Positions 1-64,000 of a DNA stretch of 64,000 bases are shown here, piece after piece (the stretch's first letter is position 1; each line of letters opens with the position of its first letter). This stretch comes from Rhipicephalus microplus (lineage: Eukaryota > Arthropoda > Arachnida > Ixodida > Ixodidae): NCBI RefSeq assembly GCF_043290135.1, contig NC_134709.1, forward strand, positions 69,521,456-69,585,455, read 5' to 3'. A program made the position numbers and the translations under genes. The notes beneath the pieces were generated by a model. That model saw only the letters and a list, made by a program, of their open reading frames with translations, did no database searches and was not told where the DNA came from.

Positions 1-966
1 TTCGCGTGGGTGTCCTATACCACAAAGCCACGACGTTTTTTTTTGCTTTATTGCCTGTTTCGTGACGCTATGTACATGAAAATGAATGTCAAAAACTTTG
101 AGACGGAGCAATGTGAGCAACGCAGCTCCCTCTGGTTAGTTTGCGGTGCCTATACTCCGTTTCACATGGCCCTTGCAATGCTGTTAGAGGAGCTATAAAA
201 AAAGTTTGGTAAGCAGAACGTTCGACTCCGCGCGTCTCCTGCTCGACTCTCAGCGTGGTAAACGCTCAATGACGCGTGGAGACGAGCTGTGAATGAAATA
301 TCGAGTACAAAAGGAAAATTAACGCTAAACAATGTGGTCGCACTTTACTTAGTGCACAATTGTGTTTGTTGGTTTGTTTGTTTGTGGGACACCAAATATA
401 ATCAATAACTACTTGCGTTAGAAACGTAAGAGCACTTTTTAATAGGCGACAAGAAAAATGGAATGTTTATTGTAATACACATTTTGAATATTTAATAGCG
501 CGAATGCGCCTACCCGAAGAGATCTCGACACTCTCCACAAGGTTGCGCCTTATACCAAGTTATCTGATTACGCCCCCCCCCCCCCCGAAATAATGACAAT
601 GTAGTTAGATGGAAGACAGAACGACAGTTGCGTTACGGTATTCTGTTTGATCTCTTGTACGAGCCAGAGCTGAGAATTGGGCAACGGGAGAGCCAAAGGC
701 TATAAATTGCAAGTTGTAGCTTCCTTTGACGGCACTTATAAAAAAAGACTTCCAACACACTCCCAGAAGCAGGTGTGCGCATTGGCTCAGCTGTGGTTTT
801 AAAATAAAAAGCAAGCCATTGCGTCACACGATTGATGTTTTGCCAGTGAGCTCGATACGACTCGTATTGTACCAAGCTGCGCGACGTTATGATTATTTAT
901 GCGAAAGCGTGTAAGTGATAGTTCATCACAGCTGGTGAAAAAAGATCCTGGTAGCATTGGAGGGCG
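1..966. other. No gene recognised
   Basis: I see no recognisable gene here. A homopolymer C run lies near 573-586. The short open frames look like chance frames. Confidence 0.4.
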
Positions 967-1443
967 TTAGAGTTGGTCTATAGAAAGAAAAATGAAGAGA
1001 AGTGGGACGTGTTCTAATACACTCGGACAGATGGGATAGGGCATTGCAGCATCGTGGACGTAACTTGGTACCTCTGCTTTGAACAAACCACGCAGTGGAT
1101 AATTGAATGCATGCGGGTCTTCTGAGCTCTCCTTGTGTGCGACAGTTTTCTTCTGGCACTTATTCGACTGTATTCGCCACTTCTCAATCGTTGGCCGTCC
1201 CAGCTTGTCGAGGAGAACGGGCTCGTGGGCTGGAATCCTGGTCACGGTGGCCCGGTGCCTGTTATAAGGTGGGTGCGAAATTGCTGAAATCGCTTCGTTG
1301 TTATACTCAAGGGCCAAGGGATATGGTTTTCGCTGAATGCTCAGCTGTATCATAATCCCTTGAGGCGTGAAATGTATCGGACCGTCAGTAAGCGCATCAA
1401 ACTTACGCAACATATTTCCAAGGCACTTGATCTTACATTTCAA
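967..1443 (-). CDS. Unrecognised 158-residue ORF
   Basis: An uninterrupted minus-strand frame of 158 codons that is not made of simple repeats, in an otherwise ORF-poor stretch. I do not recognise the product. The N-terminal part (about residues 8-35) has a hydrophobic and charged pattern of the kind seen in folded domains, with the short string HFTPQGI. I see no signal peptide, membrane segment or catalytic motif I can name. No promoter or clear splice signals stand out. It may be a chance ORF, an exon, or a relic of an integrated element; composition alone cannot decide. Confidence 0.2.
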   Translation of the reverse strand: MKCKIKCLGNMLRKFDALTDGPIHFTPQGIMIQLSIQRKPYPLALEYNNEAISAISHPPYNRHRATVTRIPAHEPVLLDKLGRPTIEKWRIQSNKCQKKTVAHKESSEDPHAFNYPLRGLFKAEVPSYVHDAAMPYPICPSVLEHVPLLFIFLSIDQL

Positions 1444-1822
1444 GAAAAAAGTAGTTAATAGGTATTTTTGTACAATTGTAACGAATTATTAGTTTAGCAT
1501 GCAAATAAATATATAAGTAGGCAGTGGTTAGTCGCGTTCCAATTTTGTAAAGAACAACTAACTCAGGGCTTTAAATGCATGCGCAATTGATTTTTTATTG
1601 TATTTGTTTCGAGCAAAGAAAAAATGAAGACTGCATCTCATCAGAGGTGCCGAGCCGGGAAAAATTGTGGAGCTGCATGGCCTGTCATGTTCCTCGGCAG
1701 TTTTTTCTTCTTTTTCTCTTTTTTTTCTGTCTCTCAGACTATTTTTTCTCTCTATGTTGATTTCTATGAAGAAGAAAGCCTTCAATGTCTCACACTCTAG
1801 GTCACCCGTCCGTTCCTTGGAA
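1444..1822. other. No gene recognised, T-rich in part
   Basis: AT-rich sequence with a pyrimidine-rich tract near 1697-1760. Nothing codes convincingly. Confidence 0.4.
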
Positions 1823-2277
1823 TCATAAAGTTTGCTACTATACACTAGAGGGAACTCTGGCGCTAGTGTCTATGGGAGTTGCAACGCACGGCGCTTCGGC
1901 GAGCATGGGAATGGTGGGTAGTGCACACATTTGTCTAATTTTCGTACTTCTGGCCTGCTTCTGGCTCCGTGTGTGTTCGCGTGGCTTGCAGCTGTTTTTC
2001 ACGAAAACATAAATGATCAAATGTTCACCGTTTGCGCTTTAGAACCTTATTTCTTTAGGCTTACTATTTGGAATCGGGTCACAAAGTTCAAAAGGGTTCA
2101 TTCTTTATTTCAAAACAAAACCGTAACCAGCAATAAATGAAGCCGCTAGTACGATTCGCCGCCCGTAAGTACGAAGACTAGGCAAATGTGTGTACTACCC
2201 ATCATTCCCATGATCGCTGAATGATCGCTGCGCCAGAGTCCCCTCTAGTTGATTTTAGGAAGCTCTATGGTTGAAAT
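1823..2277. mobile_element. TIR-bounded nonautonomous element (copy 1)
   Basis: The two ends are inverted copies of each other over roughly 130 bp. The left end carries CTAGAGGGAACTCTGGCGC and the right end carries the complementary GCGCCAGAGTCCCCTCTAG. Matching blocks continue inward, including the GAGCATGGGAAT region and the TTCGTACTT region. A second copy with the same ends and interior lies at 39945-40370. There is no transposase frame inside. This fits a MITE-like element; the superfamily is not assignable by eye. Confidence 0.7.
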
Positions 2278-2689
2278 GGTGCCAGCTGTGACCTCTCCCC
2301 CTGACACTTCTCTCAGCAATCACGTGATTGCCAAGAGATTGTGAAAAAAGAATAAAAAAGTCATGTCATAGTCAGTCGAATGGCCACATGCTTTCGCTGA
2401 GCACACTTTGGAATTTAGAAAGTGTCCTTGAATTTTTTAAATGCAGAGGTTTTTATATTCACACCTACTCGCAAATCCGGCGTCGGCGGTGGTGTCGACA
2501 CCCCACTGAACATGATCGAATCTCGAGCCGCATGCAGGCGTGTTGTGCTTACAGTCGCTGCGGTTATCTTACTATGTGGTTAACTGGCTATCATAACGCG
2601 CTGAACAAGAACTCATGCATGCTTGTATCATTTCGTTGCGCTATGTAGCAGATTCCATAAGCACTGATATGTATTCTTTCTTGTGTAGG
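2278..2689. other. No gene recognised
   Basis: The 106-codon frame at 2328-2648 matches nothing I know. I see no repeat structure. Confidence 0.35.
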
Positions 2690-2690
2690 A

Positions 2691-2705
2691 GGAGGAGGAG
2701 GAGGT
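2691..2705 (-). repeat. (GGA)n 3' tail of the LINE
   Basis: Short GGA repeat directly outside the 3' UTR. On the element strand it is (TCC)n following a CTGTAAATAAA sequence, consistent with a simple-repeat LINE tail. Confidence 0.6.
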
Positions 2706-2866
2706 AAGTTTATTTACAGAAAGGCAGAGAGGTCGGCCTGAGCGATAGCTTGCTCTAGCTTGCTACTGTACACTGGGGGAAGGGAAAGGGGAAAAGAAAG
2801 GTTAATGGATGACGATGGTGAGATAGAGAGGTGAGTACGTAGTGTTCTTTCTAGCTGAGACACATT

Positions 2867-3879
2867 TTATAGCCGCGCACATAGTCCAGTTGTTTCTAAA
2901 AAGGTAATAACTGCTCTTGTGACCGCAGTTGCACTGTTGGTGTCTGGCCAAGGGCCCAACATGGTCTCATCAGTTAATGACCTACTGCGATATAGTTCAG
3001 TAGAAGAAATCAGTGTTTGTCGTTCACGTGCGTATGCTGGGCAGACACAAAATATGTGCTCAAGTGTTTCTGGCACATCATAGTGTTCACAATTAGGACC
3101 GGTGTCACTGCGACCGATAATATGGGCGTAACGTCTGGTGTACGCTACACCAAGATGAATGCGGTGGATCATACGTGTGAGTTGCCGTTTCAATTTAGGA
3201 GGCATGCGGAACCTGATTTCAGGGTCCCATTTGTGAAGTCGCTGGTGTCGCCGTTCCGGTTTGGTCCAGTGCTGAAGTGTGTAGCTGCGCATCACGCAGC
3301 AAAGCAGGGCCTTCGTGTCAGCTCGTGAAAACGCAATGCGTACTTCAGGGGCACTGCTTAAGGCATTTTTAGCTTCAGCGTCTGCCTCTTCGTTTCCCAT
3401 CACGCCGCAATGAGCGGGAATCCACTGGAAAGTTATAAGATGGCCATTTGTTGAAGCAACCTGAATAAGTTCTGTGATTTCTATTGCCAAGCTGTAATAC
3501 GGACCTTGCTTCATGATGCAATAAATGGTTTGCAAAGCCGGTTTGGCATCACAGAAAATCATCCAGGCTCGAGGTCGCTCTCCGGAAATAAACCTTATTG
3601 CCTCTCTGATAACGGCAAGCTCTGCGGCAGTTGATGTGGTTTTATGGTCCACTTTGAATCGTCGAGCTACCGGGTATCCATGTCTGGGATGACAAAGGCT
3701 GTGGCGGAGGTGTTTAGCGTGGTGGAGCTGTCGGTGTACACGTGCCGAGAATCACTGTACGTTGTGTAAATGTGATATAGGGTCAGGTGTCTGAGGCCAA
3801 CAGAAGAAATGAGCGACTTCTTCGTAATTCCAGGTATCGTAAAAGAGATAGGTGGCTTAGGCAGGACCCATGGAGGCAC
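2867..3879 (-). pseudogene. LINE ORF2 RNase H domain, broken
   Basis: Two open pieces (3667-3879 and 2867-3652) make up the RNase H end of ORF2. The first reads VYTDSSTTL. The second has STAAELAVI, then FCDAKPALQ and WIPAHCGVMGNEEAD, which are the D, E and D/H-type motifs of retroelement RNase H. A C-terminal Cys/His knuckle follows (CEHYDVPETLEHIFCVC). A stop separates the pieces near 3660. The tip of the first motif has TDSS where TDGS is usual. This is the 3' end of the minus-strand LINE and is not expected to be functional. Confidence 0.85.
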
Positions 3880-4011
3880 TGCATGGGCATTTGGCGGAGA
3901 AAACCTTGATGGTATAATATTTTCATGCCGCGATATTACTCTTGAGAAATTGCAATCTGGGTGAGTGGCGGGTAGTACTGACAGTGGGTGCTGTCTGTGT
4001 CTGCTCAGTAA

Positions 4012-5907
4012 TTAGAGTTGAACTCTAAGTGGCTCCCAGAGCATGTATGCACTGATGGGACAAGCCCGAGCCTCTGCAATCGTCCCATGTGTTGAAGTAC
4101 AGCGCGGTAGACCCAAGCATCTTCGCAAGCATTGAGCTTGAACACTCTCTAGTGTCTTCACACAACTAGGTCTCATATTGGAAAGCACCGGCATGCTGTA
4201 TCGAACGTATCCCACAAATAGAGCATTGTACAATTGAAGTAGCGATGATTCGGATGGGCCCCATCTTGCTCCTGCTACGTGGCGAAGAATGAGAGCAAAG
4301 CTCTTCAATTTAGATTTAAGTACTGCGACATGCCTCGTCCACGATAGATTTATGTGTACGACAACCCCAAGGAACTTGTGGTGCGTTACAGCAGGTATCG
4401 CTGTTTCATTAATAAATATCGCGTATTGTGACATATGCTTGCGCGTTAACGCAAACACAGCGCATTTGTCGATTGAAATAGTGAGCCCCTGATGACGTAG
4501 ATATTTGTATGTGATCGTCACTGCACGCTGTAGTCGAGCTCGCAATTGCGGACGAGTAGTTCTGGATGCCCATATGCATATGTCATCAGCGTACGCAGTG
4601 ATCTTCACCGTGCTGGGAAGTTCTGCTGCTAGGCCGATCATTGTGACATTGAATAGGATCGGGCTGAGAACTCCTCCTTGGGGAACACCACGATGAACCT
4701 TATATCGATCGGTGTCTCCGTTACTTGTCGTCATGTAAATGGTGCGGTCCCTAAGGTAGCTAAAATTCCAAGCGTACAGTCGTCCACCGATGTCGAAATT
4801 TTCCAGTGCGTCAAGGATCGCATAATGCAGCACATTATCGTAGGCATCCTTAATGTCTAAGAAGAACGCCGCCACTAGTCTGCGTCGGCTTCTTTCCTCT
4901 TCAACGCTGGTGATAAAGTCGACCACACCATCAATGGCAGATCGGCCTCTTCTGAAGCCGTTCATAAATGCAGGAAAGGAGGTGTTGCTCTCTAGAAGTC
5001 ACTCTATTCGTGCCTGTACCATTCTTTCCATCACTTTTCCGACGCAGCTGGCTAACGCGATTGGTCTGTAGGAGGAAAGTGCATAAGGACACTTCCCCGA
5101 CTTAAGCAATGCAATAATGCATCTGCATTTCCAATTAGCTGGGACCTCTCCTTACTCCCATGAGGTGTTATAAACAGATAACAGGATACGTCGTGCTTCT
5201 GTATCAAGATGGTTGAGTGCAGCATACGTGATTCCGTCAGGTCCTGGTGCGGATGATCGACGGGAGGCGGAAATCGCAGCGTCAAGCTCATGTATTGTAA
5301 AACGTACATCAAGGCACTGGTCAGACGATGGAGGCGCAATGGTAGTAAGAAGCTCATCAGTGGTGTCCACGATGAGGCTACAGTAGTCACTGGCTATCTC
5401 ATCTTCTGTCCGTCCCTGATGTATAGCAACAGCTTGAAATGGTTGACGTTGTTGGGGAGTTGTCTTCAAACTTCGTACCACCCACCAGATCGTAGATAGA
5501 GGTTGCCTGGGGTCTAGAGATCCACAGAAATTTCTCCAACGTTGCCTGTCAATCTCGTCAAGATGCCGAAGAACATGTCGTTGAGCTCGACGACAGGCGG
5601 AAAGGTCTGAAGGTGACTTCGTTCGTCTGTATCGGCGTTTGGCACGGCGACGGATTGCACGAAGGTCCTCGTATTGGGAGTCAACTGCTGATCTCTGCAT
5701 CGGTAGGTTAACCTGTTTGGTTGTGTCACGCAGTGAAGAAGCAATGATTTTCTCTACCTCGGATGAATCAGTGGTGTGCTCACAGCCAGACTTGACAGAT
5801 GCCTTGAACAGTGTCCAGTTGGTTTGATGGATGTACCGTGTGTGCGTGCGGCGAAACCACCTGAACTGAACACAGGTTGGAAGGTGGTCACTGCCGCGAG
5901 TGTCCAA
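4012..5907 (-). pseudogene. LINE ORF2 endonuclease tail and reverse transcriptase, broken
   Basis: The frame opens at the endonuclease motif GSDHLPT (near 5895). It runs through the linker with APGPDGITY and then the RT palm motifs: AAFFLDIKDAYDN, RGVPQGGVLSP, AYADDICIW and FLGVVVHINLSW. The catalytic YADD box is intact. Two in-frame nonsense codons interrupt it: TAA at 5152-5154, and TGA at 4999-5001 where the related copy has Trp. Otherwise the frame holds for about 1.9 kb. The family normally makes one polyprotein with endonuclease, RT and RNase H. Confidence 0.88.
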
Positions 5908-6570
5908 ATCTGTGCACCAACATGCGGAAGACAGAAGGTTACTGGAAACGAAACAGAGGTCGAGGCAGCTGCTGTAGGACGTGCCACGAACAAATGTAGG
6001 TGATGTGTCGTTGAGTACGCTTAGTCCATAGTTGTATATAAAATTGCTAAATTCTTTCCGCGATAATTCGTTGTAGTGCTACCCCAGAGAGGATGATGTG
6101 CATTAAAATCGCCGATCACAATGTGTGGCCTTTGTGCTGCTTGAAGAATGGTCCCCAGGTGGAAGCTGTTCATCTGTGCGCTTGGGTGTATGTATCCTCC
6201 TATTACGAAGATTGTTATTTATTTATTTATTTATTTATTTATTATTCGCTTTTATTGTTCGCTTTTTATGTGTTATAGTCAGGCTCACGTAATCATTGCT
6301 GGTATGCGACGCGACTTCATGCCCCAAGAACGTCAAATCACGGCGTATACAAACGAGAACTTTGCTAGTACTTTGATCACTGCGGGACCAAATCTGGATA
6401 TATCGAGATACACGAAAAGGTGAAACCATATTCGGTTCACATATAACGATAACAGGAAGTTGATATTTAAAAACCCATTGTCTGAAGTCTGATAGACGGC
6501 CACGTAGGCCATGAGCATTCCATTGCATAACAAGCGACTGGCGCATGCGTTCTTCGAACATCAGTGCCAT
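5908..6570 (-). pseudogene. LINE ORF2 N-terminal endonuclease, broken
   Basis: ORF2 probably starts at the ATG on 6570, six bases after the ORF1 stop TAA (6577-6579), the same close ORF1-ORF2 spacing as in the other LINE. Readable motifs are QWNAHGLRGRLSDFRQ and VIVICEPN. After a TAAA-type microsatellite (6211-6243) come IFVIGGYIHPSAQ and GDFNAHHPLWGS. A frameshift near 6040 moves the frame before SYSSCLDL and GSDHLPT. The microsatellite lies inside the endonuclease and replaces several residues found in the other copy. Confidence 0.8.
6211..6243. repeat. (TTTA)n microsatellite inside LINE endonuclease
   Basis: About eight tandem TTTA units between conserved endonuclease blocks of the minus-strand LINE. 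It reads as a post-insertion expansion. Confidence 0.9.
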
Positions 6571-6576
6571 GTTCAC

Positions 6577-7944
6577 TTACTGAAGAACCAGTAGAAGAGG
6601 CTCCAAAACCTCAATTAGCTGCACAGCCGCCTTAGCAGCGGGAGTGTTTAGGCTGCTGAGAATCTTACACATAGAACCCATCAAATTTTTAAGCATAGCC
6701 TTGACATCTGTGTTGTCCATCTTCTTGTTTTCTTCATTGGGGGTAGGGGCACTATGTGATGATGGCGCTACCGTAGCTCTTGACGGTAGTGAAGGCCACT
6801 AAGTCTTCGACATGGGGAGAGCCAATTACTAGTTTACTTGTGCTTGCGTGGACTGTATTGGCATTTGAGCATCTGTATCCTCCTTTCTGGCCGACAAAAG
6901 TAGGCTAGGAGGTGGTGAGGGCACGGTTTTGTGTGTCGAATTCGATAAGCTATGAGCACTGCTGCATCGTTTGCGTCGATGTCGCGAACGATGTTTACGG
7001 CGCCGTACAGCCCTTGCAGCTTCTCTGTGAGCGGAGTGGTCTCGAACCATCTTCTTCGGGATACTAATTTCATTCCTCTTTTTTGGGACATTCCTTTGAT
7101 GTTGCGTCGTGGGCGCCTGAGCATTTGGGCATTTGGCCACAGCATTGCAGTTATCACCATCATGAGGGCCACCACAATGCTTGCAGGCTACTGCACCCTT
7201 GCAAACTGCACTAACGTGCCCAAATTTCATGCATTTATGACATTGCAGAGGTTTTGGTACGTAAGGACATACCGAGTGCCTCACGTACCCAACTTTTACA
7301 TGTGTGGGTAACGTCTTCGACTAAAACACTACTTTAACACATCGCGTGCGTCCAAAGCGCTGGATGCCAAGCACGGGAGCCGATGATGACAGCAGTTTCT
7401 CGAGACTCGAGTCTGTTATCTCCTCATCCACATCGTATATAACTCCTGTTGTCGTTTCTTCGTCGTACGCGGAGAATGCGCAAACCGGAATGTTTCCTAA
7501 TCGAACAAATCGAACAATCGCTTTCAGCGTGTCCAATAAAGCTTTCGTAGTCACCTCCACGGACAGTATGTTCTTTCGGGTATTTAGGCGTATTTGTACG
7601 ACTTTCCCTGGAGCGATGAGCTCAAAGTACTCTGACAGGCTCTGCCTATTTAGAGAGTTCAAGATGTCTGTCTTCAATGTCGGCACATACGAAATGGTGT
7701 ACGACCGCATGCTACTCGCCTTTGTCGGTGCTTGCCGGCTAGTGGGCGATGTCCGGCTGATTTTCCTCTTCAGGCGTCGGCTTCGTACGACCACGTAGTC
7801 GCTGTCCGAAGTCATATCTTCAACGAAGAAGTCATCAGAGTTGTCAACATGGGACACGCTTGGGCCGAGGTGAGAACTTGCGCCAGACGCACTATGATGT
7901 GGTCGGCCCGGTCCCGGTTGCTGGATGGGGTTTTTATCCCCCAT
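6577..7944 (-). pseudogene. LINE ORF1 (nucleocapsid-like), two nonsense codons
   Basis: A single frame from the ATG at 7944 to the TAA at 6577-6579, interrupted only by in-frame stops at 7321-7323 and 6829-6831. The N-terminal part is acidic then basic. The central part (TLKTDILNSLNRQ to VIYDVDEEI) resembles an RRM-like or gag-like module. After the first stop comes VPKPLQCHKCMKFGHVSAVC, a CCHC knuckle, followed by two further Cys/His clusters and an Arg-rich stretch. ORF1 proteins of I-like elements bind the element RNA. No frameshift is visible across about 1.37 kb, so decay is by nonsense only. Confidence 0.8.
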
Positions 7945-8029
7945 TCTAAGGGGGAACGCCCCTTCGAGGTGTGCCGATTATTGAAAAATCTTGGCAAAAA
8001 AATTAGGAAACTCACAGAGCTCGAAGCAG

Positions 8030-8078
8030 AGGCTTGTCTTGTCTTGTCTTGTCTCCTAGGAGAAGACAAGACAAGCCT
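8030..8078. repeat. TCTTG-repeat hairpin in LINE 5' region
   Basis: Inverted repeat with arms built from TTGTC and GACAA units around the self-complementary centre TCCTAGGA. It lies upstream of LINE ORF1 and could fold in the 5' UTR RNA. Confidence 0.75.
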
Positions 8079-8369
8079 GTTCTTTTTTTGTTTTTGTTTC
8101 CCTGGGAGGTTGGCTCATACCCACTCAGGGGGATTGGCCAAGAAAGTGTAGTGCAGTTTTTTTGTGATCATTTTAACTATGTGCAATGAATCGGTATTAT
8201 AATAAGTCTAATGTAAAAATAAAAACAACATAAAAAGAGCAAACGAAAAAAAAATCAAGTTGAGCAATTTTGAGATTTGAGGTGTTATGTTTACCACTCA
8301 GCTGCGTTTACTTCACTCTGGCCTTGAGAGTAATAAATATTTTTTTTATAAATAAATATTTTTGATTGA

Positions 8370-9190
8370 AGATCACAAAGGTATACGCTTGGTTGCCTGA
8401 ATATAATCGCAAACGGCATTGAAAGCATCCCTGTGGCAATGTCCCAAAGCTGAGGCGCCAAAGCTTAGCGCCGTTTCCGCCGTCAATCTAAGGCCTATTT
8501 TCCGAAAAGGCATAACTAGTAACCTTTTTCTAAGTATCTCGTAGCGGCGACAATACAAAAAATAATGATAAGTGATTCCATTTCTCCGCAGAATGCGCAG
8601 AGGGGTGATGTTGTCTGACCAGCTCTGCGTAGATACAGGTTTAGTGGGGGGACACGACATCGAAATTTAGTAATTAAGACTTCGAGCTTTCTGGACTGAC
8701 TCCAGTGGGGTTGCCATGGAAACGTGAGGTGGTTATAGTCTGTCCATGTAATTACTTTTTCTATCGTATCAGCGGAGATTCCTGATTTTCGATATCTTAT
8801 AGCCGTGATATATTCTACATCTGGCAGTATGGACAAAACTGGCCCATCAAGTGCGGCTCGTGCTAAGGAATCGGCCAATTCATTTAATCTTAATCCACAG
8901 TGACCCGGAACCCATAGTAATCTCAGGAGTCTTAACTGTGGCGGAACTAATGTTTTGAATGTTCTCTGTGACAACTTCTTCGTCTTCCTCCTTCTTCTTC
9001 TTCTTGTGTAATTAGTTTTTGCATTCGAGGGACAGCGATATAAAACAGCGACCCAAAGGTAGCGCTGCTCGGTTTGTTCGCGAAAATGGTGGACCAAGCG
9101 GTAGCGAGATCCTCTCGGAAACGTTGCTCTGTCGAGGTCACAGTTAAGTCCACAAGCAATTTTCTGCTGTTTCTAGTAGGAGGCACTCCG
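8370..9190 (-). pseudogene. Second LINE fragment: RNase H and C-terminal knuckle
   Basis: The minus-strand frame holds LRLLWVPGHCGLRLNELAD, the last RNase H motif. It is followed about 90 residues on by SPLCAFCGEMESLI, a Cys-rich C-terminal knuckle that continues in the neighbouring frame with HYFLYCRRYEILRKR. So there is a frameshift near 8570. Upstream, the RNase H core is damaged by a GAA-rich (Glu-coding) expansion near 8985-9005. The sequence is clearly different from the 2690-8146 LINE. Only this 3' segment is present. Confidence 0.75.
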
Positions 9191-9573
9191 AGGATGCCCT
9201 AAAAATGAACAATTATATTTCGGATAATAAAAAAAATAGGGGACGTTTGAGCTTCGCCTTTAAGAGTTGAACGAGATAGCGATATGCTGGTTCTAGTGCG
9301 TACTTCAAATAGTGTATGAAATATTTTCGAACTTGCTGAGCACCCACTACGTGCCCTTAAGGATGCAATAGCACGTGTGCCTTTCGTAGCGGGTGACTGG
9401 CTTTAAACTATGAAGTCATCATGATGATCCCATGTTCTGACTCCTGATGGAAATCAACGCTTGTACCACGCATTATTATGGCAATATTTCATGTTGTGTT
9501 ATGAAGAGTGTGCTTGTAAAGGATGAAAGTTTCTTGCAGTGCATTTCAAAGTGGAGAAAAGTTTTTTCACTGT
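9191..9573. other. No gene recognised
   Basis: AT-rich sequence. A short GAGCTTCGCCTTTAAGAG string near 9250 looks like a common tick repeat, but I cannot define its ends. Confidence 0.35.
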
Positions 9574-9762
9574 AGTCGCAAGCCGAGGCGTTGCTGTGTG
9601 TTGATGACACAGGTTTGATCCACACTGAGACCCAGAATTTTTATTATCTATTTTATTTGCATCTTTCTCAATTTTTCTGTCACGTATAAATCATGAACTT
9701 TTTTCTCATAAGCAACGACGTCAACGTCGCATTTTTCGCAGAAGGAGGTCTTTAACACTGTC
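9574..9762 (+). mobile_element. tRNA-derived SINE, family C
   Basis: A degraded tRNA-like head (GTTGCTGTGTGTTGATGACACAGGTTTGATCC, shown here as separate box A and box B regions near 9588-9620) is followed by a body ending in a TTAACACTGTCG string. The body matches, in the opposite orientation, the repeats at 23755-23960 and 59990-60215. Confidence 0.55.
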
Positions 9763-9823
9763 GCGTTAAAAAGTAGACTGAGTCCGGATCGTAGTCGCGT
9801 GTTGATTAGTACGTTACGCTTTC

Positions 9824-9896
9824 TACGTTACAGGCATACGTTACAGACATACGTTACAGACATACGTTACAGACATACGTTACAGATATACGTTAC
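9824..9896. repeat. 13-bp tandem repeat
   Basis: About five head-to-tail units of ACGTTACAGACAT with one or two substitutions, trailing into ACGTTACACG and TACGTTAAAG. Confidence 0.9.
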
Positions 9897-12800
9897 ACGT
9901 TAGTACGTTAAAGACAAACGTTAAACAGGCGTATATGTTTAATATCCCCAGTTCTTTACAGTTGCGCGATGATGGCAGCAGCAACATGAATATTAGCAAC
10001 ACCAGAAGCGGTAAGCTGATATTAAGCGCTGCCGCTCTTGAGAACGGTAGCCATAAACACTGCTACATTAATAAACTGAAGCTGATGACACCTGACTACA
10101 ACTGATGTTAACCTTACGTGACGGCTGTATTGTAGGAGTACGTATGTAATGTTTATAAAATTGAAAAGCCAGCACTGCAACCACATTGGGTGTTTCACCT
10201 ACACAAGGGTCTATATAAAGCGTAGTTCTAAGACCTGGCGTTGCTGTGTACTAGAATACTTGATTGGCACGCAGAATGCTAGACTTATATTCCTGCTGGG
10301 ACAATGACAGTCATTCTTTGCATTTGTCCGGTCAACCCTGCCGATGTCAATGTTTTTTCTCAACAGTCAAGCGTTAAAATTACCCATGTGTGTTCTCGCC
10401 GTTCCTGGGTAGGCATAAACTGTCAGAAACCGTCAGCACATGCTGGCATACCAGTGGCACATACCCACCCCCGTGTATAGATGAATGCATGAAAGAAATT
10501 TATTACTGTCCAATAGGTCGCGCAATTGTTCTAGCCAGAAGCAGGCTGCTCCCACGTGTGCCACTGTTTTTTTGGAAAATATTTTATGACGTACGTGATG
10601 GGATTGTGACATTATTCATGTCACTACCATCTAGCTGTATTCGTCAAACCATTATACTCTCCCAAGCTTACATTGGTTTACGCCAAGATAAGAGGAGGGG
10701 GTCATGAGAGCACTAAGACGTAAGCGGCTAGATAGGTAGATAGATAGATAACAGATAGATAGATGATGTTCAAAATGCTTACAGTACGTAAAGAAATGCT
10801 TCGCATTTATTATTTCGTGGCATGACCTTCATCCAGCACGGAGTTATATTCAGGGCAAAAAAGGTACCCGGTCGTTACTTCCGGGTAGTGTTGCAGTGTT
10901 GGGTGACTTGTCACAAGGAAATTTGGTGTTCCGGCATTTTTTTCTTAACAAATTCAGTAAATAGTATTTGTGCAAACAAAAATGAGCTTGCGTGGTTTAT
11001 ACACCTGTCGAAGCCGTCTTATGCCGGAGATGGTGGTTTTTCTGAAATCTTTATATATAGCCACCAAGATGGCGAAAATTGTTTTGCTTCCCATCTATAT
11101 TAGCCTCGTCGGGCTTTCATGACTACATCTTTTCGAAACGAACACATTGCGAAGAAGTCCTATCGATTGACGAATCGGCGAACATGGGGGGGGACACGAA
11201 ACCTGATGACTGGAGAAACGTTACTCGGAACGGCTGTTTTGCCCAGCGGTACATCCGCCTTCGACATCTTTAAAAGAGATAGTCTTTCTTGAGGTACTTC
11301 GACCTGAAAACTTTGGTCTGTATGTGTATGTGTCTGTCTGTCTGTTTTTCTGTCTGTACACTTGTCTCTTTGTCCGCCGTGACGGTACCGTAAACAGCCC
11401 CAAACGACACCCCAAACGGCCAACCTCATCCGCAGCGCCCACCAATATTGCTCAAGTTTAGGCGTTCATAATTGGGTGATTGTCAATGCAAAAGCAATGG
11501 TTCCGCATATCTGAGGCAAAATAACAACACGTTAATATTCTCTATGCGTGTCTTTATGCTAGAGGAGACACATAAGTCATTCTAAGGACCACAGCGCTGA
11601 CAATGCAACACTATGTTCAAAAAGGCAAGTTTTTCTAACGCTTTGCTAAGACGACACGGTGGTGGCACCTGTCCGTCACATTACGTTCTACACTTTATTG
11701 TCTCCGAGACAGGCACGCACGCCTTCCTTTGTTTTCCAGGCACTGCGTCGTGCTCCCGACCGGGTTGCAGAAATTAGGTGCCTTTTTTCATCTTCTAACC
11801 ACTACCACCACCTTTGTTTTCGAAGATAACTACCAGAGAGCGCTTGTGTCTCACGTTTCTCGATGCGCTCGTTCGCCTTCGCTGCACGGATCGACACAGT
11901 CTAATGCAGCGCCTGTAGAGTACAAATAATAAATTTTCTCCCGCAGAACATCAAATAAACTTTTTGTTCACTCTCTCCACACGCAAGACTATCCTCCTTC
12001 AATAACACTTGCAGAGAAACATGCCGACACATGGGCCATTTCTTTTATATGACAGCTTTAAGACATGATTCCACCTGCTTCGATAGTTTCAAAAATGAAA
12101 ATATGAAGAGTTTTTTGTAGGTCTTATCTTTAGAGTATTTTCGCTGTGTGTGGTGAAGTCATACTTTTGGATGTTTTGGTGCCATGTTCAGTGTTGCCTC
12201 CTGGTATCTCTTTTTTTGTGGGTGTGTTGCTATTCTGCATTACTTGATCTAATACCCATGGGTCAGTAGCAATATTATTCTTCTTCCTAAATAATTTATT
12301 GTATATTACCGTACTTGAAAAAATGCTAGCGGAAAAGATATTACGATGAAAATTGACCGAAGACAGCAGTTATCACTGAGCAGACAAATTTGGGAACTCG
12401 TATGCTTGTTGAGTTACATCAATCACATTTTCCTTTTGTACGAAAAAAACGCTAAGCAATGGTTCCATTGGTTTATGATAATTTTCTGTTGGTATATTGG
12501 GAAACTAAATTAAAATATATTTTGCAATGTCAAATAGATCTTTGTAAGTATATTTGCAAATTATACCCTAACATTATGTTTTGAAGTAATATTATAGATC
12601 AATAAGACTACTCAAGTTTATACTAATATATAATAAATTTTATCAATGAAAATATTAAATACCACTACATTTACTCAAATGTGAAAAAATCTGGCTCAAT
12701 TTCACATGGTAACAAACTAGTTTAAAGTTGGTCTTCAGTACAAGTATTTATTTACTTCTTTTTTACAAGGCGCGGTGGCAATGACTTCGCTGCATAACTC

Positions 12801-13586
12801 CATCGATTTTGTGCACAACTCCTGATTACTCGCCGTTATAAGACAAAGCAGTTCAACTTAGGCCGACCCAGCTGACCTGCGAGCCCTTCAATCAACGACT
12901 GATTTCTAAAGCATCAGCTATCATTGGGCCAATCTGTTATATGTGCATGTGTTAATACATTCTCATTCACTTTAGCCTTGGCCGAAAGCCGTCACTTAGA
13001 TGGGTGCCGCTAAGTTTGTTTTGGCTCGAAGATTTTGGGGCATAAGTTCCGCACTCCCGTGTAAAATCGAGAAATAGTCTCCACAGTGCAATACGAAAAC
13101 GCTGTTCGAGTCAGGCGCATGTGCTGGGATTTCAGGATTTCAACACTATTTATTTGGGACCACAAAACGTTTGGAGCCCATATTCAATAACACTCCACTC
13201 TTTTGGAAGCTTCACGGCTAGAGCTCTGCAGTGACCAGTGGCGGCTGTTTTTGGCTTGTTTAGGTAGTCTTATAGTCTGTTGCCTCATCTACAAGGCTGA
13301 CAAATGTATATCTTGCCGCGTGCTGACGAGAGAGGAGTCTCTTTTTTCGGGATAAGTTCTTTTTTTTCGCTTCACACATACCTTTGTTGACGGTCTTGTA
13401 GCTTACCCTACTTAAATATAGCGTGCCCTCGAGCCTGGTGCTCCGTATCGCTATTCATTATGTTATTTCACTGTGCTGACAATATTGCAAAGATGAATCT
13501 TCTATTGTAAGAATTATTAAATCACGTGAAAAGAGTTGCTACGGAAGTTGCATCGAGGTAAAGCATCCTTCCCAAAATAATATATT
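9897..13586. other. Long gene-free stretch
   Basis: No coding sequence that I can support. It contains a (GATA)n tract at 10728-10764, a (CTGT)n tract near 11330-11358 and very AT-rich sequence at 12480-12700. The ORFs at 10390-10707, 10822-11103 and 11729-11929 have no recognisable motifs. Confidence 0.45.
10728..10764. repeat. (GATA)n microsatellite
   Basis: Imperfect tandem GATA units. Confidence 0.85.
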
Positions 13587-13699
13587 TTTTGGGGTTTATA
13601 TATGATATTGAGCGACGCTGTAGTGAAGGCCTTCGGAAATTTTAACCACCTTGGTTTCTTGAATCTGCGCCAGCAATGTTTCACACAACTATAGTCTTA
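13587..13699 (-). mobile_element. Ruka-like SINE tail, diverged
   Basis: Contains GACGCTGTAGTGAAGG and TTCGGAAATTTTAACCACC, diverged versions of the 3' body of the Ruka-like SINEs at 17760, 40732 and 43370. The tRNA head is missing. Confidence 0.6.
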
Positions 13700-13855
13700 C
13701 AGAATACATTACTGAGCACTGTAGTTGCCCGCCACGGCCGCTGTTGTCCGTAACCACTTTAATAACAACCACTAATAACACAATGGGTTGAAACCCGGGT
13801 CCGCTGCGTACCAGCCCAGTATTCTACCGCTGAGCTGCGCCAAGGCGAGCTTGAT
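13700..13855 (-). mobile_element. tRNA-derived SINE, family B (minus copy)
   Basis: The head on the minus strand has box A GGCGCAGCTCAGCGGTAGAA and box B GGGTTTCAACCC. The body has GTGGTTACGGACAACAGCGG, matching the plus-strand copy at 17549-17745. The acceptor stem does not pair, so it is not a tRNA gene. Confidence 0.65.
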
Positions 13856-15015
13856 GTCGGGAAAGAAATCGCGTTAATATGAGTAATAAACTGATTTATT
13901 TAGAACATCAAAGTAATAACCAGCTGGCCCACAATGCGAACTGCGAAGCGAGTGGGTCGAGTGCTCCACCCGTTACAACAGCTTGTGCTTGATCACCTAT
14001 TAACTGTGGCAGATACCCACTTCAAACATACCGATTCTCCAACATCGTCAGCCACTGCTTTGAAAAAAATTGCAAAAAAAGTTCCTCACAAGTGTGTACC
14101 GGATACGACGCTTCTCCGAAGAATGGCGAAGAATAGCACAGTGAATGCTGGCCTATTACACTAAAATTATGATTTTTTTACGACGTAGTGGATTGGATAC
14201 CCAGCAGTGGGCTTGTAGAAGTTACCTAAAGAGTATTTAAAAAATTGTCTAGAAAGGCTGCTCGTGTAGCTTTTGCTGTGACTGTGCTGCGTGTTTCACG
14301 CAGGTGTGGAGTTTTTACACAGACACACCATGTGTAATTATCATCATCCAAATGCGAGAGGTCTGAATTTTCATTCCAGAAGGTACATTAGTACCACAGG
14401 TCCTTTACCATTGATTTCAAAACCCCTTGAACATGCATGACTCCATGCAGTCACTTCGTCTGAACATAACCAGAGATTCGCACAGTGCGCCAAGCTATAT
14501 GGGGACTTGCGGTGATAAGCCAGAATTTCATACGCGTAGACCATTTGTACCTGGCATCTGTGTACACCTCCACTTACACAAAAATAACACTAACGTATTT
14601 TTCTGTAATGGGTTCAAACGTTTGATGTTATAGAAAGAGTATTCAAAGTTGAAAATCTTATCCTGCTCGAAAAACTTTTTGGAGAGTTTTTCTTAAAAGA
14701 GAACTGCTGCTGCTTTGGAAATCTTTCGGTAGATGGCATTAGACATTTTATTCGAGGTGGAAAATGCCATCGGCGTTGTTCTGGGTGCGCGAGTTTCTCA
14801 GTGAACTCTCATGAAGTAGCTTAAAAAATAACCAATTCTTGCACAAATTTGTGCAAGGCTTGTTCCCAACACGGTTGCTGGACAAAAAGAAAACGAGGAA
14901 GAAGAAGAAGACAAATATGACTAGTTCATAGAGAGTGCGTGCTGGTTCACAAAGTGATGGGTTTTCTACGCCACACGGCAGACTGAAGTTGCCCTACTAC
15001 ACTATATATAGCTGT
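13856..15015. other. No gene recognised
   Basis: The 76-codon frame at 13934-14164 is not recognisable. No structured repeat is seen. Confidence 0.35.
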
Positions 15016-15340
15016 GCCTTTTGCCTTTTTAAAATCTTTTTTTTTCGTGTGTGTTGCCAATCATTTTTTCTCCATTTCTTTCTCTGCCTTTCTGTATTTA
15101 TTTCTTTGTTTTTTTTCTGTTTGTCTTTTTCCTCTGGGTTGTTGTTTCTCCACCTCGTTCTATCTGTGGTTTGGCTTTCGCCTTCTATTGTTTTCCTATT
15201 TTAATAATTCTTTTCTAAATCTCTTATTCTCCGGCTATTGACTTCTCAGTCTTCTCGGCCTTTTTACTGTCTTTTTTTACTGTCTTTTTTACTGTTTGTA
15301 TTCTTAATTTTTATCTCTTTTTCACACTGTAGTCGGTCTT
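15016..15340. repeat. Pyrimidine-rich low-complexity tract
   Basis: Over 300 bases dominated by T and C, including TTTTTACTGTC repeats near 15264-15295. Long hydrophobic frames across it are composition artefacts. Confidence 0.8.
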
Positions 15341-17548
15341 TAGCCTTCTATACAATTCTGAGTCAACCCTTTCAGTGTGTTTCTATTTCCTGCTATCAAC
15401 CGTATTTATCGATAGCTCTCTTTCGATACTCGTCATCCCATTCGTCACTTGCTCCTAGAAATCGTCACACCTGTACTCTACACCATTTCTCACCACCTGA
15501 ATGCCCCATATTATGCTTCACCATCTTGCCTGGATAGCCGAACAGTTAGTACGCTCGCATTGGGTCATGACGCTTGCCATGCTGTATGCAAAAGATGATT
15601 CCCAAAATAGTCTGCGTATGTAAAATAAACACGCTGTAATATGGCAGTTGCCACATTTTCGCAAACTGTTCAAACGTGGATTCGGTTGTAGAATTGAGAA
15701 TTTCTGGGTGTGCATATGTATATGTATCTGAGTAGAATCATACAAACGGTCACCCACTGCCTGATTCTTATCCACACATTAATAAAATCCTGGTTGAATG
15801 CCCTGGATTTGGTGGACCATGCAGCACAACAAGTTGACTGCGTGGTTGACTTTGGCTAGGCGCTGTCACGATGTCTTAGGTCATGAACTCACTTCAGCGC
15901 AACCACGAGTCGTGAGTTGCATTTCCCGTGACATGCAGAAAGATCGCGCGTCTCGCTTCGGGTATGAATGAAAAAAATACCAAGGTAGTCAAAATTTCTC
16001 CGCAGCATGCCCAACGACGTGGTCATCTGTCGTATTGTGACCCTCACAGGTGGACATTCAAATTCGGTTGTGGTGGATCGTAAAAATGAAAGGACGATGA
16101 TGTATAAAATACGCAAAGGGAGCCCGCGTTCTTCATGTTAATTTAATTTTCTTGTTCTCTTACTGACAAGAAGTGATGCGTCATTATGTCAATCATTCGC
16201 AGTCAAAAAGAAGAAAGAAATCTCAACACAATTCACGCATTGTGTGAACCGACATATGCGAAGCCATCCGCGAGCAGTATACGCATGCCGCATTTCGTTG
16301 CTTTGAGCCATGTACTACAACGCGGACCAAGGTTTGTAAATCCGCCTGTCAAGTGCATAGCATGGCCTTAATAGTAGTGACGTGTTTCGTACATACCTCA
16401 TGGGCAGACGTAATGTCGTATTCACGTTTCAGAAAAAAACGTAACTTCGGTAGAAACGAAGTGTGAACCGCGTTCGTTGGGCTATTCCTACGGCAGCAAA
16501 CACCGCTAGACCATAGATTTTTTGGTCATAGGAGCATACATGTAATGTATACCGCGTCATAATAGAGCGAGTAGCCAACACTATAACCTCAGCTAACATT
16601 TCACGCGCACAACTATCGAAACAAATGCTGGTCGAGCGTTGATTTATTGCACCGTACGCCACCTCTGCTGGCTGATTGTCGCAGCGGCATTTTGGTAAGC
16701 GTTTCTTTGGTATACATTAAGATGACCAGTCATTACAAACGACATGTGGTTTTTTTTTGTTTAACTTTACCATTTATTAAAAACACCAGGCCTGCGCAGA
16801 AGGTGCAGCACAGTCACAACGAAAACTAAAAGAGCGGTCTTTCGTAGCCCTTCCTAAACACTCATTGGGTAACTGCTGCAAGAACACTTTCTGGGTACCT
16901 GCTATGGTATTACTAATGATTTCTGGGTAGTAGACCAGCATTCGCTAAGCTATTTTTCGTCATTCATATTAGAAGCGCTGTATCCGCTAAACACTCGCAA
17001 GAAATTTTGTGCCAATTGTCCATGCAGTGGCCGACTACAACGAAGAATTATGACTAAAGTGGGTATGTGTCACCGTTAATAGAGGAACAAGAACAAGCTT
17101 TTGTGATGGGTTGGAGCACTGGACGGCCCACTCGTTACGCTATTCGCAATCTGCGATGACTGGTTGTTCTTTCGCTGTTTTAAAACGCTTTATAAGCCAT
17201 ATCACCGCGATTGCTTTCCCGACATCAAGTCTGCCTAATGGAAGTTTGCAAACAAGTCCCAAGAGCCTGACTGATAATACTCCATATGACCTATGTATGT
17301 TGTTGAGACGTCATTCGCTATGGAAAAGTCGCATGATTGATAGACACGCCGAGCCACCACGTTCGACAAGATCCGTATTTCGAGAAGCAGCTGCTCAAGT
17401 GCGCAGTGTTGTTGAGACTTTTGAACCCGTTCCGGAGTGGCTTCCTCTTCTGGACGCTTGTGTGTGTTTGCCTGACTTCTGATGGAGCATGTTGTACGTA
17501 GTTCACAATTACTGGTGATAATTTCATGCTTTATAGAAACGATAAGTG
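15341..17548. other. No gene recognised
   Basis: Intergenic sequence. The 123-codon plus frame at 17111-17482 is the longest here and has no motif I know. I list it only as a possible exon. Confidence 0.3.
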
Positions 17549-17745
17549 CTGGCGTGGCTCAGTGGTAGAACACTGGGCTGGCACGCAGCGGACACGGGTT
17601 CGAACCTCACTATCTCCTTAGTTACTAAGCTTTTAATTTTTTTTATTCATTTCACGATTGTGGTTGCGGATACCGGCGGCGGCGGTCAGCTACGGTGCCG
17701 GTATCCGGAGTTTTGATCTCATGACAGCTCTCGCTGTAAAACAAA
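17549..17745 (+). mobile_element. tRNA-derived SINE, family B (plus copy)
   Basis: Box A GGCGTGGCTCAGTGGTAGAA and box B GGGTTCGAACC at the head, then a GTGGTTGCGGATACCGGCGG body ending in CTCGCTGTAAAA. The arms do not form a tRNA acceptor stem. It pairs with the minus copy at 13700-13855. Confidence 0.7.
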
Positions 17746-17759
17746 CTTTGAAATGTCTG

Positions 17760-18005
17760 ATTGATTGATTGATTTGCGGGGTTTAACGTCCCAAAACCAC
17801 CATATGATCATGAGAGACGCCGTAGTGGAGGGCTCCGGAAATTTCGACCACCTGGGGTTCTTTAACATGCACCCAAGTCTGAGCACGCGGGCCTACAACA
17901 TTTCCGCCTCCATCGGAAAGGCAGCCGCTGCCGCTGGGATTCGAACCCGTGACCTGTAGGCCAGCAGCCGAGTACCTTAGCCACTAGACCACCACGGCGG
18001 GGCAG
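17760..18005 (-). mobile_element. Ruka-like SINE with 16-bp target duplication
   Basis: Minus-strand tRNA-derived SINE. Its head has GTGGTCTAGTGGCTAAGG and GGGTTCGAATCCC boxes, its body has TTCCGGAGCCCTCCACTACG, and its tail is (TCAA)n. It is flanked by perfect copies of AACTTTGAAATGTCTG at 17744-17759 and 18006-18021. The family matches the tick Ruka SINE as I remember it. Ruka-type SINEs are transcribed by RNA polymerase III and moved by LINE enzymes. Confidence 0.9.
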
Positions 18006-18159
18006 AACTTTGAAATGTCTGTTGCGCCGTTCCTGGGTTGATACAAATCTGTCATAACATCTAGCGCACAATATTTTGCTGGGGTAGAGTTATGACGCAC
18101 GCAACAAGCAAGTAGTATTAATCGCTATGTTCATAGAGTGTCACGCCACGTTTACAATG

Positions 18160-18365
18160 GTGGAGCAGTGGCTAAAGTGCTCGGCTGGTGACCCGAAGGT
18201 TGCGGATTCAATCTCTGACGTGGCGGTGTCATTTCTATGGAGGCGCTATGGTACATGCCCGTGCACTGGCTGTGCAATGTCAATGTGCGTTAAAGAACAC
18301 ATGGCGGTGAAAATTTCCGGAGCCCTTCTTTACGGCATCTCTCATATTCATATCTTAGTTTTGGG
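18160..18365 (+). mobile_element. Ruka-like SINE, diverged
   Basis: Head GAGCAGTGGCTAAAGTGCTC, GTTGCGGATTCAATC box, then GTGCGTTAAAGAACAC and TTTCCGGAGCCCTTC. It has many substitutions against the younger copies, so it is an old insertion. Confidence 0.8.
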
Positions 18366-18956
18366 AAAAAAAACCCGCATACTATTTTTTTATAATAATT
18401 ATTATTACTATTATCGTTGTCGTCATTATTACTACTGTCACGCCGGGAAGCAGAATTCAGGAGAGTCCTCTCAAGGATGGTCAGTCTCCCTTATTCGGCT
18501 CTGAAAGTACCAGTTTTAATGCGTTCGAAAAAAAAGAACAATACAACTTCGCAGGTTTCCTGCATCGGTAAACAAAACGGGCCTCCATAAAACACTAAAT
18601 ATGATCGGATCTTGCGAGAGGCGTATTTTTCGTGAAGATACGTGGCTACTTGCGCGTTCAGTGATAGCCCACACCGTACACATATCCACTTCGCGAGGTT
18701 TTCCTTGACCACGTTTTTTATATGGTAAATGTTATCGTAGTTTTACTCGCAATGCTTTACGACTCACGTTTTAAAAGAACTCACGTTGTTTTACTCGCAC
18801 ACAGTATTCATCGATGCTGTTGTAGAGTATCAGTATCGTAACATGTTACGCGGAAAGTCACACGCGGTTGTGGTTTGCTCTTCTATAACCAAGCAATTTC
18901 GTATTGCCCAGCGCGGCGCTGATTTTGTACGTTCAGGCGTGAGCAAAAGTGAGCAG
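18366..18956. other. No gene recognised
   Basis: Contains a short imperfect (ATT)n stretch near 18390-18430. Nothing else is seen. Confidence 0.35.
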
Positions 18957-19823
18957 ACCACGGGATCGCGTGGCTGAAGGCATCGACACGCTATCTAGCG
19001 ACGTGACACCTGCTGCGGTGTGCATGCACGTCCGGTCGCATCAGTTGGCCCCCAATACATATCTATATGTCGGACGCCGTTAGGCCGCTTGTAGACAAAA
19101 CAACTGGGTGTCGTTTTCTTTGCTCATCGAGTTTGTGCCGTTATTTTACGTAGCCGCTGCAACGAGGCCAGTTTAGGGCCTGCACTAAGGTTTCCTTATT
19201 TAGACTATATTGCTCGGCTAAATGAAGGGATATCTTCATAATGATGCCTAATTAGATTTGGATGCAATTATTGCGACCCATTTGGGTGCATAGAAGCTTA
19301 ACTTCGCTCAATGTGGAAACAGCAGGCTGCACTGGACTAAATAACTTATTTACACCTAATTTTATTGGGCAATACAGTGCTCAACTAGGTTTGATTAGTT
19401 TCGGCTACACTTATACTGAGTTAACTCGGCTCATTTACATTTAACTTGGCTTAGTCGGACAAAGCAAGCCTGGCTGAGAGAACTCAATTTTGTGTTTTTG
19501 GCCTCTTGGGTCGTGCGAAGGCTTAATTATGCTAATCAACCAGTGTAAATAACGATGCGAGCCTGATGCTTGACTGGGCCTCTTCGCATCCGCTACGTAT
19601 GAGAACACTTACATTCGACGGAGGAAAGCAAGCGACACCCAGTTGTCGTCTTCGTCACGAGCGCGGTAACCTCGTGAGGCAGAGTGACATGAGAGGCCTA
19701 GTGATACTATAGCGCCTAGTATATTCTAGGCACTACACTGATACGACAGGACGTGCATGCACACTGCAGCAGGTGTCTCAGTGCTAGATGGCGCTCGATG
19801 CTTTCTACCACGCGCCCCCATGG
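18957..19823. mobile_element. Long-TIR nonautonomous DNA element
   Basis: The left end (18957-19130) and right end (19645-19823) are inverted copies over about 170 bp, diverged. Diagnostic pairs are CACCTGCTGCGGTGTGCATG on the left against its near-complement around 19755-19780, and ACAACTGGGTGTCG against CGACACCCAGTTGT. The outer ends read ACCACGGG and CCCATGGT. The AT-rich centre has no transposase frame. Confidence 0.65.
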
Positions 19824-20864
19824 TATGCACCCTAAGTGTTAACACTGACAAATGGCTGCACACTGCAAGTTATTTGCTTGTTTACCTGTTGGAGAGCAAA
19901 ACTGGCAGTGTTCGCACCCAGTTGTCTTTTTTGTGGTCAATTCCATTGGGAGAGCAGGAGCACTCAAAAACACGCTGAAAGTGCTCTCTTCAGAGCCGGC
20001 GAGATTTATTAGTCGAACATGCAAGAGCACTGTCATCCATTGGTAGAGCGAGAGTGCTTTTGCTGCGCCGGGAGCAGTCAGGAGCAGTTTGCAGTGCTCT
20101 CGCCTGAAAAGCGGAGTAAGCGCGGTACGACGAGTCATGTGGCCTTTGAACGTCATAGTCTCCGAATTTTTTTTCAGCTGGCGAGTGCGGGGGCAATGGT
20201 AGCAACCATGGGTAGTTTGACACCACTGTTTTGTACGGATCGCTACAATGACAGCTGGACGTCTGCCGAATGCGTCGTTGCGCAAACATACTTGGTATTA
20301 TAGGATAAGGAAGAGCACGTGGCTGACCGATTTAAAGCGTATTTCGCTGCTGCTTCGCAGAGAATATGCCCGGGCTTGAAATGTTTCCACCACATGGTCT
20401 CCCCGCTCATCACCCCCTTCACCTGCTCTCCGGGAGCGCGCCGCATTCCAGTGGCAGGTTGAGTGGCCCTGCTCTCAGTACTCTGCCCCCCACTCTCCAC
20501 TGGCCTGCCCACCTACTCCTGTTCTTTCAATGGAATTCGCCATAAGTGTAAACATGTTGATTCGGAGTATAGGATGTCGTTTGACGCAAGAAATTCTTCT
20601 GATTGCTTTTAGCAGTGTTGCTGAAAGAAACCATTGTGACGATGAGCATTTTTTTTTACTGGACGTGGAAGGCCGTAAAAGCAGCGACAGTGACAACGAC
20701 GATAAATGATCAGCTGTCAACTTACGAATCGCGAGTTGCACTTGTGCGTTTATGTATTTTGACGCTCGTAAGTCACTTAGAAGAGTGTGTGACAAACAGA
20801 TGTGACACCATGGGTTGACGGTGCCATGGTACATTTGCTCATATTAAGGCGCTCTCAGCCAGAA
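19824..20864. other. No gene recognised
   Basis: Several overlapping frames of 90-148 codons occur on both strands but share no recognisable motif. Repeated GAGTGCTCT-like strings near 19960-20110 suggest an unplaced repeat. Confidence 0.3.
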
Positions 20865-20990
20865 CTTTTGTGTGACCTAGGCCTCATCAAGTGTGAGGTC
20901 TATGGAACGGCTTTATGCTCTCCCATAGTATAGAATACGAAGTACTCTAAATCATTAACCACTTTTTCTAAACATAAGTTTCTTAGATAA
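20865..20990. repeat. Dispersed repeat, copy 1
   Basis: Shares GGCCTCATCAAGTGTGAGG, TTATGCTCTCCCATAG and TTAACCACTTTTTCTAAACA with 57413-57535, in the same orientation. Family unknown. Confidence 0.65.
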
Positions 20991-21337
20991 TATTTATACT
21001 TTACTGCTCTTCAGCGAAATCAAAAATGGAATCATGATTTTTTTTGTGCACTGCATCTAGCGCAGCTATTGTTGATACTATGCGGGGCCGCATGCCCACA
21101 ACCCACTCGAGTTTGACCAGCGAAGCGATACGGTTTGAGCGATCAAATATGCAGTTACTGCCACAATGCCCGCCTATCTACTCACGTCTGTAGTTTACCC
21201 GTAACTCCAGAACGGCATATAGTGACTGAGTGACTGACAATACGCAGATCTTTATCTCTGAATTCTTCTGTCGAGTTTTTCAAACAGAATTAATTGGAAT
21301 AACTAATCTCTAAATACCTGAGTACCGTGCGGTCGGT
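20991..21337. other. No gene recognised
   Basis: Nothing supportable was seen in this stretch. Confidence 0.3.
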
Positions 21338-21540
21338 ATAGGTGCCAGGTCATCGTGGCGTATTTGTTAACGACGTGGCTGATAGTTTCGCGTTGTCAAT
21401 TGCGCCTGACGCAGCTTTGATTTGTGGCTTTAGACATCACAAGTATTCTTTATTTCAAGATGCTTTACTTCATTGGGAATTATCCGTTGCAGAATATAGA
21501 CATCTTTCTTTTTTCTTGAATAGTAAATGGTTTCCCTGAA
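21338..21540 (+). pseudogene. LINE RNase H C-terminal fragment
   Basis: The frame reads VPGHRGVFVNDVADSFALS, the last RNase H motif of a non-LTR element, followed by a region ending HWELSVAEYRHLSFFL. The 5' side is cut off and the frame ends soon after. It resembles the 8370-9190 fragment in layout (RNase H then Cys tail), but the knuckle is not recoverable. Confidence 0.6.
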
Positions 21541-21904
21541 ATAGTAAACGATTTCCTACTAGAAAATGCAAATAACTATTACAAAATGTGCTCTATACCC
21601 CCCCCCCCCCTTCTTTTTATTTATATAGTCTGGTCTGGTGCCATTTCCCATGCGCTATTACTCTGAAGACATTGAAAAAATGGATAATTTTTGTTACGTG
21701 CCGTTATTTTACTAGCTACAGAAAAAAACACTTCAAAAAGTTATTCAGAAACTAAAAACTACTCGTTATTTAAAACGTTCTTTCCTAAAGTGCGTTTTCT
21801 CTGGGATTGAGTGACAGGAAATTTGCTCATCTGTATACGATTTTTTATGTGACGCAAGAAGATTTTGCTTTTAACTACATTCCTTATCAAAAAGTGGTAA
21901 TTTA

Positions 21905-22105
21905 GAACTGGTGGCGGGATAGAGTCCCGGCAGTGGCGGCTGCGTTTTCGATGGTGGTGAAACTGCTGTTGGCCCGTGTGCTCAGATTTCAGTGCATGTT
22001 AAAGAATTTCAGCTGGCCGATGCTCCCAGAGCTCTCCACTATCGCGTCTCTGACAATCATATGGCGGTTTCGGGCCGTTAAACAACAAATATCAAATCAA
22101 CACTT
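21905..22105 (+). mobile_element. Ruka-like SINE, diverged, head damaged
   Basis: Contains GGCGGCTGCGTTTTCGATGG, GGCCCGTGTGCTCAGATTTC and CATATGGCGGTTTCGGGCCG, diverged forms of the Ruka-like body and tail. Box A is not visible. Confidence 0.75.
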
Positions 22106-22475
22106 TATCTACATAATTCATTTTGAAATTTTTGTTTATTTCTGTTGCAATCGATTGCTTCCTTATTCCTTTTTAAAATAAACAAACAATTTTTTTCTTA
22201 TATTAACCGTCAGTTTTCCAGGAAATTCCATGTAGTGGGTAGGAGACAAGAAGTCAAAGCGCAAGCGAGTGCCATAACTGTGCTTGTGCTGGACGGGTTG
22301 GTGGACGCTGCTGCCGAGGTAGGCGCAGCCATTACGTACTGTAGATCGGGCAACAGAGACGCGGTCATCTCCAACTCATTGTGCAACGCGTACGAGTGAT
22401 AAAATTGCGTTTCACAGTCACTCCATTCTATTGCCAAAGCGATACTTGCCTGGACTTCTATTTTGGAGGTTTTTA

Positions 22476-23309
22476 GGGGCGAAGCTCCTCATAGTGGCAC
22501 CCGTTCGACCCTCGTAGTCGTAGTAGTAGTCGTAGTGTGTAACCACATTCATTACAATTTGACCTCGAAGGTGGTTACACACACGTAGTGGGTGTTACAC
22601 GTAGTGTGTAACCACCTTGGAGGTCTTATATTTTGACCTCCAATGATGGTGCCGGTGAGAGATTTCTTCTGTGCGTTGTTGAACAATAAAAAATTTGCAG
22701 CGTGTGCGTTAACTAGAAGCCAAATTTTCCTGTCTCACATTCCCTCTTAGCAGCCATCCGCCTGTACATTGAGCACTATCTGACAAGAAAGGGTTGCTAC
22801 GTTATACTCGCTGGGCGTAACCTCCTTGGTTTCAAAAAGGTTTAGCTAGCGTCGGGCCGCAGTGCCATGAATACAGTGAACTAGTATATACCATGAACTC
22901 GAGGTGGTTAAAGGTGGGAAGTAGACACGAAGCGCAAGCCGTAAAAAAAGTGTGCGTGCGCCTCCTCTCGTTCAGTACTTGGAATGTCCGCTGGATGGCG
23001 GTGCTTCTATATGAGGAATATATGATGAAAAGATGCGAGATGGTGGCACTTGGACTGTTGACTAGATGGACGAAAAGACGCAGAGACAGATGCATAGACG
23101 GACGCACGGATGGCTGCACGGACGGATGGACACATGGATGGACGCAGGAGCGGATGCATGGACGAACGCAGGAACAGACGCACAGATGGATGTGCGGACG
23201 CACGAACAGATGCACGCAGGGACGCGCGGATGGACACACGGGCGGCCACACAGACGCACGCATGGATGGACGGAAGCAAAAACGAATGGATGGACGGATG
23301 CTTCGCCCC
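22476..23309. mobile_element. Repeat bounded by GGGGCGAAGC inverted ends
   Basis: The perfect 10-bp inverted pair GGGGCGAAGC (22476-22485) and GCTTCGCCCC (23300-23309) bounds the segment. Inside are a stem-forming block of TGTGTAACCAC and GTGGTTACACAC copies near 22530-22610 and, at the right, a minisatellite. No transposase frame is present. The short ends make the element call tentative. Confidence 0.45.
23040..23300. repeat. GGACGNAYG-type minisatellite
   Basis: Degenerate short tandem units built from GGACG, GGATG and CACGGATGG. All six frames through it give repetitive Arg/Met/Asp or Ser/Val/His strings, so those ORFs are not genes. Confidence 0.85.
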
Positions 23310-23754
23310 ACTCTCCATTATTCACTCCGTGGATATTCTGCCATATTTTGTTTTTTTTGGGGGGGGGAGGGTGGAGCAGTTTCAAGCTTTTGCTTGGCTC
23401 TAAAGTGAAGCACATTCATGCCACACAAAAGGCCGTGGTTTAATTTCCAGTCGAACCAAAAAGTTTTAAAAATAATTTATTGCCACGTGTCTCGGATTTT
23501 CGCTCACAGAAGACGTTCATTTTTTCGCTCATATCCAACGATGCCGAAACCAGAGCTTTTGTGACACAAGGTTTTATTACTACGCCATTTATTGACTCCA
23601 TTTCCCTCTCACAAAAGAAAACTCGCACCCACGTACAGGCTGCGAGTAAAGTCCATGACGTCTACCATTGGAAATTGGTGCAGCTATTGGTTGGCTGGTT
23701 GGCTTCCAGAGGTATGGCTCATCGGCCTTGGGTCGTGTGGTTGTGAAAGTTTCA

Positions 23755-23960
23755 ACTCGACAGTGTTAAAGAGCTTGTTTCGCAGAAATTTTAGCGTCGG
23801 CGTCGTTAATTGGGAGCTAAATATCACAATTTCGTCTGAGAACGAAATTTCAATGGAGGTGCAGATACAATAAATCGCAAAAAAGGTTTGGTCGCAATTA
23901 GAGTCGAATTTAGGCCTGTTGCGCAACAAGCAGGTGTTCTGTTACTGAGCTACGCGATTC
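23755..23960 (-). mobile_element. tRNA-derived SINE, family C (minus copy)
   Basis: Shares CAGTGTTAAAGAGCTTGTTTCGCAGAA and the GTCGGCGTC block (in short pieces) with 59990-60215. A degraded tRNA-like head (CGCGTAGCTCAGTAACAGAAC on the minus strand, first 20 bases conserved) lies at 23915-23960. Confidence 0.55.
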
Positions 23961-24128
23961 TTTGAGACTGATTCAGAAAAAAAGAAACATTATAAATGCC
24001 TTGTAGTCTTCTTAAAACACGTAATATTATGGTACAGAATTGCAGCATCGCGTCAGGCGGCAGAACATGTGAGCTGAGCAACGAGTGGGAACATTGACGG
24101 CTCATTCAATACAAAGTGTTCAACATAT

Positions 24129-24267
24129 TGTTACGGGTAACTTATTTAATAAATTAAATATGATGCACTGTGCTCGGCGAACAAGATGGTGACAGTTCAT
24201 AAACAACCAGCCACCAACGTCGTCTTTCTCTTTCTTCCAGACAGGCTGTGCCGGCTGTTGCGTATCA
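24129..24267 (-). repeat. 3' LTR of gypsy element
   Basis: 139 bp with TG...CA ends. A polypurine stretch (GGCGGGGGG-like, 24268-24282) lies just upstream on the element strand, as expected before a 3' LTR. Confidence 0.8.
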
Positions 24268-24345
24268 TAACCCCCCGGCGGTAGAAGCACCGTCTCGGTG
24301 CTTGAGCAACTCGGATGCGGTGGAAGGAGGGTGATAGGGCTTGAG

Positions 24346-26181
24346 TCAAGCTATGTGCACGATGTCACTCGAAGGTGACGATGATGACGTTGAATCGGCT
24401 GGAACGATCTCGTATGTAACGTCAGTCACCTGGCGAACGACGCGGTATGGTCCAGTGTAGCGTGACAGCAGTTTTTCAGAAAGCCCTACACGCCGAGTGG
24501 GGGACCAGAGGAGGACAAGGAAACCCGGTGAAAAGTGCACGTTTCGATGATGGGAATCGTAGAGCTGTCTTTGGTGCTCCTGTGAAGCCTGCAGGCGGCT
24601 GCGGGCGAGTTGGCGTGCGTGGTCGGGTCGCGCGATGGCTTCGCCGGCATACTCCGTGACCGAGGGCAGCAAGGTGTCAAATGGTAGGGCGGGTTCTCGG
24701 CCGTATAGAAGATAGAATGGTGAATAGCCGGCAGTGTCGTGACGTGATGAATTATATGTGAACGTCACAAATGGCAAATGAACGTCCCAGTCCTGGTGGT
24801 CGGCCGCTACGTATTTAGAAAGCATGTCGGTTATGGTGCGGTTGAGGCGCTCCGTAAGACCGTTCGTTTGCGGATTGTATGAAGTGGCAAACTTGTGCTT
24901 GGCAGAGCAAGAGCGCAGGATTTCATCAACAACAGCTGATAGGAAGGTGCGGCCCCGGTCAGTGAGAAGTTGGCGTGGAGCTCCTTGTACTAAAATAATA
25001 TCATATACCAGAAAGTCCGCCACATTGGTTGCGCAACTCGTCGGAAGTGCTCGTGTGATAGCGTACCGTGTCGCATAGTCAGTGGCGACAGCGATCCATT
25101 TGTTGCCTGAGCTGGAGATCGGGAATGGGCCAAGCAGGTCGAGGCCAACTCGAAAAAAAGGTTCAATGGGAATGTCGATCGGCTGAAGGAATCCAGCTGG
25201 TAGGGAAGATGGCTTTTTGCGGCGCTGGCAGGGTTCACAAGCGGCGACGTAGCGTCGAACAGAGCGGGCAAGACCAGGCCAAGAGAAACGACGACGTACA
25301 CGGTCGTATGTGCGAGAGACGCCCAAGTGGCCCGCCAAAGAAGTGTCATGAAGGTGGTTGAGAACAGTCGCCCGAAGATGTGCTGGTATGACGGGGAGCA
25401 AGTCATGGGCATATGGATCGAGGTTACGGCGATACAGGATGCCGTCTTTAACCAGGAACATTTGTAGAGATGCGTCGCGAGGCCTTGACTCAAGTTTGCC
25501 AATGATGGTTTGCAGGGAAGCATCCAGGTGTTGTTCGTGCCCAAGGTTGAGCAGCTGCGTCACAGACAGAAGGTCTGGAAAGGTGTCAGTATGGGCAGCC
25601 TCTTCCACGGGGTAGCGTGATAAGCAATCAGCATCTTGGTCTGACCGCCCTGTTTTGTACGTTACGGTGAACGTGTATTCTTGTAATCGTAGGGAACAAC
25701 GAGCGAGGCGTCCTGTGGGATCCTTGAGTGAGGCCAGCCAGCAGAGCGCGTGATGGTCAGTGACTACCCGGAATGGACGCCCGTATAAGTATGGGCGAAA
25801 CTTGGCGACTGCCCACACGAGAGCGAGACACTCACGTTCCGTGATTGAATAGTTGCGCTCGGCTGTAGATAGCAGGCGGCTTGGATATGCTATAACACGG
25901 TCATGTCCGCGTTGATGTTGCATTAGTATTGCCCCGATGCCATGCCCACTAGCGTCAGTGAGAACCTCGGTTGGAGGTGATGGATTGAAATGGGCTAAAG
26001 TCGGCGGTGTTGTAAATACGATGCACTGTGCTCGGCGAACAAGATGGTGACAGTTCATAAACAACCAGCCACCAACGTCGTCTTTCTCTTTCTTCCAGAC
26101 AGGCTGTGCCGGCTGTTGCGTATCAATATGTTCGCCTGTTGCGTTATACGGACGCGTAGCACGCGATCCGTTGATTCGCAA
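24346..26181 (-). CDS. Gypsy pol remnant (RNase H and integrase) fused in frame to LTR
   Basis: A 611-codon frame with no internal stop. Residues 1-19 come from flanking host DNA, about 20-56 are translated 5' LTR, and 57 onward is pol. RNase H motifs are LTDASG at about 74-79 and VTDHHALCW near 140-148. The integrase has an H2C2 zinc finger (H278, H285, C315, C318) and a catalytic triad at D348, D408 and E444 with the canonical 35-residue spacing. A GPY-type C-terminal module follows at about 577. The RT catalytic domain is absent. The family enzyme inserts element cDNA into the host genome. The fused N-terminus arose by deletion, so the true product, if any, is unknown. Confidence 0.85.
   Translation of the reverse strand: MRINGSRATRPYNATGEHIDTQQPAQPVWKKEKDDVGGWLFMNCHHLVRRAQCIVFTTPPTLAHFNPSPPTEVLTDASGHGIGAILMQHQRGHDRVIAYPSRLLSTAERNYSITERECLALVWAVAKFRPYLYGRPFRVVTDHHALCWLASLKDPTGRLARCSLRLQEYTFTVTYKTGRSDQDADCLSRYPVEEAAHTDTFPDLLSVTQLLNLGHEQHLDASLQTIIGKLESRPRDASLQMFLVKDGILYRRNLDPYAHDLLPVIPAHLRATVLNHLHDTSLAGHLGVSRTYDRVRRRFSWPGLARSVRRYVAACEPCQRRKKPSSLPAGFLQPIDIPIEPFFRVGLDLLGPFPISSSGNKWIAVATDYATRYAITRALPTSCATNVADFLVYDIILVQGAPRQLLTDRGRTFLSAVVDEILRSCSAKHKFATSYNPQTNGLTERLNRTITDMLSKYVAADHQDWDVHLPFVTFTYNSSRHDTAGYSPFYLLYGREPALPFDTLLPSVTEYAGEAIARPDHARQLARSRLQASQEHQRQLYDSHHRNVHFSPGFLVLLWSPTRRVGLSEKLLSRYTGPYRVVRQVTDVTYEIVPADSTSSSSPSSDIVHIA
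26014..26125 (-). repeat. Truncated 5' LTR of gypsy element
   Basis: Identical to the 3' LTR from the outer TG end for 106 bases. It stops near TATTTA, where pol sequence (CAACACCGCC) begins. Confidence 0.85.
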
Positions 26182-27095
26182 ATGAAACCATTAGAGCGTA
26201 GTGGGTCCCCAAGAACTGTTAATTCAGTAGACATTCTATGATTGTTGGAAATGGTCAATGCTACGCGCTTATAGTCTTTAGATTCCTTGCGGCACGGTTG
26301 AAATGTGTACCGAGAATCGAAGCCACGAGGCACGATCAAGCTATCGCGTTCTACTCATGAAAGCGATGCTTGTTTGACGCTCTCTTGTTACTATTACCCT
26401 CTAAGGGGAGTCGAGCAAGAAGCCGGCGGTTAATGTGAGCGTACAAGTTAGGAATATACAGGCTAAAGAAAGCTGATTACAATGCGCTCAACAGGAAGAG
26501 ATGATTTTGGAACAAAGTGATGAAAAAAAAGAAACTAAAGAAGAGATATATTTATGTTTTCAAATTAGTAGTACATAATTCCTCAGCAGGTCACATCAAG
26601 TTTCCTCCAAGTTTTATTTTGTCGCCTAGGCAGGCAGACTCATACGCACCAGGGCGATAGACTGTCGTCGATTGCAAAAAAGAATGAGAGGGAGATCATG
26701 AGAAAATAACGGTGCTTCGCACTATCGAATGCTTCCCTGAACTTTTACTCCGCTATAATTACCAATCAAGCCTCCAAGCTCGCCACGTGCGTCATTACAT
26801 TTCTGGTGTCTGAGCGTCAAAGAAATTTAGAGGAAGAAGTGATGGTTACGTGCGGGTAGGGTCAAGCCACATCAAGAGATGGTTTGACCGCTTGCTCAGC
26901 AAACATTTATGTTTTTGGTAGGATTATTTTATAAACTACTTTTTTAGATTGGCTTCATTTTCATTTTAGTTTAATTTAAGTATCCTGCCGCCCGGTTCTT
27001 TGCCCATTCTCCTCTGTGGGTGAGCGCCGTCCATCAGAGGTCATCAGCATCAGCATCATCAAGAACTTTCTGCGAGCTATCCACCAGTGGGCGAA
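26130..27095. other. No gene recognised
   Basis: Intergenic sequence before the helicase-like ORF. A (CAT)n-like string at 27039-27060 directly precedes that ORF and could belong to its 5' UTR. Confidence 0.35.
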
Positions 27096-28733
27096 ATGTT
27101 ACACAGTCCGCTGATCGGTGGTCAGCAGCAGTTTAATTTGGACGTACGTGATTTGATATGGCAAGAGCACATGCTAGATGCCATTCCCGACCCCCTCTTT
27201 ACCCTAGGTGGGCGGAGAGGTGTCGTAAACTATATGAGTATGCAGCTCCCAGGGGTGAACCTATGCTACAGTGCTCGACGAGGATTTTACCAGTTCCCGC
27301 TGCCGCCGGCCATCGGAGACAACTACGTGTTCAGCTACGAGCGGTGGATCAGTAAAAGGGAGGTCAGCTACGCCTCCAGAAGCAAGGTTGGGCGAAACGT
27401 CAGACCACCGGGCTGGAACAAGATTGTGCTGCCAGTGTTCAACAAGAACCTGTACCGCGAACACATTGTGATGGCTGGACGATCGGCAAGCGAAGTGAAT
27501 GGCTACAGAAAAGACAACAATATCACCGTCGCTGGACGTGCCATCCCAAAACCGATTTTAAGCTTCGAAGAAGCCGGCTTTCCCGACATCGTAACGCAAG
27601 TGTTTTTGGCCCAGGGCCTTGGCTCATCACCGACAAGCGTGCAATCCCAGTGCTGGCCCGTCATTTTCAGTGGCAGAGACCTTCTTGCCGTCGTTCCGAT
27701 TAGTTCAGAGAACACGTCTATGGCCTACGTCGTTCCGGCGGTCCGTCACGTCCACAGCCAAAATTCTGTGCAACTCGGAGGCGGACCTACAGTGCTCATT
27801 TTAGCCTCGACGCGCGAGCTGGCCTTGCATGTGCAGCAGACGTTCCGCCACTTCGAGAAGGATTCGGGCGTTCGAACTGCATGTCTTCTTCCGGGTGAGT
27901 CAAAGCAAGCGCAACTGACGCAGCTTGACAAAGGGTGCGAGGTTTGGGTGACGACGCCAAGCCGCCTCGTAGCCCTCATGGAGGAATGCATGGTGAATAT
28001 TGGCCGCTGCACACTTCTAGTTTTGGACGAAGTGGACCGCATGCTAGCGATGGGCTTAGGAAAGAATCTTCGCCTTATTGTTGAGAACGTCCGGCCCGAC
28101 TGTCAGACTCTCACGTGGCTGACGTCGAACACGAGAGAGGCGTGCCAGCTGGCTGATGAAGTCATGGAAGACTACGTGACCATCAGCTTCGGTGATACGA
28201 GCCAGCAATCCCAAAACCGGCGTGCGCAAGACATTGTCTACGTTTGCGACGAGGGAGACAAGGAAGACAGGCTCGTCGCGCTCTTCGAAGACATCCTCGA
28301 CAACAAGCAAGACAAGGCAGTCGTGTTTGTCGAGACCAAAGGAAAAGTAGACCACCTCGTAACGAGCTTGCGGCTGCGGAACTGGCCGGTCGTGGGTGTC
28401 CACAGCAAGAAAAGCGAGCAGGAGCGTGAGTGGGCGTTGAACGCTTTTCGTTTCGGCAGAGTGCTCGTTCTCGTGGCAACCGACATGGTGGTGCGTGACC
28501 TTGAAGCCCAAGACGTCCGCTTCGTGGTCAACTACGACTACCCGCGCAGTGCGGACGATTACGCGCTTCGCGTTAAGCCCGCAGTTCGTGACGACAGTAC
28601 GGGAAGGGCGTACACTTTTCTGACGCCTACTCAAAGCCGCCATGCCAAGGAATTGATCTGGATTCTTCGAGACGCAGGACAAGCGGTTCCTCAAGAGGTG
28701 TTGAAAGTTGCGAGGAAACCGACATGGTTTTGA
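27096..28733 (+). CDS. DDX5/p68-like DEAD-box helicase copy, intronless, catalytic motifs eroded
   Basis: A 545-codon intronless frame from ATG 27096 to TGA 28731. Residues from about 110 follow the DDX5/Dbp2 helicase fold: FNKNLYREH, then PKPILSFEEAGFP, the Q-motif region VQSQCWPV, STRELA (Ia), TPSR (Ib), NYDYPRSADDY and AYTFLTP. The enzymatic motifs are changed. Motif I (200-207) reads VPISSENT instead of AQTGSGKT. DEAD is DEVD (311-314). SAT is TSN (343-345). Motif V reads ATDMVVRDL, and motif VI HRIGRTAR is LRVKPAVR (491-498). Family members unwind RNA using ATP; this protein should not hydrolyse ATP by the usual route. The 110-residue N-terminus is unfamiliar and the RG-rich tail of DDX5 is absent. 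It looks like a retrocopy kept open, either a pseudo-helicase or a young pseudogene. Confidence 0.88.
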   Translation: MLHSPLIGGQQQFNLDVRDLIWQEHMLDAIPDPLFTLGGRRGVVNYMSMQLPGVNLCYSARRGFYQFPLPPAIGDNYVFSYERWISKREVSYASRSKVGRNVRPPGWNKIVLPVFNKNLYREHIVMAGRSASEVNGYRKDNNITVAGRAIPKPILSFEEAGFPDIVTQVFLAQGLGSSPTSVQSQCWPVIFSGRDLLAVVPISSENTSMAYVVPAVRHVHSQNSVQLGGGPTVLILASTRELALHVQQTFRHFEKDSGVRTACLLPGESKQAQLTQLDKGCEVWVTTPSRLVALMEECMVNIGRCTLLVLDEVDRMLAMGLGKNLRLIVENVRPDCQTLTWLTSNTREACQLADEVMEDYVTISFGDTSQQSQNRRAQDIVYVCDEGDKEDRLVALFEDILDNKQDKAVVFVETKGKVDHLVTSLRLRNWPVVGVHSKKSEQEREWALNAFRFGRVLVLVATDMVVRDLEAQDVRFVVNYDYPRSADDYALRVKPAVRDDSTGRAYTFLTPTQSRHAKELIWILRDAGQAVPQEVLKVARKPTWF

Positions 28734-29379
28734 ACGGGTAACTGTAGCAAGTTGAATTGTTTGTTAGCCTTACAATGGCGTTTCAAAATTACAACTCCCA
28801 ATCGTCTGCCATCATTAAAAAAAATTTCCCTCCACCTGGCTTCCAAACAGTATATCATGTTTAAGGTTGTATAAAGGGTTTGTACAACTCGTTATACGCA
28901 GCTTAGATGTACAGAGCCAACCTTGCACTTGAAAGGAAGTGCGTCAATGTTTAACATGACAGGTGCTCCTTGTGATAAATTTCAACTTTTTGCGAAATCT
29001 TTCGACAATACATTTAACCTCTACAATTTGTTAAAAACTTTCCAAAGCTAAGTTGTGTGCCATCTTTCCTCTGTAACCCTTCCGCGGAATTTTATGATAA
29101 TCATGAACCAGCACTTGCTGTGCTCAGCGTCTTGTTTTTATTTACTGTTTTGGCATAGGGAACAATACCGATTCCGAAACGGTATAGACTACGCTTCAAA
29201 CCATAGCCAGCGGCACGACAGAGGAGGCTGCTATCACCCTTGCTATCATGCACGCTTCACAAATACCAGCGTAGGATGGAACAGTCACAGTGGTTGATGA
29301 TTAAAAAATTGTCTGCCGGAATATTGCGAAAAGAATGGCCACACTGTTCACCCACCATATCCGAACATCTGTACATCCC
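28734..29379. other. 3' flank of helicase-like ORF, no gene
   Basis: An ATTAAA-like string near 28813 lies 80 bases after the stop and could serve as a poly(A) signal. The rest is AT-rich without a recognisable feature. Confidence 0.4.
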
Positions 29380-29935
29380 ACATTGTAACACAGAGTGCGT
29401 ATCACCTGGATACCTGGACAAGCCTCTCTCAATTGCGTGCTGAGAGAAGCACGCTGGTGCGGTAGGAAACCAGGCGCCATCGCAAGAGCTGTTCAACAAG
29501 GACGACTTACCGAACGAAGCATCAAACTAGACTTACAGGCCAGAGTACTACCACAAAAGTCGTATGTACATCTCACCACCGCACGAGCCACTCAACCCAG
29601 AACGTGGTTGCCTGGCGGCAGTTCCAGAGGAATTTGTTTTTCCCGGCTTTTACATCTTCCATTTCTTCCACGTAACACAATATCCGTAAATCCTAATACT
29701 GCTCCTATTGTGGAGCGAAATATACGGTGTATCACTCAACTTGGGAATGTCCACAACCAGCGGGCTACCACCCCGTTCCTTCATTCTCACATTCCTCCTG
29801 TGAGACTGCGCTGAGTAGCTCAGAGCCGCAAGAGTAGCGTCGGCTGATCAAGCGAGACAGGCTACGGCGCGAGGCAACGGGGCCCTGAGCTGAGGGCTCG
29901 ACCCAAGGAAGACTATTTTTTCGGCCTCCATGAAT
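29380..29935 (+). pseudogene. LINE RNase H and C-terminal knuckle fragment
   Basis: The frame begins RITWIPGQASLNC, the final RNase H motif. Further on, in another frame, comes YCGAKYTVYHSTWECPQ, a C-x-x-C...H...C tail like that of other tick LINEs, then SSEPQECRRLIKRDRLR. The 3' end at 29900-29935 (GGCCTCCATGAATGAATG) resembles a LINE 3' UTR. Frameshifts and loss of the 5' part make it a relic. Confidence 0.65.
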
Positions 29936-31122
29936 GAATGTAATTTTCTGTTTTTCTTGTTTTCTATTAACTGGAAAGCATGCCAACTGTTCAGGATTGA
30001 TGATGATGATGATCATCATCATCTTCATCATCATTATCACCATAATTATGATTATGCCTCTATCATGGCTGATACCGGCTCATGGGTATGAGCTTCTTTA
30101 TATTTCACTTGGTTCGTGAGAGACTTGTGCCTATTTGTACAACGCATGATTCCGATAACTTTCGCAGAGGAGAGAACGACTACAGAGGAAGTAAAAAAAA
30201 ACAGAGCGGAAGACAAAAGGAGATGGAACGAAGAAATACAAAGCTAATGAGGGAGAGAAACCCTTGGTGAAGAATGATTTTCTTGCCAAGGCGGCATTTC
30301 CAAGCCGTCAAATCCCGCATCGGCAAAGAAGGTGGGCGGGCATCTTAACCGTTCGGCAGTCCAGCATGCTAGCCAATCATAACGTAGCCTTTAATGATGT
30401 AGTGTAGCAAGCGAATGTAAAAGAAAAGTGCAGGTGTGGATGAGTGCTTGGAGGATTAGGAGGAGAGAAAGAAAGAGTGGAGTGAGTAAAGTATATCACA
30501 GGAAAAACAGATGAAAAATAAAAAGAAATGAAAGAACGACAGAGTGAGAGAATAAAAATAGAGACTAAATAATAAATAGAGAGTGGGAGTGAACCAAAAA
30601 AAGTTTGAAATAAAGACAGTGGGAGAGAGTGCAAAAACGAGAAAGGAAAGAGACACACTGTATAAAGAGGAGGTAGTGTACAAAATGTGGATATATGACA
30701 AAATACAAAGCAATAAAAGAGAGGAAAACACGTAGAAATAAATTACATCATCATCAGCTGAAGGAAGCCATGTGTAGAGGTGAAGCCGCCGGCGTATTGC
30801 TTACACTGGCGACGACATTGACGCTGGCGACCATAACGGCGTTGCGCAGGAGAAAAACCCGGGGAGGTGCAAAGCGCGTAGTGATGGACCGGTTCTTCCT
30901 ACTGGAACATGGCAATCGCTGCTAATAGACAATGAGAGACAGAAGACTCCGATGGTACACGGAGACCTGCAGTTCAGTTTTATTTAACGCGTGTGCTGCG
31001 AATTTGTATTGTTCAACAACACACTGGAGAAATATTCCACCGGTACTACCTTAGAGGTCAAGATCCATTGTTATATAAATGGGGTGACGAGTAAATAGTT
31101 CTGCAGCGCGAGCAGTCATTTT
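29936..31122. other. No gene; purine-rich low-complexity stretch
   Basis: 29998-30050 is a (GAT)n/(CAT)n inverted simple repeat. 30415-30730 is strongly purine-rich on the plus strand, so its hydrophobic minus frames are artefacts. No gene is seen. Confidence 0.45.
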
Positions 31123-31437
31123 TTAGATGCGGAGCATCTTATACTCGCGCCTTGTAGTGCGCCGTCCGCGTCGTCCGCGCCGTCCACACCGCTTCTCGAA
31201 CATTCGACAGCTGACGCGCGCGCATGTGCCGTCGCGCCGTCGCCCACTCTTCCACCATCTGTGCATCCCTTCCTCCTCTACACACCACGCGCGCTTCACT
31301 CCTCCACCATCTGTGCACCCTTCCTCCTCTACACACCGCGTTCGACATCTACAATTCTCCTGATTCTCGAGTGGACGCGCATGTGGCGTCGCGCTTCGAG
31401 AACATTCAACAGCTGACAGTGCATGCGCCGTCGTGCT
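31123..31437. repeat. GC-rich segment with ~49-bp tandem duplication
   Basis: The string CCACCATCTGTGCA followed by TCCTCCTCTACACACC occurs twice about 49 bp apart (near 31254 and 31303). AACATTC(G/A)ACAGCTGAC and a TGCCGTCG(C/T)G(C) block are also repeated. It lies immediately upstream of the promoter-like site. Confidence 0.7.
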
Positions 31438-31475
31438 GTATATATACTCAAGGTCGGCGCTCGCTCGCTCAGTTG
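31438..31475 (+). promoter_or_regulatory. TATA plus initiator core promoter candidate
   Basis: TATATATA at 31438-31445 and an arthropod-type initiator TCAGT with its A at 31471. The TATA core then lies about 31 bases upstream of that A, which is the expected spacing. A small ORF begins 56 bases downstream. Confidence 0.5.
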
Positions 31476-31526
31476 CCGCTAGTCGGTTGGTTTGTACGGC
31501 GCGTCGACGTCCAAGGTCGCGGTGAA

Positions 31527-31667
31527 ATGAATTCCAACGAATCCACAAACACAATGATCGACGTCCCTTCGACCAGCGCCGCCCTTTCGCATACGTGTGT
31601 ACGTGTTCACTCATTTAACACCCCCTCCTACAACCACGTTAACCAATTTAGCCATCGACCCAAGTAA
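31527..31667 (+). CDS. Candidate small ORF, 46 residues
   Basis: Begins at ATG 31527, 56 bases after the predicted initiator, and is rich in Ser, Thr and Asn (MNSNESTNTMIDVPSTSAA). It ends at a TAA that overlaps a strong splice-donor string (A|GTAAGT near 31663). The reading could therefore continue into an unseen exon instead of stopping. No family is recognised. The upstream promoter-like site is the main support. Confidence 0.3.
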   Translation: MNSNESTNTMIDVPSTSAALSHTCVRVHSFNTPSYNHVNQFSHRPK

Positions 31668-31735
31668 GTCGCAATTTAACACCGCATTTCACAACCACGT
31701 TAACCAATTTAGCCATCGACCCAAGTAAGTCGCAC
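31629..31735 (+). repeat. ~61-bp tandem duplication carrying a splice-donor string
   Basis: ACAACCACGTTAACCAATTT...CCCAAGTAAGTCGC occurs at about 31629 and again at about 31690, so the GTAAGT donor is duplicated. A third partial copy (GTTAACCAATTA) follows. Confidence 0.85.
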
Positions 31736-31854
31736 TTTAACACCCCGTTAACCAATTATATGGTCCGCATCCTCCTCAGTGTTCCCCCGAGGGAAGCTGC
31801 GGGCAATTTTTTTTAATTCGAAGCATTTCTTAGCGAACTTCGGCGACATTGAGC

Positions 31855-32056
<202 letters not shown>

Positions 32057-32099
32057 AGCCGCCTACGACTTTCAGCTCTCCTGGCCGTTTAGATAATGG

Positions 32100-33103
32100 T
32101 ATCGATACCAAACTTGGTATGGCATAACATGACTGTATGAAAAACACATATGACTAGTCATAACATGAAAATCATAATATGTATGTAATGGATGTCATGA
32201 TTTACATTTTATGGCCTTGCAGCTCTTGTGGTGGTTTCGTTCACAGGGCATGTTCCAAAACTGATATGGTATGGCATGATTGCAGGTTCAACACAAGCGA
32301 CCAACCCTAATATGAAAATCATGATATGCGTGTTATGTAACAACATGGCTACATGCCACGCGCATGATGCGCTCGAGGCCCTTTCGCTAGCGTCACGTAT
32401 ACCAAATTCGGTCTTACGGTACGTGAATGGTTGACGAAGATATGTGACTGGTGCATACATGATAATCATGAGATGCGTGTCATGTAGCAACATGACTACA
32501 TGCCACGCTCATGACGCGCTGGCAGCCATTTCACTAGCTTCACTTATACCAAATCTGTTATTACGGGACGTGAATGGATGAAGAAGGTATGATACTACTG
32601 CAAACATGATAAACATGAGATGAGTGTCATGTAACAACATGACTGCATGCCACACTCATGATGCACTAGCAGCCGTTTTCCTAGCTTCACATGTGCCAAA
32701 TTTGGTATTACGTGATGCGAATGAATGACGAAGGTATGTGACTGGTGCAAACATGATAATCATGAGATGCGTGTCATGTAGCAACATGACAACATGCCAT
32801 GCTCATCAAGCGTTGGCAGCCATTTCGCTAGCTTCACTTATACCAAATTTGATATTACGGGACGAGAGGGGATGACGAAGGTATGATACTGGTGCGAAAA
32901 TGGTAATCATGAAATCCGTGTCATGTAACAACATGACTACATGCCACGCTCATGGTGCGCTGGCGGCCGTTTCGCTAGCTTAACATATGCGAAATTTGGT
33001 ATTACGTGACGCCGATGGATGACGAATGTATGTGACTGGTGCAAACATGATAATCACGAGATGCGTGCCATGTGAGAACATGACTACATGCTAAAGTCAA
33101 GGC
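32100..33103 (+). repeat. 147-bp tandem satellite
   Basis: The anchor CATGATAATCATGAG-type string recurs at 32164, 32311, 32458, 32605, 32752, 32899 and 33046, each exactly 147 bases apart. Units share ACATGACTACATGCCACGCTC, then GCAGCCGTTTCGCTAGCTTC and ACCAAATTTGGTATTACG blocks (each only partly conserved). Units differ by substitutions but not by length. More units flank the LINE downstream. Confidence 0.95.
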
Positions 33104-33480
33104 GCCGATACATTTCGACGTGACGTCGTGCGCGTGCTCACCGGCGTTCATTTCGTCGCGTCACGCCGGCGTTGCTACGCCAGGTGCCGGTCCTGCCATA
33201 CACTCGCAGGTGCGCACCGCGCTGCGTTGCGTTGGCGCAATCACGTTTTGAGTGTGTCCGGCGTCCCTCCGTCACGAAAACAGGGAGAGGCAGTGTTGTG
33301 TAGGTAACGCATCGACGCGAAACGCAGCATGTCGCATTTCATGGCGGTTGCCGTCGCGCCGCGCTGACGGACGCTGGTCGCACCTGGCGTCAGACAATAG
33401 AGTGCTCGCGTTTTGTTAACGTAGCGTCGCTGCGCCCGGCGTTCGTGGGCGTCAATGCTACATTAAAGTATATTGGGCTC
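33104..33480. mobile_element. GC-rich insertion within the satellite
   Basis: A CpG-rich 370-bp segment that does not match the satellite and splits a unit. Satellite sequence stops at ACATGC and resumes at CATGATGCGCTCGCGGCC. No ORF or clear TIR is seen. It is probably a nonautonomous element, but its ends are not certain. Confidence 0.5.
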
Positions 33481-33599
33481 TTCATGATGCGCTCGCGGCC
33501 GTTTTGCTAGCTCCACACGCACCAAATTTCGTGTTACGTGACGTCAATAGATGAGGAAATGTATGACTATGGTATGTTGTTATGTTCTTACATGACATG
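33481..33599 (+). repeat. Satellite unit left of LINE, with left 11-bp TSD
   Basis: Satellite sequence ending in TACATGACATG (33589-33599), the left target-site duplication of the LINE. Confidence 0.85.
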
Positions 33600-33697
33600 G
33601 GAAGTGATTCTCTCACAAAACGCTTGTGCCCGTGTCTCAGTGTTTTCAATTTGTTTTCCTGGAAATCCTGGGAGCTGCCGCTCCCTCCTTTGCGGTG

Positions 33698-35032
33698 ATG
33701 CTTCAGGACACACCTGAGAATGTTCCAGGCGTGCAACCGTCGCGCCGGACTTCGTCGTCCAGGAAGCGTAGCAACGCGTCGAGCGACACCGACAGTGAGG
33801 CAACCAATCTGTATTCGGACGGCTTTGAGTCATCGGATGATGACTTCACAGTCGTCATGAATTGATCTACAAAACGAATACTGCTGTGGACGGCATCGTC
33901 GGCAAGTGTTTCCACCGTTAAGACTGCACCACAGCGGTGGCCGCACACCATGCTGTTTATGCCCGAAGACCCTGCATCTAACTTGCGACTCCTCAACAGG
34001 CAAGTTCTTTCTGTGCTTCTCGAGGAAACCGCGCCGAATGAGATCAAAGACGTGAGGATCAATGCACGAAAGAATGTCCTTGCTGTAGACGTTATGCACC
34101 GTAGCGCACTGCAAAGCCTTCGGCACATAACAGAAATCGGCAACGTGAATGTTCGGCCAATGGTCGCTACAGGTTGTAATGGCAGTGTTGGCGTCATTTA
34201 TGATGTGGATCTTTCCATCTCAGCTAATGACCTGCCAATACTAATAAAGCCAGCGACTGAAGGCACCCGCATTACGCACATTACCAGACTCGGCAACTCA
34301 CGCTGCTTGAGGTTTGTGTTCGAGGGAGACAGCCTTCCCTCGTATGTTTAAGTTGGCCATGTTCGCCACTCAGTGCGTCCTTACATACCGAAGCCACTGC
34401 AATGCTACAAGTGCTTCAAGATGGGACACGTAAAAGGTGTCTGTGAGAACAAAGTTGTGTGTCCGTGGTGCGCTGAGTCTCACTCAAAAGACGCCTGCAG
34501 TGCCACCATACTACGATGTCCAAACTGCCACGGCGCTCATGAGGCCTCATCCAAAGATTGCCCGCGGGTGCGAAACGAGCACGCGGTACTCAGGCGTATG
34601 GTGCGGGACAATTCAACGCACAGGGAAGCTGCCGCTACACTACGCCGACGACGGCGTCGTGGGCGAAGACCATCACGGAAAAACGCCTCTACCGATGGAG
34701 AGATGTCATCCTCTATCAAAGAGGCTGACCCACAAACACCGAGCTCACTGAAGACGGATACTGCCAAACAGAAGAAAGGGACAGCAGTCGCGCCTTCCGA
34801 ACAGTGGCCCTCTCTTCCACGACGTCAACCTACTTCGGAGCTGCATCAAGTCCCGCCGCCCTCGACGACCCCTCAAACCAGTGATGCGATGAATGAAGAT
34901 CAAGTGATAAGCTTGCTGCAATCACTGATGAGTACCATGCGTGTCCTACTGAGTAATATGAAGACTTCTGCTGCGCAGACCGCACTGCATGTGCTGTACA
35001 CCCTGAGTCCGGTGCTTGCAGCTCTAAGGTAA
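33698..35032 (+). pseudogene. LINE ORF1 with two in-frame stops
   Basis: One frame from ATG 33698 to TAA 35030, interrupted by TGA 33863-33865 and TAA 34349-34351 and otherwise open. The N-terminus is Ser-rich and acidic. The middle module (NLRLLNRQVLSVLLEE to GVIYDVDLSI) aligns with the minus-strand LINE ORF1. The C-terminal part has CYKCFKMGHVKGVC (C-x2-C-x4-H-x4-C) and two further clusters, CPWCAESHSKDAC and CPNCHGAHEASSKDC, then an Arg-rich stretch and a helical tail. ORF1 proteins bind element RNA and form particles. With these stops no full-length protein is expected unless there is readthrough. Confidence 0.88.
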
Positions 35033-35036
35033 AACC

Positions 35037-38000
35037 ATGGCCAGCGAGGCACCGTCGTTTCGAGTGGAAGTCAAGAATGTATCTGTCTTTCAGTGGAACG
35101 CCAGAGGACTGAAGTCGCGCATGTCTGACTTTAGACAATTTGTATTTGTGAACCGCTTCCCCATTATTGTGATTTGTGAACCCAACCTGTGTGCTTCAAT
35201 CAAGCTGTCAGGATATGAGTGCTTTATGTCCTCCACACACAGAGACTGCAGCAAAGTTATTGTATTCATGCGCCATGACCTCACTTACGTTCACCACAGA
35301 GTCTCGCCTGATGAAGGGAATCAGTATGTGTGCCTTACTGTGAAGAAGGATAAGGTTGCTTTCACGATTATCGGAGCTTACTTATCTCCATCAAGCCGCC
35401 TTGGCTGCGAGCGCTTACGCGGTATTCTGACATCGACTCCAAGGCCATGGGTGATCACTGGCGACTTCAATGCCCACCATTTCCTATGGGGAAGCTCCAG
35501 GGACAACTCTAGAGGAAGAAAATTGGTGTCCTTAGCCTCGGAGTACGAACTATGCGTTTGTAACGATGGAAGCCCTACATATTTACGCGGATCAGCCTAT
35601 AGCAGCTGCCTGGACCTTACATTGGTTTCTCGCTCACTTATCAGGAAAGTGCACTGGTTTTCAGATCTGGAAACGCGGGGCAGCGACCATATACCAACTT
35701 ACCTGTGTATAGAAGGTTTCACCAGCTCTAAGTCCTCAAGAGGCCTCAAGTACACCGATTGGCCGAAATTCAAAATGTTAATGGAAGACTGCTGTACCGA
35801 CGGCTTATCATATAACCTAGAGGACTCGATAAAGGATGTCCTGCAGAATACCACGCATACACATTTGACTAGTCACAAGCGCACTGATTTCGACATCGAG
35901 CTTGAGAAACTTCGCGCAATACGCCGTCGTGCAGAACGAAGGTACCGACGGACAAAGTGCATGGATGATTTGAGGCTGGCTAGACGCATTCAAAAGAAAA
36001 TGCAGCGGCACATGGATAAACTGGCTAGGCGACGTTGGACATCCTTTTGCGAGTCGTTGGATCTACGAAAGCCCCTATCACTGATATGGCGAACTGTCCG
36101 GGGTCTTAGCACAACCTTGGGTCAGCGACACCCGTTTACATCTCTGGCACTTCACCTTCGATGCAGAGAGATTGACGTCGCAGAATCTTTCTGTAGAAGA
36201 ATCGCCGGTGATTCCAATTGCACAGTATCAAGAACGGGAACTTTTGACAACCCACCGCCCTCACGTGATCCCCGTATGGAATGCCAGTTTTCTATGGATG
36301 AGCTTGAGGCGGCACTGGCTCTGTGCAGACGTTCTTCAGCACCCGGTCCTGACGGCATTACCTATCGTGCCCTTTGTAATCTTGGAGACGAAGCTCGGAA
36401 AGCACTCTTACGCCTATACAACGACTCCTGGCAGACTGGTACTGTTCCCCAGGCATGGAAGTCAAGTCGCCTCATTCCACTTCTAAAGGCTGGTAAATCT
36501 CCTTTAGATATTGCCTCATACCGTCCTATCGCACTTGCCAGTTGTGTGGGAAAAACGATGGAACGAATGATTCTAACACGAATGGAGTGGTATTTAGAGC
36601 ACTACGAAGTCTATCCAGTATCCATGACCGGATTCAGGCGCGGCCATTCGTCAATCGACAACGTTGTTGATCTGGTGACATATGTTCAACACCAGAAAGC
36701 CTGTAAGAGACTGTGCGCCGCCCTGTTTCTAGACGTTAAGGAGGCTTACGACAATGTCACCCATGAAGCCATCCTTGGTGCTTTGGAAACAGTAGGTCTT
36801 GGTGGCAAGATATATATGTGGGTGTACAGCTACTTACAGCTGAGATCATTTTACGTGATGACAGCGAATGGCCCAACACCTGATTATTACAGCAGCCGAG
36901 GAGTTCCTCAGGGAGGAGTGCTAAGCCCTACTCTTTTCAACCTAACTCTCATTGGTCTAGTCGAGCAGCTACCTAGCACTGTAGAACTTTCTGTCTATGC
37001 TGATGACATCTGCATTTGGACATCAGGTGTGACAAGGCCTCAGCTTCGCGCCCGCCTTCAGAAGGCTGCTACAACGACGTCATGCTATCTTCGTAAACAA
37101 GGCCTCGAGGTGTTCTGCGGAAAATGTGCAGTGGTAGCGTTCACGCGGAAACCAATGTCTGCTTACGGTATATCGATTAATGAAGAATACATATCGTTCA
37201 GCAGAAGCCACAGGTTCTTGGGAGTCATAATAGATAGAAACCTGTCGTGGACTCCACACGTGAACTATGTGAAGAAGCGGCTGATCGCAATATGCCACAT
37301 GCTCAAATTCCTTGCAGGAAAAAATTGGGGAGTGCCCATACCATCCATGCTACAACTGTACAGAGTGCTGTTTATCGGATTCTTACAGTACAGCTTACCT
37401 GCAATGTCTAACACCGGCAAGACCAACCTGCGTGCAATTCAGAGCATTCAAGCCCAAGCACTTAAGATATGCCTTGGAATACCCCGCAGTGCTTTAACGG
37501 CTGAAACCATTGCCATCGCTCAAGATCACTCGATAAATACGCATATTATTACCAAGACAATGCGCATGCACCTCAGGCATTATGCCAGGACCCCTTCTCA
37601 CCACCTGGCGAGCCTAGCTGCTGAAAGGCCCCGCACGACATACGGCACTATTGTCTCCAAGCATCGTTCACTGTTTGCTGAGACATACGCACCTGCATCA
37701 AAGCCACTGCTTCCTCCTTGGAGCTTGAGCCGGCCGCGAGTTCACTTATTGATTCCAGGAATGAGGAGAAAATCGGACTTACCAACACATGCCCTGAAAC
37801 AACTGAGTCTATTCCTACTGGAAGAAAACTACAGTAACCACGTGCACATTTACACGGATGGCTCTACTACGCCGTCTAGTTCAGGTGGAGCAGTGGTTAT
37901 ACCATCACAAGGGATAACTCGGTGTTTTAAGACTTCACATGTGACAAGTTCCACGACGGCAGAACTCGAGGCTCTGTGCAATGCACTGGAACACATCAAT

Positions 38001-38717
38001 TCAGAAGAAAGACCAGGTAAATGGGCTGTGTTTTCTGACTCAAAACCAGCGTTACAGTGCCTGACATCAGTTCTCCGACGCGGATGCCACGACCAGTTGA
38101 CCTACCAAACCGTGAAACTTCACCACCTGTTAATGCGAAAAGGCCATGACATCGTCTTGCAGTGGTTACCTGGGCATAGTGGTATAGGCGGCAATGTTTC
38201 TGCAGATCACGCTGCTCGCACGTCACATAAAGAAGCGAACAGCGTTCCGATACCGCTTTCAAGAGCGGATGCGGCGAGGCAGATTCGTCAACTGGCCCGC
38301 AGTGTCACACTGACTGAGTGGAACACACCAAGCATACGACGTACACGTCTGCACGAGCTCGACCCTTCCCTACAACTCCGGCCTCCACCCGGCCTACGTC
38401 GACGTGAAGCTTCGCTTCTCTATCGCCTTTGGCTGGGAGTTGCTTTCACGAAAGCTTATACCACGTTAATCAGAATTACTGACAGTGCGGCGTGCGATGT
38501 TTGCGGCACCGACGAAAATATCGAACACCTGCTGTGTCATTGTCCTCGATTTGCCTCAGAGAGACAAGTACTTGCCAACGCAATGCGGCGACTGGATGAT
38601 CGGCCTCTTTCTGTGCAGGTGCTATTACAGCAACGTACACATGCCTCGACAGCCCACAAGGCAGTGAAAGCCCTGCTGCGTTTCCTGAGAAAGACAGGCT
38701 TGTGTGAACGCCTCTGA
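35037..38717 (+). CDS. LINE ORF2 polyprotein: endonuclease, reverse transcriptase, RNase H
   Basis: 1,226 codons with no interruption. Endonuclease (about 10-225): VFQWNARGLKSRMSDF, VICEPN, GDFNAHHFLWGS near 142, GSDHIPTY near 215. Reverse transcriptase (about 460-830): SYRPIALAS, FLDVKEAYDN near 563, RGVPQGGVLSP, VYADDICIW with YADD at about 654-657, and FLGVIIDRNLSW. RNase H (about 935-1065): YTDGS near 939, TAELEAL, SDSKPAL near 1000, WLPGHSG near 1042. A Cys/His tail (CDVCG...HLLCHC) starts near 1152. All catalytic boxes look intact. It nicks target DNA and reverse-transcribes the element RNA there. ATG 35037 sits four bases after the ORF1 stop, suggesting coupled translation. Confidence 0.96.
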   Translation: MASEAPSFRVEVKNVSVFQWNARGLKSRMSDFRQFVFVNRFPIIVICEPNLCASIKLSGYECFMSSTHRDCSKVIVFMRHDLTYVHHRVSPDEGNQYVCLTVKKDKVAFTIIGAYLSPSSRLGCERLRGILTSTPRPWVITGDFNAHHFLWGSSRDNSRGRKLVSLASEYELCVCNDGSPTYLRGSAYSSCLDLTLVSRSLIRKVHWFSDLETRGSDHIPTYLCIEGFTSSKSSRGLKYTDWPKFKMLMEDCCTDGLSYNLEDSIKDVLQNTTHTHLTSHKRTDFDIELEKLRAIRRRAERRYRRTKCMDDLRLARRIQKKMQRHMDKLARRRWTSFCESLDLRKPLSLIWRTVRGLSTTLGQRHPFTSLALHLRCREIDVAESFCRRIAGDSNCTVSRTGTFDNPPPSRDPRMECQFSMDELEAALALCRRSSAPGPDGITYRALCNLGDEARKALLRLYNDSWQTGTVPQAWKSSRLIPLLKAGKSPLDIASYRPIALASCVGKTMERMILTRMEWYLEHYEVYPVSMTGFRRGHSSIDNVVDLVTYVQHQKACKRLCAALFLDVKEAYDNVTHEAILGALETVGLGGKIYMWVYSYLQLRSFYVMTANGPTPDYYSSRGVPQGGVLSPTLFNLTLIGLVEQLPSTVELSVYADDICIWTSGVTRPQLRARLQKAATTTSCYLRKQGLEVFCGKCAVVAFTRKPMSAYGISINEEYISFSRSHRFLGVIIDRNLSWTPHVNYVKKRLIAICHMLKFLAGKNWGVPIPSMLQLYRVLFIGFLQYSLPAMSNTGKTNLRAIQSIQAQALKICLGIPRSALTAETIAIAQDHSINTHIITKTMRMHLRHYARTPSHHLASLAAERPRTTYGTIVSKHRSLFAETYAPASKPLLPPWSLSRPRVHLLIPGMRRKSDLPTHALKQLSLFLLEENYSNHVHIYTDGSTTPSSSGGAVVIPSQGITRCFKTSHVTSSTTAELEALCNALEHINSEERPGKWAVFSDSKPALQCLTSVLRRGCHDQLTYQTVKLHHLLMRKGHDIVLQWLPGHSGIGGNVSADHAARTSHKEANSVPIPLSRADAARQIRQLARSVTLTEWNTPSIRRTRLHELDPSLQLRPPPGLRRREASLLYRLWLGVAFTKAYTTLIRITDSAACDVCGTDENIEHLLCHCPRFASERQVLANAMRRLDDRPLSVQVLLQQRTHASTAHKAVKALLRFLRKTGLCERL

Positions 38718-38902
38718 CATGCGGAGAGTTCTACACGCTGCAGTGAAATTACTGTCAGTCTCTTTCCCACCCCCTTTTTTCCCTCTCTTCCCTCTTTCTC
38801 GTCTTTCTTGTCCCCTTCCTTTACCCCCAGTGTAGGGTAGCCAACCGGATGTTTTTCTGGTTAACCTCCCTGCCTTCTCCCTTTTTGTTGCTTCCTCCTT
38901 CC

Positions 38903-39070
38903 TACATGACATGCGTGTCAGGATTATCATGTTTGCACCAGTCATAGTGTGCTCGTGGCCGTTTCGCTAGCTCCACATATACTAAACTTGGTATCACGTG
39001 ACGCGAATAGATGAGGAAGGTAAATGACACATCCAAACATGATAATCATCCCATCAAAGTCATGTACGAC
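38903..39070. repeat. Satellite sequence right of LINE, with right 11-bp TSD
   Basis: Starts with TACATGACATG (38903-38913). A short stretch reads as the reverse complement of the satellite (TTATCATGTTTGCACCAGTCA), then forward satellite (GGCCGTTTCGCTAGCTCCAC). The local array therefore contains an inversion at the insertion point. Confidence 0.8.
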
Positions 39071-39944
39071 ATCATTTACCTCCACCTCGTAACGTTATGC
39101 TGATTTTAGAGTGACATATCAACATTTCTCGTTCGCGCTTCGCATATCATTGATTCCCACTGTACGCGAGATCTGCCAACTTTTTAATCAAGTCAACAAC
39201 ATGCCCGAACTGCTCCCTTCGGGAGACAAATCAGTATTTTGTGAGGCATTGTGTCATTGTTCACGATTTTGAGAGAGCCGTACATGCTGGGTTTCGCTGC
39301 CTCAGAGTAAATCGCTTCGTTTCTTCTGGGCGTTGTTCATGAGGCTGCTTCGCTTGTATTCTCATTGTTGCCGGCTCTTTCTGCCCCTGGCGCAACCGAT
39401 GCAAGGTGGATGCAGCGGGCCACCGCTGCGAGCTCTTCCCGATCCTAGAGCGATTGTACTCTCAGCTGCTGTCTGTTTTGTCGGAGGAGCTCTTCTTCCT
39501 CAGTGAGGAGGAATTTCTTCGGCACTGGTCTTGCCCTTTTTGTGTCGGTCAGTGACGGACGAGTGAAACTTGTCTTTCGGCCGGCCTGGTATTGGTAGGC
39601 TGATGTGTCGATGCGCCGGCATAAATGGCATGCCAACCTGTAAGTATGCAAAATGTACATATTCATGTTTTATTTGTGTCTCTTGTTTACCTTGAAATAT
39701 TTGTTGTGGCTGGGCATGTGTGAACCATCAAATGCACATCTTCTTTCAACGTCACCTCCTATCCATGTTCATGTAAATGACGTCTGTTTTGCCATCATAG
39801 TTATTGTATGTATAAGAATAAAATGTTCTGTTGAATGATATTGACGCTTGTGAAAATGTTTTTTTCTAAACACAGAAACTTACTAGCAGACGCTGCCTGC
39901 GTCAATATTGCGAGGCGAGAGAGAAGGCCAGCGTAGGAGAGGAC
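39071..39944. other. No gene recognised
   Basis: AT-rich sequence without a supportable ORF or repeat. Confidence 0.35.
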
Positions 39945-40370
39945 ATGTAGTTTCGTAAATATACACTACAGAGAATTCTGGCGCTGGTGTTATGGGAGCT
40001 TCAACGCATAGCGCTTCAGCGAGCATGGGAATCATGGGTATGACATCGAATGTCCTATAGTCTTCGTACTTTACGTTTGTTCTGGCTTCGCGTGACTTCG
40101 AGCTGCTTTGTCATAAAACAACAATCGGCAAATACTCGGCTGTTACGCTTCACCACCTTCAAATCGGGTCACGATGTTCAACAAAATGGTTCTTTATTTT
40201 CTTCGAAACAAAACTGAAACTAGCAGTAAGCGAAGCCACAAGTGAGATTTACCGCCCGCAAGTACGAAGACTGGGAAAAATCGTGTACTACCCATCATTC
40301 CCGCGGTCGCTGAATGATCGCAGTGCGAGTGCCCCCTCTAGTTAATTTTAGGAAACTCTATGGGAAGAAA
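39945..40370. mobile_element. TIR-bounded nonautonomous element (copy 2)
   Basis: Colinear with 1823-2277 from the left end (TACACTACAGAGAATTCTGG) through AATCGGGTCACGATGTTCA to the right end (GAGTGCCCCCTCTAGTTAAT). About one base in five differs between the copies. It has the same long inverted ends and no transposase. Confidence 0.75.
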
Positions 40371-40731
40371 GAGAGTGGTATAGAGCGCGAATGCGCTGTT
40401 AGGGTGGTAAGGCCATGCATCGTATTGAGCCCTATCATGAGAAGCTTCACATCTAAAACGGAGAAACAGATGAGAAAGTAAAACAAAATAATAGAAGCAA
40501 CGAATGCCACCTGCAGTTTCACTGCTCATTCAGGCTTACCATAACTAGCGTGAAACTGTGTCACTGTAATGATGCCATGCTCTTCGAAGTTTAGAGCTTC
40601 GACTTACGTTGCAAAACAGAAGATAATCTGAATTTTTATGAAATATCAAATTAGCGATAGATATACGAAAGACCAGCCTCAATTCCGCCATATGAGTTTA
40701 GAGGTTTTCTCGTTTTAAAAAAGCATAAATG
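40371..40731. other. No gene recognised
   Basis: Contains the left SINE target duplication at 40720-40731. Nothing else is seen. Confidence 0.4.
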
Positions 40732-40986
40732 ATTGATTGATTGATTGATATGTGGGGTTTAACGTCCCAAAACCACCATATGATTTTGAGAGACGCCGTA
40801 GTGGAGGGCTCCGGAAATTTCGACCACATGGGGTTCTTTACGTGCACTCAAATCTGAGCACACGGGCCTACAATATTTCCACCTCCATCGGAAAAGCAGC
40901 GGCCGCAGCCGGGATACGAACCCGCGACCTGCGGGTTAGAGGCCGAGTACCTTAGCCACTAGACCACCACGGCGGGGCGAAAACAT
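40732..40986 (-). mobile_element. Ruka-like SINE with 12-bp target duplication
   Basis: Same family and orientation as 17760-18005: (TTGA)n tail, GTAGTGGAGGGCTCCGG body, CGGGTTCG-type box B and CTTAGCCACTAGACC box A region. AAAGCATAAATG flanks it at 40720-40731 and 40987-40998. Confidence 0.9.
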
Positions 40987-40998
40987 AAAGCATAAATG

Positions 40999-41761
40999 GC
41001 CTAAGTTGCATAATTACTGCCTTTCTTAACCTATAGGTTTTAAAGATATATGTTGCTCCAAAAAAAAGTGATTATAAATGTCGCGAGCTCATAAGAAGTT
41101 TGCTTTTATAACAGTGAAACGGCTTAAGCCTTCGTTTGTATGCAAATCAGTAGCAGGAACTGGGTCCCACGCTCCCAAGCGGCACCAAGCTACGAAGGCC
41201 GACCGTAGCAATAGACAAGGTGAAGAAAAGATAGGTAGCTTAGCCACTTCATGCCTGATTTTCTACAATACACTGAGTAAGAACACAAAAAAAACAACAA
41301 AAAACGCGAAATTAATAAAGACGGACCGACCATTTCGTGTGCACTCACACAGGAGAGCTCATCTAGCAATGACTGGCATATTAATAGGGAGCGCGCACGA
41401 TGACGACACAAAGTAGGATAGAACACATGACAGAGCTGCCTTGCGTGTTGTCCTACCTCGAGGACTCACCATTCACACTTTCCTAACAAGGTGTTCAACA
41501 GAACCAACTTGTCTAATTGTCGATTTGCTTTCTACGATCGGAGACGAACACAGGGCTTGCGGTTGTTACGCAGGGTGGTGACTAGTACCCAACTGACTTT
41601 TCCGGGCAGCTGACCGTTCTCTGCCATGACAACGTGCGGGGGAGTGTTATTTAGCGTTCGCTAGTAACCAAGGTGGCGCCGCCATGGCTACTGAGAAACG
41701 TAATTAACATTTCTAAATTTGAATGCACTTATATACCTCACAAAGTGGACGGAGGGATGAC
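40999..41761. other. No gene recognised
   Basis: The 112-codon frame at 41078-41416 is Lys-rich and shows no family motif. Confidence 0.3.
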
Positions 41762-41935
41762 GGCCGCTGTACCTCAGTTGATCGATAATATGACGCGTTA
41801 CTCTTGGGTTGCAGGTGCGACCCCTGCCAGTAACAAGTTACTTTTTCGTCCAGTTTACTTTCTTCGCATATACATCCTAATTAGCATGCATAAAAACCCC
41901 GATACTTTCCTTTACTTTCTTGTCTGTTATTTCTA
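41762..41935 (+). mobile_element. tRNA-derived SINE, family D
   Basis: The head has GTACCTCAGTTGATCGATAA and GCAGGTGCGACCCCTGCC. The body has AAGTTACTTTTTCGTCCA and CTTGTCTGTTATTTCTAATT. It shares these with 49075-49275 and with the inverted pair at 46325-46573. Confidence 0.6.
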
Positions 41936-43369
41936 ATTAGTAATGTAGGATTTGTAGCTTCACCCTACACTTTACGTTATTGTGTGCACTGCATACATTT
42001 AACGGAATAGGCTCGCCTTGCCGCATCGAATAATTTAACGACGTGGGTAGGTTTAACACAGCGCCATCGCTAATCCGTCCAAGGACTTCATGCAGTGCAT
42101 ACAGTTAACGGTGGCGTTTCTCCTGCAGAGTTATTACGTGCATTGTGTACGTTCAACGGTAAAGGTTCGCCTAAGCCATGCAACTAATAAAATGCGCTTG
42201 CTCTTCGGCAGGCCTTATGAGGACGAAGACTTCCAGGCAGTCCGAGTATAGGCTGGTGACCTCATCAAGATGACGCGAATCTTGCGCAGTTGCCTCATTT
42301 TCTTCACCTTCACGCAAGTGGCCATCCTCGACCACTCCTGTCAAGATTGGCAATCACAAAGTAAGATTTTCATTTTAAGCAGGTGGCTCACAGCTCCATG
42401 CCCCCACTACTAAAGCGGTGTAATGATTTCCTTTCTACTCAGCACTTACGAAAGAAGGGCATGAATCAGGTACTTGCACTTTTTGTAAGACACAGCTTAA
42501 TGAAACTAACAAACAATGAGCGAAGAAAGGTTCTCTGGACATTATTTGTAATTTTAAAAAATACTGCAGTAAATATTTAGTAAGAAAGTCTAAAAAATTG
42601 AAGTGGACGAATAGACATCGTGCAGTTTGGGACCGAACTTACAACCTTTTGAAACTATTTTTGTTTCCTGCCTCCGACCCTCCCTCAGTGTCTTTTTTTT
42701 TTTAATTCAGCCATACCTTGCTTTTCCGAAAGACGTGTGCGCAGGTGATTACAGCCTGAAAATAATATAAATCTTCGTTATTACAGCACACTTGGTAATA
42801 AGACGAATTCCTCCACTCTACTACAGTGTGAACAAAAAAGAATTAGCATGAAGGTTTGTTGTGGTCCGATATTCTTGAATTTTAAAGTGATGATCACATC
42901 TTTTGGACATGTGATGGGGTGGCCTGAGGTACTCGTCTTTCTTAATGGGAGTCTCCTTATGTTATAATCGAAAAAACATATGAAAGCGAAATTTTTTCCT
43001 GCGAGGAGGCAGAGCTTTCCATTTCAGCTCATTTTCAATTTCAGTGCAGCTGTCATCCAGATTATGCCACCTTAGAACGAACCTTTCCACTCGGTTTTAT
43101 ATTCTCTCAATTAGATCAACCAAAGAATTTTGGTGTAGACCCCACGCACAACACGCATATTCTGAAATTGGACGGACGAATAAAAAGAATATAAGGAGTA
43201 TTTTTTTGAAGCTTCAGGTGAGGATATCAGATTACGCTGAATATGGCCTCCCAATATCCCCTCCTTAGTGGCGGGTAGCAAACTGGACACTAGAACGATA
43301 GATCAACTCCTGCTGGTACAAGCCCACAAGACATTCTCGAGCACACGCTTACTCCTGAAGCTGGGGCTC
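41936..43369. other. No gene; short recurring GCACTGCATAC motif
   Basis: The string GTGCA(C/T)TG(C/T)(A/G)TAC followed by TTAACGG or a close variant occurs near 41986, 42091 and 42140. The 60-codon minus frame at 42171-42353 is not recognisable. The rest is AT-rich. Confidence 0.4.
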
Positions 43370-43608
43370 GCCCCGCCGTGGTGGTCTAGTGGCTAAGGTA
43401 CTCGGCTGCTGACCCGCAGGTCGCGGGTTCGATTCCCGGCTGCGGCGGCTGCATTTCCGATGGAGGCGTAAGTGTTGTAGGCCCGTGTACTCAGATTTGG
43501 GTGCACGTTAAAGAACCCCAGGTGGTCAAAATTTCCGGAGCCCTCCACTACGGCGTCTCTCATAATCAAATGGTGGTTTTGGGACGTTAAACTCCACAAA
43601 TCAATCAA
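43370..43608 (+). mobile_element. Ruka-like SINE with 14-bp target duplication
   Basis: The best-preserved copy. It has box A GTGGTCTAGTGGCTAAGG and box B GGGTTCGATTCCC, body ATTTGGGTGCACGTTAAAG and tail (TCAA)n. TGAAGCTGGGGCTC flanks it at 43356-43369 and 43609-43622. Confidence 0.92.
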
Positions 43609-43808
43609 TGAAGCTGGGGCTCCTAACACGTATACATCGTCTTGGCAACGGACATGCGCGGTGTCGGCTTGTTCCGCTTTTCCACGCTCCCCTGGAAGTC
43701 GTCTGTCACGCGTGATTTTAGCCCTAACGTAAACTCAACTGATGTTAGCAGTGGCGTACCGACTCTTTCACGAGTGGGGAGGCAAACCTACCTCACCCGT
43801 AAGCCGGG

Positions 43809-43811
<3 letters not shown>

Positions 43812-43879
<68 letters not shown>
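43812..43879. repeat. (TA)n microsatellite
   Basis: Uninterrupted (TA)n of about 34 units, ending exactly where the gypsy remnant begins. Confidence 0.97.
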
Positions 43880-43881
<2 letters not shown>

Positions 43882-43884
43882 AAG

Positions 43885-45720
43885 AATCCGCAGTCCTCAA
43901 CTTTCCGCGACCCTTTCGTTCCAAAGAACTACGCAGTTTCCTTGGACTCGCATCGTACTTTCACCGCTTCATTCGCAACTTTGCCACTATTGCCGCTCCT
44001 CTTTACAAGCTCCTTGCTAGTACCCGTTCCTTCGATTGGAATGATCAATGCGAAACCTCGTTTCAAGAGCTCAAGCAGGCACTCACATCCCCACCGGTGG
44101 TTTGTTATTTTAATGACAAGGCACCTACGATATCACACACTGACGCTAGTAGACAAGGAATCGGCGCCGCACTCCTCCAGCGCGACCATGCCTTTCGTGA
44201 GAAAGTTGTCGCGTATGCAAGCCGCACTCTGACCTCTGCAGAGAAGAGGTACTCGATAACCAAACAAGAGTGCTTGGCTGTTGTCTGGTCCATCCAAAAA
44301 TTTCCTCCGTATCTACATGGTCGACATTTTACTGTTGTGACAGACCACCATGCTCTTTGCTGGTTGCCCACAATCAAAAACTTGTCGGGACGACTTGTCC
44401 GCTGGATTCTCCGGTTACAATCGTATGAATTCGACGTCATCTACAAGACTGGAAGACAACACCAAGATGCCGACGCTTTGTCACGATGCGCTTTGCCGCA
44501 GTCTTCGGCGCACGTCACATCCCCTTGTCAAATCGGCTATACGGAGGACGCCTCGTCGATATCATCGATTTCTTCTCTACCTTCATCCACCCGTCCGTCA
44601 GTACTTACCACTCACCAGCGAGCCGATTCTTATTGCACTGACATCATCGGTCAGCTTACCGGCGCTTCATCTTCTCCAAATGCCAGACTCCGGAAACAAC
44701 TTCGACTATTCAATTTGGAGGACGATGTGCTACATCGATACATTTTACACCCGGAAGGCCACCGATGGGTTCCCGTCGTACCACGCGCACTACGCACAGA
44801 AGTTCTGCGCGCTTCCCACGACGACCCGACGTCAGGACACTTGGGTTACTACAAAACATACGAGCGCATCCGCAGTCGATTCTTCTGGTCAGGTCTTTCC
44901 ACGACGGTAGCTAAATATATTGCCTCGTGCGCACTTTGCCAACACCGCAAGCGGCCCACTACTGCTCCAGTCGGGACCCTACAACCACTTCCTTGTCCAT
45001 CAGAGCCGTTCTCTGTCGTCGGAATTGACCTCTTCGGGCCCCTCCCAAATACATCAGACGGCAAGAGATGGATCGTCACCGCGGTTGATCACTTGACCCG
45101 GTACGCTGAGACGGCCTCGGCTTCGATCACTTCAGGAACTGCTTCGGAAGTAGCAACTTTCTTCTTGCATTCTATTTGCCTACGTCACGGAGCCCCTCGT
45201 GTTCTTTTGAGCGACCGGAGCAAGGCATTTTTTTCAAGCACGCTCAGTGAAGTTCTTCAAGCATCAAAAACATTTCATAAAACAACATCTAGCTATCACC
45301 CGCAAACCAATGGCTTAACGGAAAGATTTCATTGCACGCTGTGTGACATGCTGTCCATGTATATCCGACCGGACCATCGCAATTGGAATGCCATACTTCC
45401 CTTTGTCACGTATGCATATAATACGTCAGTTCAACGAACCACAGGCTATTCTCCATTCTTCCTAGTATACGGACGCCAACCGACATCACCACTCGACGTT
45501 TCATTCTTTTCTGGCCCCGTCAACACTTCACCATTCGTTTGCGACCAGTTTCTGTCCCGTGTTGCTCGATGCCGTCGTCTTGCCCGTGTAAACACCGAAG
45601 CTAGTCAAGAAGATCGCAAACATCGTTACGATGCCACTCACCGTGTCGTTCTCTACCGCCCTGGCGACGATGTACTTCTGTGGACTCCTGCGCGAACGCC
45701 TGGTTTTAAGCGAGAAGCTT
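43885..45720 (+). pseudogene. Gypsy pol remnant: RT end, RNase H, integrase
   Basis: The open frame begins at about 43885 (NFPRPFRSKELRSFLGLASY, the RT connection region), upstream of the first ATG-like codon, and runs to TGA at 45720. Counting from 44097, RNase H has HTDASRQG near 14-21 and VTDHHALCW near 81-89. The integrase has an H/C finger (HDDPTSGHLG and CALCQHRK), then D311, D373 and E409 with 35 residues between the last two. A single-base frameshift near 45700 shifts the end to the neighbouring frame, which continues LSEKLESRYLGPY to the stop at 45879. The N-terminal RT palm is missing, so this copy cannot be autonomous. Confidence 0.88.
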
Positions 45721-45879
45721 GAGTCACGCTATCTTGGCCCCTACAAAGTTATCGAACAGACTTCACCGGTGAACTACCTTGTCACACCTGTTCATGTCCC
45801 CACTGACCAACGCTGCCGCGGGACAGAGATTGTTCACGTTGCGCGTCTTAAGCCCTATCGTATGCGTTCCCCAGCGTAA
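45721..45879 (+). pseudogene. Gypsy integrase C-terminus after frameshift
   Basis: Continues the integrase C-terminal GPY module in the next frame (YLGPYKVIEQ, then EIVHVARLKPY). The equivalent segment of the 24346-26181 copy is in frame. Confidence 0.85.
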
Positions 45880-45921
45880 TTCGCGGCCAGGCTGGCCGCT
45901 TCCGTCGACGGGGGAACTTAG

Positions 45922-46049
45922 TGTAAGAATTCATTGGACGTCATCCTCATCTGTCAATAACCATCATCAGTCTTCGCCCGTTCCTCTTCATCATCAGCGC
46001 CATTTCGCTGTTGCTTGAATAAAGCGTCAGCTGAACCCGTGGTATTTCA
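45922..46049 (+). repeat. 3' LTR of the second gypsy remnant
   Basis: Starts TGTAAGAATTC after a polypurine stretch, has an AATAAA signal at 46018-46023 and ends GGTATTTCA before (TA)n. The right end is inferred. Confidence 0.65.
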
Positions 46050-46251
<202 letters not shown>

Positions 46252-46324
46252 TGACTGCTATATAAGGGAAAGAAGTGTATACCCAAGGGCTCGTTTTTTC
46301 TTGTTTTGACACAATAACAAGGCG

Positions 46325-46573
46325 ATCTAACAGACAATAATGCCTAGGAATGTATAGGGGAGGTTATTAGAACCAATGTAATGTAAATAAGAAGAAAGAA
46401 AAGTGGGTGAAAAAAATAACTTGCCGTGAGCAGGAAACGAACCTACGACCTTCTAATAACGCGTTCCTGCTCACGGCAAGTTATTTTTCACCCACTTTTC
46501 TTTCTTCTTATTTACATTACTTTGGTTGTAGTAACTTCCCATATACATTCATTGGCTATAATGACTGTTGCAT
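46325..46573. mobile_element. Family D SINE inverted pair (foldback)
   Basis: 46325-46435 and 46465-46573 are inverted copies with a loop of about 29 bases. The best-matched parts are AAGTGGGTGAAAAA(AA)TAACTTGCC and its complement around GGCAAGTTATTTTTCACCC. Each half is the 5' body of a family D SINE. Confidence 0.75.

Positions 46574-46575
<2 letters not shown>

Positions 46576-46648
<73 letters not shown>
46576..46648. repeat. (AT)n microsatellite
   Basis: About 36 AT units. Confidence 0.97.
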
Positions 46649-46651
<3 letters not shown>

Positions 46652-48599
46652 TGAGGATCTGCTGTGTTGTAACATAGCCTGGTAACAATATCAATATCCC
46701 GTAAGGACGTAATTAAGTGATTACTGTTGGGATGAAAAACTATGCCTTGTTGGTTTCCCCAGCGTGCAGCCAAGAAAGATCACTGTCGAAAGTTGGGGGG
46801 GGGGGGCTTCAGCACCCCAACTTTTCTCAGTGGGGGAGGGGGAAGCTTGCGCCCCTTTGCCCCCTCCCCCTCCCCCGGCTGATACCCCTATGCATGTTAG
46901 GTGAGTCCCGCGTCAGCAATACGATGTGAATTGTAGGGTGTGTCACTGCCTGCCATGCGTAGACGCCAAGGACACCGTCTTGAATACTTATTGCTGTAGC
47001 AAGAAGATAAGCTCATCCACGGCAATATTTATCCTCCGGTTATCTGCCCATCTTTCCGCATAACGTTTATTGCTTCAGCTTCCTCTCTTCTTAGCCATTT
47101 CACTTAGGAAACTTCGCGAAATGGCTACGTTTCCTCTATCATCACATTAAGAGACTTGATTTTCCCTTGGCATCGTGCTCTATTTAGTGACGATATAAAA
47201 GTGAGTGAGTCAACTAGGATACCTTGTGTTTTAGGTAATCGCATAGAGAGGGTGTAGATCAGTGATCTCCACCGCCACGGTATAGTATGTTGGAGTTGGT
47301 TTATTACTTACCGAAGTAAACAACTCGCACACTGAGGGCTAGGTATATGGCGTGAGTATACTGCGAACAAATGCACTGAGCGTTTTGGTCCTTATAAATG
47401 CTTTTTTTTCAGGAAACACCAAAGACTATGACGTCTGCGAGACTGAAGTATGCATAAAGAAAGGTGAGAACGCTGCGATACATAATGACAAAGACAGAGA
47501 AAGAAAAACAGATAGAGAGAAATGACTGTTTTCTGTCAAGCTAGGACATAATCATTTCTCGAAGGCCGCCGACACTAATCTTTTCGCTAGTTAATATGCG
47601 CAAAGGGGGGGGGGGGGGGGCTTTGGGTGATGACGAGACTGTAGGACTGCATGGCAGAAGAAGAAAAAGAATGGCTTTTTCGTTCCGGCATGCGCATGGC
47701 CAGTGGTTAAAGCAATGACGATAAAGAAATCGGCGCCCTAAAGGGACCAGAATGTTGAGCTGAATAGTACTCAGAGTTTGTTTGAGCAGTGGAGAGTCAA
47801 AGTTGTGGGGGCGGTAGAGGCTGCTACAAAGGCTGCCGGTGTCTGCAGTGCAGAATCAGAGTTTTGTTGCAAAAGTGTGCCCCGTAACCTATCATCAGGA
47901 CACGGCCACGGCATCCAGCTGTTAATTTTATGTGCAAGCTCACGAGGGAAGCAATCACCGGTAATTTCCGCCCCACTTGGCAGCCACGTTATACAGTAAC
48001 CAAGGCAGGGGAGAGGAAATAAAGAGCGTCGCCAAAGTCGTTATGGCGATTCTAGTAGAGTCAGTTGTCAAGAGAGTTAGCCAGGATGTCTGCCATGGCC
48101 CCAATCCGGTGAGGAGACGCTGGAAGAAGGGATAGTTCTTGCGTTGCATGAATTATCGCGATCCATTCAGGAGATAGAGGCTAGGTAGGAAAGGATAAGG
48201 CGCCACCAGTGGATGTGACTGGAATGTCAAGGAGGGTGGGTGTTACGACTATGCACAGTGGGGTGCGACAGAAAATATTTGGTCACGCTTCAAAACTATA
48301 GTGTAAATGGTCGGTTGGGAAATGCCTACTTTATCTTTTTTCAACAAAACTAAACAAAAAAAAACAAAAATGCTTCTGTACATTTTATCCAGTGTGGAGA
48401 AGACGTTCATGCTGTGGCTGTAAAAGTTGCGTGCTACATAAATGTGATTTGGCATTTTTAATATTCATAAAGAAATGTTCAGATCTGAGACATTTAGTGG
48501 AAGATATGCTGCCTCACACCCTTCTTTGTTGGGATTCTGTTGCTTTCTTCATGGAGAACTATTGTGGCTGTGAATCCACTGTAGATTTATTCTAGTATG
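46649..48599. other. No gene recognised
   Basis: Contains poly-G near 46796-46806 and 47606-47620. The 73-codon frame at 47778-47999 has no known motif. Confidence 0.35.
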
Positions 48600-48601
48600 T
48601 T

Positions 48602-48905
48602 TATGTAGGGTTTGTTGATGCCCTGATTCTGCAGTGCCTGAATTACTGCTGATGTCTCGACTGAGTCAAAGTTCTTCTCATATTCTATGAAGGCTATGCA
48701 TTAGGGTTGGTTGTATTCCGCGTATTTCTGTAATACTTGATTCATAGTAACAATTTGGTCTATTGTGGAGTAGCCTCAACGGAATCCTGGTTGATACTTC
48801 AGTTCAATCAACCAAGGATCAAGCAGGATTTCATACAGGCTACTCCACAATGGACCATATTATTACTAACAGTCAGGTAATGAAGAAAAGTGCGGAATAC
48901 AGCCG
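48602..48905. pseudogene. Two LINE RT fragments, head to head
   Basis: The minus strand at 48602-48785 translates to an RT palm piece (TMNQVLQKYAEYN, then EYEKNFDSVETS). The plus strand at 48787-48905 gives GYSTMDHIITNSQVMKKSAEY, the same RT region. The shared part forms an inverted repeat around TGGAGTAGCC and GGCTACTCCA. It is a RTE-like or BovB-like RT judged from FDSVE; the class is tentative. Confidence 0.6.
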
Positions 48906-49074
48906 ACCCTTTGTGGTCAGCTGCCAGCTCGCAATAAGACCACGTGCTATGTGACCCCAACAGACAAACAATGAGAGTCTTACTGTCAACTCAATGGAAG
49001 CAGGTGGGACTTACTGATGCTCCCACGTTTAAATTCGCGTTCATACCCAATAAAAGTGGATTAGGCGATTGCCG
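48906..49074. other. No gene recognised
   Basis: Short intergenic stretch between the RT relic and the SINE. Confidence 0.4.
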
Positions 49075-49275
49075 CCGTAGTCTCTCAGTTGGCAAAACAT
49101 CTGACGCATTATTGGAACGTCGCAGGTTCCGTCCCTTCCCACGGCAAGTTACCTTTTCGTTCACTTTTCTTTGTTCGCAATTACTTCTAATAACACGCCC
49201 TCGACTTTCTTTGGGTTATTTTCTGCCAGTTCTCATTATTATTGTGGCTATAGCTAGCTTGGTATCCGGAATCTG
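49075..49275 (+). mobile_element. tRNA-derived SINE, family D
   Basis: Head GTAGTCTCTCAGTTGGCAAA and CAGGTTCCGTCCC. The body has CACGGCAAGTTACCTTTTCG and CTAATAACACGCCCTCGAC. It matches the families at 41762-41935 and 46325-46573. Confidence 0.65.
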
Positions 49276-51017
49276 GCTAAAAGTGCATAGGTGGTACTAG
49301 CTTCCGATGAAACAGTGGAATATGGTGCTTACATTCTTTTTAAGGGACAGAAGCTTGCTTTGTAACTCTTTCATTTCATTTTTATTTCTTGTAAGTTGCG
49401 TGTTTTCATATTTCTAAGCGTGCGATAGCAGACTTCCGCTTAAAGGTGGGAGAGTAAAGTGGGACGTGCAGTGACGCCACGTACGTATTTACTCGCACAA
49501 TTTGTGCTTGTTTTTGCGATTCTGGGGCTCCGAGAGGGTGGTGCGCGAATTACGCGAAGATTTAGTGAACGCATACAAAATAATGTGCAGTAGTCCTAAC
49601 GCGCGAAGGATACACAACAAAGAAAATAAAATAAATTGGAGCGCCAATCAAGTGTACTTGTTTATTTAACAGCATAGCACGTACTTTAACCAGTCAGACC
49701 CGGTCACGCGTGATACGTCCAGTTGGAATCGCTGATCCAGAGGTCCGATTCATCGAGAATTATCGTCGCGGCCGCTGCCACCACCCTACCAAAGCGTATC
49801 GCCCTCGGTTTTGTCCAGCGCGTTCGAGTGCCCTTTTTGTTTGAAGCTCCTCTCGACAATGCTGAAAGAAACTAGGTCCCCTAACACGGCGTTCGCACAT
49901 AATTGCACATTCGCACATAATTGAAAAGTCCTTCTTTAATGGCAGGAAACTTGTTTAAGCAAGCGCGCATTCTCTTTCGGACCAATAGCACCGATTGTCA
50001 CACGTTGGAAATCTTCACATTGAAGTGCTTGGTGGTGGCATGATTTTCCTTTTTTTTTTCGGGAAACATCAGAACAGCGAGCTTGAATTTTGCCTCATAT
50101 GTAATTACGGTAGCCGATCGCAAGAGAACAGTCAAAACGCGAAGGACAGATGGCGAAACCTAAACTTCCGAAATCAACCAAACATGCGTTGCAGCGCGGA
50201 CACAGAAAGCTAGGGAAACAGTTGGCACGACAGGCATGACAGGCCCTCGCATGCTTCCGGCGCCGAAAGTTGTCCGTGCCGAGACGTGAGTGTGCATTCA
50301 CGCGGTGGTAGAGATGGAGAGATAGAGATAGAGAAACGCTGAGCAGTTCCGACGCCCTGTCAACAGGTTTGAGTGTTTGTGCACGGTATTATGGGGAGCC
50401 AAGTTCAGCGGAAGTCTTCCGAAGAAGTGACTTCAGACTCGTAGCCCCTCTGACTGCGCTCGCCTGATCGGCCGGCCGCCCGCCTGCCGTGCCCGTCCAG
50501 AGAATCCGGAGGTCCGCATTCTTTTCGTGTGCGCACTGGCGAGCTGGCTCAGCCGTGTTGGGGGGCGCAAAATGTGCGAGTAAATATTTTGTTTCTCATA
50601 ACGCTGACAGAACAATAGAGGTGCGAAAATTATGCGATGGCGCGATTTATGTGAGTAAATACCGTATTTTGTTTATGGCAGAGTGGCAGGTCGCTGTTGG
50701 CTAAAGTTCTGGTTGTAGAGGTTATGCTGCCATGATAGTTCAACCGTGAAGCTGTTTGGCGTATATTTATGCTTCATTCACGGACACTGATTAACCGCTA
50801 ACTGTAGCAAAGTAACGTTACTTATGCAAAGTGCACAAACATTCACCTTTCTTTCAGGTTTTACATTGGTGGTACGACGCCATGCTTGGTTCTACTGCAG
50901 AGGTCACGTGGCACTATAGCATATGACAACAACCGGAAATTATGCCATTGCGCTGTTTAGGCTATGGAAACAAGCTTATACATTGCTTGCTTTGCTAACT
51001 CGGCTAATTATTTCCAG
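49276..51017. other. No exon recognised upstream of the M13 gene
   Basis: No exon with a signal or transmembrane segment could be identified. Any 5' exon of the M13 gene would be here or further upstream. Confidence 0.35.
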
Positions 51018-60525
<9,508 letters not shown>

Positions 60526-61394
60526 GTGAGTACGTCAGTGAAACAAATAATAACAGGGTCGTGCAACACTTTATAGGCATGATCATAGAATTTTGCTAAT
60601 CTTACTAGTCGAGGCTTTCAAGAACACTAATTCTAAATATTATAGCGCAGCCTGCAGCCCGGAATTCTCGATAAGTTCTCAAATCAGCTAAAGATTGTTT
60701 TCCCTTATCTCGACCAATGACGCAACTCGCCCAAAAATCTCGCGTCACAGCCATTGCTTTGGCCATTGGCTGATTCACGTGCGGCGCGATCGGCTGTGAC
60801 GGTTGCCGTCGTGGGAGGCAGCAACTTGTCCACGCGTGCAATCGCACTGCAAAACCACGTATTCGAGGAAAAAAAAGTGCAGAATGTCACAAGGCGCGCG
60901 TGACGTATTTTCTTTCCCCGTGCCATCTCTCCATGCTTAGCTATCATCGGGACGAGAGAAAAAATTCAGTTGCAGTCTGCGACAAATTTTCGCAACTCTG
61001 TTCGTACTGGACGGACTCGGAAGTTTTTTTTTTGCTGTGGTGAATTTGAGGCAATACGCTCTTTTAGGGAATATATTTCATGACTACGTGAAAGAATCTT
61101 GCATGGCCCCTTTAGGTAAATAATATTCGGTGGGACCAAAATTGTATGGAATTCGTGAATAAGTACATTAGCGTTTGGCCACGCACGCATCGCACAATTG
61201 TGTTATTGTCCACTGGAATGGTTGGCAAGGTTTGCATACTTACACAACGAGGAACAGTAGCTTGTAAGGAATTTGGTTTTTTGTGCATTTCTACTTTCCG
61301 GAATTTTCACCCTCGCTCTTGACAATGAGGTGATAACATTAATATCGAACCGGCAATCATTGAAATCAGGCTGAATTACTACCAGATTGTTTTA
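60526..61394. other. No gene recognised; 5' part of an M13 intron or its end
   Basis: AT-rich. The frames at 60605-60947 (minus) carry no motif I know. Confidence 0.4.
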
Positions 61395-61630
61395 ATATTT
61401 TGGGGGGTTTTATTCTGAAAATATTACTATGTTTATGAGGGACACTGTAGTGAAGGGCTCTCAACAATTTGACGGCCTCGTCTTCCTCAACGTGCACCTA
61501 ATCTAAGCAAATGGGTCTCAAACGTTTTGCCGCCGTCAAAAGGCAATTATAGCGTGGCTGGGATTAAATCCTCCGACCTTCACATCAGCAATCAAGCACC
61601 GGAACCCCTAGATCATCGTGCCAGTTAGCG
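61395..61630 (-). mobile_element. Ruka-like SINE, old copy
   Basis: Diverged GGACACTGTAGTGAAGGGCT, CCTCAACGTGCACCTAATCT and GCTGGGATTAAATCC strings in the family order on the minus strand. Confidence 0.7.
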
Positions 61631-61777
61631 GAGCATTCTAGCAGCTGAGGATATGTCGTTGAGTGTTAGTCTATATAAATTTCGTTAGTGTGTGGCGGGT
61701 AGTTCAAGGCCAGGAGAAATAAAAAAGATACGAATCAATAAGTTGCGGGCTCTAATTGAAGCGCGATAAGGTCAATT
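61631..61777. other. Left flank of the Penelope-like element
   Basis: Nothing recognised. Confidence 0.4.
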
Positions 61778-61789
61778 AGTCTGCCTCTG
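61778..61789. repeat. Left 12-bp target-site duplication
   Basis: AGTCTGCCTCTG, identical to 63233-63244. Confidence 0.85.
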
Positions 61790-61916
61790 CATGATGATGG
61801 ATGGTAGCGCAGACAACGAACACGGACAAGAGAAGGCACATAGACACAACACAGCGCTAACTTTCAACAACAGTTTATTACACGCAGATCTCCGTGGTGT
61901 ATGCGATCCACCACGC
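61789..61916. repeat. Left 128-bp inverted repeat of Penelope-like element
   Basis: Begins GCATGATGATGGATGG and ends GATCCACCACGC. Its complement is 63071-63198. Its first G is also the last base of the left target duplication. Confidence 0.93.
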
Positions 61917-62937
61917 AATGGACAGGAGGCTATCAGGACGCCTAAATGAATACAATGTTGTGCACGTATTTAGGTACGTCGATGACTTTTTAGTGTTTAT
62001 CAATGACAGAACTGCAGATTTTGCTACTCAATGTAATAGCGTGTGTAGCGTTTTTCGTGAGGGGCTTAACCCACTTGAAGTGACTTTTGAAATGCCATGT
62101 GACGGAAGGCTCAGATTTCTTGACATTAACTTTCAATTCTCAGATGAAAAAACATGCTGGTGTTACGAGCCCAGAGCAAGTAAGCCTTTACTACAGTTTC
62201 ACTCAGCGCATACTAAACTGGTAAAACGAGGCATTGCGAAGATGTGCTTGAGTGAGGCACTAAAGAAGTCCTGCCGGTGCCTCATGAATGAAAGCTTCAG
62301 ACAACAGGTCTCGAGGCTAAGCAATGCCGGGTACCCCAAGAGCCTCGTCGTGTCCGTTGCTGAAGGATTGCACAGAAAAGTGCTGGAGAAAAGATGTGAA
62401 GGGATGGATAGGGTGAGCTCAAGAAAGGAAAGTTTTGGCGTGATTCCATACATGCATAAGGTTTCTCACAGGATAAAAAAGATTGCGGAAAAATGTGGCA
62501 CTAACGTAGTTTTCTCGGCACCCAATAAGTTGGTGAGTCTGTGCAGAAGCACAAGACCAGACAAGGGAAAATCAAATGTATGCCAAAAGAAACATAGAAA
62601 CCTATTTGTGGAGTGCATCATGTGTGTTGTATACCTCATTCCACTTACTTGTGGAAAGTGTTATATCGGTCAGACCGGTAGATGCATAAACGATCGCTTG
62701 CGCGAGCACAATAACAAAGTAAATAGTGTTGTTCCTGATGGTTTTCTTTCCCTTCATTGCCAGAGATGTAAGTGCACACCGAAATTCAAGGAAACGGTTA
62801 TAATCAATAGAAGTAGGCACGAGATGACGCGGTTGGTATTGGAGGCCGGCAGAATTGCAGAGCTAGGTGACACGTGTGTGAGCAGCCCATCAGTGGTGTT
62901 GACAGATAAGGAACTTGATTACATGTATTCGCGATAG
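61894..62937 (+). CDS. Penelope-like RT (C-terminal part) with GIY-YIG endonuclease, 5' truncated
   Basis: 347 codons, opening inside the left inverted repeat at a GTG, so the first 7-8 residues are repeat-derived. FRYVDDFLVF (YVDD at residues 28-31) is the RT catalytic box. The fingers and first palm motifs are missing, so the protein is shorter than a full Penelope product (usually 700-850). RT thumb-like sequence follows (RFLDINFQF). The GIY-YIG endonuclease is at about 244-275: VYLIPLTCGKCYIGQTGRC then RLREHNN. A Cys cluster (HCQRCKC) lies just before the C-terminus. The family uses the endonuclease to nick DNA and the RT to copy its RNA. Confidence 0.88.
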   Translation: MVYAIHHAMDRRLSGRLNEYNVVHVFRYVDDFLVFINDRTADFATQCNSVCSVFREGLNPLEVTFEMPCDGRLRFLDINFQFSDEKTCWCYEPRASKPLLQFHSAHTKLVKRGIAKMCLSEALKKSCRCLMNESFRQQVSRLSNAGYPKSLVVSVAEGLHRKVLEKRCEGMDRVSSRKESFGVIPYMHKVSHRIKKIAEKCGTNVVFSAPNKLVSLCRSTRPDKGKSNVCQKKHRNLFVECIMCVVYLIPLTCGKCYIGQTGRCINDRLREHNNKVNSVVPDGFLSLHCQRCKCTPKFKETVIINRSRHEMTRLVLEAGRIAELGDTCVSSPSVVLTDKELDYMYSR

Positions 62938-63070
62938 GGTTTGTGGTAACATGGGATAAAAGGAAGAAAGAAAAAGTAAAAAAAGATTGAAAAATATAAA
63001 ATTGTAAAGTATTGGAACACGCGCGTTGGTTATATTTGATGGTGTTTAGAGCTACGCACGTGCGACGTTG

Positions 63071-63198
63071 GCGTGGTGGATCGCATACACCACGGAGATC
63101 TGCGTGTAATAAACTGTTGTTGAAAGTTAGCGCTGTGTTGTGTCTATGTGCCTTCTCTTGTCCGTGTTCGTTGTCTGCGCTACCATCCATCATCATGC
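63071..63198. repeat. Right 128-bp inverted repeat of Penelope-like element
   Basis: Perfect complement of 61789-61916. Confidence 0.93.
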
Positions 63199-63232
63199 AA
63201 CCATACCAACAAGCCCAAATCGCCACCCTCAT

Positions 63233-63244
63233 AGTCTGCCTCTG
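63233..63244. repeat. Right 12-bp target-site duplication
   Basis: AGTCTGCCTCTG. Confidence 0.85.
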
Positions 63245-63259
63245 TTGTGTACACAACTA

Positions 63260-63912
63260 CAGAGCTCACCATCACATTTACAATGACGGCTCTGTTATGA
63301 GTACATCATACGTCTTTGGTGTGTGGATTACATGCGACCTTGTCACCATCTCTGCCTCTTCCATCTCGTCATTTCTGCCAATGCCACCATCTCTGCCATC
63401 TCTGTCAGCATTTCAGTTACTGCACTTCATCTACAGCCACTGAAGTGGCTGCACTTACGGGCTTGCCATTAACTACAGTGTGTACCAGACAGCTGAGTCG
63501 TGGGTGTTTACCCACTGCAGAGCAGTGCTGCAGTCGCTGAAGCCTCAAATAACGCAGGCCCAACATGTCATGTACGTCAAAAGCCTACGTAACAAAGCAT
63601 CCGACATCCGTGACTGCTTTGTTCTGCAGTGGCTTCATTCCCACTGCGAAATACAAGGTAACGTTCGAGCTGATGGCTCTGCCAAAGCTGTACATGATGC
63701 TTCGACGCTTCTCATGGTACATTTCTCGAGGCAAGACACTGCGACACTAATATCTACACACTGTTGGTGCCTCCAGCGATTCCCCTGGAGAGACATTAGT
63801 CACCGGTACGGACCTCCACACAAGATCTATCCGTCGTGTCACTTCAGTATGTCGCGAGACCTCAACAGGCAGGACGAATTATGCTTACACCGCATCCGAT
63901 TAAACATTGCAT
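63260..63912 (+). pseudogene. LINE RNase H relic
   Basis: IYNDGSV resembles the first RNase H motif (YTDGS with N for T). Further on, WVFTHCRAVLQSLK resembles the (D/C)xxAAL motif, and FVLQWLHSHCEIQGNVRAD the last one with L-H in place of P-G. The frame shifts between them near 63440. This is a decayed RNase H of a LINE, distinct from the intact 33600-38902 element, directly right of the Penelope insertion. Confidence 0.65.
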
Positions 63913-64000
63913 AAACCAATTACTTCAGAAACGAAATCTTACTGTCAGAGTCAACATTGATTATCCAATGTAACGTCCTAATAAACATTAATCACGTCCT
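63913..64000. other. No gene recognised
   Basis: Short tail of the window. Confidence 0.4.

What the first reader, a model, noticed from the sequence alone, without database searches (positions are those of the whole stretch)
27096..28733. Intact intronless DDX5-like ORF with nearly every catalytic motif lost
545 codons stay open and the helicase scaffold is well kept (Q-motif region, STRELA, NYDYP, AYTF). Yet motif I (VPISSENT), III (TSN), V and VI (LRVKPAVR) no longer have their catalytic residues; only D and E of DEAD survive, as DEVD. Open frame plus targeted motif loss suggests a retrocopy kept as a non-enzymatic RNA-binding or decoy protein, not simple decay. A young pseudogene is the alternative.
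Basis: partly seen in the sequence, partly recalled or inferred. Interest (0 to 1): 0.78.

Follow-up and report, generated by a model that had tools for sequence, protein, structure and literature searches.

The report
Tick family of dead DDX17-like helicases
This tick gene is one member of a tick-specific family of RNA-helicase copies that have lost parts needed to use ATP yet still show the mark of natural selection on their protein sequence, so they may do a job, such as binding RNA or partner proteins, without being enzymes.

Summary
The ORF at 27096-28733 (+) is real, open for 545 codons and intronless. It is not an isolated retrocopy. In this genome (taken as Rhipicephalus microplus) at least 23 placed relatives exist, 20 on one chromosome (C10); 12 are open. 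Further members occur in R. appendiculatus, R. sanguineus, Hyalomma and Dermacentor. Of 33 family rows none keeps motif I whole (TGSGKT) or motif III (SAT), and none of 32 keeps HRIGR of motif VI; 12 of 12 canonical DDX5/17-type rows keep each. So the loss belongs to the family, not to this copy. The family forms one group (100/100) that fits best beside the intron-bearing tick DDX17-like gene: a founding retroposition, then DNA duplication. The protein is under selection (window vs nearest open paralogue omega 0.28; window's own branch 0.34, 2dlnL 11.75 against 1). RNA-facing residues are kept better than ATP-facing ones (0.71 vs 0.42; modest support). A 33-bp block lies upstream of 16-18 of 23 copies and at the 5' end of a LINE in the window. 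Best reading: a lineage-specific pseudohelicase family; the mechanism (ATP-independent RNA binding or competition with DDX5/17) is inferred. This copy may be relaxing recently. Expression was not tested.

The parts
27096..28733 (+). 545-aa intronless pseudohelicase ORF (DDX17-like fold, motifs I, III, VI lost)
27096..27395 (+). codons 1-100: N-terminal region of the 545-aa subclade, no Pfam match and no PDB sequence match; omega 0.48 against L014, weaker constraint than the core
27633..28133 (+). RecA-like domain 1 (Pfam DEAD, aa 180-346); omega 0.255 for codons 101-365 against L014
28278..28574 (+). RecA-like domain 2 (Pfam Helicase_C, aa 395-493); omega 0.234 for codons 366-545 against L014
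26996..27028 (+). 33-bp upstream block (consensus TTCTTGGCCRATCCCCCNNAGTGGGTANGNGCC), 100 bp before the start codon; candidate promoter or 5' UTR element shared by many family copies
   Evidence: seed of the same copy left out
26742..26825 (+). further upstream stretch 76% identical to the upstream region of the broken copy L027
8111..8149 (-). the same block near the 5' end of a LINE, 167 bp before its ORF1-like frame (7944-7324)

Best explanation
The ORF is one member of a tick-specific family of pseudohelicases. An mRNA of an intron-bearing tick DDX5/17-type gene, best fitted by the DDX17-like gene on C7, was retroposed in an ancestor shared by Rhipicephalus, Hyalomma and Dermacentor. The copy lost motif III and the arginine finger of motif VI early and its P-loop degenerated; it kept the two-lobed helicase fold, and recent multiplication was by DNA duplication, mostly along one chromosome. 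Shown here: the family, its shared motif loss, one group on the tree, purifying selection on the protein, segmental recent duplicates, the upstream block. Inferred: single retroposition, and that the proteins act without ATP hydrolysis, as RNA-binding or partner-binding scaffolds or as competitors of active DDX5/17. Most likely job (speculative): tuning a pathway in which DDX5/17 (Rm62) works, such as small-RNA or antiviral RNA handling in the tick.
For: Relatives: 28 proteins P0002-P0029, 25 of them named from ticks, three from an unnamed source. Genome: 23 placed copies, 12 open, 20 of 23 on C10. Motifs: 0 of 33 rows keep TGSGKT, 0 of 33 SAT, 0 of 32 HRIGR, all three lost in 32 of 32 rows with the region present; canonical 12 of 12 keep each. 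Tree: 32 family rows form one side of a branch at 100/100. With 12 of the 33 family rows and two outgroups, holding family plus tick DDX17-like together costs nothing (p-AU 0.51); holding family plus the other canonical rows is 18.8 lnL worse (p-AU 0.058). Two exons of the C7 gene end inside stretches that are continuous in the copies. Selection: window-L014 omega 0.28, dS 0.71, 2dlnL 101.7; tips: window 0.344 (2dlnL 11.75 against 1), L014 0.293 (42.9), broken L027 0.591 (4.7). Residue retention: ATP/catalytic 0.42, RNA-contact 0.71, other invariant core 0.56; one-sided permutation P 0.045 and 0.026. Fold: DDX17 core structures are the top solved matches, TM 0.78 by target and 0.63 by query length.
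Against: No expression or protein evidence was tested. The retention contrast is modest, P values are not corrected, and the two site classes were drawn up from recalled knowledge. Within the ATP class some residues are often kept: P-loop K in 71% of 28 rows, D and E of DEAD in 86% and 68%, two arginines of motif VI in 93% and 74%; KT of the P-loop survives in 5 of 33 rows (L010, L011, L017, P0026, P0029). Some RNA-facing residues are lost (first G of GG 0 of 28, G of RGLD 1 of 28, P of PTRE 21%). The three tip omegas do not differ significantly (2dlnL 5.8, 2 df), so the broken copy is no clean contrast. P0002 reads through other frames near its N-terminus, and 14 of 31 differences between it and the window fall on sites invariant in 7 relatives, where 50% of sites are so. 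Eleven of 23 placed copies are broken. The link to small-RNA or antiviral work rests only on the parent type.
Confidence: 0.72

Rival explanations
1. This particular copy is a pseudogene in the making: the family is functional, but the window copy has recently lost its role and is still open only by chance.
For: P0002 (other R. microplus assembly) passes from frame 0 to two other frames after residue 33 and back. Outside that stretch 31 of 446 residues differ, 13 derived on the window side, 11 on the P0002 side, and 14 of 31 fall on sites invariant in seven relatives. Simulated neutral frames stay open in 26% at 0.02 substitutions per site, so a recent loss would not show. The related copy L027 is already broken.
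Against: The window's own branch has omega 0.344 with 2dlnL 11.75 against 1 and the frame is fully open. L014 against P0007 shows the same near-random placing (10 of 23, partly an end frameshift in P0007), so assembly error or ordinary within-species variation may explain it.
Confidence: 0.25
2. All copies are neutral processed pseudogenes that look conserved because they are young.
For: Intronless, many copies, 11 of 23 placed copies broken.
Against: Among the 12 open copies 64 of 66 pairs share only 32-56% of residues (matrix). Omega is 0.15-0.38 in 10 of the 11 pairs tested, the exception being the near-identical L024/L025 (0.62, not different from 1). No simulated neutral frame survived 0.2 substitutions per site.
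Confidence: 0.04
3. The proteins, or some of them, are still enzymes using an altered nucleotide site.
For: DEAD is intact in 6 of 33 rows and the last D in all 33; P-loop KT survives in 5 of 33; P-loop K in 71% of 28 rows.
Against: SAT is gone in 33 of 33 and HRIGR in 32 of 32; the P-loop stretch is one residue longer in 26 of 33 rows and two longer in 2.
Confidence: 0.05
4. Selection acts on the RNA, for example as a source of small RNAs against the parent or transposons, not on the protein.
For: TE-rich surroundings; upstream block shared with a LINE.
Against: Codon-level constraint (omega well under 1) while synonymous sites have diverged.
Confidence: 0.05

Closest known systems
DDX17/DDX5 (p68/p72; Rm62 in Drosophila), DEAD-box helicases
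   Same: Both RecA-like domains, the N-terminal flank of the core, motifs Q, Ia, Ib, IV, parts of V; best PDB match by sequence and fold
   Different: Motifs I, III, VI lost in the family rows; the Gly/Arg-rich C-terminal tail of the canonical proteins is absent from the window protein; intronless; found only in three tick genera in the databases searched
Utp25/Def, called the first fully validated pseudohelicase (PMC9539457: abstract and part 1 of 2 of section 3 read)
   Same: Helicase fold with vestigial motifs
   Different: Utp25 is an essential ribosome-assembly protein; here it is a multicopy, fast-diverging family of retrogene origin that still keeps many RNA-facing residues; no function shown
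Dead paralogues in RNA pathways, e.g. Drosophila Cutoff (recalled, no call)
   Same: Catalytically dead, lineage-specific paralogue of an RNA enzyme
   Different: Function of the tick family unknown; no link to piRNA shown

Membership tests
DEAD-box RNA helicase, as active enzyme | Walker A / motif I TGSGKT | tested here: not met
   0 of 33 family rows, window VPISSENTSMAY; single residues such as K are often kept
DEAD-box RNA helicase, as active enzyme | motif III SAT and motif VI HRIGRxxR | tested here: not met
   0 of 33 and 0 of 32
DEAD-box fold superfamily (Pfam DEAD + Helicase_C) | profile matches above curated cut-off and two RecA-like domains | tested here: met
   90.9 and 57 bits against cut-offs 26 and 23.5; Foldseek DDX17 TMt 0.78
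DDX5/17 lineage | groups with DDX5/17 rather than other DEAD-box proteins | tested here: met
   tree with DDX43-like and DDX46-like outgroups, 12 of 33 family rows; only these two outgroups were used
Retrogene | intronless where the parent has introns | tested here: met
   two exons of the C7 gene (L041) end at GPIV and KEDK; the copies run through
Retrogene | target-site duplication and poly-A tail | tested here: inconclusive
   only a short A-run about 85 bp past the stop, judged by eye; target-site duplications not searched for
Pseudohelicase in the sense of PMC9539457 | vestigial motifs and helicase fold | tested here: met
   motifs; fold of the window protein; L028 model made but not searched
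Pseudohelicase in the sense of PMC9539457 | essential or otherwise demonstrated function | not testable with these tools
   no expression or knock-down data
LINE-derived promoter | upstream block descends from a LINE 5' end | tested here: inconclusive
   one LINE in the window carries it (it was also one of the seeds of the consensus); genome-wide count not obtained

The most novel reading that the evidence does not exclude
A retroposed DDX17 acquired a LINE-type promoter block in an ancestor of Rhipicephalus, Hyalomma and Dermacentor ticks, lost ATPase activity, and radiated into more than twenty fast-evolving, ATP-independent RNA-binding decoys or dominant-negative partners that tune DDX5/17 in transposon or virus control, a tick counterpart of the dead paralogues of the fly piRNA pathway.
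Probability: 0.2. Interest if true: 0.85.

Novelty: new variant of a known kind. Interest (0 to 1): 0.62.

Why it matters
Pseudohelicases are hardly documented: the word occurs in 3 papers of the held library, one of which (PMC9539457, 2022) presents Utp25 as the first fully validated one. A young, multicopy, selected family of dead DDX17 paralogues would show a helicase scaffold being reused without ATP, with intermediates still visible (TGSHKT in Dermacentor, SSENKF in Rhipicephalus). It is a natural set of variants for asking which helicase residues matter apart from catalysis. Nine of the 28 database relatives are named 'ATP-dependent RNA helicase DDX5', which would mislead RNAi and virus work in ticks.

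Tried and rejected
A full genome census by protein, by Helicase_C family and by the upstream pattern was attempted and never answered. The count of 23 is a lower bound: one search scored 51 of 198 candidates, of which I read 43 (26 family places, 3 of them on unplaced contigs; 17 other helicases) and did not fetch 8. A gene on C11 (L030/L031) was considered as parent and dropped: it falls on the outgroup side. The N-terminal 100 residues were tried as a known domain and gave no Pfam or PDB sequence match. Continuing amplification by retroposition was considered; the three recent pairs are alike across nearly the whole 5.5 kb, flanks included, which fits DNA duplication. The idea that the P-loop region is poorly defined in the model is not general: mean pLDDT there is 68 in the window model and 85 in the L028 model. 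Papers: listings only for (no paper); no title or abstract start there names a tick DDX5/17 retrogene family. PMC13105059: passages and word counts, 'helicase' and 'DDX5' 0 times in the main text. PMC3160391: passages, a multi-exon helicase nested in papilin, apparently a different gene. PMC2676286: passages, Rm62 listed with tick RNAi factors. PMC11631522 is not held.

Full report
What is there. Window 27096-28733 (+) is an open frame of 545 codons. It matches Pfam DEAD (90.9 bits) and Helicase_C (57 bits) above their cut-offs. Among solved structures DDX17 is best by sequence (368 bits) and by predicted fold (TM 0.78 by target, 0.63 by query length, rmsd 4.6; model mean pLDDT 79, pTM 0.54). 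The other long frames in the window look like transposable elements: Ty3-type pol at 24346-26181 (-) and 44097-45722 (+), LINE frames at 2867-7944 (-) and 33830-38717 (+).

The genome and the family. The window lies on C10 of a 3.26-Gb genome. A copy in L009 is identical to R. microplus protein P0016 and contig lengths agree, so the species is taken as R. microplus. The protein search gave 28 close relatives (P0002-P0029): 25 named from Rhipicephalus (microplus, appendiculatus, sanguineus), Hyalomma asiaticum and Dermacentor (silvarum, andersoni), three from an unnamed source; four are exactly 545 aa long. After them the scores fall to fungal and bacterial helicases. A profile search added no further tick, although canonical DDX5/17 proteins of Amblyomma, Haemaphysalis, Ixodes and Ornithodoros are in the same database. 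Both searches scored only the 7996 candidates sharing most words, so absence is not proof.

Copies in this genome. One search scored 51 of 198 candidates. I read 43 of the 51: 23 placed family copies, 3 family copies on two unplaced contigs, and 17 other helicase matches; 8 were not fetched. Of the 23, twelve are open (506-547 aa from a Met) and eleven are broken. Twenty of 23 are on C10, which is 3.4% of the genome (binomial 5e-27; the copies are not independent), three on C4. The unplaced contigs are 99.98% identical to L009 and 97.1% to L020 and were left out of the count. The recent pairs L024/L025 (97.9%), L020/L022 (97.1%) and L016/L035 (90.7-95.3% in three pieces) are alike over nearly the whole 5.5-kb stretch, flanks included, which means DNA duplication. 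The two nearest relatives of the window, L014 and L027, lie about 108 and 135 kb away on C10.

Motifs. In an alignment of 33 family rows (12 open genomic copies and 21 database proteins, a few of them allelic or near-identical) and 12 canonical rows, TGSGKT is kept in 0 of 33, SAT in 0 of 33, HRIGR in 0 of 32; each is kept in 12 of 12 canonical rows. All three are lost in 32 of 32 rows with the region present. DEAD itself survives in 6 of 33. The P-loop stretch is one residue longer in 26 of 33 rows and two longer in 2; in 5 it has the canonical length (L011, P0008, P0024, P0026, P0029). P0024, P0026 and P0029 read TGSHK(S/T), the least changed form. KT survives in 5 of 33. So the loss belongs to the family, with motifs III and VI gone throughout and motif I degraded to different degrees.

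Is the loss selective? I took the 202 core positions invariant in 11 canonical rows and asked how often 28 family rows (five dropped: four near-duplicates and the partial P0029) keep the residue. All: 0.56. ATP/catalytic sites (17): 0.42. RNA-contact sites (16): 0.71. Others (169): 0.56. One-sided permutation P 0.045 and 0.026, uncorrected. The assignment of sites to the classes is recalled; PMC9539457 divides motifs into RNA, ATP and linking ones in its Figure 1, but the text I read does not list them. Against a clean split: P-loop K is kept in 71%, D and E of DEAD in 86% and 68%, two arginines of motif VI in 93% and 74%, while RNA-facing G of GG (0 of 28) and G of RGLD (1 of 28) are lost.

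Origin. The C7 gene L041 is a canonical, intron-bearing DDX17-like gene: two exons read with TGSGKT, DEAD and SATWP, and both exon ends fall inside stretches that are continuous in the copies. On the tree the 32 family rows lie on one side of a branch at 100/100 (several long branches are flagged there). With DDX43-like and DDX46-like outgroups and 12 of the 33 family rows, holding the family with the tick DDX17-like clade costs nothing (p-AU 0.51); holding it with the other canonical proteins is 18.8 log units worse (p-AU 0.058, not below 0.05). This fits one retroposition before the split of the three genera, then duplication.

Selection. Pairwise codon models on 11 pairs: window-L014 omega 0.28, dN 0.20, dS 0.71, 2dlnL 101.7 against omega 1; ten pairs give 0.15-0.38, the near-identical L024/L025 0.62 (not different from 1). 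Six pairs have dS above 2 and are only qualitative. On a five-copy tree the window branch has 0.344 (2dlnL 11.75 against 1), L014 0.293 (42.9), broken L027 0.591 (4.7); the three do not differ significantly (5.8, 2 df). By region, window against L014: codons 1-100 0.48 (2dlnL 5.9), RecA1 0.255, RecA2 0.234. Simulated neutral frames stay open in 26% at 0.02, 6% at 0.05, 0.2% at 0.1 and 0 of 1000 at 0.2 substitutions per site.

Against this copy. P0002, from another R. microplus assembly and two gene numbers from P0012 (the L014 counterpart), is the window gene with a stretch after residue 33 read in the two other frames before returning. In residues 100-545, 31 of 446 differ; 13 are new on the window side, 11 on the P0002 side, 7 unclear; 14 fall on sites invariant in seven relatives, where 50% of sites are so. 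In four comparisons between more distant members the share is 16-34%. L014 against P0007 shows 10 of 23, partly an end frameshift in P0007. This may be draft-assembly error, within-species variation or recent relaxation.

Upstream block. A 33-bp block (TTCTTGGCC-ATCCCCC--AGTGGGTA-G-GCC) lies 33-310 bp upstream, same strand, of many copies. With the copy's own seed left out, the best match in the 500 bp upstream beats all 576 null windows from 25 non-family loci in 16 of 23 copies; two more (L011, L018) reach P about 0.03; five show nothing (L012, L013, L019, L026, L028). On the opposite strand 1 of 23 beats all null windows and 3 of 23 are at P 0.03 or less; downstream 0 of 23. Starts of most broken copies were extrapolated, and recent duplicates are not independent. 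The block is not confined to these places: a profile search also finds it elsewhere in family loci (L009 7780, L013 840, L014 4498, L017 4375, L018 701, L020 4705, L022 4645) and at 8149-8111 (-), 167 bp before an ORF1-like frame of a LINE in the window, which was one of the seeds; it finds none at E 1 or less in the non-family loci. I read it as a candidate promoter or 5' UTR element, possibly LINE-derived; repeated insertion of a dispersed repeat is the alternative. Its genome-wide number could not be obtained.

Expression. Not tested. Leads only: P0003 is listed with no genomic contig, and P0013, P0018 and P0025 come from contigs of 1.8-2.1 kb in a source that also holds intron-free canonical DDX17 (P0096), hence cDNA-like contigs; since the copies have no introns this does not prove transcription.

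Mechanism. Shown: fold predicted to be kept, catalytic motifs gone, selection on the protein. Inferred: ATP-independent binding to RNA or to DDX5/17 partners, as scaffold or competitor. The parent type (Rm62) is listed among tick RNAi factors in PMC2676286 (passages), which makes small-RNA or antiviral pathways a reasonable first place to look. My odds: about 0.9 that the family is non-catalytic, 0.85 that it is functional as protein, 0.4 for the RNA-binding or competitor mechanism.

Novelty. Searches of the held paper library (listings) showed no report of this family; most subscription papers are not held. It is a new variant of a known kind: a lineage-specific, multicopy pseudohelicase family of retrogene origin.

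Noticed in passing
window 33830-38717 (+): LINE with ORF1-like frames and an uninterrupted 1226-aa ORF2 (endonuclease, RT, RNase H): perhaps recently active.
   Followed up: partly
window 8111-8149 (-): The helicase-family upstream block near the 5' end of another, broken LINE (2867-7944, minus).
   Followed up: partly
window 24346-26181 (-) and 44097-45722 (+): Two Ty3-type pol frames (RNase H, integrase); the first lies about 1 kb upstream of the helicase ORF, and L048 holds a relative of it (67-70% identity).
   Followed up: no
window 61894-62937 (+): 347-aa frame with a GIY-YIG-like stretch (recalled motif), perhaps Penelope-like; no Pfam match at E 0.001.
   Followed up: no
window 43374-43449 (+) and 40901-40973 (-): A tRNA (ARAGORN: tRNA-Ser GCT; Rfam tRNA), and a weak Rfam tRNA match on the other strand that may be a tRNA-derived SINE.
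   Followed up: no
L024/L025, L020/L022/L045, L016/L035: Recent segmental duplicates of both open and broken family copies, the placed ones spread over C10.
   Followed up: partly
P0024, P0026, P0029 (Dermacentor); L016, L019, L035 (R. microplus): Least-degenerate branch of the family (TGSHKT), open in D. andersoni but broken in the three R. microplus copies seen.
   Followed up: partly
L006 (C11:249744864): Copy of a DDX43-like helicase (like L002) with five stops: another intronless helicase copy, decayed.
   Followed up: no
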